IMG/VR virus record: IMGVR_UViG_3300038701_000547
Coordinates: 1-34,056 of that record
From: a virus
Reading direction: 5' to 3' (one strand)
Length of the DNA stretch: 34,056 bases
Shown here: positions 1 through 34,056 of the stretch, one piece after another
Layout of the letters: the number at the start of each line of letters is the position of its first letter
Numbering within the stretch: position 1 is the stretch's first letter
Translations under genes and position numbers: made by a program
The notes under the pieces: generated by a model
Database searches by the model: none
Seen by the model: only the letters and a program-made list of their open reading frames with translations
What the model was told of the DNA's origin: nothing

Positions 1-2
1 GC

Positions 3-461
3 GACAAGAACAGCACGACGGCGGCTGTCGAGGGCTTTCAGGGCGCGGTGGAGTCTGTGCCTTTGCCTGACGGCGTGATTCTTCGCAGCGACGAAGAGAT
101 GGTGATCTGGGAGCAGTTCACCCGCGCACGTGCGCGAGAGGACTGGCGGGATATGGACCTGCTTCTACTCGCGAAGGTCGTGCGAATGGAGGCGGACATT
201 CGGAAGCATCAGGAGATGCTCGACCGGACCGGCGTGCTAGTGAAGAACAAGCGCGAGACGCCTATTCCGAATCCGCTTCTGAGCGTGATTGATACTTTGG
301 AGCGTCGGCAGCTTGCGGTGATCCGTTCGATGTCTTTGAACCAGACGGCGAGCGACCCGCGCACGATCAACGCGACCGGGAAAGAGGTTGGCAAGAACCG
401 GGACGTTCTCGGGATGCTCGCCTCGACCGATCTTATTGCGATGCCGTCGAGGTCCCAGTGA
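3..461 (+). CDS. terS: Terminase small subunit (3' part; gene crosses the window ends)
   Basis: DNA-recognition subunit of the packaging motor. The frame is open to the window edge. An internal GTG at 48 is a poor start, because joining the window ends continues the same frame back to ATG 34017 behind a GGGGGGAGGGG Shine-Dalgarno, giving 166 aa starting MRPAPNRRAGSS. The protein is mostly helical, with a charged central helix (DMDLLLLAKVVRMEADI) as in P27-type small terminases. Its stop overlaps the GTG start of the large terminase by 4 nt. Family assignment rests on position, size and helical character. Confidence 0.75.
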   Translation, partial: DKNSTTAAVEGFQGAVESVPLPDGVILRSDEEMVIWEQFTRARAREDWRDMDLLLLAKVVRMEADIRKHQEMLDRTGVLVKNKRETPIPNPLLSVIDTLERRQLAVIRSMSLNQTASDPRTINATGKEVGKNRDVLGMLASTDLIAMPSRSQ

Positions 462-1972
462 CACGCGGAGAGAGGGTATGCGCTTTCGTCGAGAAGCTGT
501 GTCCCGTGCCTGAGGGCAAGCTGGTCGGGCAGTCCATGAAGCTGATGGAATTTCAGCGGCGCTTTATCCTCGACATTTACGACAACCCGAAGGGGACCAG
601 CCGAGCATATCTGTCTGTCGCACGGAAGAACGGGAAGTCGGCGCTCATCGCTGGCATCTTGCTTGCACACATCGTCGGTCCGGAGGCGCGGCAGAACAGC
701 CAGATCATCAGCGGGGCGCGAAGCCGGGACCAGGCGGCTCTGGTGTTCAAGCTGGCCGAGAAGATGGTGCGACTGTCGCCTGTTCTGTCGAAGGTCATCA
801 AGGTTGTTCCGTCTCAGAAGTCCCTGATCGGCTTGCCCATGAATGTTGAATACAAGGCCATCAGCGCCGAAGCTGGCACGGCACACGGCTTGTCGCCAGT
901 GCTGGCTATCCTCGACGAGGTGGGCCAGGTGCGAGGACCGACCGACGCTTTCGTGGAGGCTATCGAGACAGCGCAGGGCGCGCACGACGATCCTCTGTTG
1001 ATCGCGATCAGCACGCAGGCGGCAACGGACGGTGATCTGTTCTCGATCTGGCTGGATGACGCGAAGAATGCGAAGGACCCTCGGATTGTCTCGCACGTCT
1101 ACACCGCGCCCGAGGACTGCGAGGTGCTGGACAAGTCAGCGTGGAAGGCGGCGAACCCGGCGCTGGGTCACTTCCGATCGATGGCGGACATGGAAGACTT
1201 CGCAAAGCAGGCGGCGCGCCTCCCGGCGAAGGAGGCCAGTTTCCGGTGGCTGTATCTCAATCAGAGGGTCGAGGGCACGACGCCCTTCCTGAACCGGACC
1301 GAGTGGGAAGCCAACGGTGCCGATCCTGAGATCGAGGCGGGCGCGCTCTGCTATGCTGGCCTCGACCTTTCAGCGAGCCGCGACCTGACTGCCTTCGTGA
1401 TGGTCTTCCCCAGCGAGGACGGATACCACGTCGTGCCGCAGTTCTTCCTGCCTGCGGATGGCATCCGGGAGAGGGCGAAGGCCGAGAAGGTGCCTTATGA
1501 CCTCTGGGCGGATCAGGGGTTCCTGACGCTGATTGACGGCCCGGTGATCGTCCCTGCCATTGTGGCGCGGCATGTGGCCGAGGCTGCGGAGCGATACAGC
1601 TTGCAGATGGTCGCCTATGACCGCTGGCGCATTCACGACTTCCAGCGAGAGCTGGATATGATCGGCGCGAACGTCCCGATGGCCCCGTTCGGTCAGGGCT
1701 TCAAGGACATGGCCCCGGCGGTGGACAAGCTGGAGCGGCTGGTGGCCGAGCGCAAGCTGCGGCATGGCAGCAACCCGCTGCTCAACATGTGCGCAGCGAA
1801 CGCGGTGATTGAGCGCGACCCGGCTGGCAACCGCAAGCTGACGAAAGCGAAGTCTGTCGGCAAGATCGACGGCCTTGTGGCCTTGGCGATGGCCCTCGGT
1901 GCGGAGGCGAGCGACGATGCCCCGCCTGCGGCGTCTCCGTGGGATGACCCGGACTTCCGGCTCGCGATGTGA
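458..1972 (+). CDS. terL: Terminase large subunit
   Basis: ATPase/nuclease that cuts concatemeric DNA and pumps it into the prohead. The 504-aa protein has a Walker A-like motif near residues 54-61 (VARKNGKS), a Walker B near 148-154 (VLAILDE) and a C-terminal RNase H-type nuclease half beginning at the acidic strand YAGLDLSASRD. Length and order fit the HK97/YmfN-type large terminases. GTG at 458 is used, overlapping the small subunit stop in a GTGA junction, typical of translational coupling. The C-terminus has a conserved late helix with KIDGLVALAMALG, also usual for the family. Confidence 0.95.
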   Translation: MTRGERVCAFVEKLCPVPEGKLVGQSMKLMEFQRRFILDIYDNPKGTSRAYLSVARKNGKSALIAGILLAHIVGPEARQNSQIISGARSRDQAALVFKLAEKMVRLSPVLSKVIKVVPSQKSLIGLPMNVEYKAISAEAGTAHGLSPVLAILDEVGQVRGPTDAFVEAIETAQGAHDDPLLIAISTQAATDGDLFSIWLDDAKNAKDPRIVSHVYTAPEDCEVLDKSAWKAANPALGHFRSMADMEDFAKQAARLPAKEASFRWLYLNQRVEGTTPFLNRTEWEANGADPEIEAGALCYAGLDLSASRDLTAFVMVFPSEDGYHVVPQFFLPADGIRERAKAEKVPYDLWADQGFLTLIDGPVIVPAIVARHVAEAAERYSLQMVAYDRWRIHDFQRELDMIGANVPMAPFGQGFKDMAPAVDKLERLVAERKLRHGSNPLLNMCAANAVIERDPAGNRKLTKAKSVGKIDGLVALAMALGAEASDDAPPAASPWDDPDFRLAM

Positions 1973-2156
1973 TGTGTCGCGCGAAAAATACTGTTTCAGA
2001 AAAATAGGGCTTGCAGAAAAGCTGTGTTGGTGTTTTTGTGTTCGGGCGGATGGAGGCTGCAACCTCAGACATCCGCCCTAACCAACCGGGATGCACGGTT
2101 GATCTGCCGCATGGTGTAGCAGGTGACGTGCGTCCGCAAGTCAAGGATGCAACATC
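1973..2156. other. Intergenic region with long hairpin
   Basis: A 184-nt gap after the large terminase. The first 65 nt are A/T-richer than the surroundings and contain the near-repeats TTTCAGAAAA and TTGCAGAAAA. These are followed by a perfect hairpin at 2044-2078. A weak promoter (TTGCAG 2011-2016, 17-nt spacer, TTTTGT) is possible but poor at -10. AAGGA about 10 nt before ATG 2157 is the likely ribosome binding site. Confidence 0.4.
2044..2078 (+). promoter_or_regulatory. Two-stage perfect hairpin
   Basis: Outer arms GGGCGGATG (2044-2052) and CATCCGCCC (2070-2078) are perfectly complementary. An inner stem GAGG/CCTC closes a CTGCAA loop. No T-run follows on either strand, so it is not a standard intrinsic terminator. 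It could be an RNA processing or stability element between terminase and the next gene. Confidence 0.55.
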
Positions 2157-2915
2157 ATGGCCGTGAAAAAGGCAGAAGCCGGAACACTCCACATCGATGC
2201 TCTGAAGCAGGGGCGGGTCACGTTGAAGCTGATCGGCACAACGCCCTTCTATTTCAACGCGATGAGCGCGAAGGCGAAGCGCTCCCTCCTGATCGGCGGG
2301 GGCAAGAAGACCGCAGCCGAAAAGAAGGAACTGAAGCACGATCCCGAGGTTGAGTTTCGGGACAGTGTCTATCGGCTCCCCGGCGGACCGACCTTGCTCG
2401 GATTTCCCGCTCCCGGCGTGAAGGGCGCGATGGCGACTGCTGCGCTGGAGACTCCCGGCGTGACCAAGTCCAGCGTTCAGCGACTGATCTTCCTGCCGGA
2501 ACAGAAGATCAAGATGTGGGGCAAGCCTATGCTTAAGATGGACGTGGTTCGGTCGGCTGACATGAATAAGACGCCAGACATTCGGACGCGGGCTTTTCTC
2601 CCGCGCTGGTGCGCAGAGGTGGACATCGCCTTCGTCCAACCGACGCTTTCGGTGCACTCGATTGTCTCTCTGCTCAGCAACGCCGGTGTGATCGTCGGGA
2701 TCGGGGACTTCCGTCAGGAGAAGGGGCGCGGGTCATATGGCACCTTCGCAGTCTCTGGCGACGATCTCGGCGATTGGCAGGGCTACTGGGATGAAGTGAC
2801 GGCAGAGGGACGTGACGTTCAGCAGGCGGCGCTGGATGATCCTGAGTTCGCAGATGACGAGACCATCGAGTTGATGGAGCTTCTTGAGGAAGAGCGCGCG
2901 CGGCGGGCTGCGTGA
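2157..2915 (+). CDS. Phage protein with RAMP/Cas7-like sequence features
   Basis: 252 aa, function unknown. Three parts resemble RAMP (Cas7/Csm3-type RNA-binding) proteins: an N-terminal strand TLKLIGTTPF near residues 22-31; a central GFPAPGVKGAMATAAL near residue 82, like the IPGSSLKGALR motif; and a C-terminal glycine-rich loop GIGDFRQEKGRGSYGTFAV near 181-199. The last ~40 residues are acidic and helical. The gene sits alone between the terminase and portal operons and just upstream of a GGCNN repeat array. The RAMP reading is by eye; a phage structural or decoration protein with chance similarity is the alternative. Confidence 0.5.
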   Translation: MAVKKAEAGTLHIDALKQGRVTLKLIGTTPFYFNAMSAKAKRSLLIGGGKKTAAEKKELKHDPEVEFRDSVYRLPGGPTLLGFPAPGVKGAMATAALETPGVTKSSVQRLIFLPEQKIKMWGKPMLKMDVVRSADMNKTPDIRTRAFLPRWCAEVDIAFVQPTLSVHSIVSLLSNAGVIVGIGDFRQEKGRGSYGTFAVSGDDLGDWQGYWDEVTAEGRDVQQAALDDPEFADDETIELMELLEEERARRAA

Positions 2916-2950
2916 TGGAATTGGCGGGGGCGGCTTCGGTCGCCCCACGC

Positions 2951-3172
2951 GGTCAAGGTGAGGCGGTCGTGGTCCGGGATGGACTGGTCAGGCACGGCAC
3001 GGCGCGGCCTGGCAAGGCGGTCAAGGCACGGCAAGGCGTGGCGCGGCAAGGCGTGGCCTGGCAAGGCGGTCATGGCGGTCGGGGCGGGGCGGGGCAGGGC
3101 CGGGCAAGGCAAGGCCGGGCATGGCATGGCGAGGCGGTCGTGTCGTGTTCTGGATTGGCGCGGCAAGTCTAG
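2951..3172. repeat. GGCNN pentamer array A
   Basis: After the shared head GGTCAAGGTGAGGCGGTC (2951-2968) come about 23 exact GGCNN pentamers in strict 5-nt register (GGCAC, GGCGC, GGCAA, GGCGT, GGCAT and others). They are broken only by nonamers GGCGGTCAA, GGCGGTCAT and GGCGGTCGG. The period of 5 is not coding, and predicted frames across it are low complexity. It lies between the RAMP-like gene and the 164-aa gene. Function unknown. Confidence 0.85.
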
Positions 3173-3205
3173 CGTTCACCATCAACTGAAACGAAAGGAA
3201 GCAGA

Positions 3206-3700
3206 ATGAGTTTCAAAGCGAAAGATCGGCAGCGGATCATTGACGCCTATCTGGCCGAGACCGGGCGCAACATGTTCGTCGCGCCTGAGTTTGTGGACTG
3301 GCTTGCCGGTCAGCCTGACCATGAGATGTATGAGGCATTTTATGGGATGAGCGACACCGAGGCGGCAAGGCAGCACCGGATCGGGCTGGCGAGAAGGATG
3401 GCATCTGGCCTGCGGATCGTGGCGAAACAGGAGACGGTCGAGGCGAGTGTGGTTCAGATCACGACGCGGGAATATCCGGCTTTTGTCTCGCCTATGTCGG
3501 CACGCAAGGCAGGCGGCGGGTATCAGCCGGTGGACCCGTCCGACGTGGATCAGATGGCCGAGTTGCGGCGGCAGGGCGCGTCCGCTCTCCGGGGATGGCT
3601 GTCGCGCTATCGTGGCGTGTTTGAGGCCGCTGGCGTTGATCTGTCGGCGATCGAACAAATCGCGTCGTCTGAGGACGGCAGCGTGGCGCAAACCGCTTGA
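3206..3700 (+). CDS. Conserved phage hypothetical protein (164 aa) between repeat arrays
   Basis: Unrecognised function. The protein is mostly helical and soluble, with no transmembrane segment. Its N-terminus RQRIIDAYLAETGRNMFVAPEFVDWLAGQPDHE looks like a small globular domain. The second half is a helical bundle around ALRGWLSRYRGVFEAAGVDL. ATG 3206 follows GAAAGGAAGC. The gene has normal GC-rich coding character, unlike its flanks: array A ends about 35 nt upstream and array B begins about 12 nt downstream, so gene plus array look like a cassette. A DNA-binding or regulatory role is possible but not shown. Confidence 0.7.
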   Translation: MSFKAKDRQRIIDAYLAETGRNMFVAPEFVDWLAGQPDHEMYEAFYGMSDTEAARQHRIGLARRMASGLRIVAKQETVEASVVQITTREYPAFVSPMSARKAGGGYQPVDPSDVDQMAELRRQGASALRGWLSRYRGVFEAAGVDLSAIEQIASSEDGSVAQTA

Positions 3701-3711
3701 GCGGTAGCGCT

Positions 3712-4017
3712 GGTCAAGGTGAGGCGGTCATGGCGCGGTCTGGCGGGGCGGGGCGGGGCGAGGCTGGGCGGTCGTGGCCCGGAATGATTTGGCACGGCAC
3801 GGCACGGTCAGGCATGGCCCGGCGGTCGTGGTAGGGTTTGGAGCGTCTAGGCAAGGCTCGGAAAGGCGGTCAAGGCGCGGCAGGGCGTGGCGAGGTCTGG
3901 CATGGCGGTCGGGGCATGGCGTGGCGAGATCAGGCGTGGCATGGCACGGCATGGCACGGTGAGGCGGTCATGGCCCGGCGTGGCGGGGCAAGGCAAGGCT
4001 GGGCGAGGCGGTCTTAG
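3712..4017. repeat. GGCNN pentamer array B
   Basis: It starts with the same GGTCAAGGTGAGGCGGTC head (3712-3729) 12 nt after a stop codon. It continues as GGCNN pentamers with a few variants (GGTCT, GGTCA, GATCA, GGTGA) that still keep the 5-nt register, punctuated by GGCGGTCAT, GGCGGTCGT, GGCGGTCAA and GGCGGTCGG nonamers. It ends at GGCGGTCTT near 4008-4016. This fills most of the 394-nt gene-free stretch 3701-4094; the remainder holds the portal promoter. Confidence 0.85.
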
Positions 4018-4034
4018 CTGAAATGTGCAAAGCC

Positions 4035-4063
4035 TTCACATTCTAGCGGTCATGGGTTATATT
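4035..4063 (+). promoter_or_regulatory. Sigma70-like promoter for the head operon
   Basis: TTCACA (4035-4040), a 17-nt spacer and TATATT (4058-4063) each match the sigma70 consensus at 5 of 6 bases. The predicted start near 4070 gives a short leader to ATG 4095. The spacer contains AGCGGTCATGGG, a near copy of the nonamer that punctuates the adjacent array. Confidence 0.65.
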
Positions 4064-4094
4064 CCGCGCAAACCATGCGCGTGGACCTGACCTG

Positions 4095-5327
4095 ATGGGC
4101 ATCTTCGACCGTCTCCGCAAGCCGGAGGCCCGCAATCTCGAAAACCCCAGTGCGCCCGTTTCAGCGGAGGACTTCCTGCAAGTTATGGGCTGGGGCGGCG
4201 GTATGTCCGAATCCGGCATCAACGTCACCATCGACGCTGCGCTTGGCGTCCCGGCGATCTGGTCGGCGGTCAACTTCCTGAGCGGCACCTTGGCTGGCCT
4301 TCCCCTGCACGTCTACCGGAAGACCAAGGACGGGCGCGAGCGGGTCGAGACCGGCAACCTTCCCCGCATCCTTCACGACATCGCAAACGACGAGATGTCG
4401 TCCTTCGAGTGGCGGAAGTATCTGTTTGATCAGGTGTTCACCGGCGGGCGCTGCGTCTCCTACATCGAGCGCAACGGCGGGGGTCAGGTGGTCAACATCT
4501 GGCCGCTTGATCCGCATCACACGCGGGTGGATCACGTCTATCAGGACCGGAAGCTGGTCAAGGTCTACACCTACCGGGGCCAGAAGTATTCCGCGAACGA
4601 GGTGATCGACATCACGTTCATGCTCAAGGCCAATGGCCTCGACATCCGTGGTCCGATCATGACGAACAAGGACGCCATCGGGCTTGCCATCGCGGCGACC
4701 AAGTACGGGTCCAAGGCGTTCCAGTCTGGCGGCATCCCTCCGATGACGCTTCAAGGTCCGTTCCAGTCCGGTGCCGCTGCGTCTCGCGCATCAACCGACG
4801 TGGCGAACACCACGCTTAAGCTGGCGCGCGAGGGCAAGCCGGTTATGGCGATCCCGATGGGTCACGAACTGAAGCCGGTCGGGTTCTCCCCGGACAAGAT
4901 GCAGCTTCTGGAGCTTCAGCGGTTCAGCATCGAGCAGGTCGCCCGCATCTACAGCCTGCCCCCGATCTTCTTGCAGGACCTGTCGAAGGGCACCTACTCG
5001 AACACGGAACAGCAAGACCTTCACTTCGTGAAACACACGCTCAAGCGGTGGATCGAGCAGTTCGAGCACGAGTTGAACCTGAAGCTGTTCCCGCGCGGCA
5101 GCAAGAACTACGTCGAGTTCAACGTGGATGGTCTCCTGCGAGGCGACTTCAAGACCCGGATGGAAGCGCACGCGGCATCTATCCAGAACGGCATTCGGAC
5201 CCCGAACGAGGTGCGGGACATCGAGAACCTGCAACCGCGTCCCGAGGGCGACCGGCTTATGATCCAGGGCGCGACTGTCCCGATTGCAATGCAAATGGAG
5301 CTTCCGCTAGATGCCGGTTCCAACTGA
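4095..5327 (+). CDS. Portal protein (HK97 family)
   Basis: Forms the dodecameric portal ring through which DNA enters the head. The 410-aa length is typical for HK97-type portals. The N-terminal part has LGVPAIWSAVNFLSGTLAGLPLHVY. The family signature lies near residues 288-330, with PPIFL followed by GTYSNTEQQDLHFVKHTLKRW. The C-terminus has the usual R-T-P-NEVRDIENLQP segment. ATG 4095 has only a weak Shine-Dalgarno. The 3' end overlaps the protease gene by 17 nt. Confidence 0.95.
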   Translation: MGIFDRLRKPEARNLENPSAPVSAEDFLQVMGWGGGMSESGINVTIDAALGVPAIWSAVNFLSGTLAGLPLHVYRKTKDGRERVETGNLPRILHDIANDEMSSFEWRKYLFDQVFTGGRCVSYIERNGGGQVVNIWPLDPHHTRVDHVYQDRKLVKVYTYRGQKYSANEVIDITFMLKANGLDIRGPIMTNKDAIGLAIAATKYGSKAFQSGGIPPMTLQGPFQSGAAASRASTDVANTTLKLAREGKPVMAIPMGHELKPVGFSPDKMQLLELQRFSIEQVARIYSLPPIFLQDLSKGTYSNTEQQDLHFVKHTLKRWIEQFEHELNLKLFPRGSKNYVEFNVDGLLRGDFKTRMEAHAASIQNGIRTPNEVRDIENLQPRPEGDRLMIQGATVPIAMQMELPLDAGSN

Positions 5328-6495
5328 CGAGATGGCAGCCGAGGCCGAGCGCGGCCTTGAGTGGCGTCGTGAGTATGGTCGCGGCGGCACCGAGGTCGGC
5401 GTTGCGCGGGCGCGAGACATTGCGAACAAGCGCGATCTGTCGATGGACACCGTGCGTCGCATGAACAGCTATTTCGCGCGGCATGAGGTGGACAAGGAGG
5501 CCGAGGGCTTTCGTCCCGGTGAGGACGGATACCCAAGCGCAGGCCGCATAGCCTGGGCGCTTTGGGGTGGTGACGCGGGCCAATCATGGGCAGCGCGGAT
5601 CGTTTCTCAGGAAGACGAGGGCCGAGCCGAGACCCGTCCCTATGAGGGCGAACACGCGGCGCGTATCCGAGAGCCTGACCAGTTCGACAGCTTCCGTCGC
5701 GTGAACAACGAAGGCGGGCAGGGCGTTGATTTCGTCTACGGGATCAAGGACGGCGAGGCTCAGGTTCAGTCCATCCGCTTCAAGGTGGACTTCTTCACCG
5801 AGGAACAGGCGCGCGAGTGGCTCGACGCCAACGACTTCGAGCCGATCCTGTTTGAACCTGCGGCCCCGATAGACGAAGGGCGGTCCTTCGTGGTATCTTC
5901 GCAACATGCACTGGAGGCCCCGAAGATGGCTCAAGCTGAAATCCGCGCTCTGAGCGAGCCTGTCGAGTTGCGGCAGGAAGACAACGGCCCGATCCGGGTT
6001 GCTGGCTACGCTGCGGTCTTCAACCAGGAGACCAACATCGGCGGCTATTTCACCGAGACGATTGCGCCTGGCGCGTTCACCTCGGCGCTGGATCGCGGCG
6101 ATGATGTGGTGCTTCTCATCAATCACGACGGTCTCCCGCTGGCCCGCACCCGCTCGGGGACGCTCAAGCTGACGCAAGACGAGCGCGGCCTCTACATCGA
6201 GAGCGAGCTTGACCCTTCGGACCCTGACGTTCGCGCGATTGTCCCGAAGATGAAGCGCGGCGATCTGGACAAGATGTCCTTTGCCTTCCTGCCGACCCGT
6301 CAGACTTGGGACGAGAGCGGCGACATGCCGAAGCGGATGATCGAGGACTTGCAGCTCTTCGACGTGGCGATTGTCACGACGCCCGCCTATGACGGAACCG
6401 AAATCGGACTTCGCGCGCTGGAGAAGCACCGCGATGAGCAACAGAAAAGCCAAGCCGCGCGCCGTTTGCGCATGAAGGCGAAGCTGACCCAATAG
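5311..6495 (+). CDS. Prohead protease with two extra N-terminal domains
   Basis: 394 aa, about twice the usual length of an HK97-type (S78) prohead protease. Residues 1-100 contain a motif ending in YPSAGRIAWALWGGDAGQSWA, which occurs in phage head-maturation proteins. Residues about 107-200 contain EHAARIREPDQFDSFRR and FKVDFFTEEQAREWL, another head-maturation module. The protease proper begins near residue 206. The likely catalytic His is H272 in LLINHD and the Ser is S323 in KMSFAF, followed by the usual LFDVAIVTTPAYDGTEIGLRAL. It trims capsid and scaffold during head maturation. An internal start could release the protease domain alone. Confidence 0.9.
   Translation: MPVPTDEMAAEAERGLEWRREYGRGGTEVGVARARDIANKRDLSMDTVRRMNSYFARHEVDKEAEGFRPGEDGYPSAGRIAWALWGGDAGQSWAARIVSQEDEGRAETRPYEGEHAARIREPDQFDSFRRVNNEGGQGVDFVYGIKDGEAQVQSIRFKVDFFTEEQAREWLDANDFEPILFEPAAPIDEGRSFVVSSQHALEAPKMAQAEIRALSEPVELRQEDNGPIRVAGYAAVFNQETNIGGYFTETIAPGAFTSALDRGDDVVLLINHDGLPLARTRSGTLKLTQDERGLYIESELDPSDPDVRAIVPKMKRGDLDKMSFAFLPTRQTWDESGDMPKRMIEDLQLFDVAIVTTPAYDGTEIGLRALEKHRDEQQKSQAARRLRMKAKLTQ
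5926..6495 (+). other. Possible internal start: protease domain alone (189 aa)
   Basis: In-frame ATG at 5926 is preceded by GGAGG (5913-5917) with an 8-nt spacing, a better ribosome site than most in this region. The product MAQAEIRALSEPVELR... would be 189 aa, the normal size of a stand-alone HK97-type prohead protease. It would keep the catalytic His and Ser and lack the two N-terminal domains. Confidence 0.5.
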
Positions 6496-6521
6496 CAGCG
6501 GTCTCCCGCTGTTGGCCCTGC

Positions 6522-6541
6522 CCCGCGCCTTGGGCAAGCGC
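6522..6541 (+). promoter_or_regulatory. Shared leader element, capsid copy
   Basis: CCCGCGCCTTGGGCAAGCGC differs by one base from the element at 9843-9862 upstream of the major tail protein. Both genes also share ATGGAGGCCG just before their start codon. A small CAGCGG/CCGCTG hairpin lies upstream at 6496-6511. A role in expression of abundant virion proteins is inferred. Confidence 0.5.
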
Positions 6542-6590
6542 TCGGACTGATCGTCGTGAGACAGACCAGATCCCTTAGATGGAGGCCGCA

Positions 6591-7838
6591 ATGGCTGAAG
6601 TTAAAGACCTGCGGGAGAAGATGGCGAACATCGCCACCGAGGCCCGCTCCAAGCTGTCGGAAGTGACCGACAAGACGCCGGAAGCTCGCGCCACTGAGAT
6701 TGAGCGCGAGTTTGACGCGATGATGGCCGAGCATGACAAGCTGGCCGCGAAGGTGGAGCGCCTGGAGCGCGCCGAGGCTGCCCTGCGTGCGGCTGAAAGC
6801 GTGGACCTGTCGCGTCGTCCGGTCGGCGAAGTCGGCTCGGCTCGTGCCGTGGACGAAGGCCAGAAGATCGACTACCGCGCCGCGTTTGCGGAGATGATCG
6901 CTGCTGGCGGCGAAGGCTACGTCGATCAGGAAGTGCGCAATGTCCTGAAGGAATATCGCGTTCAGACTGGCGGCACCAACTCGGCAGGCGGCTTCACCGT
7001 CCCGACCGAGCTGGCGACCTTCATCGAGAAGGCGATGATCGCGACTGGCCCCATGTATGGGAACCAGTATTTCACGGTCATCAACACCGCTGCGGGCAAC
7101 CCGTTCAACATCCCGACCGTGGACGACACGAGCGTGACTGCTGAAGCCCACACCGAAGGCACCCAGCCGACGGATGACGGCGGCAAGGACGTGACCTTCG
7201 CTCAGAAGTCGCTGGGCGCGTTCGCGTTCGACAGCGAGTGGATTCGCTGGTCGGCAGAACTTAACGCCGATTCCGTGCTGAACATGGAATCGCTGCTGGG
7301 TGAGCTGATCGGTGAGCGCCTGGGTCGCATCGCGAACTCCAAGCTGACCACCGGCTCGGGTTCCTCGGATGTCGAGGGCATCGTGACCAACTCGGCAGCG
7401 GGTAAGACCGCAGCAGCGACCGCCGCTGTGACTGCCGACGAGATCATCGACCTGATCCACTCGGTTGATCCGGCTTACCGGACCGCGCCTTCTACCGCCA
7501 TCATGATGAACGACAGCACCCTCGCCGCTGTTCGCAAGCTGAAGGATGGCAATGGAAACTACCTCTGGCAGATGGGCAACTATCAGGCCGGTATCCCGCA
7601 GAACCTGCTGGGCTACAACGTGGTGGTGAACCAGGCGATGGACTCGCTGGCCGCGGCCAAGAAGGTCATCCTCTTCGGTGACATGTCGAAGTTCTACGTC
7701 CGCAAGGTCGGCGCTCCGTCGCTCTATGTGGCGCGCGAGCGTTTCGCCCCGGACTTCGGCATCCTCGGCTACATCCGCTTCGACGGTGTTCTGACCAACA
7801 CCGCAGCGATCAAGCACCTGATCACTGCGGCCTCGTAA
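6591..7838 (+). CDS. Major capsid protein (HK97 fold)
   Basis: Forms the icosahedral shell. About 415 aa. Residues 1-110 are a charged coiled-coil scaffold-like delta domain (ELREKMANIATEARSK-type heptads), expected to be removed by the protease. The mature part starts around residue 126 with GGTNSAGGFTVPTELATFI, the family hallmark, and the C-terminal FAPDFGILGYIRFDG is also typical. An ATG at 6579 is in frame, but GGAGG at 6581-6585 places the functional start at ATG 6591 with 5-nt spacing. The gene has its own leader and a hairpin terminator after it, consistent with high expression. Confidence 0.95.
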   Translation: MAEVKDLREKMANIATEARSKLSEVTDKTPEARATEIEREFDAMMAEHDKLAAKVERLERAEAALRAAESVDLSRRPVGEVGSARAVDEGQKIDYRAAFAEMIAAGGEGYVDQEVRNVLKEYRVQTGGTNSAGGFTVPTELATFIEKAMIATGPMYGNQYFTVINTAAGNPFNIPTVDDTSVTAEAHTEGTQPTDDGGKDVTFAQKSLGAFAFDSEWIRWSAELNADSVLNMESLLGELIGERLGRIANSKLTTGSGSSDVEGIVTNSAAGKTAAATAAVTADEIIDLIHSVDPAYRTAPSTAIMMNDSTLAAVRKLKDGNGNYLWQMGNYQAGIPQNLLGYNVVVNQAMDSLAAAKKVILFGDMSKFYVRKVGAPSLYVARERFAPDFGILGYIRFDGVLTNTAAIKHLITAAS

Positions 7839-7851
7839 GGTCTGACTTAAG

Positions 7852-7880
7852 GCAGGGCGGCGCGTGTCGCCCTGCTTTCT
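7852..7880 (+). terminator. Hairpin terminator or attenuator after the capsid gene
   Basis: GCAGGGCG (7852-7859) and CGCCCTGC (7868-7875) form a perfect 8-bp stem with an 8-nt loop, followed by TTTCT. It lies 14 nt after the capsid stop. The short T-run suggests partial termination, or 3'-end protection, that would favour capsid mRNA over the downstream connectors. Confidence 0.65.
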
Positions 7881-7904
7881 CAAGCCGATCTGAAGGAGGC
7901 GACC

Positions 7905-8096
7905 ATGCCGAAGGTGAAACTGCTGACCTCGATGGCTGGCATCAATTTTTCCCACAATTCGGGCGACGTGATCGACTGCAACGAGGCCGAGGCCGTTCGC
8001 TTCATCGCGGCTGGCATCGCGGAGCCTGTGGACGGTGCGAACGTCGAGCGTGCCACCCCGAAGCGGGTCACTCGCCGCGCGGTGAAGGGCGAGTAA
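7905..8096 (+). CDS. Small head-associated protein (63 aa)
   Basis: Small protein between capsid and connector genes, with sequence features SGDVIDCNEAEAVRFIAAGIAEPV. Proteins of this type commonly follow HK97-like capsid genes, but their role is uncertain. The basic C-terminus (TPKRVTRRAVKGE) could contact DNA or other head proteins. ATG 7905 has a strong AAGGAGG eight to nine bases upstream. The stop lies 3 nt before the next gene. Confidence 0.7.
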   Translation: MPKVKLLTSMAGINFSHNSGDVIDCNEAEAVRFIAAGIAEPVDGANVERATPKRVTRRAVKGE

Positions 8097-8099
8097 GTC

Positions 8100-8705
8100 A
8101 TGGCGAAGCCGCTGGCCTGTCACGACGCGCTGGAACTGATCGACGCGCCTGCTACGACGCCGATCACCTTGGCCGAGGTGAAGGCGCAGCTTCGCGTCGA
8201 GCATACCGACGACGACACTCTGTTGACCCGTCTCATCGCGGTGGCGGTCGCTTACACGGACGTGACGGGCGCGCTGGGCCACGCGATGATCTCGCAGAAG
8301 TGGGGCCAGTGGGTGAGCAGCACCCCGCCTCAGTCGGTCAAGCTGATCCTCGGTCCGGTGATCCAGGTCAACGCGGTAAAATACTACGACACGGCTGGCG
8401 ACCTACAGACGGACACCCTGAGCAACTACGATGTGACCGGGACTTCATTCGCGTCCTACGTCGAGCCTGCCGAGGGCTTCGACTGGCCGGTGACGCAGGA
8501 TCGGGCGGACGCCATCCGCATCGAATACACCATCGGCTACGGCGAGGCGACGACCGACATCCCGGACACGCTTCGTCACGCGCTCATGCTTCTCGTGGGT
8601 CACTGGTATGACAACCGCGAGAACACCGCGATGGATGAGCTGAGCAACATCCCCTACGGCTTCGACATGCTCGTCGATATGCACCGGCGGTGCTGGTATG
8701 GTTAA
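8100..8705 (+). CDS. Head-tail connector (gp6-like)
   Basis: 201 aa. The N-terminal PITLAEVKAQLRVEHTDDDTLLTRLIAVAVAYTDVTG is the classic start of the gp6-like/phiE125 gp8-type connector. A beta-rich insertion and the helical segment TLRHALMLLVGHWYDNRE complete the fold. The protein is expected to form the adaptor ring below the portal. The gene end overlaps the next start by 8 nt. Confidence 0.9.
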   Translation: MAKPLACHDALELIDAPATTPITLAEVKAQLRVEHTDDDTLLTRLIAVAVAYTDVTGALGHAMISQKWGQWVSSTPPQSVKLILGPVIQVNAVKYYDTAGDLQTDTLSNYDVTGTSFASYVEPAEGFDWPVTQDRADAIRIEYTIGYGEATTDIPDTLRHALMLLVGHWYDNRENTAMDELSNIPYGFDMLVDMHRRCWYG

Positions 8706-9036
8706 GGCTGGCCTCTACCGTGAGCGTGCCGAGTTCCAGCGCCTCTCCGAGGGCGCTGTGGATGACTATGGCAACGTCTACACGGGCTGGGCCACGCTTG
8801 CGACTCGCTGGGCTGATCTGCGCGAGCGGACCGGCAAGGAGGCCATTCAGGGCGGCGCGCTGTCCGATGTTGGTCTCGCTACCATGCGGGTGAGAAAAGA
8901 CAGCACCACCGAGACCATCACGGCTGCGGATCGCGTCGTCGCGCGCGGCTTCACTTGGGCCATCAAGGACGTGATCCAAGTCGATGCGAAAGGGACCCTG
9001 ATCGAGGTTCGTCTTGAGCGCGGGGTGGCGACATGA
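8698..9036 (+). CDS. Head closure / head-tail joining protein
   Basis: 112 aa, the right size and place for the SPP1 gp16-type stopper. Features include the N-terminal GLYRERAEFQRLSEGAVDDYGNVYTGWATLATRWADLRERTGKE and a beta-rich second half (ADRVVARGFTWAIKDV). The protein plugs the connector after DNA filling and forms the interface with the tail. It overlaps both neighbours by a few bases. Confidence 0.88.
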   Translation: MVKAGLYRERAEFQRLSEGAVDDYGNVYTGWATLATRWADLRERTGKEAIQGGALSDVGLATMRVRKDSTTETITAADRVVARGFTWAIKDVIQVDAKGTLIEVRLERGVAT

Positions 9037-9428
9037 GAGTTGAGGGAGCCAAGCGCCTAGGCCGACAACTGAAGGACCTGCCGGTTGAGGTGCGGGCCGA
9101 GGTTGCGAAGACGATCCGCCGGAACACCGAGGCCGGTGCGCGGCTTGCTCGTCAGCTTGTCCCGGTGGACAGCGGCGAGCTGCGAGGCTGGATATTCACG
9201 AAATACAACCCCGATGGGCTGACGGCTTCTGTCGAAGCTGCTCCCGATACGGCTGCGGCGCAAAAGAAGGCTCGGGCTGTAGAGTTCGGTCGGCAGAAGG
9301 GAAATCGCGGCACCACCGCACCCGCTCCCTACATGTGGATCATGCAGTCGCATCTGGGCAAGCGGTTTCGCAACAGCATCAAGAGAGCGATCAAGAAGGC
9401 TGCAAAGCAGGCGGTGAGCGGTGGCTGA
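9033..9428 (+). CDS. HK97 gp10-like tail completion protein
   Basis: 131 aa. It contains the family pattern of an N-terminal helix (VEVRAEVAKTIRRNTEAGARLARQLVPVDSGELRGWI), then a beta section with VEFGRQKGNRGTTAPAPYMWI and a basic C-terminal helix. It acts at the head-proximal end of the tail. Start ATG 9033 overlaps the preceding stop in ATGA. The 3' end overlaps the next gene by 8 nt. Confidence 0.9.
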   Translation: MRVEGAKRLGRQLKDLPVEVRAEVAKTIRRNTEAGARLARQLVPVDSGELRGWIFTKYNPDGLTASVEAAPDTAAAQKKARAVEFGRQKGNRGTTAPAPYMWIMQSHLGKRFRNSIKRAIKKAAKQAVSGG

Positions 9429-9840
9429 TGGTTTCGCACTGGCCCTGCAAAAGGGCATTCGCGCTGCGCTGGTCGCCAACAGTGGTATCACGTCGCTCGT
9501 CTCGACGCGCGTCTATGATGAGCCGCCGCAGGACGTGACGTTTCCGTATCTGCGGTTCGGCGGCATCGAGCCGAGCGCGTTCGACACGGACACCACCGAA
9601 GGCTCGCTCGTCTCCCTGTCCCTTGAGGCGCATTCCCGCAGCGCCTCTGGCCGGGTCGAGGCTGTGCGGATCGTGGAGGCGGTCAAGGCTGCCCTGCACC
9701 GCCAGGAGGACTCTGTGACGGTCACGGGGCACACGCTCGTCGAGCTGATTTTTCAGACCTACTCGGTCACCCGAGATGGTGAGGGCCGTGGCTACACTGC
9801 CGTCATCGCTCTTCAAGCCATGCTTGAGGAAACCGCCTAA
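9421..9840 (+). CDS. Tail terminator / completion protein (DUF3168-like)
   Basis: 139 aa. The N-terminal LQKGIRAALVANSGITSLVSTRVYDEPPQDVTFPYLRFG is characteristic of DUF3168/gp17-type tail terminators, which cap the tail tube and help fix its length. The start is GTG at 9421, inside the end of the upstream gene. It is followed by the major tail protein leader, as in many HK97-like morphogenesis operons. Confidence 0.88.
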   Translation: MADGFALALQKGIRAALVANSGITSLVSTRVYDEPPQDVTFPYLRFGGIEPSAFDTDTTEGSLVSLSLEAHSRSASGRVEAVRIVEAVKAALHRQEDSVTVTGHTLVELIFQTYSVTRDGEGRGYTAVIALQAMLEETA

Positions 9841-9842
9841 CT

Positions 9843-9862
9843 CCCGCGCCGTGGGCAAGCGC
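9843..9862 (+). promoter_or_regulatory. Shared leader element, tail-tube copy
   Basis: CCCGCGCCGTGGGCAAGCGC, one mismatch from 6522-6541. It lies between the tail terminator stop and the major tail protein. It is followed by ATGGAGGCCG and the start codon, mirroring the capsid arrangement with a shorter distance (about 18 versus 49 nt to the start). Confidence 0.5.
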
Positions 9863-9880
9863 AACTAATGGAGGCCGATC

Positions 9881-10306
9881 ATGGCTAAACAACTTGGACG
9901 CGCCCTGCTCGTGAAGATCGGGGACGGTGAGGCTTCGGAGGCGTTTTCGAACCTGTGCGGACTGAATTCGAAGTCTTTGACGATTAACAATTCGTCGATT
10001 GACGTGACCACCCCGGACTGCACCACGCCCGGCGGCGCGCTGTGGACCGAGACCCTTGCTGGTCTCAAAAACGTCTCTGTCTCTGGCGACGGCTTCTTTG
10101 AGGACAGCACGGCAGAGGCACGGATGAACACCGTTGCGATGTCGGCGGACAATGCCTGCAACTTCCAGATCGTCGTCCCTGACTTCGGCACCTATGCTGG
10201 ATCGTTCCGCATCGCGTCGGTTGAGTTCGGCGGCGAAACCGAGGGCGGCGTGACCTACTCGCTGTCTCTGGAAAGCACTGGCGCGGTCACGTTTACGGCT
10301 GCCTGA
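9881..10306 (+). CDS. Major tail tube protein
   Basis: 141 aa, beta-rich. Similar in size and pattern to TP901-1-type major tail proteins: N-terminal AKQLGRALLVKIGDGEASEAFSNLCGLNSKSLTINN, then strands with SIDVTTPDC, SVSGDGFFEDSTAEARMNT and the C-terminal FGGETEGGVTYSLSLESTGAVTF. It polymerises into the tube. GGAGG lies 6 nt before ATG 9881. The stop overlaps the start of the tail chaperone (TGATG). Confidence 0.92.
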   Translation: MAKQLGRALLVKIGDGEASEAFSNLCGLNSKSLTINNSSIDVTTPDCTTPGGALWTETLAGLKNVSVSGDGFFEDSTAEARMNTVAMSADNACNFQIVVPDFGTYAGSFRIASVEFGGETEGGVTYSLSLESTGAVTFTAA

Positions 10307-10698
10307 TGGCTATCACGGCTGAAGCGCCGCGCGGGGGTGTCGTCGAGTATCTCGGCGGCACCTCATACGCTTTCGTCCTGCGGAACCGCGAGATCGAGCG
10401 TTTCGAGGACAAGCATCGCGGCATCTTTGAGTTCTGGGACGGCATCTTCGGACGCGGGAAGAAACCGACCAGCACCGAGGTGCGAGACTTGGTGGCGCTG
10501 GGCTTGGTCGGCGGCGGGATGAAAGATGCGGAGGCCGACAAGATCGTGTCGGCGTGTGGCCCTGACGATCTGCTGCGTATGTTTCAGTTGGCACAGGCAA
10601 TCATCGGCGTTGCCTTCATGCCTGACGCGATGGACCAAGCCTCAAAAAAAAAGACCAGACGGGCAAGGTCCCCGAGCGCCTCAACGTCCGAGGGATGA
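10306..10698 (+). CDS. Tail assembly chaperone, short form (GTA gp10-like)
   Basis: 130 aa. The N-terminal GGVVEYLGGTSYAFVLRNREIERFEDKHRGIFEFWDG and following helices resemble the gene-transfer-agent gp10/TAC family. It guards the tape measure protein before tube assembly. A canonical slippery heptamer A AAA AAG at 10647-10653 lies in frame (codons AAA AAG). Unshifted ribosomes continue to the stop at 10696-10698 through a basic low-complexity tail. Shifted ribosomes make the longer protein ending at 10889. Confidence 0.9.
   Translation: MAITAEAPRGGVVEYLGGTSYAFVLRNREIERFEDKHRGIFEFWDGIFGRGKKPTSTEVRDLVALGLVGGGMKDAEADKIVSACGPDDLLRMFQLAQAIIGVAFMPDAMDQASKKKTRRARSPSASTSEG
10647..10653 (+). promoter_or_regulatory. 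-1 ribosomal frameshift site A AAA AAG
   Basis: A run of nine A then G gives the best-known bacterial -1 slippery heptamer, phased exactly for codons AAA and AAG of the upstream gene. After slipping, reading resumes at 10653 and stays open to 10889. This is the standard arrangement between tail tube and tape measure genes (lambda G-GT type). Confidence 0.88.
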
Positions 10699-10889
10699 TC
10701 CAGAACGGGATCGTCATCGGCTTACGGCCTGAGGAAATCCGTGATATGTTGCCCCGAGATACTTGGCTTGTTTTCGAGGGCTGGCAACGCGCGCACAGTC
10801 CGAAGAAGCCGGGGCAGGATGCGATGTCCGCTGAGGAATATCGCGCGCTTGTGAGGGCAGTCGATGGCGATCAGCGCAGAACAGCTTAA
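10653..10889 (+). CDS. Tail assembly chaperone, frameshifted extension
   Basis: The -1 frame after the slippery site encodes DQTGKVPERLNVRG, then MIQNGIVIGLRPEEIRDMLPRDTWLVFEGW and a C-terminal helix, with no stop until 10889. Fused to residues 1-116 of the upstream gene, it gives a 194-aa chaperone. A stand-alone start at ATG 10695 (64 aa) is possible but has no good Shine-Dalgarno. The end overlaps the tape measure start by 26 nt. Confidence 0.85.
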   Translation, partial: DQTGKVPERLNVRGMIQNGIVIGLRPEEIRDMLPRDTWLVFEGWQRAHSPKKPGQDAMSAEEYRALVRAVDGDQRRTA

Positions 10890-12582
10890 TGTGATCCTCA
10901 GCGCCCGCGACCGCGAGTTCACGCGGGCGATGGAGCGGGCGCAGCGGCGTGTCGAGCGGTTTTCCCGTGAGTCCAATCAGGGCCTAGGGAAGACCTCGCA
11001 AGCCTGGGGCGCTCTGGCGTTGCAGGCAAAGGCTTTCATTCCAGCTCTGTCGGCTGCCGTCCTGATTGCTCAGACCCGTCGTGTGGTGTCTGAACTGGAT
11101 CAACTTGGCAAGACGGCTGACAAGCTGGGGCTGACGACTGATGCCCTTCAGGAGCTTCGGGTCGCAGCCGAAAGCGCAGGCATCAGTTCCAACACTCTCG
11201 ACATGGCGATGCAGCGCTTCGGTCGGCGTTTGGCAGAGGCGCGTCAGGGCGCTGGCGAGGCAAAGGGTGCGCTTGAAGAGATGGGCATCGAGCTGTTCGG
11301 TGCTGGTGGTCGCGCTCGCAGCACCGAAGATGTTCTGAACGACGTCGCCGATGCAATGCAGGGCATGAGCGTCCAGACGGATCGAAACCGGATCGCAATG
11401 CGCCTGTTCGATAGCGAGGGCGTGGCTCTCGTCAACATGCTGCGGGATGGTTCTGACGGTCTTGATTCTATGCGGCAGCAGGCGCGCGATCTTGGCATTG
11501 TGATCGACGAAGACCTAATTCGCGGGGCCGAGGATGCGGAGAATCAACTCGGCCTGATGTCTCGCGTGATCGATGCCAACCTGACGAAAGCGCTAATCAA
11601 CCTCGCTCCGCTTTTGGTGGCGGCGGCTGAAGGCATCGCTGGCATCTCTCGGGCGATCAACGGCATTTTTGACGCCTTTTCCGGTGAGCAGGATGTCGGA
11701 AGCCAGATCGCTGACCTGATCGCGCAACAGGCTGATCTTCGAGTTCAGATGGAGCGGGCTGCGCTTGCGCCTGGCGATCCCTCCGCAAACCCGGCGATCC
11801 AGAACTACCAGCAACAGCTTCAAGCTGTGAATGCGGAGCTGAACAAGCTGATCGCGGCGCAGAACGAGGCAGAATCCGGTGGCGGGTTGATGCCTCTGGA
11901 AGAGATCGTCATCGACAGCAGCGACGACGTGGTGGAAGAGGTCGAGCGTGTCGCGGGCGCAACGCGATCTGTTGCTGATGCAGCCGAGGACGCGACCGAC
12001 AACATCGAAGACATGCTGACGCGGATCATCGAGGCTTCCCCAGCGTTGCAACAGCTTGGCTTTGATGCCGAGGGGCTTCGCAGCGTCATGGGGACTGTCG
12101 AGAGCAGCATGGAAAACGCTTTCATGGGGATGCTCGACGGAACCGCGACGGCTGGCGATGCCTTCCGGGCGATGGCTGCGGACATCATCCGTGAGCTATA
12201 TCGGGTGCTGGTGGTGCAGCGTCTCGTCGGCAGCTTCACCGCTGGCGGTGGCGGCATCATGGGCGGTTTGTTTGGCGCGCTTGGTGGCCGTGCATCCGGC
12301 GGCCCTGTGCGGGCTGGTCAGCCATACACGGTCGGCGAGCATGGGCGCGAGTTATTCGTCCCCAGCACCTCCGGGCGCGTTCTCAGCGCGGCACAGACGC
12401 AGAACGCCATGCGCGGCGACGGCGGCGTGACGATCCATCAGACGTTCCAGTTCTCCGCCAACGGTGACGACAGCGTGAAACGGATCATCGCTCAGGAGGC
12501 TCCGAAGATTGCCGCTCTGACCCAGAAGCAGATCGTGGATCAGAGGCGGCGAGGCGGTGCTATGAAGGGGGCCTTTGGCTGA
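10864..12582 (+). CDS. Tape measure protein
   Basis: 572 aa. It sets tail length and is threaded inside the tube; at the usual ratio this implies a tail of about 85 nm. The first 350 residues are helical, with coiled-coil heptads and a hydrophobic stretch (ALINLAPLLVAAAEGIAGISRAI). The C-terminal GGPVRAGQPYTVGEHGRELFVPS near residue 478 is the motif seen in lambda-like tape measures. The end is glycine-rich then basic (RRRGGAMKGAFG). GAGGGCAG precedes ATG 10864. Its end overlaps the next gene by 1 nt. Confidence 0.95.
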   Translation: MAISAEQLNVILSARDREFTRAMERAQRRVERFSRESNQGLGKTSQAWGALALQAKAFIPALSAAVLIAQTRRVVSELDQLGKTADKLGLTTDALQELRVAAESAGISSNTLDMAMQRFGRRLAEARQGAGEAKGALEEMGIELFGAGGRARSTEDVLNDVADAMQGMSVQTDRNRIAMRLFDSEGVALVNMLRDGSDGLDSMRQQARDLGIVIDEDLIRGAEDAENQLGLMSRVIDANLTKALINLAPLLVAAAEGIAGISRAINGIFDAFSGEQDVGSQIADLIAQQADLRVQMERAALAPGDPSANPAIQNYQQQLQAVNAELNKLIAAQNEAESGGGLMPLEEIVIDSSDDVVEEVERVAGATRSVADAAEDATDNIEDMLTRIIEASPALQQLGFDAEGLRSVMGTVESSMENAFMGMLDGTATAGDAFRAMAADIIRELYRVLVVQRLVGSFTAGGGGIMGGLFGALGGRASGGPVRAGQPYTVGEHGRELFVPSTSGRVLSAAQTQNAMRGDGGVTIHQTFQFSANGDDSVKRIIAQEAPKIAALTQKQIVDQRRRGGAMKGAFG

Positions 12583-13145
12583 TGGCAACGCGCGATCTGA
12601 CATCCGTCCTGCTGAACGCTCTGGATGATGATGTCATCCAGCCTTTCTTCGCTGTCGTCTTCGAGTTCGACAGCCAGCCTGTCCGGGTCTGGACCGGGAT
12701 CGGCGAGGCTACCATTGACGGGAACGTCTTCACCGGAACCGGGAACCTTCTCAACATATCTTCGATCGAAGAGACATCCGAGATGGCCGTGCGCGGGGCA
12801 ACCCTGACCATGAGCGGCATCCCGTCCGATCTTCTGAGCCTGGCCCTTCAGGAGCCGTATCAGGGTCGGGTCTGCACCATCTACTTCGGCGTGGTCAGTG
12901 GCGCGACCTATTCCAGCCTGACGCAGCTATTCACGGGCTACATGGACGAGATGAACATCGACGAGGGGCCGGAGTTCGCCACCATCGAGATGAAAATCGA
13001 GAACAAGCTGATTGATCTGGAACGGACGCGCGTTCGCCGGTTCTCATCTGGCTACCAAAAGTCGGTCTACCCCACTGACAAAGGTCTCGACTTCGTGGAG
13101 GCGCTCCAGGACAAGGAAATCCTCTGGGGACGGAAGGCGACATGA
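12582..13145 (+). CDS. Distal tail protein (187 aa)
   Basis: Beta-rich protein directly after the tape measure, where distal tail or hub proteins sit. It has FFAVVFEFDSQPVRVWTGIGEATIDGNVFTGTGNLL, a mid-domain LTMSGIPSDLLSLALQEPYQGRVCTIYFG and the C-terminal RRFSSGYQKSVYPTDKGLDFVEALQDKEILWG. This family recurs at this spot in many siphoviruses without a firm function. Start is TGATG-coupled to the tape measure; the end overlaps the acetyltransferase by 4 nt. Confidence 0.75.
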   Translation: MATRDLTSVLLNALDDDVIQPFFAVVFEFDSQPVRVWTGIGEATIDGNVFTGTGNLLNISSIEETSEMAVRGATLTMSGIPSDLLSLALQEPYQGRVCTIYFGVVSGATYSSLTQLFTGYMDEMNIDEGPEFATIEMKIENKLIDLERTRVRRFSSGYQKSVYPTDKGLDFVEALQDKEILWGRKAT

Positions 13146-13582
13146 TCGAGTTTCGGCAGGAGTGCCTGATGCTGTGCGAGGACGAGGTTTCCCCGCTCGC
13201 AGCATTGGAGTGGGAGGAATCCGGGCACCCAACCGAAGGCCTGTGCATCGACTGGGATCAATACGCCGCGCTTGAAACCGTCGGAATGTTAAGGTTCTTC
13301 ACGGCGCGCGAAGGCTCAGCTTTGATTGGCTACATCGTGGTCATTGTGATGTCGCCTCTGACGACCAAAGGGAGCCTCGTCGCGGTTTTGGATTCGGTCT
13401 ATGTGGCGAAGCCGTATCGCGGGAAGACCGGGCATCAGCTCTTTCACTTCGTCGAGACTTGCATGAAGGAAGACGGCATCTTCCGCATCCTCGCCTCATC
13501 TTCGGCAAAAAATCCTATAGGTGCGTTCCTTGAGCGCATGGGGTATTGTCAGTTGGAAACCAAGTTCGAAAAGTCCCTCTGA
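13142..13582 (+). CDS. GNAT-family N-acetyltransferase-like protein in the tail module
   Basis: 146 aa with the GNAT layout: strand LIGYIVVIVMSP, then VLDSVYVAKPYRGKTGHQLFHFVETCM, which resembles motif A with the acetyl-CoA loop (YRGKTG), and a C-terminal ASSSAKNPIGAFLERMGY like motif B. It is coupled to both neighbours (ATGA start, TGATG end). GNAT proteins at this place are known in some phage tail operons; the substrate, possibly a tail or host protein, is unknown. Confidence 0.8.
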   Translation: MIEFRQECLMLCEDEVSPLAALEWEESGHPTEGLCIDWDQYAALETVGMLRFFTAREGSALIGYIVVIVMSPLTTKGSLVAVLDSVYVAKPYRGKTGHQLFHFVETCMKEDGIFRILASSSAKNPIGAFLERMGYCQLETKFEKSL

Positions 13583-16125
13583 TGGTCATTATCTCATCGA
13601 TCGCAGCGCTGGGCGCAACTGTCGCGGCGACTCTCGGATTCGGGACTGTCGGGATCGCGGCACAGCTTGCCATCGGGATCGGGACGCAGGTGGTCTTGGG
13701 CGCTGCGATGCGGGCGCTGGCACCTAAGCCTAAGCTGCCCAGCACCCAGCCAAGAGGCTACACTGTCAACCAGCGCGGCTCGGCTCTGGACCACCAGATT
13801 GTCTACGGACGCGCCCGCGTCGGTGGGGCTATCGTGTTCACCAGCACGACCGGCACGAACAACAAGTTTTTGCATCAGGTGATCGCCTACACCGGGCACG
13901 AGATCGAAGACTTTGACGAAATCTATATCAACGACGCACGGGTGACTGGGGTCGATGGCAGCGGGAACGTCACGCAGATCACATTGCCAGACGGTTCGAC
14001 CAGTTCTCGCTACAACGGCTTCATCCGCATTAAGGAGCATCTAGGCGCGTCCGATCAGGCCGCCGATCCCGATCTGGTGGCCGAGGTCACTGACTGGACC
14101 GCGAACCACCGCCTGCGCGGCATCGCCTATCTTTACATCCGCTACACCTTCGATGCGGATGTGTTCCCCAACGGCGTCCCGGAGGTCACCGTCACGGTGA
14201 AGGGGAAAAAGGTCTACGATCCGCGAACGGCGACCACGGTTTGGTCGGACAACCCAGCCTTGTGCCTGCGGGACTACCTGACGAGCGACTATGGCCTCGG
14301 GGAAGCCGCTGCAAACATCGACGACACGCTCGTGAGTGCCGCCGCGAACGTGTGCGACCAGACCGACACGATAGCAGGGACCGCTCGCTATACCTGCAAC
14401 GGGAATTTCACTACCGCACAGACGCCGGACGACATCATCGGCGATCTGCTCACCAGCATGTCCGGCCTGCTCTGGTATGCGCAGGGCGAGTGGCGGATGA
14501 AGCCGGGATACTGGGTCGCTCCGACAATCGAGTTCACCGAGGACGATCTTCGGTCGAATGTGTTTGTCAACACGCGGCACTCGCGTCGGGACAACTTCAA
14601 CACCATTCGAGGCACCTTCCGAGGCGACGAAACCGACTGGCAGCTGACGGATTATCCAGAGGTCACGAACGCGGCGTTCCTGTCGGCGGACAATGGCCAG
14701 GAGAGTGTCGCAGACATCGAACTGCCGTTCACTGACAACAGTATCGAGGCGCGGCGGATCGCGCGGATCATGCTGGAACGGAACCGGCAACAGCTTACGG
14801 TCGGCGCGTCCTTCGGGCTTCGCGCCTTTCAGGTTCAGGTCGGAGACGTGGTGCAGTTGAGCCTGACGCGGTTCGGCTGGTCTCAGAAGGAGTTCGAGGT
14901 CGTCGGCTGGACGTTCGGTCTTACGGACGGTCTGGACCTGCAAGTGCGCATGACCCTGCGCGAAATCAGTGAGAGCGTCTTCGACGAGATCGATGACGGG
15001 GTGGTTTACGAGCGCGACAACACCACTCTCCTGTCTCCGTTCGAAGTTCCAAACGTTGGCCTTGATGCCGTCGCGCGAACTGTCGTGATCCGCGAGAAGC
15101 TGACCAACATTATCACGCTCACGGCCTCATCTGATCGACCCGAGGCGGTGTCGCAAGTTGAGGCTCAGTTCAAGGCGAGCAGTGATTCCACTTGGATCAA
15201 TCTGGGGACCGGAGAGCTTGGGAATTTCGAAGCTGTGGACCTGGAGGATGGCAACTATGACTTCCGGGCGCGCGCCATCAACACGTTCGGCGTTCGCGGT
15301 GAATACTCGCAGATCCTAGATGTCGTCGCTTCTGGCCTTCTTGAGCCGCCTTCCGATGTGGCCGGGCTGACTGCTGAGGTGAATGGCGCGACAATTCATC
15401 TTGAATGGCAGGCTGTCCCTGATCTTGATCTGTCTTACTATCGGATCAGGCACTCGGTGGAAGAAGCGAGCGCATCTTGGGCGAACGCAACGACCGCCGT
15501 GGACAAAGTCCCTCGTCCTGCGACGGCAGTTTCCGTGCCTACTCGGCCTGGAACTTATCACGTTCGCGCTGTGGACAAGTCCGGCGTGGCATCTACAAAT
15601 TACACTTCCGTGGTGGTCCCGGCTCAGAACCTGCAAGCCTTCGCCAACACGGACACCCAAGTCGAGGACCCGACGTTCGGAGGCACAAAGACCGGATGCT
15701 CCGTCGTGTCCAGCGCTTTGCGGATCACCGACACTTCGAGTGCGCCATCTACTGCGACGTATGATTTCAGCACCTACATCGACACTGGATCGGTTCGCCG
15801 GGTGCGCAGCCGGGTCGAGGCCGAGGTTCTTCGCATTGATTCTTCGGCTGGTCTGTTCGATGATCTTCCCGGTCTGTTCGATGAGCTGCCTGGGCTGTTT
15901 GACAGCACAACTGGCGCGGCAGAGTTCGCAGACACGAACGTTCAAGCCTATATCTCTATCACTCAAGACGACCCGGCTGGGTCTCCGACGTGGTCGGATT
16001 ACCTGCTTTTCCGCGCTGGGGACTATTATGGACGGGCGTTCCGCTTTCGCGTTATCCTGACATCAACCTCGGTGAGCGTGACGCCATCCATCACCGGGCT
16101 GCAAGCCCTAGTGGAGTATGACTGA
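13582..16125 (+). CDS. Tail tip / host specificity protein (J-like)
   Basis: 847 aa. The N-terminus has a hydrophobic segment (IISSIAALGATVAATLGF...), then ALDHQIVYGRARVGGAIVF, typical of J-like central tip proteins. The middle carries the tip-hub-like region with DDIIGDLLTSMSGLLWYAQGEWRMKPG. A fibronectin III-like domain lies near residues 585-680 (PPSDVAGLTAEV...YHVRAVDKSGVAS). A short repeat LFDDLPGLFDELPGLFD lies near 755-775, and a C-terminal beta domain follows. ATG 13582 overlaps the upstream stop; an upstream in-frame ATG at 13546 would overlap the acetyltransferase by 37 nt and is less likely. Confidence 0.92.
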   Translation: MVIISSIAALGATVAATLGFGTVGIAAQLAIGIGTQVVLGAAMRALAPKPKLPSTQPRGYTVNQRGSALDHQIVYGRARVGGAIVFTSTTGTNNKFLHQVIAYTGHEIEDFDEIYINDARVTGVDGSGNVTQITLPDGSTSSRYNGFIRIKEHLGASDQAADPDLVAEVTDWTANHRLRGIAYLYIRYTFDADVFPNGVPEVTVTVKGKKVYDPRTATTVWSDNPALCLRDYLTSDYGLGEAAANIDDTLVSAAANVCDQTDTIAGTARYTCNGNFTTAQTPDDIIGDLLTSMSGLLWYAQGEWRMKPGYWVAPTIEFTEDDLRSNVFVNTRHSRRDNFNTIRGTFRGDETDWQLTDYPEVTNAAFLSADNGQESVADIELPFTDNSIEARRIARIMLERNRQQLTVGASFGLRAFQVQVGDVVQLSLTRFGWSQKEFEVVGWTFGLTDGLDLQVRMTLREISESVFDEIDDGVVYERDNTTLLSPFEVPNVGLDAVARTVVIREKLTNIITLTASSDRPEAVSQVEAQFKASSDSTWINLGTGELGNFEAVDLEDGNYDFRARAINTFGVRGEYSQILDVVASGLLEPPSDVAGLTAEVNGATIHLEWQAVPDLDLSYYRIRHSVEEASASWANATTAVDKVPRPATAVSVPTRPGTYHVRAVDKSGVASTNYTSVVVPAQNLQAFANTDTQVEDPTFGGTKTGCSVVSSALRITDTSSAPSTATYDFSTYIDTGSVRRVRSRVEAEVLRIDSSAGLFDDLPGLFDELPGLFDSTTGAAEFADTNVQAYISITQDDPAGSPTWSDYLLFRAGDYYGRAFRFRVILTSTSVSVTPSITGLQALVEYD

Positions 16126-16745
16126 TGAGCCAGCACGACTTTGATATTGCGAATCAGGCATCTCCGAGCTTACGGGCTGACCTGAACGACGCTCTTGCAG
16201 CGCTTGCCTCTCTGTCGTCGGGAGCAACTGCCCCATCCACCACTCATGCTAATATGCTGTGGTATGACACCGCGAACAACCTGCTTAAAATGCGGAATGA
16301 AGCGGATTCGGCGTGGATCACCATTGGCACTTTGAACCAGTCCACGAACAAGTTCGAGGTGGACAACCTTCCAACGCTGACTCAAGCGACGTGGGAGGCC
16401 GGGACAAACACCACGGAAGCTGTCGTCACGCCAGCAAAGGTGAAGGCTGCGATTGATAGCCTGGGGCAGAAGGTAACTACCGCAACAGTCACCACTGCCA
16501 TCGCCTCGTCTTCTATCGGTGCAGTTGGGACCTACGCCATGCTTGGGAACAGCACGACAACCATTGGTCCGGGCACCCTAATAGCGGGGAGCAGTATAGG
16601 GTATGCAGGTGTCGCGGGTAACGGAAACGTAACAAACTCAGGCATTGTGGATGTTGCTGGGGTTACCACCGGAACTTGGCGCTGCATGGGATATATGGTT
16701 ACGAGAGGATACCCTTCCACAACTCTGTTCTTGAGGGTCGCATAA
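16125..16745 (+). CDS. Tail fibre protein
   Basis: 206 aa, low complexity, Ser/Thr/Ala-rich. The N-terminal FDIANQASPSLRADLNDALAALASLSSG and LWYDTANNLLKMRNEADSAWITIGTLN form an attachment-type module found in phage fibres. Then PTLTQATWEAGTNTTEAVVTPAKVKAAIDS follows, and a Gly/Thr-rich C-terminal end probably folds as beta-structure for binding. TGATG-coupled to the J-like gene. The last 200 nt are less GC-rich, as in exchangeable receptor-binding ends. Confidence 0.8.
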   Translation: MSQHDFDIANQASPSLRADLNDALAALASLSSGATAPSTTHANMLWYDTANNLLKMRNEADSAWITIGTLNQSTNKFEVDNLPTLTQATWEAGTNTTEAVVTPAKVKAAIDSLGQKVTTATVTTAIASSSIGAVGTYAMLGNSTTTIGPGTLIAGSSIGYAGVAGNGNVTNSGIVDVAGVTTGTWRCMGYMVTRGYPSTTLFLRVA

Positions 16746-16933
16746 TGCAAATCAGAAACATCCACTACAACCAGCACGGAACCATCGACTGCGAGATCGA
16801 GCACCCGCAGTTGGGCTGGATTCCCTTCACCGCCGATCCGAATGACGTGGAGCAGCACGGTCGCGACATCCACGCCGCAGCCCTCGCCGCTGGACCGGCA
16901 CCCTATGTCCCGGACGAATCCGATCCAGCCTAG
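16745..16933 (+). CDS. Small tail-fibre-associated protein (62 aa)
   Basis: Starts at ATG 16745, overlapping the fibre stop by 1 nt (TAATG). Sequence MQIRNIHYNQHGTIDCEIEHPQLGWIPFTADPNDVEQHGRDIHAAAL is typical of small proteins encoded right after fibres. They often act as assembly partners; this is inferred from position. An in-frame ATG at 16676 lies inside the fibre gene and is less likely. Confidence 0.7.
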   Translation: MQIRNIHYNQHGTIDCEIEHPQLGWIPFTADPNDVEQHGRDIHAAALAAGPAPYVPDESDPA

Positions 16934-16958
16934 AAAACGCTCTGTCAAGTAAGCATCC

Positions 16959-16987
16959 TTGCCGGAAATCGCTGAACGCGATATGAT
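16959..16987 (+). promoter_or_regulatory. Sigma70-like promoter before fibre genes
   Basis: TTGCCG (16959-16964), 17-nt spacer, TATGAT (16982-16987). The transcript would start near 16994 and carry a leader of about 86 nt with a perfect hairpin before ATG 17080. It can restart transcription of the downstream fibre and lysis genes. Confidence 0.6.
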
Positions 16988-17037
16988 GCGCGGCAAGCGA
17001 GCCGGGAAGCCTTTCCGCGCTTTGCCCTATTCAGTCC

Positions 17038-17055
17038 GCGAAGCCTGTGCTTCGC
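17038..17055 (+). promoter_or_regulatory. Leader hairpin
   Basis: GCGAAGC (17038-17044) and GCTTCGC (17049-17055) form a perfect 7-bp stem with CTGT loop, ending 12 nt before the AGGAG ribosome site of the gene at 17080. It could modulate translation or mRNA stability. Confidence 0.5.
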
Positions 17056-17079
17056 CTGATCGAGAACAGGAGCTGGCCG

Positions 17080-17517
17080 ATGGCTGTCACGATCACCCTT
17101 TACAATCACACTGCGAAGCGATTCGCAGAAGGCAGCAACGGCTCGGGCGACACTTACAAGCTCAAGCTGTATTCAGCGCTTACCCCGAGCGCGGCCCACA
17201 CCACGCTGGCCGCTGTCGATGCCGCAGGCACCGAGGCGACGACCGGCACCGGCTACACCGCTGGCGGTCAAGCGCTGTCCAACGTTGCAGTTACGACTGT
17301 GACGACGAACGATGCGAAGTTCGACGCAGACGATGTGGTTTGGACCGGATCCGGCGGAACGATCTCGGCGGCCTATGGCGTGATCTACAACGACACCGAC
17401 GCAGACGATCCGCCCTTGGCGTATATTGACTTCGACGGCACGCAGACCGCAGGTGACGGGACTGACTTCATCGTTTCGTGGAACGCTTCTGGCATCGTCA
17501 CCTTCACCGTCGCATAA
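17080..17517 (+). CDS. Virion structural protein (145 aa, fibre region)
   Basis: Starts at ATG 17080, with AGGAG (17068-17072) 7 nt upstream, rather than the in-frame ATG at 17047. N-terminal AVTITLYNHTAKRFAEGSNGSGDTYKLKLYSAL and the later ALSNVAVTTVTTNDAKFDADDVVWTGSGGTISAAYGVIYND are features of a recurrent beta-rich phage structural family. The C-terminal FIVSWNASGIVTFTVA ends cleanly. Its exact place in the virion is unknown. It is first in a unit driven by the promoter at 16959. Confidence 0.75.
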   Translation: MAVTITLYNHTAKRFAEGSNGSGDTYKLKLYSALTPSAAHTTLAAVDAAGTEATTGTGYTAGGQALSNVAVTTVTTNDAKFDADDVVWTGSGGTISAAYGVIYNDTDADDPPLAYIDFDGTQTAGDGTDFIVSWNASGIVTFTVA

Positions 17518-17527
17518 GGGGTAGACC

Positions 17528-18565
17528 ATGCCTGTCATCGCCAACCGCGTAAAAGTCGCGACCTCGACCACCGGCACCGGGACGATCACTCTTGGTGCCG
17601 CTGTGGATGGATTCCAGACGTTCGCGGCTGGCGGTGTCACGGATGGGCAGGTTGTCTCCTATGCCATCGAGGATGGCGCGGCGTGGGAGGTCGGGACGGG
17701 CACCTACACGGCGAGCGGGACGACCCTGTCCCGGACCGTGATCGAGAGCAGCAACTCCGACGCCGCTATCAACCTGAGCGGCAGCGCGGTGGTGTTCATC
17801 ACCGCGCTTTCCGGCGACCTGCAAAACGCCGTTGACATGGATCAGGGCGTGGCGACCACGGACAGCCCGTCTTTCGCCGGACTGAGCGTGAACAGCAACC
17901 CCATCGCCACGGCTGGCTCCCTGTCGAATCGCAACAAGATCATCAACGGCAACTTCGGTATCAACCAGCGGGCTGTGTCCGGGACCGTCACCCTCAGTGC
18001 AGGGGATTATGGCCACGACCGCTGGAAGGCCGGGGCTGCGGGCTGCACCTACACCTTTTCCACCTCTGTGAATGTCACGACCATCACGATCAGCGCCGGG
18101 TCTCTCGTGCAGGTCATCGAGGGGCTGAGCTTGCAAAGCGGGACGCATGTCCTGTCGTGGACTGGCACCGTGCAGATGAAAATTGGTGGGGGTTCTGCTG
18201 GCAATAGCGGGATGACCGGCACTCTGACTGGCGGCACGAATGCTACGGTCGAAACGTCTGGGACTGGGACCCTGTCTCTTGTCCAACTCGAATCTGGCGA
18301 CACCGCAACGCCTTTCGAGTTCCGCAGCTATGGGCATGAGTTGGCGCTGTGTCAGAGGTATTATTTTGAGACAGCGTGGTATGTTTCCGCACTAATAAGT
18401 AGCACGGCGGTCACAGGCATTACTTACCCAACGCCCATGCGGCAGGCACCTACTATTTCTGGTGGGGGTTCGGGTTTTGCAGCAGTGGTTCCGAGTAGCT
18501 ATGGCGCACATTTTTACCAAGACGCTACCGACACTGCATCCTTAATCTTTGACGCTGAGTTGTAA
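17528..18565 (+). CDS. Tail fibre / receptor-binding protein
   Basis: 345 aa. The N-terminal 120 residues ([43 protein letters not shown]) form a beta-rich attachment domain. The middle has [19 protein letters not shown], common in fibres, and the motif [19 protein letters not shown] marks the start of the C-terminal tip. The last ~65 residues and their DNA (18360-18565) are visibly richer in A/T, suggesting an exchanged receptor-binding end. GGGGTAGACC precedes the ATG. Confidence 0.85.
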
Positions 18566-18568
18566 GCT

Positions 18569-19003
18569 ATGAACATCACTGGGGCACAATACACCAAAAA
18601 CGTGTTCACCAACGAACCCTCCGGCATCCGTGCCACAATCGACGGCGTGGAAATGTTCGTGCCTATCGCGCCGGGCAACCGCCACTATCAGGCCATCGTG
18701 GAGGCTGTCGAGGCTGGTGACCTAGTGATCCAACCTGAGCCGACCCCCACCCCAGAAGAGGCCCTCGACGCTGAACGTGCCGCCATGCGCTGCACACCTG
18801 CCCAGATGCGCTTGACGCTGCACCATATGGACCTGCTGACGCAGGTGCAGGCTATCGCTGACGCGGACCCAGAGGCGAGCATCGTGTGGGAGTATGCCAC
18901 GGTCATCGAGCGCACCAGCCCTCTGATCGACGCACTGGGTGGGCCTGCCGGGTTCACCGACACCCAGATCGACGACATCTTCCGCGCTGCGATGCAGGTC
19001 TAA
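18569..19003 (+). CDS. Tail fibre assembly-like protein (144 aa)
   Basis: Directly follows the fibre gene by 3 nt. N-terminal ITGAQYTKNVFTNEPSGIRATIDGVEMFVPIAPGNRHYQAI and the C-terminal PAQMRLTLHHMDLLTQVQAIADADPEASIVWEYATVIERTSPLIDALGG are a common pair of modules in proteins encoded next to fibres. The likely role is chaperone or accessory for fibre assembly. No membrane segment. A new promoter lies just after its stop. Confidence 0.7.
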   Translation: MNITGAQYTKNVFTNEPSGIRATIDGVEMFVPIAPGNRHYQAIVEAVEAGDLVIQPEPTPTPEEALDAERAAMRCTPAQMRLTLHHMDLLTQVQAIADADPEASIVWEYATVIERTSPLIDALGGPAGFTDTQIDDIFRAAMQV

Positions 19004-19021
19004 TCTGGCCCATCACGGGAT

Positions 19022-19050
19022 ATGACACCCCGCCCTGACCGTGCTAAACT
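19022..19050 (+). promoter_or_regulatory. Sigma70-like promoter before the repeat-bearing tail gene
   Basis: ATGACA (19022-19027; 5 of 6 to TTGACA), 17-nt spacer, TAAACT (19045-19050; 4 of 6). Start near 19057 and ATG at 19076, with CAGGAG between. It would drive the last tail gene and the lysis cassette. Confidence 0.5.
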
Positions 19051-19075
19051 CGGGACAGACGGACAGGAGTAACCG

Positions 19076-20152
19076 ATGCTCGGCTTTAGCCCCATAGCCG
19101 CCCTTCCGCTTGCTTCAGGCGGTGTTGCTGCAAGCGGCGTGGCCGTTGATGTCCCGGCTGCTGCGGTTTCCATTGCGGCGGCGCTCCCTGCAGTCATCTC
19201 TGGTGTCTCAGTTGCGTGTCCTGCTGTTAATATGTCGTTCGGCGTTTTCATCCCGAGCGTCTACACGGGTGCATCTGTCGCTGCACCAGTCGCTGATGTG
19301 GCGATTGCTTCTTTCTCTCCTGTCATTTTCCTTGCAATCACAACGAGGGTTCCTGCTGCCGATATTGATATCGCGGCTCTGGCTCCTGCTATCGCGACAG
19401 GTGCTTCAGTTTCGGTGCCAGCCGCAGATGCGACTGTTCTCGCTCATGTGCCTGGGGTTGCGACGAGTGCGCTGGTTTCCGTTCCTGGCGTATCGTTCAC
19501 GATTGGCCGTCAATCTCCGATTATCATCACTGTCGGACTGTCCTACCCACTCAGCCTGCCGGATGGCATCCGCGTCGCTCAGATCAGCTTCCGAGGCGAA
19601 AGCGCAGTCACAAGATCGGAAAGCCCATTCACATTCAAGCAGCAGGTTGTGCGATTCCCGGGACAGCGCTGGTCTGTTGACATCAGTATTCCGCCATTCC
19701 GCCGGGAAACGATGGAACCTCTCGTCGCTTTTCTGCTTGCGTTGAACGGCCCCGAAAAGACCTTCCTCTTGGGTGATCCGAAGAACAGGCTTCCGCGCGG
19801 ATCAGCGCGCGGCATCGTGCTCGTGAATGGCAGCGGCCAGACCGGAAATTCTCTGACTGTAGACGACGCCACTCCAAACACTGTCGGCTGGCTGAAAGCG
19901 GGGGACTGGATACAGCTCGGAACCGGAGCGTCTTCGCAGCTCTACAAGGTTTTGCAAGATGTTACTACGGATGGAGACGGAAACGCCCGCATCTTCATCT
20001 GGCCCGATCTTCGGAGCAGCCCAGCCGACAATGCCGCTGTGCGCTTGGAGAACACTTCTGGTGTATTCCGGCTCGCCAACAATAACACCGCCTGGTCGAT
20101 CAACGAGGTCTGCACCTACGGCATCTCCTTCAGCGCCGTCGAGGCTGTTTAG
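19076..20152 (+). CDS. Tail-associated protein with six 22-residue repeats
   Basis: 358 aa. Residues 21-152 are six gap-free 22-residue repeats with consensus G-A-x-V-x-V-P-A-A-D-V-x-I-A-x-x-x-P-x-I-x-T, suggesting a beta-solenoid or stacked stalk. The C-terminal ~200 residues form a conserved phage domain with SLPDGIRVAQISFRGESAV, FPGQRWSVDISIPPFRRETMEPLVAFLLAL, GWLKAGDWIQLGTG and VCTYGISFSAVEAV. Its place before lysis genes suggests a tail or fibre component. CAGGAG lies 8 nt before ATG. Confidence 0.75.
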   Translation: MLGFSPIAALPLASGGVAASGVAVDVPAAAVSIAAALPAVISGVSVACPAVNMSFGVFIPSVYTGASVAAPVADVAIASFSPVIFLAITTRVPAADIDIAALAPAIATGASVSVPAADATVLAHVPGVATSALVSVPGVSFTIGRQSPIIITVGLSYPLSLPDGIRVAQISFRGESAVTRSESPFTFKQQVVRFPGQRWSVDISIPPFRRETMEPLVAFLLALNGPEKTFLLGDPKNRLPRGSARGIVLVNGSGQTGNSLTVDDATPNTVGWLKAGDWIQLGTGASSQLYKVLQDVTTDGDGNARIFIWPDLRSSPADNAAVRLENTSGVFRLANNNTAWSINEVCTYGISFSAVEAV

Positions 20153-20168
20153 GTCAGGGAATAAGACG

Positions 20169-20399
20169 ATGGAATCTGTTCTGCAATTTTGGCCGGTTGC
20201 GATGGGCTTTGTCGCCCTGATTGTCTGGCTGATCCGTCTTGAGGCGAGGGCGATGGACAATACCAAGGAGATTCGGCGGCTATGGAACCAACGTCGCGAG
20301 GACTTGGAGGCTTCGAAGCAGGCTCGTGACGACACAAACAAGATGCTGGCCGAAATCCGGGACGACATCAAAGCGCTGATTTCGAAGGTGGGAAAATGA
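20169..20399 (+). CDS. Small membrane protein of the lysis cassette
   Basis: 76 aa. One N-terminal transmembrane segment (VLQFWPVAMGFVALIVWLI, residues about 4-22), then a highly charged helix with coiled-coil heptads (NTKEIRRLWNQRREDLEASKQARDDTNKMLAEIRDDIKAL). It precedes the amidase with a 4-nt ATGA overlap. Candidate holin-like or XhlA-like protein; one TM is less than classical holins have, so it may be an accessory. GGGA lies about 10 nt before the ATG. Confidence 0.65.
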   Translation: MESVLQFWPVAMGFVALIVWLIRLEARAMDNTKEIRRLWNQRREDLEASKQARDDTNKMLAEIRDDIKALISKVGK

Positions 20400-21067
20400 G
20401 TAGGACCATCAACGAGATTTTTGTTCACTGCTCCGCGACCCGTCGGGACTGGATGTCGGACCAAAGCGCGGAGGCCAAGCGAGACGAGATCGACCGCTGG
20501 CACCGGCAGCGGGGCTGGAAGGGCTTCGGCTACCACTACCTGATCGACCGCGACGGCACCGTCATCGCTGGCCGACCGGAGGAAGAGATCGGCGCGCATG
20601 TCTCCGGGCATAACGCGCACAGCATCGGCATCTGCCTCGTGGGCGGCCACGGCTCGAACGAGAACGACAAGTTCGCCGACAACTACACCAGCTTGCAGGA
20701 GGGATCGCTGTCCGAGCTGCTCGACAAGCTGGAGGCCAAATACCCTGACGCTCTCGTGCGGGGCCATAACGAGGTCGCAGCCAAGGCGTGTCCCGGCTTC
20801 CATGTGAAGCGCTGGCTGCGTGGCCCGCGCAAGGCTCTGAGCGAGACGAGGACGGGCAAGGGCGGCGCTGTCGCGGTCGTCGGCACCGGGATTGCCAGCA
20901 TCGCTGATGTGGCCGATCAGGCGCTCTCTGCTGCCCATGATGTCAGCGCGATGGCTGATGCTCTTCCGGTGCTGCGCTGGGTCGGCGTGGCTCTGACGCT
21001 GGCGGGTGTTGGGCTGATGCTCTATGCTCGCTGGGACGATCTGAAAGCCGGGGACAAGGGAAGATGA
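20396..21067 (+). CDS. Endolysin: N-acetylmuramoyl-L-alanine amidase with C-terminal membrane anchor
   Basis: 223 aa. Residues 1-140 match T7-lysozyme-like Amidase_2: H11 (IFVHCSAT), Y46 (GFGYHYLID), H124 (VRGHNE), K130 and C132 (AKACPGF) are the expected zinc and catalytic residues. It cuts the bond between muramic acid and L-alanine. Residues about 189-213 (ALPVLRWVGVALTLAGVGLMLYARW) form a C-terminal transmembrane segment, not present in T7 lysozyme, so the enzyme is probably membrane-anchored until lysis. ATGA overlaps at both ends. Confidence 0.92.
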   Translation: MSRTINEIFVHCSATRRDWMSDQSAEAKRDEIDRWHRQRGWKGFGYHYLIDRDGTVIAGRPEEEIGAHVSGHNAHSIGICLVGGHGSNENDKFADNYTSLQEGSLSELLDKLEAKYPDALVRGHNEVAAKACPGFHVKRWLRGPRKALSETRTGKGGAVAVVGTGIASIADVADQALSAAHDVSAMADALPVLRWVGVALTLAGVGLMLYARWDDLKAGDKGR

Positions 21068-21171
21068 TCTGGGCGTTTCTCGGCGGCGTGCTTGCGGGCG
21101 TTGTGCTTGCCTTGGCCGTCGGTGCCGCGCTCATCGTCGTGGAGGCAATCTGGGGCGGTGGCCGCTTGTGA
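21064..21171 (+). CDS. 35-aa single-span membrane protein, possible holin
   Basis: ATG 21064 overlaps the amidase stop (ATGA) and the stop overlaps the GTG of the next gene (GTGA). The protein MIWAFLGGVLAGVVLALAVG continues as AALIVVEAIWGGGRL and is almost entirely hydrophobic. Its length and position between endolysin and spanins fit a small holin or pinholin-like protein. It is easily missed because of its length. Confidence 0.6.
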   Translation: MIWAFLGGVLAGVVLALAVGAALIVVEAIWGGGRL

Positions 21172-21404
21172 TCTGGCTCATGGGATCGCGCCTCGGGCGG
21201 TATGCTCTGCTCGTCGGAATCGGCGCTGTGATGGTCTTCGTGGCGGTGCTGTATCTCGACAACCGGGCGAAGCGACTTGCCGCTGTGGCACGCCTCCAAG
21301 ACGCGCTGCGGGCGGCTGAGGCAAGGAGAAAGGCAGATGAGGAAGTTCGCGGCATGTCTCGCTCTGATCGGGATGACGCTCTCGCTCGCTGGATGCGCGA
21401 CTGA
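21168..21404 (+). CDS. Rz-like inner-membrane spanin
   Basis: 78 aa, GTG start at 21168. Residues about 11-28 (RYALLVGIGAVMVFVAVLYL) span the inner membrane. The rest is a charged periplasmic coiled coil (LAAVARLQDALRAAEARRKADEEV). It is shorter than lambda Rz. The outer-membrane partner gene starts inside its 3' end in another frame, the usual overlapping Rz/Rz1 arrangement. Together they fuse inner and outer membranes in the last step of lysis. Confidence 0.8.
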   Translation: MIWLMGSRLGRYALLVGIGAVMVFVAVLYLDNRAKRLAAVARLQDALRAAEARRKADEEVRGMSRSDRDDALARWMRD

Positions 21405-21531
21405 TGCGCAGTTCTGTCAGGCGGCGTCACCCCTTCGGCCTTCGATTAACGACAGATTAACGAACGGGACCATCGACCAGCTTCTCGCGCATAACCTGAC
21501 CGGCGCAGAGCTGTGTGGGTGGTCACCTTAG
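21337..21531 (+). CDS. Rz1-like outer-membrane spanin lipoprotein
   Basis: 64 aa from ATG 21337, with AAGGAG eight to nine bases upstream; an in-frame ATG at 21277 is less likely. Signal peptide MRKFAACLALIGMTLSLAGC ends in lipobox LAGC, so the mature protein starts at Cys20 and is lipidated. The mature part includes PLRPSINDRLTNGTIDQLLAHN and ends with further Cys. It overlaps the Rz-like gene by 68 nt and extends beyond it. Last gene of the late operon, followed by a strong terminator. Confidence 0.85.
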   Translation: MRKFAACLALIGMTLSLAGCATDAQFCQAASPLRPSINDRLTNGTIDQLLAHNLTGAELCGWSP

Positions 21532-21562
21532 CGCGGTGCATCCATTCCCCGCCGCGTGAGTG

Positions 21563-21595
21563 ATGCCCCGGATGCCTGCCGGGGCATTTGCTTTT
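21563..21595 (+). terminator. Intrinsic terminator of the late operon
   Basis: ATGCCCCGG (21563-21571) and CCGGGGCAT (21579-21587), perfect 9-bp stem, 7-nt loop, followed by TTGCTTTT. It sits between the last + strand gene and the convergent leftward operon end. No T-run on the opposite strand, so it works mainly on + strand transcripts. Confidence 0.88.
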
Positions 21596-21939
21596 CAGCG
21601 ATCGGACTTGATCCGATAGCGCATCATGGCCGATAGCATCATCTGGCGCTGGGCCGGTGACGCCTTGTCAGACAGCCACTTCGTCAATTGGCTTCGCGTG
21701 ATGCCAAGCGCATCAGCAGCCGCCTTCCGCGACGGGAATGTGGTGCCGTATATGGTCGTCGATCTTGCGGCATTCGTGTTCCCCGGCACCCCGCCTTCCG
21801 GGATCGTTTCCGCATGACCTCGACGCCGCAGCCGTTGGCTTATGGCTGTATTGCTGATCCCGAGCGCTTCAGCCGCGTGTCCGTGCGACGGGTAGATTTT
21901 GCCTCCGATCCGCACTGGCATCCAGTTACTTTTTGCCAA
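21595..21939 (-). CDS. Tandem helix-turn-helix DNA-binding protein
   Basis: Two similar modules are visible: IGGKIYPSHGHAAEALGISNTAISQRLRR and IYGTTFPSRKAAADALGITRSQLTKWL. Both resemble NUMOD1-type helix-turn-helix repeats found beside HNH endonucleases. The start is uncertain: TTG 21939 has AGGAGG 4 nt upstream and overlaps the HNH stop; ATG 21921 (108 aa) and ATG 22008 are alternatives. Last gene of the leftward operon. It could bind DNA with the HNH protein or act as a regulator. Confidence 0.7.
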   Translation of the reverse strand: MAKSNWMPVRIGGKIYPSHGHAAEALGISNTAISQRLRRRGHAETIPEGGVPGNTNAARSTTIYGTTFPSRKAAADALGITRSQLTKWLSDKASPAQRQMMLSAMMRYRIKSDR

Positions 21940-22267
21940 GAATCCTCCTGATTGTCTCAAGGTATCCGTGATCTGGCCCATACTTTTCGACCCATGACGC
22001 TTTGCCATTGTGGATCGCGTCCGGTCCCTCTCGGTGATGTCTGGCGCAAAGAGGGATCGTGTCGAAGTCGCTGGTCTTCCTCGCCCCGTATCTGTCGCAG
22101 ATGACGTGGTGAGCCTCTGAGGGCGGCGCAGAGCCGCAGATGACGCACGGCAGGCCCTTGACCCGCCTCATGTGTTCAAGCGCCTCTTGGCCGTCCTCAC
22201 TGGACCTGTAGGCCCTGCGCTTGGCCGAGACCTTGCGCAGGGGTGTCTTCCTCGTCAGTCCAGCCAT
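21926..22267 (-). CDS. Ref/DUF968-like HNH nuclease
   Basis: 113 aa starting MAGLTRKTPLRKVSAKRRAY. Zinc/HNH residues: C41-x2-C44 (CVICG), H53-H54 (EAHHV) and a distal C74-x2-HH (PLCARHH), followed by NGKASWVEKYG. The pattern EAHHVICDRYGARKTSDFDTIPLC is like P1 Ref and DUF968 recombination nucleases. Its place with ERF and NinB suggests recombination. Start overlaps the upstream 63-aa gene by 13 nt. Confidence 0.8.
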   Translation of the reverse strand: MAGLTRKTPLRKVSAKRRAYRSSEDGQEALEHMRRVKGLPCVICGSAPPSEAHHVICDRYGARKTSDFDTIPLCARHHREGPDAIHNGKASWVEKYGPDHGYLETIRRILGKK

Positions 22268-22446
22268 CTTTCCCACTCGTGGCATTCGACCGTGACGGCG
22301 ATCGACATGTCGTAGAGGTCCTGAACCCGCCCCTTCGACTTCCGCGCTCGGATGATCGCAGCCTCGATTCGGTTGCGCTCCGCATACAACTTCGTCAGCC
22401 GCCTCTTTGCGATTGGCCGCATGATGGGCTTGAGCAGCCACCTCAT
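22255..22446 (-). CDS. Small basic helical protein (63 aa)
   Basis: Very basic N-terminus (RWLLKPIMRPIAKRRLTKLYAERNR), then a helix and SIAVTVECHEWERW. Unrecognised. Start overlaps the GapR-like stop (ATGA) and end overlaps the HNH start, so it is translated as part of the chain. Basic charge suggests nucleic acid binding, but no motif is clear. Confidence 0.6.
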   Translation of the reverse strand: MRWLLKPIMRPIAKRRLTKLYAERNRIEAAIIRARKSKGRVQDLYDMSIAVTVECHEWERWLD

Positions 22447-22685
22447 AGCCCGAGGGCCTCCCGGTATACGGCTTCGATGGCCTCTTCCTCGGCGATGTCT
22501 TCCGCCCGCTTCTTGCGAAGGGCCACAATCTTGCTGATCGTCTTCGGGCAGTATCCGAGCGCCTTGGCTTCGGCATAGATTTCTTTCCGCGCCTCGGTCT
22601 CGTCGGCGATCCGCTCATTCTGGGATTCGATGCGCTCCACGATCTGGCGAAGCTGATCCGCTGCGGTGGTGTCGATGTTTTCCAT
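22443..22685 (-). CDS. GapR/DUF2312-like nucleoid-associated protein
   Basis: 80 aa. ADQLRQIVERIESQNERIADETEARKEIYAEAKALGYCPKTISKIVALRKK, then an acidic AEEEAIEAVYREALGL, matches the layout of DUF2312: a long N-terminal helix for dimerisation, a turn with G-Y/F, and a basic K-x4-LRK region. In alphaproteobacteria, GapR binds overtwisted DNA and stimulates topoisomerases. A phage copy could manage DNA ahead of replication forks. Starts just after the upstream stop (1-nt gap). Confidence 0.88.
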   Translation of the reverse strand: MENIDTTAADQLRQIVERIESQNERIADETEARKEIYAEAKALGYCPKTISKIVALRKKRAEDIAEEEAIEAVYREALGL

Positions 22686-22686
22686 G

Positions 22687-22950
22687 TCAGTTCCTCGGTG
22701 GTGCGGTTTCAGGAAGTGCCGCGATGGCGGCGCGTCCGGCGGCGGTCAGTCGCCAGTGGATGCCGTTCGTTTGGATGACGAATGGCGTCTCGGTCTCTGG
22801 GTCTTCAACGCGCTCGATCCATCCGCACTTCTCCAGGCTGATCATCGTCGGCCCCTTGAGGTCGAAATTCGCGGACAGGAACGGCGTATCCCCGACGCCT
22901 TCCAGCTTCTTGAGCGCTCGCCATCGTGTGAGTGTCAGTTTCGGTTTCAT
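22687..22950 (-). CDS. Winged-helix-like protein (87 aa)
   Basis: Starts at ATG 22950 with GGAGG 4 nt upstream, rather than 22971. Sequence LTRWRALKKLEGVGDTPFLSANFDLKGPTMISLEKCGWIERVEDPETETPF, then IHWRLTAAGRAAIAAL, fits a MarR/PadR-like winged helix with a beta wing. A DNA-binding role is inferred. Start overlaps the NinB stop by ATGA. Confidence 0.65.
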   Translation of the reverse strand: MKPKLTLTRWRALKKLEGVGDTPFLSANFDLKGPTMISLEKCGWIERVEDPETETPFVIQTNGIHWRLTAAGRAAIAALPETAPPRN

Positions 22951-23333
22951 GCTTCCTCCTTCTCGCTCCACTCGACACCATGTCGGGAGCCATATTCGTA
23001 GATGGATTCAATCAGTGCGCTCATCTGCGGCTTCGTCATCTTCGATGACCTGAAGCCAAGCGGGAAAGGTCCGGTGCCGTCCAGGCCATCGGCGAACTGA
23101 ACCTGGTGTCCGAGAGCGTGCAGAAATGCGCATTTCCATGTCTCCGGCGTCCACTTCCTGCCCTCTGGTTGAGCAAACGCGACATCGGTCAGCATTGCCC
23201 ACATCTTGGCATTCTGATCGAGCGTTCGGTCGCCTCCTGAGATGGTCAGGGTGGAGTATTCCGGCGCTGCGTCGATGAGCTGGTGGGCATAGAGACGCTG
23301 TCGTGGGCCAGTGAGGCGGACCTTGTATGGCAT
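22947..23333 (-). CDS. ninB: NinB-like recombination protein
   Basis: 128 aa, MPYKVRLTGPRQRLYAHQLIDAAP at the N-terminus. Core signature TLDQNAKMWAMLTDVAFAQPEGRKWTPETWKCAFLHALGHQV and the C-terminal SSKMTKPQMSALIESIYEYGSRHGVEW are characteristic of NinB (lambda Orf) proteins, which bind ssDNA/SSB and help RecF-pathway recombination. ATG 23333 overlaps the stop of the 57-aa gene. Operon partner of ERF. Confidence 0.92.
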   Translation of the reverse strand: MPYKVRLTGPRQRLYAHQLIDAAPEYSTLTISGGDRTLDQNAKMWAMLTDVAFAQPEGRKWTPETWKCAFLHALGHQVQFADGLDGTGPFPLGFRSSKMTKPQMSALIESIYEYGSRHGVEWSEKEEA

Positions 23334-23506
23334 CAGCCGCCGCCCCGCATCGTCCAGTGATCGATCATCACGCGCCGCACGCGCTCGACGCTCACGCCCA
23401 GCTCTTGGGCGGTTCGATCGACAACGTATATTGGACTGATATTGGCGATCCCGCCGCACTGTTCTTCGATGCGGTCATAGGCTTTGACGATGTCTGCATC
23501 GGTCAT
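23333..23506 (-). CDS. Small HTH-like protein (57 aa)
   Basis: Reads MTDADIVKAYDRIEEQCGGI, then ANISPIYVVDRTAQELGVSV and ERVRRVMIDHWTMRGGG. TAQELGVSVERVRRVMIDH is a plausible helix-turn-helix. Both ends overlap neighbouring genes by a few bases (TGATG at each), and the upstream AAGGAAG is a ribosome site. Below the usual 60-codon cutoff, so easily missed. Confidence 0.7.
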   Translation of the reverse strand: MTDADIVKAYDRIEEQCGGIANISPIYVVDRTAQELGVSVERVRRVMIDHWTMRGGG

Positions 23507-24198
23507 CAGTAAGCTTCCTTTTCGGTCCAGCGGCGCACGCCGGATATCTCGGTGTCCTTATGGTTCTTGGCGACGTAGGCCTCGATGAAGGCTGTCACCG
23601 CATCCCGATCATTCTGGGCGATCCAGTGCAGCGCGGCGCGGTGGTCCGCGATCTCGTAGCGGTGGACCGTCCGCATCCCTTTGACCTTGTCCTTCTGCTT
23701 GACGCTTGCTTCTTCGAGCGCGCGCTGCGCTTGGGCGGCCTTCTCGGCGGCTTCGCGCTGGGCGGCTATGTCCGAGGCATGTGCGGCCCGTGCGGCCTCC
23801 TGCCCCTCGCGCTTGGCCTTCTCTGCCGCTTCCCATGCTGCGCGCTTCTCTGCCTCCTTCTGGGCAGCCAGGGCGCGCTTGAACGGGTCTTGACATGCGA
23901 CCAAGCCTTTGATGATCCGGTCGAGGTCGTCCTGCGTAGGCTTCCAGCGCGCCACTTCTGCCTTCCAAGCCTCGTGCAGCGGCTTGGTGGCTTCGTCGCG
24001 CGCGGCGTTCAGGTCTTTCAGCGCGCCCTTGATCGTCTTGAGCAGGGCGTCGGTTGCCTTCAATTGGCCCTCGTTCTGGATCGGCTCTCCGTCGAGCCAG
24101 TTCTGCGCCTCATCGATGGCATCGCCATAAGGCGCGAGGGCTTCGTCAATCGGGTCTGGCGGGTTGTTGTGATTGCGGGGCGGTAGGGTGTCATTCAT
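23506..24198 (-). CDS. Coiled-coil early phage protein (230 aa)
   Basis: Starts at ATG 24198, with GGAGG 7 nt upstream; GTG 24204 is the alternative. N-terminal NNPPDPIDEALAPYGDAIDEAQNWLDGEP, then a basic helix region, a long coiled coil (AQKEAEKRAAWEAAEKAKREGQEAARAAH...) and a small C-terminal domain (MRTVHRYEIADHRAALHWIAQNDRDAVTAFIEAYVAKNHK). Proteins of this shape are common next to ERF and NinB. It may be an accessory of the recombinase; unproven. Confidence 0.7.
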   Translation of the reverse strand: MNDTLPPRNHNNPPDPIDEALAPYGDAIDEAQNWLDGEPIQNEGQLKATDALLKTIKGALKDLNAARDEATKPLHEAWKAEVARWKPTQDDLDRIIKGLVACQDPFKRALAAQKEAEKRAAWEAAEKAKREGQEAARAAHASDIAAQREAAEKAAQAQRALEEASVKQKDKVKGMRTVHRYEIADHRAALHWIAQNDRDAVTAFIEAYVAKNHKDTEISGVRRWTEKEAY

Positions 24199-24200
24199 GA

Positions 24201-24407
24201 TCACACCTCCTTTTCGATCAGAATCGCGTTGATCGGCTTACAGCGAAATGCTGGTTCTGGAACATCGACCTCGTGAACAGTCACTGGCTTGCGTCCGTCC
24301 TTGGTTTCGACCACGACAAAATCGCCGGGGGAAAGCTGTTCCTCCCCGTCATAGGTGTAGGTGTATGCCCGATAGTCTGCTGAGTTGAATTTCACTGAAA
24401 TGAACAT
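24201..24407 (-). CDS. Small beta-rich protein (68 aa)
   Basis: MFISVKFNSADYRAYTYTYD, then GEEQLSPGDFVVVETKDGRKPVTVHEVD. The pattern of strands around GDFVVVETKDGR recalls the small N-terminal domain of PriA-like proteins, but similarity is weak and by eye. GGAGG is 5 nt before ATG 24407. The stop is 2 nt before the next gene's start. Function unknown. Confidence 0.65.
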   Translation of the reverse strand: MFISVKFNSADYRAYTYTYDGEEQLSPGDFVVVETKDGRKPVTVHEVDVPEPAFRCKPINAILIEKEV

Positions 24408-24448
24408 TGGTTCCTCCGTTTGATGTGAAGATGGTTGGGCCGAAGCCC

Positions 24449-25060
24449 CTAGTATGGTATTTGGTCTCCATCGAGATCGTTGTTCGCTGGCTTGCTCATG
24501 CGCTCTTTGGCTGCGTCCTTGGCGGAGATCACGTCTGCGCTGGCCTGCACCGGCTTTGGAATTCGCCCCCAGCGCTCTTTCAGGTCGTCCAAGCTGTCGG
24601 CTTCTGAGAGATATTTCTTGGCCCGCTCAATCGCCTCTGCGTCGGTTTCCTGCGGCTTCTGCTGGCGCTGTTCCTGATTCGGAGGTGCCTTTGCCGCCGC
24701 GTTCCCGTCATCGTCTTCAGGAGCGATGCCAGCCATCGCCATTAGCCCGTATCTCCGAGCATAGGTCACTGCTGACCCATAGCCCTGCATGTCGTTCTTC
24801 GAGACGATCAGCGGAACCCGGCAGGTGAGGCTTTCGCCGCTCTCACCGTGGATCAGTATCGTCTCGACATAACGCCCGTGCTCGTCCTCTCCGGTAGGCT
24901 GAATCAATGCGATGCCAGCTTCATTGAGCGCAGGAAGGCAGGCGTCCATGACGTTCCCCAGATCGGCATACTTGCTGCGGAAGTGAGGGTTGCTGGCCTG
25001 CTTGAGCGCCTTGCCCATGTTGGCCTGCGCTTTTGCCAATGCTGTTGCGATACCCTTCAT
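24449..25060 (-). CDS. erf: ERF-family ssDNA annealing protein
   Basis: 203 aa. The core of P22 Erf-type recombinases is visible: KALKQASNPHFRSKYADLGNVMDACLPALNEAGIALIQ, and YGSAVTYARRYGLMAMAGIAPEDDDGN. The linker is Gln-rich, followed by a small C-terminal helical domain ending in DLDGDQIPY, whose acidic tip resembles an SSB-like tail. It promotes annealing and circularisation or recombination of phage DNA. GGAGGGG lies 7 nt upstream of ATG 25060. Confidence 0.93.
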   Translation of the reverse strand: MKGIATALAKAQANMGKALKQASNPHFRSKYADLGNVMDACLPALNEAGIALIQPTGEDEHGRYVETILIHGESGESLTCRVPLIVSKNDMQGYGSAVTYARRYGLMAMAGIAPEDDDGNAAAKAPPNQEQRQQKPQETDAEAIERAKKYLSEADSLDDLKERWGRIPKPVQASADVISAKDAAKERMSKPANNDLDGDQIPY

Positions 25061-25061
25061 C

Positions 25062-25715
25062 TCAAAACCCCTCCTTCAGCATCTTGCGGAGCTGCTGCTC
25101 CTGCGCTTCCCCTGCGGCGGCCCGTGTGGCGGCCCGTGTGGCGGTCCATGCGGAGGCCCATGCGGCGGCCCATGCGGCGGCCCGTGTGGCGGTCCATGCG
25201 GAGGCCCATGCGGCGGCCCATGCGGCGGCCCGTGTGGCGGCCCGTGTGGCGGCCCGTGTGGCGGCCCATGCGGCGGCCTCTGCGGCGGCCTCTGCGGCGT
25301 CCCGTGCGGCCTCTGCGGCGTCCCATGCGGCCTCTGCGGCTTCTGCGGCTTCTGCGGCGGCCTCTGCGGCGGCCCGTGCGGCGGCCCGCTCGTCAGGCGT
25401 TGCGGCGTCGTTCCGCAGCATGGCGATCTGATCGCGGATGCGTTTGTCGTTGGGGTATTGTGCCTCGTAGAGGTGCATCACTTGTTCTGCGCACCACGCC
25501 TGAAAATGGCGGGACAGGCGGTCGTGATCGGGTTGCATTGCGTGGGACAGCACCCACAGGGCGTCGTCCAGCCCGTTGCTGTTGAGGATGGCCATGAGCG
25601 GAAGAGGCTCGTCGTCGGCCTTGGTCTTGCCAAGGTGTGCTAGCAGTTTTTCCCAGCCATCCTTGCAAGGGGACGCCCTGCGGATGCGGGCAAGTGTCGT
25701 GGTGTAGGTGGTCAT
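25062..25715 (-). CDS. Ala-rich repeat phage protein (Imm5-like)
   Basis: 217 aa from ATG 25715. N-terminal LLAHLGKTKADDEPLPLMAILNSNGLDDALWVLSHAMQPDHDRLSRHFQAWCAEQVMHLYEAQYPNDK is a conserved phage module; similar sequences with Ala-rich tails have been called Imm5-like. Then ERAAARAAAEAAAEAAEAAEAAW and many A-A-x-A tetrads with W, R, T or S at the variable place, forming a long helix. DNA here is a 12-bp satellite. Function unknown; an immunity role is not shown. Confidence 0.7.
   Translation of the reverse strand: MTTYTTTLARIRRASPCKDGWEKLLAHLGKTKADDEPLPLMAILNSNGLDDALWVLSHAMQPDHDRLSRHFQAWCAEQVMHLYEAQYPNDKRIRDQIAMLRNDAATPDERAAARAAAEAAAEAAEAAEAAWDAAEAARDAAEAAAEAAAWAATRAATRAATRAAAWAAAWASAWTATRAAAWAAAWASAWTATRAATRAAAGEAQEQQLRKMLKEGF
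25114..25390. repeat. 12-bp tandem repeat within a coding region
   Basis: Roughly 23 units of consensus GCGGCCCRTGYG with variants GCGGTCCATGCG, GAGGCCCATGCG, GCGGCCTCTGCG. A 48-bp block (25129-25176) is exactly repeated at 25177-25224, which points to recent slippage. In frame on the minus strand each unit encodes a tetrapeptide such as AAWA or ATRA. Confidence 0.9.
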
Positions 25716-25813
25716 CAGAAGCCCACCCCGTGGCCGAGCACCAGCATCGCGTAGCCGGTCCCGAAGATGCACACGACCCCGAGGAAATCGCAGATGATGT
25801 CTTTGATGTTCAT
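25715..25813 (-). CDS. 32-aa single-span membrane protein
   Basis: Reads MNIKDIICDFLGVVCIFGTG, then YAMLVLGHGVGF. One transmembrane segment, ending just after a Gly-rich turn. Start overlaps the upstream 58-aa gene stop (ATGA) and the stop overlaps the start of the Ala-rich gene. GGGAAG precedes the ATG. Small membrane proteins like this recur in early operons of alphaproteobacterial phages; role unknown. Confidence 0.65.
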   Translation of the reverse strand: MNIKDIICDFLGVVCIFGTGYAMLVLGHGVGF

Positions 25814-25986
25814 GGTTCTTCCCTTTTCTTAATCTCGTATCCGAGCGCATCGGCGAGGTCGTTCATGGCTTCGTGCGCATTCTGAAGATGGAAATCGCGG
25901 CGACTGCCTTCTTCGGTCCAGTAGACCAGCAGCATGTTTTTAGCGATTTCTTCGGCATAGATGCGAGCGAGGATTGCTTTGCTCAT
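25810..25986 (-). CDS. Small hypothetical protein (58 aa)
   Basis: Begins MSKAILARIYAEEIAKNMLL, continues VYWTEEGSRRDFHLQNAHEA and ends MNDLADALGYEIKKREEP. Helical then short beta. No known motif. Start overlaps the zinc-finger gene stop by 4 nt (ATGA) and the end overlaps the next gene by 4 nt. Confidence 0.65.
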   Translation of the reverse strand: MSKAILARIYAEEIAKNMLLVYWTEEGSRRDFHLQNAHEAMNDLADALGYEIKKREEP

Positions 25987-26156
25987 TCTTCTTCCTCGTC
26001 AAACTCAACCTCGCCTGTTCCGTCGCACAGCTCGCAGGTGTCGTTCACGGTGTCGATGAAGCCGCCGTTGATGTAATCGACCACCGGCACGTCGTAGTCG
26101 CAGCGCCCGACACCTCCGCATTCGGGGCAGACGCGCATCTGCTCTTCGTGAGTCAT
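25983..26156 (-). CDS. Zinc-ribbon small protein (57 aa), first leftward gene
   Basis: Reads MTHEEQMRVCPECGGVGRCD, then YDVPVVDYINGGFIDTVNDT and CELCDGTGEVEFDEEEE. Two CxxC knuckles with G-G/G-T-G turns (CPECGGVG, CELCDGTG) make a DnaJ-like zinc fold. GGAGG lies 5 nt before ATG 26156. First gene after the leftward promoter; the acidic C-terminus could contact polymerase or host factors, but this is only a guess. Confidence 0.7.
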   Translation of the reverse strand: MTHEEQMRVCPECGGVGRCDYDVPVVDYINGGFIDTVNDTCELCDGTGEVEFDEEEE

Positions 26157-26277
26157 GGTTTCCTCCGGTGTGGGCTGCTGCCCGTTTCTTCTGAAACCCT
26201 TGTATCAACCCACCGCAACCCTTGCAACAAAAAAACTTGCGCTTGAGCCAAGATTCCGACCGCGCTAAGGTGCGGGC
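26157..26277. promoter_or_regulatory. Divergent early control region
   Basis: Leftward promoter on the minus strand: TTGCAA (26227-26222), 17-nt spacer, TACAAG (26204-26199). Rightward promoter: TTGAGC (26243-26248), 17-nt spacer, weak TAAGGT (26266-26271), whose start would fall at ATG 26278, suggesting a leaderless mRNA. AACCCTTG occurs twice, 26195-26202 and 26217-26224, 22 bp apart (two helical turns), overlapping the leftward -10 and -35, so these are candidate operators. Confidence 0.6.
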
Positions 26278-26475
26278 ATGGACCATGAAGCACACATCGC
26301 GCTGGCGGATCACATCCGCGCCAGGCGCATCAAGAAACAGGACTTTGCCAAGCTGGTCGGGGTCCGCAGCGAGCAACTGAGCCGGTGGCTTGCAGGCAAT
26401 GTGAAGCCGGAGCGATCCGCACGGATTCTCATCTCAATCGTCACTGACGGCGCAGTAAAACCGGAGGACTGGTGA
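26278..26475 (+). CDS. Cro/CI-like repressor (65 aa)
   Basis: ALADHIRARRIKKQDFAKLVGVRSEQLSRWLAGNVKPERSARILISIVTDGAVKPEDW contains a helix-turn-helix (QDFAKLVGVRSEQLSRWL), then an amidated-style C-terminal tail, with no cleavage or dimerisation domain as in lambda CI. It sits at the divergent control region and very likely controls the leftward promoter. No Shine-Dalgarno is visible, consistent with a leaderless start. Stop overlaps the next start. Confidence 0.8.
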   Translation: MDHEAHIALADHIRARRIKKQDFAKLVGVRSEQLSRWLAGNVKPERSARILISIVTDGAVKPEDW

Positions 26476-26843
26476 TGCCGATTTCTCGCAGATATGACCC
26501 CGACCTGATCCGGCAGATGCTGGCGGACGGAAAGACCGTCGCTGACATCGCCCACCACTACGGGGTGTCGAGGAAAATGATATACGACGCGCTGCGGCAC
26601 TATGGGCTGCGGCCTCAAGACCAGCCCGGATACCAGCGCAACCCGAAGCGTGAACAAGCTCTGAGGCTGGCGCGCGCCGGGTTCGCTGCTCGCCCGATCT
26701 CGATCATGCTGGACTGCCCAGAGAATACCGTCCGCTGGTGGATCGCCGCATCTGACGTGACTCGGAAGCCGGACATTCACATGCCGACGGTGCGGAACAG
26801 TCCCGATCTGGTCCGGCGGCGCTTTGTGGAGGCGATGCGGTGA
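26475..26843 (+). CDS. Two-HTH regulatory protein (122 aa)
   Basis: N-terminal IRQMLADGKTVADIAHHYGVSRKMIYDALRHYG is a strong homeodomain-like HTH. A second (ALRLARAGFAARPISIMLDCPENTVRWWI) follows. C-terminal basic tail RRRFVEAMR. GGAGG is 7 nt upstream of ATG 26475, which is preferred over GTG 26472. Early regulator, target unknown. The stop overlaps the methyltransferase GTG. Confidence 0.75.
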   Translation: MPISRRYDPDLIRQMLADGKTVADIAHHYGVSRKMIYDALRHYGLRPQDQPGYQRNPKREQALRLARAGFAARPISIMLDCPENTVRWWIAASDVTRKPDIHMPTVRNSPDLVRRRFVEAMR

Positions 26844-27406
26844 AGATACTTGTCGCCTGCGAATACTCCGGTCGCGTTCGAGATGCCTTCATCCGGTGCG
26901 GACACGACGCGGTGTCGTGCGACCTTTTTCCCAGCGAGGCACCAGGACCGCACTTCCAAGGCGACGTGATGCCGCTTCTCTTGGAGCCGTGGGATTTGGT
27001 CATCGCGCACCCCCCTTGCACTAGGCTCTGCAACAGCGGCGTCCGGTGGCTGGCAGAGCGCGACCTGTGGGATGACATGCGCGATGGCGCTGCGTTCTTC
27101 CTCGCCTGCCTCAACGCCAACGCTCCCCGCGTGGCGGTCGAAAATCCAGTCATGCACAAATATGCGCGCGAGATCGTCGGTCGCGGCCCGGACTTTACAG
27201 TTCAGCCGTGGCAGTTCGGAGACCCGGCGAAAAAGCGGACATGCTTTTGGACGCGTGGCTTGCAGCCTCTGCTGCCAACGTCTGACATGATGGCTGCGGA
27301 TGCGCGGGCTGACTGCCACCTCGCCAGCCCAGGCCCTGACAGATGGAAGGAACGTTCTCGCACATATCAGGGCATCGCTGACGCGATGGCGGCGCAATGG
27401 GGATGA
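26840..27406 (+). CDS. Short C5-cytosine methyltransferase-like protein
   Basis: 188 aa. AdoMet site motif ILVACEYSGRVRDAFIRCGH, then HPPCTRLCNSGVRW (motif IV-like, catalytic Cys in PPC) and VAVENPVMHKYA (motif VI ENP). The target recognition domain and motifs IX-X of a full-length enzyme (about 330-400 aa) are absent. The C-terminal section includes QPWQFGDPAKKRTCFWTRGLQPL. It could modify phage DNA, or be a binding-only relative. GTG start at 26840. Confidence 0.8.
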   Translation: MKILVACEYSGRVRDAFIRCGHDAVSCDLFPSEAPGPHFQGDVMPLLLEPWDLVIAHPPCTRLCNSGVRWLAERDLWDDMRDGAAFFLACLNANAPRVAVENPVMHKYAREIVGRGPDFTVQPWQFGDPAKKRTCFWTRGLQPLLPTSDMMAADARADCHLASPGPDRWKERSRTYQGIADAMAAQWG

Positions 27407-27762
27407 AGGTTCCGCCACGCTTCGCTCGTCGCGCATCCCGGAACAAATACGGCGCGAAGAAGACCCAGGTCGGCGAGATTACCTTTGATAGTCGCAAGGA
27501 AGCACTGCGATGGATGGAGCTTCAGATGCTGGAAAAGGCTGGCGAGATCAGCGACCTACAGCGACAAGTCAAGGTTGAACTCATTGGCCAGTATGCTCCG
27601 ATTTACACGCGGACGGGGCGGAAGATGAGATTGACGGCGGACTTTTCGTATGTCGAGGACGGCGTCCGAGTGCTAGAAGAGACCAAAGGATTCAGGACCC
27701 GAGACTACGAGGTCAGGGTGGCTGTGGCTCGGGCGATGGGACTGGAGATCAGAGAGACATGA
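27397..27762 (+). CDS. DUF1064-like phage endonuclease
   Basis: 121 aa. RRASRNKYGAKKTQVGEITFDSRKEALRWMELQMLEKAGEISDLQRQVK is the classical DUF1064 start; the PD-(D/E)xK core follows: ADFSYVEDGVRVLEETKGFRTRDYEVR with D, E and K placed for metal binding. Such enzymes are thought to be Holliday-junction or replication-linked nucleases. ATG 27403 is an alternative start. It overlaps the methyltransferase by 10 nt. Confidence 0.85.
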   Translation: MGMKVPPRFARRASRNKYGAKKTQVGEITFDSRKEALRWMELQMLEKAGEISDLQRQVKVELIGQYAPIYTRTGRKMRLTADFSYVEDGVRVLEETKGFRTRDYEVRVAVARAMGLEIRET

Positions 27763-27959
27763 GGGACACGCTACTGGCCTATCTGCGGATCATCCCTGCT
27801 GCCAGTGCTGAGATGATGGCAGACGATCTCGGGCTGTCTCACCGAGATGTGCAGGACGCGCTGCACGAGATGGACGACGCCGGGGACGTGATCCTCCGGA
27901 ATGGCTGGTATCGCCTTAGCGCGGCTGCAAAACAGCGGCTCGGAGAGATTTCCCGTTAA
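27759..27959 (+). CDS. Small winged-helix protein (66 aa)
   Basis: MRDTLLAYLRIIPAASAEMM, then ADDLGLSHRDVQDALHEMDDAGDVILRNGWYRLS is a compact winged helix with a hairpin wing. ATGA overlap with the nuclease. Likely DNA-binding; may act at the structured region that begins right after its stop. Confidence 0.7.
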   Translation: MRDTLLAYLRIIPAASAEMMADDLGLSHRDVQDALHEMDDAGDVILRNGWYRLSAAAKQRLGEISR

Positions 27960-27964
27960 AAAAC

Positions 27965-27997
27965 GGGCGGGGAGCGTGTGTCGCGCTCAACCCGCCC
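27965..27997 (+). promoter_or_regulatory. Two-part hairpin
   Basis: GGGCGGG (27965-27971) with CCCGCCC (27991-27997) encloses GAGCG (27972-27976) with CGCTC (27984-27988). No T-run follows. It lies 6 nt after the winged-helix stop; it may protect the 3' end of the upstream message. Confidence 0.6.
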
Positions 27998-28083
27998 AGT
28001 AGGTCAAGCGAGGGAGGAAGATGCCGCTTGACGTTCACAGAGGCATGAACGCCTCGACCGTATCCTCGACAGCTTGTCTGGGC

Positions 28084-28127
28084 AAGAAAAAACCCTCCGG
28101 CGCAGGATGGGGGGACGCCGGAGGGTT
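28084..28127 (-). terminator. Intrinsic terminator on the minus strand
   Basis: AACCCTCCGGCG (28091-28102) and CGCCGGAGGGTT (28116-28127) form a 12-bp perfect stem with a 13-nt loop. Read on the minus strand the stem is followed by TTTTCTT, continuous with two T of the stem (TTTTTTCTT). On the + strand no T-run follows. No minus-strand gene is present to the right, so it would end an unannotated antisense transcript. Confidence 0.75.
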
Positions 28128-28183
28128 GAAGCAGGATGCCGGTCATGGCAAGGTGCGAGTGTTCAAACCGCAGGGAAAGACGT

Positions 28184-28201
28184 AGCACGTGGGGGCGTGC
28201 T
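28184..28201 (+). promoter_or_regulatory. Hairpin
   Basis: AGCACG (28184-28189) and CGTGCT (28196-28201), 6-bp stem with TGGGGG loop. Part of the structured leader of the replication gene. Confidence 0.45.
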
Positions 28202-28211
28202 GCACAATCCC

Positions 28212-28229
28212 TGCCCTAACCTGAGGGCA
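28212..28229 (+). promoter_or_regulatory. Hairpin immediately before the replication gene
   Basis: TGCCCT (28212-28217) and AGGGCA (28224-28229), loop AACCTG, ending 4 nt before ATG 28234. The right arm holds GAGGG, the probable ribosome site, so folding would hide it. Candidate translational control of replication initiation. Confidence 0.5.
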
Positions 28230-28233
28230 AGAA

Positions 28234-28944
28234 ATGGGCCACGGTCCCTACGTTCAATTCTACACATCTGACTTCCTGGCTGGCACCGGCGGCATGACCG
28301 CCTCGACCAAGGGCGTCTACATCACAATTATCTGCATGATCTACGAGGCTGAGGCTCCGCTGCCGCAGTCTTGGGACAGCCTTGCGAGGCAATGCGGATG
28401 CACTCTCCCGGCGTTCAAGAAGGCCATTCAGGAGCTTCAGCGCGACGGCAAGATCGAGGTCACGGATGCTGGAATCTGGTCTCCGAAGTGCGAGAAACAC
28501 CTCACGCTTCGTCGCGAGCGGCAGAGTAGCGCGAAGGCCGCTGCCGAAAGCAGGTGGCAAAAAACCAAACAAAATCAAAGGCAGGACGATGCGACCGCAT
28601 TGCGAACGCAATGCCAACCAGAACCAGAACCAGAACCATATAAAAAAGAAGAACCTAAAGGTTCTTCCAAAAAAGGTTCGCGGCTTCCGCGTGACTGGTC
28701 CCTTCCGCAGGAGTGGTCAGACTGGGCGCTGGCGCAGGGAATGGACGAACTTTCATCTCGCAGGGAAGCGGATCGGTTCCGGGACTACTGGGTGAGCGCT
28801 CCCGGCCAGCGCGGCGTAAAGCTGGACTGGCAGGCCGTCTGGCGGAACTGGGTTCGCAAGTGGATCGATGAGCGGGATCGGCGAGGATATAACTCCCCGC
28901 CTCGTCCCCGCATCCGCGCCCGCCTGCCGGAGGAATACCAGTGA
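28234..28944 (+). CDS. O-like replication initiation protein (DUF1376-type N-terminus)
   Basis: 236 aa. Residues 1-95 (GHGPYVQFYTSDFLAGTGGMTASTKGVYITIICMIYEAEAPLPQ...) are a DUF1376-like winged-helix domain used by phage replication proteins. A low-complexity linker follows (RQSSAKAAAESRWQKTKQNQRQ, PEPEPEPYKKEEPKGSSKKGS). The C-terminal part has WSDWALAQGMDELSSRREADRFRDYWVSA and VWRNWVRKWIDERDR, as in O-like primosome loaders. DNA of the linker looks like an origin. Stop overlaps the next gene by ATGA. Confidence 0.85.
   Translation: MGHGPYVQFYTSDFLAGTGGMTASTKGVYITIICMIYEAEAPLPQSWDSLARQCGCTLPAFKKAIQELQRDGKIEVTDAGIWSPKCEKHLTLRRERQSSAKAAAESRWQKTKQNQRQDDATALRTQCQPEPEPEPYKKEEPKGSSKKGSRLPRDWSLPQEWSDWALAQGMDELSSRREADRFRDYWVSAPGQRGVKLDWQAVWRNWVRKWIDERDRRGYNSPPRPRIRARLPEEYQ
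28553..28680. other. Putative replication origin inside the O-like gene
   Basis: A-rich stretch in GC-rich DNA. It contains: an 18-bp palindrome GCATTGCG-AA-CGCAATGC (28597-28614); consecutive AACCAG hexamers (28615-28637); A6 runs (28642-28647, 28669-28674); a perfect inverted repeat GAAGAACC-TAAA-GGTTCTTC (28648-28667). The position within an O-type gene's linker is the same as for lambda ori. Confidence 0.6.
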
Positions 28945-29552
28945 CCGACGACCGCAGCAGATACGTTTCGCAAGCGTTCAACCGCTGGCTCGAGCGATAT
29001 AGCCCGCCCCGTGCGATGGCTGAGAACGAGCGGGCGCAGCAGGATGAGGCCGACGCGCTGATGAGGGCGGTTCTGAGCTTCGCGCCGCAGCGGGGGTTCC
29101 AGGAATGGACGGGCCTTGCTCTGGATGCCCTTTCGGAGGCTTGCCAGACCAGAGCGTGGCCGACCGTGGCCGATGTCAGGAAGGCCATGAAGGGGGTGCG
29201 CTACGTCCCCGAGGGCCTTGCAGCGTCGGCGACCTTCGACCCGGTGGCAATCAACGCGAACAGAATGTCACGCGGCGAGCCAGTCCCTGAGCGGTTCCTG
29301 TGGGGGCGCTGGGCGCAGCGGATGATGGAAGCCGGTGTTCAGAAGCGGACGCTCGACGAATACCGCAAGGCGCTGCACGCCGCCGTCTTCCAGAGCATGG
29401 GCGAGGACGGGGCCATGAAGTGGGCCGAGGACGTGAAGGCGCGGCATCGGGAGGACCTCGACGCGCTCCGTGACGAGCAGGCGGGTCGGGTCAAACTTGG
29501 TCGGCAAGCGATGCCGCTTCCGCAGCAGATCGCGGCCTACGACTGGGATTGA
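28941..29552 (+). CDS. Putative replication partner (P-like)
   Basis: 203 aa, mostly helical. N-terminal YVSQAFNRWLERYSPPRAMAENERAQQDEADALMRAVLSFAPQRG, then GFQEWTGLALDALSEACQTRAWPTVADVRKAM. Later RFLWGRWAQRMMEAGVQKRTLDEYRKALHAAVFQSMGEDGAMKWAEDVKARHRED. Similar layouts are encoded after O-like genes, where they may load the host helicase. No Walker motif is present, so it is not a DnaC-type ATPase. ATGA-coupled to the replication gene. Confidence 0.55.
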   Translation: MTDDRSRYVSQAFNRWLERYSPPRAMAENERAQQDEADALMRAVLSFAPQRGFQEWTGLALDALSEACQTRAWPTVADVRKAMKGVRYVPEGLAASATFDPVAINANRMSRGEPVPERFLWGRWAQRMMEAGVQKRTLDEYRKALHAAVFQSMGEDGAMKWAEDVKARHREDLDALRDEQAGRVKLGRQAMPLPQQIAAYDWD

Positions 29553-29639
29553 GCTTCACAGGCGAATTGCGGCAGGCGCAATATAGTTGGACCGGCAGAT
29601 GTCGGTGAGATAGGGTCAACGGACCAGAAGGAGGATGCA
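29553..29639. other. Intergenic leader of the SSB gene
   Basis: 87 nt. A TATAGT (29582-29587) could be a -10 box but no good -35 stands 17 nt upstream. AAGGAGG (29630-29636) is a very strong ribosome site for ATG 29640. Confidence 0.4.
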
Positions 29640-30017
29640 ATGATCAGCATGACAATCGCGGGGAACGTGGGCCGAGATGCTCAGCTTCGCAGCACGCAGG
29701 AAGGCGATCCGGTGCTCGGGTTCTCGGTCGCAGTGGATATGGGCAAGGACAAGAACGGCAGCAAGCGAGATGCCGTCTGGGTAAACTGCTCAATCTGGGG
29801 CAAGCGGGCTGAGAGCCTTCAGACCTACATCACCAAGGGCACGAAGTTGGTTTTGACTGGCCGTCCCGGCGTGAACGTCTACGAGGGCAAAGGCTCGCTG
29901 ACGCTGTCGGTGAACGATCTCACCTTCATGGGCGGATCGCGGCGGAGCGACGAGGACCGTGGAGGATATGATGATCCGCCGCCGCGTGATGATCTCGACG
30001 ACGGAATACCCTTCTGA
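29640..30017 (+). CDS. ssb: Single-stranded DNA-binding protein
   Basis: 125 aa. OB-fold signature: MTIAGNVGRDAQLRSTQEGDPVLGFSVAVDMGKDKNGSKRDAVWVNCSIWGKRAESLQTYITKGTKLVLTGRPGVNVYEGKGSLTLSVNDLTFMG is laid out in the right order for bacterial-type SSB. A Gly/Asp-rich linker follows, and an acidic tail ending DDLDDGIPF, the partner-binding tip. Protects phage ssDNA during replication and recombination, with ERF and NinB as likely partners. ATG 29640 is best by Shine-Dalgarno. Confidence 0.95.
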   Translation: MISMTIAGNVGRDAQLRSTQEGDPVLGFSVAVDMGKDKNGSKRDAVWVNCSIWGKRAESLQTYITKGTKLVLTGRPGVNVYEGKGSLTLSVNDLTFMGGSRRSDEDRGGYDDPPPRDDLDDGIPF

Positions 30018-30026
30018 GGGTCGCAC

Positions 30027-30263
30027 ATGGCACGCATCGACATCAGCAAGCTGAGCAGCGGCATGTTCCTGACCACGCTCGACAAGATCGAGCCGGGGTC
30101 TGAGGTGGTCTACCACGTCGGCAAATACGCGGCAGGCCCGCACAAGAAGGACGCCCTGACCGCTCATGAGCTTGGCCACTGCCTGCTCTATCAGCGCAGG
30201 CTGGACGTGGGCGTGTTCGCCTACATCGCCCGCAAGCCGAACGCGGCGAGGGCCAGCAAGTGA
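30027..30263 (+). CDS. Hypothetical early protein (78 aa)
   Basis: IDISKLSSGMFLTTLDKIEPGSEVVYHVGKYAAGPHKKDALTAHELGHCLLYQRRLDVGVFAYIARKPN. An HELGH motif is present, but the surroundings (short protein, beta strands around it) do not support a metalloprotease. No other known family recognised. GAGGG precedes the ATG; end overlaps the next GTG start. Confidence 0.6.
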   Translation: MARIDISKLSSGMFLTTLDKIEPGSEVVYHVGKYAAGPHKKDALTAHELGHCLLYQRRLDVGVFAYIARKPNAARASK

Positions 30264-30505
30264 CCCCGTGGCGTCCCGGTGATCCTGTCGGACGAGGTGT
30301 CGTCTACCTCCCCGATCAAAAGACGCGGGACGCCTATTGGCGAGCCGTCAACGAGGCGCTGATCGACAGCGCGGCACGGCACGTCATCAGCCTTCCGAGC
30401 ATCGAGGCTCGCAGGGAATACATTAAGCGGCACCGGCACAGCGAGGCGCTCAAGGCGCGGGTCTCTGAACTGTGGCGGCACAGGAACAGAGAACGAGGCC
30501 AATGA
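30260..30505 (+). CDS. Hypothetical early protein (81 aa)
   Basis: GTG start at 30260 overlaps the preceding stop (GTGA). TPWRPGDPVGRGVVYLPDQKTRDAYWRAVNEALIDSAARHVISLPSIEARREYIKRHRHSEALKARVSELWRHR is a helical basic protein; likely nucleic acid associated. No family recognised. A hairpin-forming stretch (CCCCTGGCG...CGCTGGGG) lies just after it at 30518-30545. Confidence 0.6.
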   Translation: MTPWRPGDPVGRGVVYLPDQKTRDAYWRAVNEALIDSAARHVISLPSIEARREYIKRHRHSEALKARVSELWRHRNRERGQ

Positions 30506-30561
30506 TGGCCCGTCCCCTGGCGGCGTCGGACCCCGTCGCTGGGGGTAACTGATAGGAGAGG

Positions 30562-30774
30562 ATGGCATACAAAATGAGCGAAGTTGATTGCTTATCAAGC
30601 GCGATTAACGCCGAAAGAGCGTGGTATATGCTGGCATTTCAGATTGCCCGTTCAGCGCTTGATGAAAGGTTCGGATGCGAACACGCGCACGCCGCAGCGC
30701 TTCGGGCTATCGATCAAAGACTAGCCGCTATTTATGCGGTAAACCCAGATTGGAGGCCGCGCAATGAAGACTGA
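30562..30774 (+). CDS. Small helical protein (70 aa)
   Basis: AYKMSEVDCLSSAINAERAWYMLAFQIARSALDERFGCEHAHAAALRAIDQRLAAIYAVNPDW. Two helices, no motif recognised. GATAGGAGAGG sits against ATG 30562; the in-frame ATG 30574 is an alternative. From here to about 31000 the DNA is less GC-rich than the neighbours, hinting at separate acquisition. Confidence 0.6.
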   Translation: MAYKMSEVDCLSSAINAERAWYMLAFQIARSALDERFGCEHAHAAALRAIDQRLAAIYAVNPDWRPRNED

Positions 30775-31033
30775 TTTTATGGTCTGCATGACTTGTTGCG
30801 GATCAGGCCAAACGCCCGTTGCTATGTCATTTGATGGGCCAAATCACCGACCAGCAAGGATTTCAAACGGAAAATGCCCAGCCTGCGCAGGGGGCACGGT
30901 ATGTCCGTGGTGCCTTTACGAGAGGTGGATGCACAAAGACAGCAACGGGCTTCCCGCTTGCGGTCACTGCGGATGGTCCGCGCAACGCGACAAAGACCGC
31001 GCGGGAAAAGAGTTAAGGAAAAAGAACCAATGA
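30764..31033 (+). CDS. Zinc-knuckle protein (89 aa)
   Basis: CxxC pairs: C-M-T-C-C, C-P-A-C, C-P-W-C and C-G-H-C in CPACAGGTVCPWCLYERWMHKDSNGLPACGHCGWS, giving a DnaJ-like double zinc fold. Basic C-terminal tail KDRAGKELRKKNQ. Probably binds nucleic acid or protein; role unknown. Overlaps both neighbours by a few bases. Confidence 0.65.
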   Translation: MKTDFMVCMTCCGSGQTPVAMSFDGPNHRPARISNGKCPACAGGTVCPWCLYERWMHKDSNGLPACGHCGWSAQRDKDRAGKELRKKNQ

Positions 31034-31200
31034 CCCGCCGCATCGAGGAAGTGGATGCCAAGCTGGCGAAGGCGGTGGAGGCGTTGGAGGAGGATTGGTT
31101 CCTTTTGACTGTGCCGCTACTCAACTACGAGCCTAAGCCGGAAGAGCCGGGTCTGCGGCGCATAAAATCCACCATTGCAGAACTGAAGGAGGACCAATGA
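31030..31200 (+). CDS. Small helical protein (56 aa)
   Basis: Starts at ATG 31030 (overlapping stop in ATGA); an in-frame ATG at 30874 lies deep inside the zinc-knuckle gene and is unlikely. MTRRIEEVDAKLAKAVEALE, then EDWFLLTVPLLNYEPKPEEP and TIAELKEDQ at the end. Shares KAVEAL and xAELKE with the next gene, so the two may be paralogues. Confidence 0.6.
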   Translation: MTRRIEEVDAKLAKAVEALEEDWFLLTVPLLNYEPKPEEPGLRRIKSTIAELKEDQ

Positions 31201-31535
31201 CCAAGATGTATATGCGCGGCAGCGTCTACTACGGCACGGCAGCCGAGATGATGGACCGCATCGATGAACTGGAGGCCAAGCAACAAAAAACTTTCCAGAT
31301 GTATGTGGACGCCAATGAGGCTCGGATAGATGCAGAAGCCAAGCTATCAGAGAGCGAAGCTCTCTTGGAGAAGGCGGTGGAGGCTTTGCGGTTCTATGCC
31401 GAGGGTGAGTGGCCGGAAGATTATCCCGGCGGCGTCTTGTATGCTGCGGGTGATGATACCCCTGAGTTTAAGACGCACCTTGATTACGGTGACAAAGCCC
31501 GCACCACCCTCGCAGAACTGAAGGAACAGAAATGA
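31197..31535 (+). CDS. Coiled-coil phage protein (112 aa)
   Basis: Coiled coil over residues about 15-65 (AAEMMDRIDELEAKQQKTFQ, NEARIDAEAKLSESEALLEKAVEAL), then a small domain FYAEGEWPEDYPGGVLYAAGDDTPEFKTHLDYGDKARTTLAELKEQK. Similar endings (GDKAR.TLAELK) are frequent in small early phage proteins. Function unknown. ATGA-coupled at both ends. Confidence 0.65.
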   Translation: MTKMYMRGSVYYGTAAEMMDRIDELEAKQQKTFQMYVDANEARIDAEAKLSESEALLEKAVEALRFYAEGEWPEDYPGGVLYAAGDDTPEFKTHLDYGDKARTTLAELKEQK

Positions 31536-31972
31536 TCCTCAACGGACGCCAACTCTACGACGCCCGCCCGCTCTCCCCGATGTCAGGCATGAAGCTCCGC
31601 GAGCATGGGGTGAGCTATGGGCTGGCAGAAGTGGGTTATGATGTCAGGATCAAGCAGTCGATCACGCTCCACCCATTCCGGCGCTTTGCCCTAGCCAGCA
31701 CCATCGAGCGGTTCACAATCCCCGAGAACATGGTGGCGGTCATCCATGACAAGAGCACGAATATCCGGCGCGGACTGATGGTCGGCAACTCTGTGGCTGA
31801 GCCTGGATGGCAGGGCTGGTTGACGCTTGAGCTGTTCTACTTCGGCTGGAAGCCGCTGCACATCAAGGCGGGGACCGGCATAGCGCAGGCGATCTTTCAC
31901 CAGCTTGCATCCCCAGCGCGCTATGTTGGGCGCTATCAGGACCAGCCAGATCGCCCCGTGGAGGCCAGATGA
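31532..31972 (+). CDS. dcd: dCTP deaminase / dUTPase-fold protein
   Basis: 146 aa. Family pattern: SYGLAEVGYDVRI (early strand with GxDxR), VAVIHDKSTNIRRGL (S and R of the substrate loop), NSVAEPGWQGWLTLELFYFG with the catalytic-site Glu in LTLEL, and GTGIAQAIFHQL. It would turn dCTP into dUTP (or dUTP into dUMP), adjusting nucleotide pools for phage DNA. It is shorter than E. coli Dcd (193 aa). Its exact substrate cannot be read from the sequence. Confidence 0.85.
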   Translation: MILNGRQLYDARPLSPMSGMKLREHGVSYGLAEVGYDVRIKQSITLHPFRRFALASTIERFTIPENMVAVIHDKSTNIRRGLMVGNSVAEPGWQGWLTLELFYFGWKPLHIKAGTGIAQAIFHQLASPARYVGRYQDQPDRPVEAR

Positions 31973-32244
31973 ACCGCTCCGACATCCTCGACACCGCGAA
32001 GGAATACGTCACACGCGATAGGGCGGCCACACACGGCGATGCCGAGGACAACTTCACCCAGATAGCCGAAGTGTGGACATGGTGGCTCAGCGAGCGCCTC
32101 AGCGCCCCTGTGACCGCATACGACGTGGCGCAGATGATGAGCCTGTTCAAAAAGGCCCGTGCGAAGGCGAACAAGGGACACCTAGACAATTTTGTGGACG
32201 ATGCGGCTTATTCCGCGCTGGCGGGTGAGATAGCCCATCGGTGA
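31969..32244 (+). CDS. DUF6378-like phage protein (91 aa)
   Basis: DILDTAKEYVTRDRAATHGDAEDNFTQIAEVWTWWLSERLSAPVTAYDVAQMMSLFKKARAKANKGHLDNFVDDAAYSALAGEI is the layout of DUF6378 (all-helical, H-G-D and D-N-x-x-D-x-A-x-Y motifs like the MazG/dUTPase-type helical NTP hydrolases). Next to a deaminase, a nucleotide-pool role is plausible. ATGA overlap with it. Last gene before the late promoter. Confidence 0.75.
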   Translation: MNRSDILDTAKEYVTRDRAATHGDAEDNFTQIAEVWTWWLSERLSAPVTAYDVAQMMSLFKKARAKANKGHLDNFVDDAAYSALAGEIAHR

Positions 32245-32259
32245 TCGCGCACAAACCGC

Positions 32260-32288
32260 TTGCAACGGTAGGCCGCTTGCCCTATAAA
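32260..32288 (+). promoter_or_regulatory. Strong sigma70-like promoter at the start of the late block
   Basis: TTGCAA (32260-32265), 17-nt spacer, TATAAA (32283-32288). Start near 32295; the leader has hairpin GGGCC-ACGGA-GGCCC (32297-32311) and an AGGAG ribosome site before ATG 32332. TTGCAA is also the -35 of the leftward promoter. Confidence 0.7.
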
Positions 32289-32331
32289 TAAGTCATGGGC
32301 CACGGAGGCCCGCCACACAGGAGATAGACAA

Positions 32332-32595
32332 ATGACTCACTTCAGCGAAACCGAAGCCGCCGCCGAGTTCATCGCCAGCGCCGACAGCCGCTGCACCAGC
32401 CTTCAAGTGATGGAGGCAATCGCCTTCTTTGCCCGCGACGCCCAAGAGGCCGAGAGCCTGTGGAATGGCGATGGGATTGGCGAAATCGCCCACATCTCGG
32501 ACATTTGGGAACACGCCACCGGCAATGGCCGACTGGATGATGCCGACCTTTACTGGGGTGATCGCACGCTTGCGGAAATCGTGACCGAGTTCTGA
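32332..32595 (+). CDS. Hypothetical acidic protein (87 aa)
   Basis: FSETEAAAEFIASADSRCTSLQVMEAIAFFARDAQEAESLWNGDGIGEIAHISDIWEHATGNGRLDDADLYWGDRTLAEIVTEF. Helical, acidic; no recognised motif. First gene behind the strong promoter, so early in whatever programme it controls. CAGGAGATAGACAA precedes the start. Confidence 0.65.
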   Translation: MTHFSETEAAAEFIASADSRCTSLQVMEAIAFFARDAQEAESLWNGDGIGEIAHISDIWEHATGNGRLDDADLYWGDRTLAEIVTEF

Positions 32596-32598
32596 CGC

Positions 32599-32802
32599 AT
32601 GACCCCCGCAGCATTCAAAGAGGCCCGGCACACGCTGGGCCTCACCCTCTCACAAGCTGCGCGCCTGCTAGGCTATAGGGGTAAACACGCCATGCAGCAA
32701 ATTCGCCAGATGGAAAGCGGAGACAAGTCAATCCGTCCCCCACAAATCAGGCTGATGCGGGCGTATCTTGATGGCTACAGACCGGAGGATTGGCCGAGAT
32801 GA
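32599..32802 (+). CDS. XRE-type HTH protein (67 aa)
   Basis: FKEARHTLGLTLSQAARLLGYRGKHAMQQIRQMESGDKSIRPPQIRLMRAYLDGYRPEDW is a classic phage XRE helix-turn-helix, with QMESGDKSIRPPQIRLMRAYLDG as the last helices. Like the repressor at 26278, it ends in PEDW. Candidate regulator of late genes. ATG 32599 lies 3 nt after the preceding stop. Confidence 0.8.
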   Translation: MTPAAFKEARHTLGLTLSQAARLLGYRGKHAMQQIRQMESGDKSIRPPQIRLMRAYLDGYRPEDWPR

Positions 32803-32832
32803 CCACCGCATGGCAAGAACGCCGCGATTCCA

Positions 32833-32861
32833 TTGCCTTTTTTGCGTGAAGCGCATACCAT
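32833..32861 (+). promoter_or_regulatory. Possible promoter before the HNH gene
   Basis: TTGCCT (32833-32838), 17-nt spacer, TACCAT (32856-32861); 4 of 6 at each box. The start would fall at the HNH ATG 32869, which lacks a Shine-Dalgarno, so a leaderless mRNA is possible. Confidence 0.4.
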
Positions 32862-32868
32862 TTGATGG

Positions 32869-33210
32869 ATGGACAAGTGGCGCACCCCAGAGGCCGAAGC
32901 CTATCGCAGGCTCTACCAGACCAAGCGCTGGAAGCACCTGCGCGAGGTCACCCTGCTGCGCGATCTGTTCACCTGCCAGCGATGCGGATGCCACCTCAAG
33001 CGAGGACGCACCCACCCGCAGTCCGCCGTCGTCCACCACATCAAAGCCCACAAGGGCGACCTGGAACTGTTCTACGACAGCGGCAACCTCCAGTCCGTCT
33101 GTTGGACCTGCCACTCGGGCGCGATCCAATCCGAAGAAGCCCGAGGCTATAGCACCGAGATCGGGCAGGACGGATGGCCCGTCGATGCCAACCACCCAGG
33201 AGTCGGATGA
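32869..33210 (+). CDS. HNH endonuclease next to the terminase
   Basis: 113 aa. Zinc cysteines C36/C39 (TCQRCG) and C78/C81 (VCWTC), catalytic H56-H57 (VVHHIKAH) and N73 (SGNLQS) are in the normal order, with H82 after the last pair. N-terminal YRRLYQTKRWKHLREVTLLRD is typical of the phage type. HNH proteins next to TerS/TerL are often needed for specific cleavage at packaging sites. Start ATG 32869, no ribosome site; stop overlaps the next gene. Confidence 0.92.
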   Translation: MDKWRTPEAEAYRRLYQTKRWKHLREVTLLRDLFTCQRCGCHLKRGRTHPQSAVVHHIKAHKGDLELFYDSGNLQSVCWTCHSGAIQSEEARGYSTEIGQDGWPVDANHPGVG

Positions 33211-33995
33211 TGGACCAGATGTTCAAGAATAAGCTCGACTGGGGAATCCAGGTCGCGCGCGGAAACATCCTGAACGCAGAGGTGATACACCGCTTCGGCA
33301 TGGCCACGGTCGGCACTGATCTTGTCCCGGTATCTGATCTGTTGGTCTACAGGACGCCACAGGTGGCAGGAGCGACCGCGCTGCGCATCAAGGCAGATGG
33401 CAATGCCAACGACACGGCTGATGGCTCTGGCGCGCGCTCTGTGCGCCTCACTGGCTTAAACGCCACCGGCGACGTGGTGAGCGAGACCATCGCCACCGCA
33501 GGCGCGTCCGCATCAGCCGCAACATCCGCACAGTTCATCAGGCTGTTCGATGCCGAGGTGGTGGATAGCGGAACATACGGCACCCAAGCGGCAGGCTCAC
33601 ACGCTGGCGACATCGTGATTGAGAACGCAACGGGCGGAACAGATTGGGCGAAGATACCGATCAACGGCTTTCCCACAGCCAACACCAGCAATGTTAGCTA
33701 CACCATCCCGCGCGGCTACACTGGGTTTATCGAGGGCATCAGCATCGCGGTCGAAGGCGCAAAGCTGGTGGACATCCTGATGCTATCACGCGGCGGAGTG
33801 CTGGACACTGAGGCACCCTACCAGCCAGTGCAGCGCGTGCAGGAGTGGATTGGCATCGCCAACACATATGTGGACACCTTCACCATGCCACTGCTCTTCC
33901 CCGAGCTGACAGATGTCGGGATGCTCGGCAAAGTCAGCAACGGCACAGCCGCTGTCATGGTGCAGATGGACATCCTCCTGCTGCGCAACGAATGA
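33207..33995 (+). CDS. Putative virion structural protein (262 aa)
   Basis: Starts at ATG 33207 (or ATG 33210), overlapping the HNH stop; AGGAG (33198-33202) is just upstream. An in-frame ATG at 33174 is less likely. Beta-rich, with TALRIKADGNANDTADGSGARSVRLTGLNATGDVVSETIATAG, then INGFPTANTSNVSYTIPRGYTGFIEGISIAVEGAK and a C-terminal GTAAVMVQMDILLLRNE. The type is known from several marine and alphaproteobacterial phages near terminase genes; a head or tail surface role is likely. It is followed by the small terminase start. Confidence 0.7.
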   Translation: MMDQMFKNKLDWGIQVARGNILNAEVIHRFGMATVGTDLVPVSDLLVYRTPQVAGATALRIKADGNANDTADGSGARSVRLTGLNATGDVVSETIATAGASASAATSAQFIRLFDAEVVDSGTYGTQAAGSHAGDIVIENATGGTDWAKIPINGFPTANTSNVSYTIPRGYTGFIEGISIAVEGAKLVDILMLSRGGVLDTEAPYQPVQRVQEWIGIANTYVDTFTMPLLFPELTDVGMLGKVSNGTAAVMVQMDILLLRNE

Positions 33996-34016
33996 GGGGG
34001 GGAGGGGTCAAAACAA

Positions 34017-34056
34017 ATGCGACCGGCCCCGAACCGGCGCGCGGGCTCTTCCTTCC
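34017..34056 (+). CDS. terS: Terminase small subunit, 5' start (continues at base 3)
   Basis: ATG at 34017 follows a strong purine Shine-Dalgarno (GGGGGGAGGGG, about 33996-34007) and opens a frame that reaches the last base with one base left over. Placing base 1 after base 34056 keeps the frame and leads into the terminase small subunit ending at 461. Total length is 501 nt, exactly 167 codons. This is the main evidence that the window is a whole circularly permuted genome. Confidence 0.75.
   Translation, partial: MRPAPNRRAGSSF

What the first reader, a model, noticed from the sequence alone, without database searches (positions are those of the whole stretch)
2157..2915. Stand-alone RAMP/Cas7-like candidate beside the repeat arrays
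The protein has an N-terminal strand, a GFPAPGVKGAM segment and a C-terminal glycine-rich loop in the order seen in Cas7/Csm3-type RAMPs, with no other cas gene in the genome. If the fold is right, a phage-encoded RNA-binding protein sits directly upstream of a long GC-rich repeat transcript, which might be its ligand. The link between gene and repeat is inference only.
Basis: inference. Interest (0 to 1): 0.75.

Follow-up and report, generated by a model that had tools for sequence, protein, structure and literature searches.

The report
Phage-encoded VIPR guide-RNA interference system
This phage carries a small CRISPR-like protein next to a string of ten compact guide sequences, and one guide spells out, with every third letter skipped, a conserved gene of rival phages, so it is very probably an RNA-guided weapon of one virus against others (a VIPR system, a kind first described in 2026).

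Summary
The finding is real. The ORF at 2157-2912 (+) is a RAMP-fold protein: an AlphaFold model (pLDDT 83.5) matches Csm3/Cas7 proteins, and it belongs to PHROG family phrog_4652, which also holds the Vipr protein of phage SUSP1. The adjoining repeats (2952-3169 and 3703-4009) are not simple GC-rich repeats. They read in frame as G(G/T)Y-NN pentamers, cut into ten guide units by a one-base slip (GGC-G-GTC). This is the guide-RNA format of VIPR (Viral Interference Programmable Repeat; bioRxiv 2026.04.26.720920). Under the one-nucleotide-skip rule, the window guide at 3908-3965 matches the Sak4-like recombinase gene of 52 other viral contigs, 37 of them at 22/22 bases. Guides of sister phages match terminase, prohead protease or vipr genes perfectly, including the window's own terminase. 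Other skip lengths and shuffled guides give no perfect match. The cassette (structured vipr leader, vipr, array 1, accessory ORF, array 2) sits between terminase and portal; sister phages lack it. It is a new member of a very recently described kind, not type II. RNA binding and repression were not tested.

The parts
2157..2915 (+). vipr: stand-alone RAMP-fold protein, 252 aa (RAMP domain about 15-203, C-terminal helical extension 204-251)
   Evidence: phrog_4652, AlphaFold model, Foldseek/VIA matches to Csm3/Cas7.
2966..3018 (+). guide unit U1, 10 NN: GT-CC-AT-CT-CA-AC-AC-GC-CT-AA
   Evidence: unit parser; one weak database match, out of codon phase.
3020..3067 (+). guide unit U2, 9 NN: AA-AC-AA-GT-GC-AA-GT-CT-AA
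   Evidence: five unrelated matches, no clear target.
3078..3135 (+). guide unit U3, 11 NN: GG-GG-GG-AG-CG-AA-AA-CG-AT-AT-GA
   Evidence: no target found.
3137..3169 (+). last, degenerate unit U4 of array 1 (6 NN)
   Evidence: the segment is partly conserved in L016, so it could be an array terminus rather than a guide.
3206..3700 (+). accessory gene (vap candidate), 164 aa, phrog_15946
   Evidence: homologues found in 113 of the held loci; same PHROG next to vipr in Gordonia/Mycobacterium phages and fused to it in phage Gorge; model; no confident fold match.
3727..3769 (+). guide unit U5, 8 NN: AT-GC-CT-GG-GG-GG-GA-TG
   Evidence: best self match (4 of 16 mismatched) is in codon phase in the window's own terminase at 1889.
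3771..3823 (+). guide unit U6, 10 NN: GT-CC-AT-TT-AC-AC-AC-CA-AT-CC
   Evidence: last nine NN match 18/18 in the YPIFTTTQIP motif of two capsid-like proteins, first NN mismatched.
3825..3867 (+). guide unit U7, 8 NN
   Evidence: no target known.
3869..3906 (+). guide unit U8, 7 NN
   Evidence: no target known.
3908..3965 (+). guide unit U9, 11 NN: GG-AT-GT-GA-CA-GT-AT-AC-AT-AC-GA; target is the Sak4-like recombinase gene of other phages
3967..4009 (+). guide unit U10, 8 NN
   Evidence: no target known.
2952..3169 (+). array 1 as a whole, units separated by the one-base slip GGC-G-GTC
3703..4009 (+). array 2 as a whole, with short conserved leader (GCGCTGGTCAAGGTGAGGC)
2044..2156 (+). structured vipr leader RNA: hairpin 2044-2078, ribosome-site hairpin 2129-2135/2145-2151, possible competing stem 2089-2097/2127-2135
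   Evidence: compensatory changes for the first two; the competing stem is possible but not supported by covariation.

Best explanation
This is a VIPR system: a phage-encoded, RNA-guided, probably DNA-binding interference cassette. SHOWN by sequence: a RAMP-fold Vipr protein; same-strand arrays of G(G/T)Y-NN repeats split into ten units by a one-base slip; a conserved accessory gene between the arrays; and guide units whose NN letters, read with one skipped base between pairs, match genes of competing phages at codon positions 1 and 2. INFERRED: the arrays are transcribed with vipr and vap and give guide RNAs. Vipr subunits coat a guide, each holding one GGY and presenting the next NN. The complex pairs with one strand of the target gene with every third base skipped, and blocks its transcription, hitting packaging, head-maturation, recombination or vipr genes of rival phages in the same host. 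Skipping the wobble base means synonymous changes there do not let the target escape.
For: Fold and family. Arrays: (123 of 130 loci, 182 chains on the gene's strand, none on the other strand of 1.2 Mb; SUSP1 guide RNAs recovered as a positive control). Skip rule: of 510 guides of 8 or more NN, 9 reach >=94% identity with a 1-base skip (7 perfect, up to 22/22), against 0, 1 and 0 for skips of 0, 2 and 3 and 0 for shuffled guides. The perfect targets are terminase (three guides), prohead protease (two), vipr (one) and one other ORF, all with the skipped base at the wobble position; guide ends coincide with the slips. Window guide U9: its 18-base core matches 52 contigs, all in one motif (IVDQVITMT) of a Sak4-like ATPase; the four held-out flanking bases also match in 37. 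In 179 genomes of the Pararhodobacter family U9 finds 16 with the 1-base skip (1-2 mismatches) and 0 with skips of 0 or 2 or with the reversed control. The window has no Sak4 homologue and carries an ERF gene instead. Published mechanism: PMC13142463.
Against: No expression, RNA-binding or repression data for this family. Only one of ten window guides has a firmly identified target; U1, U2, U3 and U6 gave few or no matches. Pairwise identity to SUSP1 Vipr is confined to the G-loop region (31% over 49 aa). Units have 6-11 NN and no separate 3' tail is visible between them, unlike SUSP1 guide RNAs. Guides were pooled from related phages, so hits of near-identical guides (for example L102/L104) are not fully independent.
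Confidence: 0.95

Rival explanations
1. The guide RNAs act on messenger RNA of rival phages (antisense silencing or RNA cleavage, like type III CRISPR Csm), not on DNA.
For: The closest solved folds are RNA-targeting type III and type VII RAMPs.
Against: Six of seven perfect guides, and U9, have the same sense as the target gene, so a guide transcribed in the GGY orientation cannot pair with that mRNA. SUSP1 VIPR binds double-stranded DNA (PMC13142463). Csm3's catalytic aspartate was not examined here.
Confidence: 0.04
2. The repeats are an unrelated GC-rich element (REP-like, packaging or protein-binding sites) and the RAMP gene is only a neighbour.
For: The arrays lie beside the terminase and portal genes, where packaging signals can lie.
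Against: Same arrays beside vipr homologues in quite different genome positions, such as early regions of Gordonia and Mycobacterium phages. None of the 80 terminase-selected loci (L130 onward) carries an array. Hypervariable NN letters match rival genes under one specific rule.
Confidence: 0.01
3. A lone Cas7 left over from a degraded type III CRISPR locus.
For: Csm3-like fold.
Against: Gene-array-accessory order is conserved across many phages, no CRISPR repeats or other cas genes were found, and the closest family is phrog_4652 with SUSP1 Vipr.
Confidence: 0.01
4. A virion decoration or head protein, given its place in the head gene block.
For: Position between terminase and portal.
Against: No capsid match by profile or fold; sister phages lack the cassette and go straight from terminase to portal; homologues lie in early regions of other phages.
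Confidence: 0.005

Closest known systems
VIPR system of Escherichia phage SUSP1 (type II; Vipr structure PDB 36pp; PMC13142463)
   Same: Vipr in the same PHROG (phrog_4652); same-strand GGY/NN guide RNAs in the gaps around vipr; a small accessory gene next to vipr; targets read with a one-base skip at the wobble position; targets are competing mobile elements including other VIPRs.
   Different: Accessory gene of another family (phrog_15946 here, phrog_5926 in SUSP1). Guides packed in two continuous arrays delimited only by a one-base slip (GGC-G-GTC), not separate RNAs each with a tail. First triplet of a unit is GTC. Vipr carries a ~50 aa C-terminal helical extension. The cassette sits between terminase and portal.
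VIPR-like loci of Gordonia phages UmaThurman and Ecliptus and Mycobacterium phages Donkeykong and Gorge (annotated as hypothetical proteins)
   Same: Same Vipr PHROG, same accessory PHROG (phrog_15946), continuous arrays with a one-base slip (GGC-A-GGC).
   Different: Only about 30% Vipr identity; lie in the early/immunity region or beside tail genes; in Gorge vipr and vap are fused.
Csm3/Cas7 RAMPs of type III and type VII CRISPR
   Same: RAMP fold with glycine-rich loop; Z 9 to 9.8 over about 140-155 residues.
   Different: No CRISPR array, no Cas10 or other cas genes found, guide has a pentamer code, predicted target is DNA.

Membership tests
VIPR | Phage-encoded RAMP-fold Vipr protein with G-loop | tested here: met
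VIPR | Adjacent tandem repeats of conserved GGY (or a related consensus) alternating with hypervariable NN | tested here: met
   entropy 0.08/0.80/0.97 bits for the triplet, 1.78/1.95 bits for NN over 95 repeats.
VIPR | NN letters specify targets with a one-nucleotide skip, skip mostly at codon wobble position | tested here: met
VIPR | Targets are competing mobile elements | tested here: met
   Terminase, prohead protease, vipr and Sak4-like genes of other phages.
VIPR | Accessory vap gene beside vipr | tested here: inconclusive
   A conserved adjacent gene (phrog_15946) exists in nearly all relatives; whether it is one of vap1-vap6 could not be checked, as the supplement is not readable here.
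VIPR | Guide RNA expressed and bound by Vipr; complex binds DNA and represses | not testable with these tools
   Needs small-RNA sequencing, pull-down, gel-shift and reporter assays.
VIPR type II (SUSP1 clade) | vap1 accessory protein | tested here: not met
   SUSP1 accessory is phrog_5926, window accessory is phrog_15946.
VIPR type II (SUSP1 clade) | Each guide followed by an invariable structured 3' tail | tested here: not met
   Units follow each other with one base between them; at most one terminal segment could be a tail.
CRISPR-Cas type III | Cas10 or other cas genes plus CRISPR repeat-spacer array | tested here: not met
   None found in the proteins scanned or in the repeat scans.

The most novel reading that the evidence does not exclude
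The family uses an array grammar not yet described: many guides in one continuous transcript, delimited only by a one-base phase slip (GGC-N-GKY) with no tail per guide, read by a Vipr with an extra C-terminal helical domain and a different accessory protein, with vipr translation controlled by a leader hairpin over its own ribosome site. AT-rich relatives keep the slip but replace GGY by GTT, so the scaffold letters themselves have been rewritten.
Probability: 0.35. Interest if true: 0.8.

Novelty: new member of a known kind. Interest (0 to 1): 0.7.

Why it matters
VIPR is known (in the library held here) from a single preprint with wet-lab work centred on SUSP1 and Pseudomonas fulva systems. 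This case shows independently, in phages of marine Rhodobacteraceae type and with a different accessory gene, that the one-base-skip code predicts real targets. It gives about 500 decoded guide units with several perfect natural targets (terminase, prohead protease, Sak4 recombinase, vipr itself), and a simple sign for guide ends (the slip). That makes phage-against-phage targeting, target choice and self-avoidance directly testable, and offers a compact multi-guide array for tool building.

Tried and rejected
Pfam, NCBIfam and PADLOC gave nothing useful for the protein. The Rfam scan of 1800-4200 gave no credible match. The U3 core found no target; U1 gave one match, one base off and out of codon phase, taken as chance; U2 gave five matches in unrelated proteins, not claimed. 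U1 gave 0 and U6 gave 3 two-mismatch matches in 179 genomes, judged chance. U6's two IMG/VR matches fall in the same capsid motif but miss the first NN, so they are only a lead. The competing stem in the vipr leader pairs in 93% of cells but shows no covariation above shuffles, so the switch idea is not claimed as shown. The vap structure model (pTM 0.47) found no fold match. The preprint's supplement, with its type definitions and its figure on staggered arrays, could not be opened, so the VIPR type is left open. Three genome searches failed for a wrong handle and were repeated.

Full report
THE OBSERVATION. The ORF 2157-2915 (+) encodes 252 aa. It has no Pfam or NCBIfam family but matches phrog_4652 (E 2.9e-14). 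Relatives are plentiful: 54 IMG/VR loci in a first scan and 423 candidates in a profile scan, plus 32 Gordonia and Mycobacterium phage records at about 30% identity. In an alignment of 21 members the glycine-rich loop G-x-G-D-x-R-x-x-K-G-x-G is invariant.

FOLD. An AlphaFold model from that alignment (mean pLDDT 83.5, pTM 0.78) matches CRISPR RAMP proteins. All 44 PDB hits at E <= 1e-3 are Csm3/Cas7-type chains or RAMP effectors, best E 3.7e-5, and the second aligner gives Z up to 9.8 over 138-157 residues with Csm and type VII Cas7 chains. In the viral library a phage protein annotated 'Cas system-associated RAMP superfamily' scores 3e-7. A profile search of PDB sequences returned the SUSP1 Vipr protein (36pp, E 4.5e-4). 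SUSP1 Vipr itself scores 1.4e-96 against the same PHROG.

WHAT VIPR IS. PMC13142463 describes Viral Interference Programmable Repeat systems: a phage RAMP protein plus guide RNAs of alternating GGY and NN, recognising double-stranded DNA with one skipped base between NN pairs, the skip falling at the wobble position, and targets mostly in competing phages.

THE ARRAYS. The repeats after the gene have exactly this form. Strict GGY tracts at period 5 occur eight times with 7-11 repeats, only on the + strand. A parser that allows slips reads both arrays end to end (2952-3169 and 3703-4009) as triplet-NN pentamers broken only by one-base slips, GGC-G-GTC. Over 95 repeats the triplet positions have 0.08, 0.80 and 0.97 bits of entropy and the NN positions 1.78 and 1.95; chain scores of 55.5 and 79 compare with a maximum of 11 in simulations. 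The same parser recovers the known SUSP1 guide RNAs and finds arrays in 123 of 130 loci, never on the opposite strand in 1.2 Mb. Gordonia and Mycobacterium phages use GGC-A-GGC as the slip, and AT-rich relatives use GTT in place of GGY with the same slip.

DECODING. I took 510 distinct units of at least 8 NN and searched 2.15 Mb of phage loci with arrays masked. With a one-base skip 9 units reach 94% identity and 7 are perfect; skips of 0, 2 and 3 give 0, 1 and 0, and shuffled units give 0. The perfect matches are in terminase large subunit (units of L091, L096, L104), prohead protease (L112 at 22/22, L115 at 20/20), vipr (L062) and one further ORF (L105), all with the skip at the wobble base. 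Matches start at the first NN after a slip and, in five of the seven, end at the last NN before the next slip, so the slips mark guide ends. Two of these units match the window's own terminase (positions 866 and 956). L062's own vipr region differs from its guide at 2 of 16 positions, as expected if self-hits are avoided.

THE WINDOW'S OWN GUIDE. The 18-base core of U9 (3908-3965) matches 52 IMG/VR contigs. All lie in frame in one motif, IVDQVITMT (preceded by ELPG in nearly all), of a Sak4-like AAA ATPase. The four bases left out of the search also match in 37 contigs, giving 22/22. In 179 genomes of the Pararhodobacter family U9 finds 16 with up to two mismatches, while skips of 0 and 2 and the reversed pattern find none. 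The window lacks a Sak4 homologue and carries an ERF gene, so the guide spares its owner. U6's last nine NN fit a capsid motif in two phages, a lead only. The other guides have no firm target.

MECHANISM. Shown: protein family, array grammar, code, target matches. Inferred: transcription, assembly and repression, by analogy with SUSP1. Because U9 and six of seven perfect guides have the sense of the target gene, an RNA in the GGY orientation cannot pair with the target mRNA, which favours DNA recognition.

CONTEXT. Order: terminase, structured leader, vipr, array 1, accessory gene (3206-3700, phrog_15946), array 2, portal. None of the 80 loci fetched by terminase similarity has an array, and in several of them terminase runs straight to portal, so the cassette is an insert. 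The accessory gene accompanies vipr widely and is fused to it in phage Gorge. It differs from SUSP1's accessory protein, so this is not type II; the exact type is open.

LEADER. 2044-2156 holds a hairpin with many compensatory changes and a second hairpin covering the vipr ribosome site (pairs 91.8% kept, 0 of 500 shuffles as high). It was found only in loci with vipr.

VERDICT. Confirmed and largely explained: a VIPR system, new member of a kind described in 2026.

Noticed in passing
window 2044-2156: Conserved structured RNA upstream of vipr in about 38 loci: a covarying hairpin and a second covarying hairpin over the ribosome-binding site, with a possible competing stem; looks like translational control of vipr.
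   Followed up: partly
L004 5803-7020 (Mycobacterium phage Gorge gp54): Vipr (phrog_4652) and the accessory protein (phrog_15946) are fused into one 405 aa protein, supporting a functional link.
   Followed up: partly
L045, L047 (7276-7559): AT-rich relatives have GTT-NN arrays instead of GGY-NN, with the same one-base slip (GGC-G-GTT).
   Followed up: partly
L062 8307: A guide unit that matches vipr genes of sister phages 16/16 while its own contig's best site, in vipr, has two mismatches: VIPR against VIPR.
   Followed up: yes
G008, G014, G026, G068, G156: Genomes of the Pararhodobacter family carry the U9 site with a shared single mismatch (ACN to GCN); could be a divergent host/prophage gene or an escape change.
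   Followed up: no
window 1973-4040: Sister phages without VIPR (L130, L131, L133-L135, L142) have terminase followed directly by portal, showing the empty site of a roughly 2 kb cassette.
   Followed up: partly
window 25062-25850 (-) and 24848-25585 (+): Alanine-rich repeat ORF (12-base tandem repeats 25109-25388) opposite an ORF with a PADLOC match to a type II nicking endonuclease (residues 88-154, E 4.8e-8).
   Followed up: no
window 4035-4063: Promoter-like site (TTCACA-17-TATATT) just after array 2, in front of portal; may restart late transcription after the insert.
   Followed up: no

Follow-up and report, generated by a model that had tools for sequence, protein, structure and literature searches.

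The window, by which we mean the whole 34,056-base IMG/VR virus record analysed here, carries a compact two-gene cassette (2157–2915 and 3206–3700, both on the plus strand) in the interval between its terminase gene (458–1972) and its portal gene (4095–5327). Flanking this cassette are two repeat arrays, also read on the plus strand and separated from each other by the protein gene at 3206–3700; these run from 2948 to 3171 (array 1) and from ~3709 to 4015 (array 2). The span of 2951–4017 given for the repeats in a preliminary description of this DNA also takes in the intervening gene.

Both arrays are built from GGYNN pentamers, punctuated by nonamers of the form GGCGGTCNN. In array 1 one GGC follows another at a distance of +5 on 23 occasions in 200 nt, against a mean of 6.4 expected from order-2 Markov resampling of the array itself; in array 2 the count is 27 in 306 nt, against 7.1 expected—values that none of 2000 resamplings reached for either array. 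The only other GGC spacings within the range 3–12 are +9 (three times in array 1, five times in array 2) and +10, the latter corresponding to two pentamers. GGT, GGA, GAT, GTC and GTT are all tolerated as variants of GGC. The strict 5-nt register first noted in the preliminary description is thus real, and its proposal that the GGC spacing is under selection is supported. The register is preserved in distant relatives. The NN positions have an entropy of 2.68 nats out of a maximum of 2.77, with the core kept; variation of this kind is not slippage noise, as had been argued at the outset. A separate repeat tract, of ~23 copies of a 12-bp unit, lies at 25109–25388, within the minus-strand ORF at 25062–25850 (an alanine-rich low-complexity tail).

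Segmentation of the arrays yields units in which GGCGGTCNN comes first and 6 to 10 GGYNN pentamers follow, giving 7–11 dinucleotides per nonamer-bounded unit; we refer to the ordered dinucleotides of each unit as a ‘guide’. The last two bases of the nonamer may be AA, AT, GT, GG or TT, making the form first proposed for it, GGCGGTCRW, too narrow. Array 1 opens with a leader-like sequence (CGCGGTCAAGGTGA; 2948–2961), of a GGTCAAGGNRA type that recurs at the array starts of many relatives. It is followed by guide 1.1 (2962–3015; GT CC AT CT CA AC AC GC CT AA), guide 1.2 (3016–3064; AA AC AA GT GC AA GT CT AA), a lone nonamer (GGCGGTCAT; 3065–3073), guide 1.3 (3074–3132; GG GG GG AG CG AA AA CG AT AT GA) and a degenerate last unit (3133–3171; GT GT CT TT GC AA TA) common to the window phage and five relatives. 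Array 2 likewise opens with the recurring leader type (GCTGGTCAAGGTGA; 3709–3722), from which six guides run on in succession: 2.1 (3723–3766; AT GC CT GG GG GG GA TG), 2.2 (3767–3820; GT CC AT TT AC AC AC CA AT CC), 2.3 (3821–3864; GT AG TT GC TA AA TC AA), 2.4 (3865–3903; AA GC AG GT GA CT AT), 2.5 (3904–3962; GG AT GT GA CA GT AT AC AT AC GA, a unit also delimited by the target matches described below) and 2.6 (3963–4006; AT CC GT GG AA AA TG GA). A terminal nonamer (GGCGGTCTT; 4007–4015) closes the array. Among relatives too, arrays often open with a leader resembling GGTCAAGGTRA and commonly close with a nonamer, and the guides vary even among close relatives.

The form of the nonamer differs between clades: GGCG|GTCNN accompanies GGYNN pentamers, GTCG|GTTNN accompanies GTTNN, and GTCG|GTCNN accompanies GTCNN, with GGCA|GGCNN or GGCT|GGCNN found elsewhere. 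This comparison indicates that the nonamer consists of a repeat one base short (here GGCG) and then an ordinary repeat. As we read the sequences, the nonamer marks a guide boundary, and the NN of its ordinary repeat opens the next guide; the short repeat may serve to break the register of a bound protein, or to mark RNA ends.

The first gene of the cassette (2157–2915) encodes a 252-residue protein belonging to PHROG 4652, a group whose function is annotated as unknown, and for which Pfam holds no family. Its AlphaFold2 model (pLDDT 82.6) has as its top VIA matches Csm3, type VII Cas7, Cmr and gRAMP subunits, with Z-scores of up to 9.5 (3.6 Å over 153 residues); the protein is therefore predicted to fold as a CRISPR RAMP of the Cas7/Csm3-like kind. 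A profile made from 24 homologues retrieved one PDB sequence, that of the ‘SUSP1 Vipr protein’ (36pp; E 2e-4, in the G-loop region), and an hhalign comparison with SUSP1 Vipr gave a probability of 94%. The sequence similarity to SUSP1 Vipr spans just the C-terminal G-loop region, where the motif GxGDxRxxKG is conserved in 24 homologues.

SUSP1 Vipr belongs to VIPR, a recently described, CRISPR-related phage weapon against rival phages, in which a RAMP protein and an accessory gene act with vrRNAs composed of GGY/NN repeats; each NN pair binds DNA, and a single base of the target is then skipped (PMC13142463). The Vipr RAMP fold comprises an RRM core, a G-rich loop and a thumb, and each vrRNA carries 9–16 repeats (PMC13142463). 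A literature search on GGCNN and pentanucleotide arrays returned nothing relevant besides this preprint, and Rfam contained no match for the arrays. The preliminary description had found no named class to fit the repeats; the vrRNAs of VIPR do (PMC13142463). We consequently refer to 2157–2915 as the vipr-like gene, encoding a predicted vrRNA-binding RAMP subunit, and the suggestion that the repeats form an RNP array bound by the product of a neighbouring gene probably holds, in the person of this protein.

Most of the loci we fetched have, downstream of vipr, a homologue of the second gene (3206–3700; 164 residues), making this gene a candidate vap, the accessory partner; at low identity, homologues also occur in mycobacteriophages. 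Its model (pLDDT 90) has a helix-rich N-terminus followed by a beta-hairpin, a succession of secondary structure that suggests a winged-helix-like protein. Foldseek returned no PDB fold match with an E-value below 0.5, Pfam gave stray single-member matches only, and BLASTP detected no similarity to the vap candidate of SUSP1. PADLOC had no match for either gene of the cassette, and no cas genes were found among nine window proteins scanned.

Looking across relatives, the array is present at 76 of the 82 loci, from viral contigs and bacterial genomes, that encode a Vipr homologue, and several of the six loci that lack it end at a contig edge. Arrays on the same strand as vipr number 126, against 13 array-like calls on the opposite one; in 617 kb of other phage DNA, scanned on both strands, the detector makes a single array-like call. 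Array-like calls in four of the contigs that contain guide targets (L095, L167, L172 and L181) were weak, fell inside coding or low-complexity DNA, and were set aside. The length of the gap between vipr and vap varies freely modulo 3 among relatives, hence there is no conserved reading frame across it, and the view that the array is non-coding is borne out; neither outcome named as refuting the preliminary description, a lack of the array in relatives or a random decay of its register, was observed.

Several of the more remote loci deserve a brief description. In Mycobacterium phage Florinda (2450–3519 of that locus) distant vipr and vap homologues adjoin each other, annotated as hypothetical proteins and positioned downstream of repressor, Cro and antirepressor genes; in Gordonia phage UmaThurman a distant vipr homologue lies near integrase, repressor and excise genes, and in Gordonia phage Ecliptus another is followed by a gap with array-like repeats. 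One contig filed under a Nealsonbacteria MAG encodes a Vipr 92% identical to that of the window, and is probably a mis-binned phage contig. Very distant Vipr relatives occur at loci L082–L093 (Selenomonadaceae, Chloroflexota, Phycisphaerae and others), several of them with single or few pentamer arrays.

If the NN pairs act as they do in VIPR, then each guide should spell a target in which every third base is skipped. For guide 2.5, we searched IMG/VR with a 1-nt-skip pattern made from its inner ten dinucleotides (20 fixed bases), and obtained 37 exact matches; all lie in homologous copies of one gene, and so do not represent independent events. The same dinucleotides in reversed order gave no exact match in IMG/VR. 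The gene in question encodes an AAA_24 ATPase, a Sak4-like single-strand annealing protein of other phages, and the match falls on the coding strand, at ...KTGLELPG-IVDQVITMTD... and close variants thereof. Matched loci are in codon phase without exception (47 of 47, the nonamer NN included), with each skip coinciding with a wobble base. The codon preceding the match is GGN, in agreement with the nonamer's own NN, and both the codon two before and the codon after are mismatched to the nonamer's GG; the limits of this agreement define a guide as the NN of the nonamer plus all pentamer NNs until the next nonamer. Allowing up to 2 mismatches, the full pattern of guide 2.5 has 17 matches in 16 of 179 genomes from the family of Pararhodobacter marinus (Rhodobacteraceae, the host family), where the reversed control has none. 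The window phage itself carries an Erf annealing gene instead of a Sak4-type gene: at 23506–25060 on the minus strand, Erf and a PHROG 10477 exonuclease make up its own recombination pair, unlike the gene to which the guide is matched. Close by, also on the minus strand, 22443–22685 encodes a small GapR-like DNA-binding protein (PF10073, E 3e-20).

Searching with 323 guides across 1.7 Mb of fetched sequence, we find exact matches for seven guides with a 1-nt skip and for one with skip 0, and none with a 2-nt skip, with reversed order or with shuffled order; part of this sequence was fetched on account of its match to guide 2.5, and guides other than 2.5 thus give the fairest comparison of skips. 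Apart from guide 1.2, discussed below, the seven match phage genes: guide 2.5 and its variant in loci L004 and L013 match the Sak4-like gene, a guide of L008 matches that gene at another site, and guides of L015, L024 and L026 match, respectively, a Cas4-domain exonuclease, a phrog_2480 gene and a serine integrase. A 7-dinucleotide guide from a Methylobacterium locus (L070) also matches a RuvC-like resolvase gene. At the level of composition, the NN pairs of 178 guides of the clade correlate with codon positions 1–2 of target-phage genes (r 0.78), a closer fit than in any other of the six phases/strands. Whilst the preliminary description was correct in calling the NN positions variable, they are not merely ‘free’: they hold information, which reads as codon positions 1 and 2 of target genes.

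Targets were found for one of the roughly nine guides in the window. Guide 1.2 is among the seven with 1-nt-skip matches, and its five viral matches, in unrelated genes, were treated as chance. Guide 1.1 has one 18-base viral match (L131), which is off the frame expected for a wobble skip and has the nonamer dinucleotide mismatched at one base; it has no match in the 179 genomes. At full length, neither guide 1.3 nor guide 2.2 has an exact viral match, the former having one genome match with 3 mismatches. Guide 2.4 partly resembles the codons that precede the Sak4 site, which we took to be coincidence, and an initial local target search, restricted to VIPR loci, remained at chance level.

Variants of guide 2.5 in related phages provide a further view of this correspondence. 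In two loci (L004 and L013) the guide carries CT in place of AT, and this version matches three contigs exactly, the two with readable protein context encoding ITLTD, not ITMTD. A third locus (L001) contains two adjacent copies of the guide, one with GA for CA, and GA is found at that codon in prophage genes. Judged at the level of sequence, then, one guide of related phages fits exactly a different natural target allele.

Taking these observations together, we interpret the locus as a VIPR system of an alphaproteobacterial siphophage with Rhodobacteraceae-like hosts, to which reading we assign a probability of about 0.93: 2157–2915 would encode Vipr and 3206–3700 the accessory protein, with the arrays providing some nine vrRNA guides, of which guide 2.5 would be directed against a rival Sak4. 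The anatomy of the locus, the predicted RAMP fold, the conservation of the array with vipr, the target match and its codon phase all speak for it, and traits of VIPR are recognisable throughout—GGY arrays with hypervariable NN; a minimal, phage-borne vipr-plus-accessory locus with long intergenic flanks; and 1-nt-skip targets in other mobile elements, the skip falling mostly at the wobble position. The window's units, at 7–11 dinucleotides, compare with 9–16 repeats per VIPR vrRNA; overlapping mature RNAs could be longer. As to mechanism, we infer that the arrays are transcribed and assembled into RNPs, with Vipr subunits lining up on the GGY repeats to expose each NN pair. The pairs would then base-pair with double-stranded DNA, leaving one unpaired target base per repeat, such that n dinucleotides would span 3n bases; for the target found here, the paired bases would be codon positions 1 and 2, with the wobble base skipped. 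Repression of transcription on target binding has been demonstrated experimentally for SUSP1 VIPR (PMC13142463), and guide 2.5 may in the same manner bring the complex to the Sak4-like recombination gene that competing phages and prophages carry, silencing it; the predicted target site for this guide is GGNATNGTNGANCANGTNATNACNATNACNGA. More tentatively—we would put it at somewhat worse than even odds—VIPR in this clade may have evolved into a CRISPR-like multi-guide memory, where guides are arranged head-to-tail and the short repeat interrupts the 5-nt register, giving every guide an RNP filament to itself. Duplication of guides, and editing by single dinucleotides, would then track codon changes in the gene of the rival phage. 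The proposed editing is based on variants seen at one target site (AT/CT/TT and CA/GA), along with the two adjacent copies in L001.

Other explanations for the arrays have to be weighed against this one. The same Vipr machinery might mainly regulate the phage's own genes rather than act against rivals, and the last unit of array 1, common to six phages, could be a fixed regulatory guide; every target identified, however, belongs to another phage or prophage. Beyond the arrays, any match of a window guide to the window has at least 3 mismatches (we see no convincing self-target), and the best window match to guide 2.5 has 8 of 22 positions mismatched; together these findings leave self-regulation very unlikely. 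We consider it highly improbable that the arrays are DNA-binding sites, with a protein such as the 3206–3700 product recognising the GGC repeats for packaging, replication or partition. Location between terminase and portal genes does hint at packaging, and the repeats share one strand and a common spacing, but this leaves unexplained the in-phase agreement of NN pairs with codons of phage genes under a 1-nt skip, the company that arrays keep with a RAMP gene in many phage and bacterial contigs, and the divergence of guides among close relatives.

A structural RNA had been suggested early on. In one form of this idea the nonamers would pair mutually and loop out the pentamers, and one copy of GGCGGUC can indeed pair with another (GGC with GUC), the stem appearing in all five predicted folds. 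The folding energies of the five units nevertheless lie close to those of their dinucleotide shuffles (z +0.7 to -2.3), and nonamers of other clades (GGCAGGC, GTCGGTT) are unable to form the stem, which is therefore not conserved; we give this idea very little weight. Arrays that are tandem, G-rich and of short period might also bring to mind a functionless low-complexity expansion through slippage, or a coding repeat. Set against this are the near-maximal NN entropy beside a kept core, the modulo-3 variation of the vipr–vap gap, the register maintained across distant relatives and the target matches, and its probability is close to negligible.

Under the VIPR reading, the natural targets found in alphaproteobacterial phages, including co-matching alleles of guide and target, supply independent support, drawn from sequence, for the noncontiguous VIPR code. 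Punctuation by a one-base-short repeat would let many guides pack together without tails, and the genes targeted suggest that these phages contend over the genes by which rival temperate phages recombine and integrate.

Among the closest known systems is type II VIPR, as found in Escherichia phage SUSP1 and a Pseudomonas fulva prophage (PMC13142463): both share with the window a RAMP-fold Vipr (predicted, in our case), a small accessory gene directly after it, GGY/NN pentamer vrRNA arrays around these genes, a 1-nt skip on the wobble position and the targeting of competing mobile elements. They differ in that the window's Vipr can be aligned by sequence around the G-loop only, and its accessory protein is unrelated by BLASTP. 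The vrRNAs of type II are, moreover, ~100 nt in length, each with a hairpin tail, whereas the window's guides are contiguous, of 7–11 dinucleotides, with a 9-nt boundary; comparing them by eye with the SUSP1 sequence, we see no conserved structured 3' tail between the guides, the nonamer standing in its place. The description in PMC13142463 (fig. S18) of VIPR types with ‘staggered arrays with overlapping vrRNAs’ is also pertinent, in that contiguous arrays are common to both and neighbouring guides could share a boundary element; as far as that brief description goes, it may already cover the layout seen here, and the window could possibly belong to the same type. Class 1 CRISPR systems, with their identical long repeats and contiguous spacers, are unlike the window, which has gapped guides (one NN per pentamer), a 9-nt boundary and a single RAMP gene; what the two have in common is the RAMP fold itself (Cas7/Csm3), predicted here, and a guide array whose start resembles a leader and whose end is a boundary repeat.

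Follow-up and report, generated by a model that had tools for sequence, protein, structure and literature searches.

A conserved structured element before phage replication genes, with putative leftward small RNAs

Introduction

Does a phage whose early operon is read rightward encode a small RNA that is read leftward, just before its replication gene? Phage λ makes such an RNA, OOP, whose target decays in an RNase III-dependent way. OOP is transcribed leftward from pO as a short antisense RNA to cII, and replication responds to the activity of pO (PMC3985674). OOP has been regarded as peculiar to lambdoid phages, and the purpose of its promoter in replication has long been debated (PMC3985674). 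The question was raised anew by a 274-bp structured stretch in the viral record IMGVR_UViG_3300038701_000547, where a hairpin resembling a terminator on the minus strand only led to the original prediction of an OOP-like RNA ending near position 28085. We refer to the whole stretch of DNA analyzed, 34,056 nucleotides, as the window; the coordinates of its features are collected in Table 1.

Results

Layout of the early region

In the window, the gene calls from 26278 to 34056 are all rightward, bearing out the original remark that no leftward gene lies to the right of the hairpin. To its left, genes for an Erf-like annealing protein, an exonuclease and NinB belong to a leftward recombination operon (26156 to 22255). 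The rightward operon starts at 26278 with a repressor-like gene and is divergent from the recombination operon, so that the early region is of the λ type. The 66-aa gene that precedes the structured stretch gave no PHROG match. Inside the replication gene, at 28648-28667, is a further minus-strand terminator-like inverted repeat, which adjoins tandem CCAGAA repeats in the window. Such repeats, with differing stem sequences, stand at nearly equal gene positions in seven phages, that of the window and six with related DUF1376 genes (about nt 414-457): Pkon1, DB2, pCB2047-C, L077, L105 and L109. This repeat is a candidate for a replication origin or for an additional leftward terminator.

Table 1. 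Features of the structured stretch and its surroundings (window positions)
Feature	Position	Strand	Remarks
DUF1064 gene	27397..27762	+	upstream of the stretch; query for relatives
66-aa gene	27759-27959	+	after the DUF1064 gene, before the structured stretch
Structured stretch, 274 bp	between first part of rightward early operon and replication gene		
P1, putative terminator hairpin of proposed sRNA-A	27958..27997	-	GGGCGGG-UU-GAGCG...CGCUC-CCCGCCC, then G + U6
P2 hairpin	28003..28032	-	predicted fold; GUCAAGCG...CGCUUGAC, loop GCAUCUUCCUCCCU, anti-Shine-Dalgarno-like
5' hairpin of proposed sRNA-A	28033..28050	-	predicted fold; GUUCA...UGAAC, identical in four relatives
Proposed sRNA-A	28050 to about 27958	-	about 90 nt; 5' hairpin, P2 with CUUCCUCCC loop, bulged terminator with U6
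Candidate promoter of sRNA-A	28057..28085	-	TTGCCC (28085-28080), 17 nt, TACGGT (28062-28057); start about 28050
12-bp hairpin, putative intrinsic terminator	28085..28127	-	C-rich loop; would end sRNA-B and insulate the sRNA-A promoter on its upstream side
Proposed sRNA-B	28172 to about 28084	-	about 88 nt; ends at the 12-bp hairpin, C-rich terminator loop
Candidate promoter of sRNA-B	28179..28207	-	TTGTGC (28207-28202), 17 nt, TACGTC (28184-28179); start about 28172; by inspection, weak
Hairpin TGCCCT/AGGGCA	28212..28229	+	predicted to sequester the Shine-Dalgarno of the replication gene (28234) in the sense mRNA
Replication gene, DUF1376 replication-initiation/primosomal type	28234..28944	+	Pfam PF07120, E 7e-15
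λ pO-like sigma-70 match, alternative leftward promoter	28257..28286	-	GTGCCA-18-TAGAAT; inside the gene start

Two terminator-like hairpins on the minus strand

The hairpin that raised the question is an inverted repeat of AACCCTCCGGCG (28091-28102) and CGCCGGAGGGTT (28116-28127), 100% complementary around a 13-nt loop, and it is bordered by TTTTCTT when read leftward and by GAAGC when read rightward. The T6CTT tail first described is thus partly right: the T-run is present, and two of its six Ts are the last two bases of the stem. With a terminator defined by 11 bp or more of perfect stem and 5 or more Ts in 8, the hairpin is the only such site on either strand of the window, and none of 100 dinucleotide shuffles contains one, which upholds the claim of a perfect 12-bp, terminator-like hairpin on the minus strand only. 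Conservation had been proposed as a check. Three relatives retain the 12-bp stem; in L011 a C-G pair has changed to U-A in a compensated way, and the terminator loop has the anti-Shine-Dalgarno-type motif CUCCUCCC.

A second minus-strand-only terminator-like structure, absent from the original prediction, is the hairpin at 27965-27997 with A6 at 27958-27963, which we call P1. It has a 2-nt bulge, in which the plus-strand A at 27990 is invariant across the family described below. Written as the plus strand, the pattern in relatives is GGGCGGG-GAGCG...CGCTC-NA-CCCGCCC, followed by the P2 hairpin with its GGGAG-type loop.

The P1-P2 element is conserved before unrelated replication genes

Relatives sought with the DUF1064 protein comprised 12 viral contigs of 68-90% identity, and the structure after the DUF1064 gene was kept in all 12, though the replication gene behind it was exchanged. 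A P2-only pattern located 36 viral loci, and in every one of these that was searched with the covariance model R1, P1 was detected as well; a compensated version of P1, GGGCAGGGAACG...CGTTCAACCTGCCC, is among the loci detected by R1. The model matches the window once, at 27962-28029, with 51.3 bits. A P1-only pattern found 79 loci, as against one with the inner stem scrambled. About 100 viral contigs carry the element ahead of replication genes that are not homologous to one another. The genes directly after it encode DUF1376/primosomal proteins, DnaD-like loaders, O-like HTH_36 proteins, other initiators and Prim-Pol primases, a set of initiators, helicase loaders or primases from unrelated families.

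Across 53 distinct rows, double changes are seen at 11 of the 17 pairs, and both the covariation score and the number of double-change pairs exceed those of all 500 shuffles and of the slid controls. The window's own clade (L010, L011 and L174) is 97% identical over P1-P3, as compared with 78-85% in the flanking genes. In the divergent members L216-L219 the stem of P2 is wholly replaced, and the GGGAGAA loop and the CCACAAC loop are kept; across relatives in general the loop motif of P2 is retained while the stems turn over. About half of the P1 copies lack a strong U-tract, particularly those before Prim-Pol genes. Judged by these sequence comparisons, the P1-P2 structure is under selection.

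The element had no match at the gathering score in Rfam release 15, including C4 antisense RNA (RF01695). The exact P1 pattern gave mostly chance matches over 85k cellular genomes, where the element is nearly absent; among 385 genomes of one class, only a phage contig already known carries it. BLAST of the element against cultured phages did not find it, nor did the R1 model in four related phages. A shared 3' motif, GGTGCGAG...TAGCAC, was rejected, being present only in the L011 contig.

Several individual occurrences deserve mention. L174 is a contig in a Phycisphaerae MAG and a close relative of the window's phage; its placement in that genome is probably a binning error. Many Lentzea genomes show the P1 pattern near contig ends (contigs L132, L138 and others), perhaps as a repeat or rRNA region. 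In L060, L065, L076 and L095, P1-P2 lies opposite to the flanking genes, between two leftward genes and co-directional with the proposed RNA strand; the orientation in L060, L065 and L095 fits a minus-strand RNA, though chance matches may be included.

Strand of the structures

An unbiased set of leaders was assembled through an HTH_36 replication protein, 64 loci falling into 27 leader clusters. Intrinsic terminators were found on the minus strand in 20 of the 27 clusters and on the plus strand in none. At control ORF starts, some of them spurious and not matched to intergenic leaders as a set, the counts were 18/600 and 24/600, respectively (Fisher p about 1e-21). The stems differ widely in sequence from leader to leader, and for most of them the minus-strand fold is the better one, a strand count that is biased because the scan accepts G-U on the strand being read. 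Going by these leaders, leftward terminators before replication genes recur.

Beside P1, an A-run (at least 5 of 8) stands on the 5' side of the plus strand in 21 of 41 relatives and a 3' T-run in one. Wobble pairs, counted by a symmetric rule that treats G-U on either strand alike, gave no strand signal in P1 (2:2); in the P2 stems of the family, 40 pairs are G-U on the minus strand only and 2 on the plus strand only. By our own count, the P2 wobble pairs stem from roughly a dozen separate families. From this asymmetry, P2 is a structure that pairs in the minus-strand sense. The P2 wobble, the terminator asymmetry and the promoter-like sites described below together lead us to read the locus as encoding one or two leftward small RNAs.

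The terminators might instead act by themselves, keeping leftward transcription that arises in the replication region, whether antisense or spurious, out of the early genes, with no discrete functional small RNA. Their tandem arrangement on the minus strand (28127 to 28085 and 27997 to 27958), the further example inside the replication gene and their recurrence in other phages suit this explanation, which leaves the conserved P2 hairpin with its C-rich loop, the invariant bulge and the promoter-like sites unexplained; we consider it improbable.

The sense-strand hairpin and a possible sense-strand leader

The right part of the stretch has a different strand preference. The hairpins noted originally besides the 12-bp one are real, in that the plus-strand fold of 27955-28260 has a z of -4.2 and TGCCCT/AGGGCA covers the ribosome site. 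These hairpins had been offered as support for RNA-based control. In 25 relatives an analogous hairpin, with helices adjoining the start codon, has 35 plus-strand G-U pairs and 2 A-C pairs. Going by these relatives, the ribosome-site hairpin belongs to the sense mRNA. With the left part in the minus-strand sense and the right part in the plus-strand sense, we infer that each strand has a use, with a leftward RNA at the left and the ribosome-site hairpin of the mRNA at the right.

Could the entire region, then, be a cis-acting leader, in which P1, P2 and the downstream hairpins of the early mRNA control translation of the replication gene through Shine-Dalgarno sequences held in hairpins and coupling to a leader ORF, with the minus-strand terminator look being incidental? 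The G-U pairing just described hides the Shine-Dalgarno in the 3' half of the leader, and RNAalifold of the 25-relative alignment is better on the plus strand (-59.9 vs -48.2). An ATG comes after the P2 loop in many relatives, giving the loop the look of a plus-strand ribosome site; a 16-aa ORF starts there, and its stop codon shares the sequence ATGA with the replication-gene start. On the other side, the plus-strand signal is confined to the downstream helices, outside P1-P2; the P2 wobble and the terminators favor the minus strand; and 25 relatives keep the P2 loop without an ATG start after it. The kept residues of the 16-aa ORF (YH, KV) fall on a candidate leftward -10 and on the Shine-Dalgarno/-35, and its conservation may therefore be at the DNA level. 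A structured sense leader was at first our main reading and was weakened by the terminator, A-run and P2 wobble asymmetries; we now regard it as unlikely.

The 16-aa ORF with the ATGA overlap is seen, for example, in L062, L066, L082, L091, L105, L108 and L115. An ORF crossing the region at 28021-28185 was rejected, its start codon being missing in relatives.

The two stem-loops, about 65-70 nt in the early operon, also recall the put RNA antiterminators of HK022 (PMC9378689), and a put-like element would act on the sense transcript of the early operon. The put sites are read on the sense strand, occur in two copies, one pair of stem-loops for each early operon, and act on RNA polymerase, whereas the window has a single copy and the P2 wobble points to the opposite strand, so that a put-like role is highly improbable.

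Candidate leftward promoters

The original prediction reported no convincing minus-strand promoter. It had overlooked two candidates, both weak, from which the proposed sRNA-A and sRNA-B would start (Table 1). The first scores 5.4 bits in the window (z about 1.6); its hexamers are kept in L011 and L174 and are TTGCTC/TACGGT in L010. Equivalents of the second are TTGTGC/TACCTC in L011 and TTGCGG/TACCTT in L010 and L174. Beside the element, sigma-70-like sites read leftward exceed what shuffles give, with a Stouffer value of 5.3 as against -1.1 for the plus strand. The 43 elements are not independent, and since the rows are related, the pooled z values make the evidence look stronger than it is. 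The best leftward site was taken in each of 40 leaders, and about half of these would give a start between -44 and -49, counted from the replication gene.

The alternative site inside the gene start, GTGCCA-18-TAGAAT, is the sole match in 20000-34056 and was not seen in L010 or L011; shuffles yield 3.5 such sites by chance. A leftward promoter at the HTH_36 gene start codon was rejected: it derives from the MSHYM codons, which show no clear codon bias (CAT 17 vs 19.2 expected, TAT 26 vs 20.8, CAA 19 vs 21.6). Separately, in L223, L226, L228 and L246 the terminator hairpin is immediately followed by TTGCAA-17-TACACT/TACAAT, which matches a rightward promoter well and lies at about -61 to -67 relative to the replication gene.

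Discussion

We think it somewhat probable, from the sequence comparisons, that the phage encodes one or two small RNAs, each of about 90 nt and read leftward, before the replication gene. sRNA-A would be transcribed leftward from about 28050 and terminated near 27958, at P1; sRNA-B would run from about 28172 to the 12-bp hairpin, near 28084, and this terminator would also shield the sRNA-A promoter. The original prediction of an RNA ending at 28085 is therefore displaced in part: the most widely conserved predicted RNA, with P2 and P1, ends near 27958, and the 28085 hairpin may end a second RNA or insulate the first. Fold z values are -5.5 for sRNA-A and -4.9 for sRNA-B, and those of the homologous predicted RNAs of L062 and L024 are -4.6 and -5.7.

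The C-rich loops may bind Shine-Dalgarno sequences, whether in the replication-gene leader, in other phage genes or in host genes, and such pairing in trans would limit or time the synthesis of the replication protein. Target prediction by duplex energy gave no convincing single target, the best scores coming from G-rich starts. Because the small RNAs are complementary to the sense mRNA leader, antisense pairing or convergent transcription in cis is also possible.

A loop of this kind has precedents in alphaproteobacteria. The alpha-r14 (NfeR1) and AbcR sRNAs have hairpin loops with a CCUCCUCCC-type anti-Shine-Dalgarno motif on stems that are free to vary, and one alpha-r14-type sRNA with CCUCCUCCC loops silences an mRNA at the ribosome site (PMC3927594, PMC10746234). 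The anti-Shine-Dalgarno motif in a hairpin loop is shared with P2. The alphaproteobacterial sRNAs are host genes, alpha-r14 with three such hairpins, whereas the RNA proposed here would be phage-encoded, with one such hairpin and a terminator; a search for homology gave no Rfam family match at threshold. The covariance model of the suhB/mmgR family (RF00519) matches the minus strand weakly at 27950-28051, the extent of the predicted sRNA-A; its 13.8 bits (E 2.9) fall below the gathering score of 41, and the element is not a member.

How far does the likeness to OOP go? As in λ with OOP, pO and tO, a leftward terminator stands just ahead of the replication gene, and the short RNA that would end there is here a predicted one; the early operon with this gene is read rightward, and a recombination operon diverges from it leftward. 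Thus the place and the direction given in the original prediction stand, together with the excess of minus-strand terminators in the leaders. The target and the promoter do not: no recognizable cII adjoins the element, and predicted sRNA-A ends at the stop codon of the upstream 66-aa gene, leaving the body of that gene without overlap. The λ pO lies at the start of the replication gene, whereas the candidate promoters here are in the leader, and the architecture of a hairpin with an anti-Shine-Dalgarno-like loop plus a terminator is another difference. With place and direction matching and target gene, promoter position and architecture differing, the locus may work like OOP, and we claim no membership.

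More tentatively, and less probably than not, the element may represent an undescribed, widespread class of phage small RNAs, placed before the exchangeable replication modules of tailed phages, keeping an anti-Shine-Dalgarno loop as stems turn over and timing replication by acting in trans on phage or host ribosome sites. If leftward small RNAs with conserved anti-ribosome-site loops are general before unrelated initiators, antisense control of the onset of replication would be a common phage strategy, one for which many systems would offer tests; a structured-RNA family that Rfam lacks would gain a position, a strand and a predicted function.
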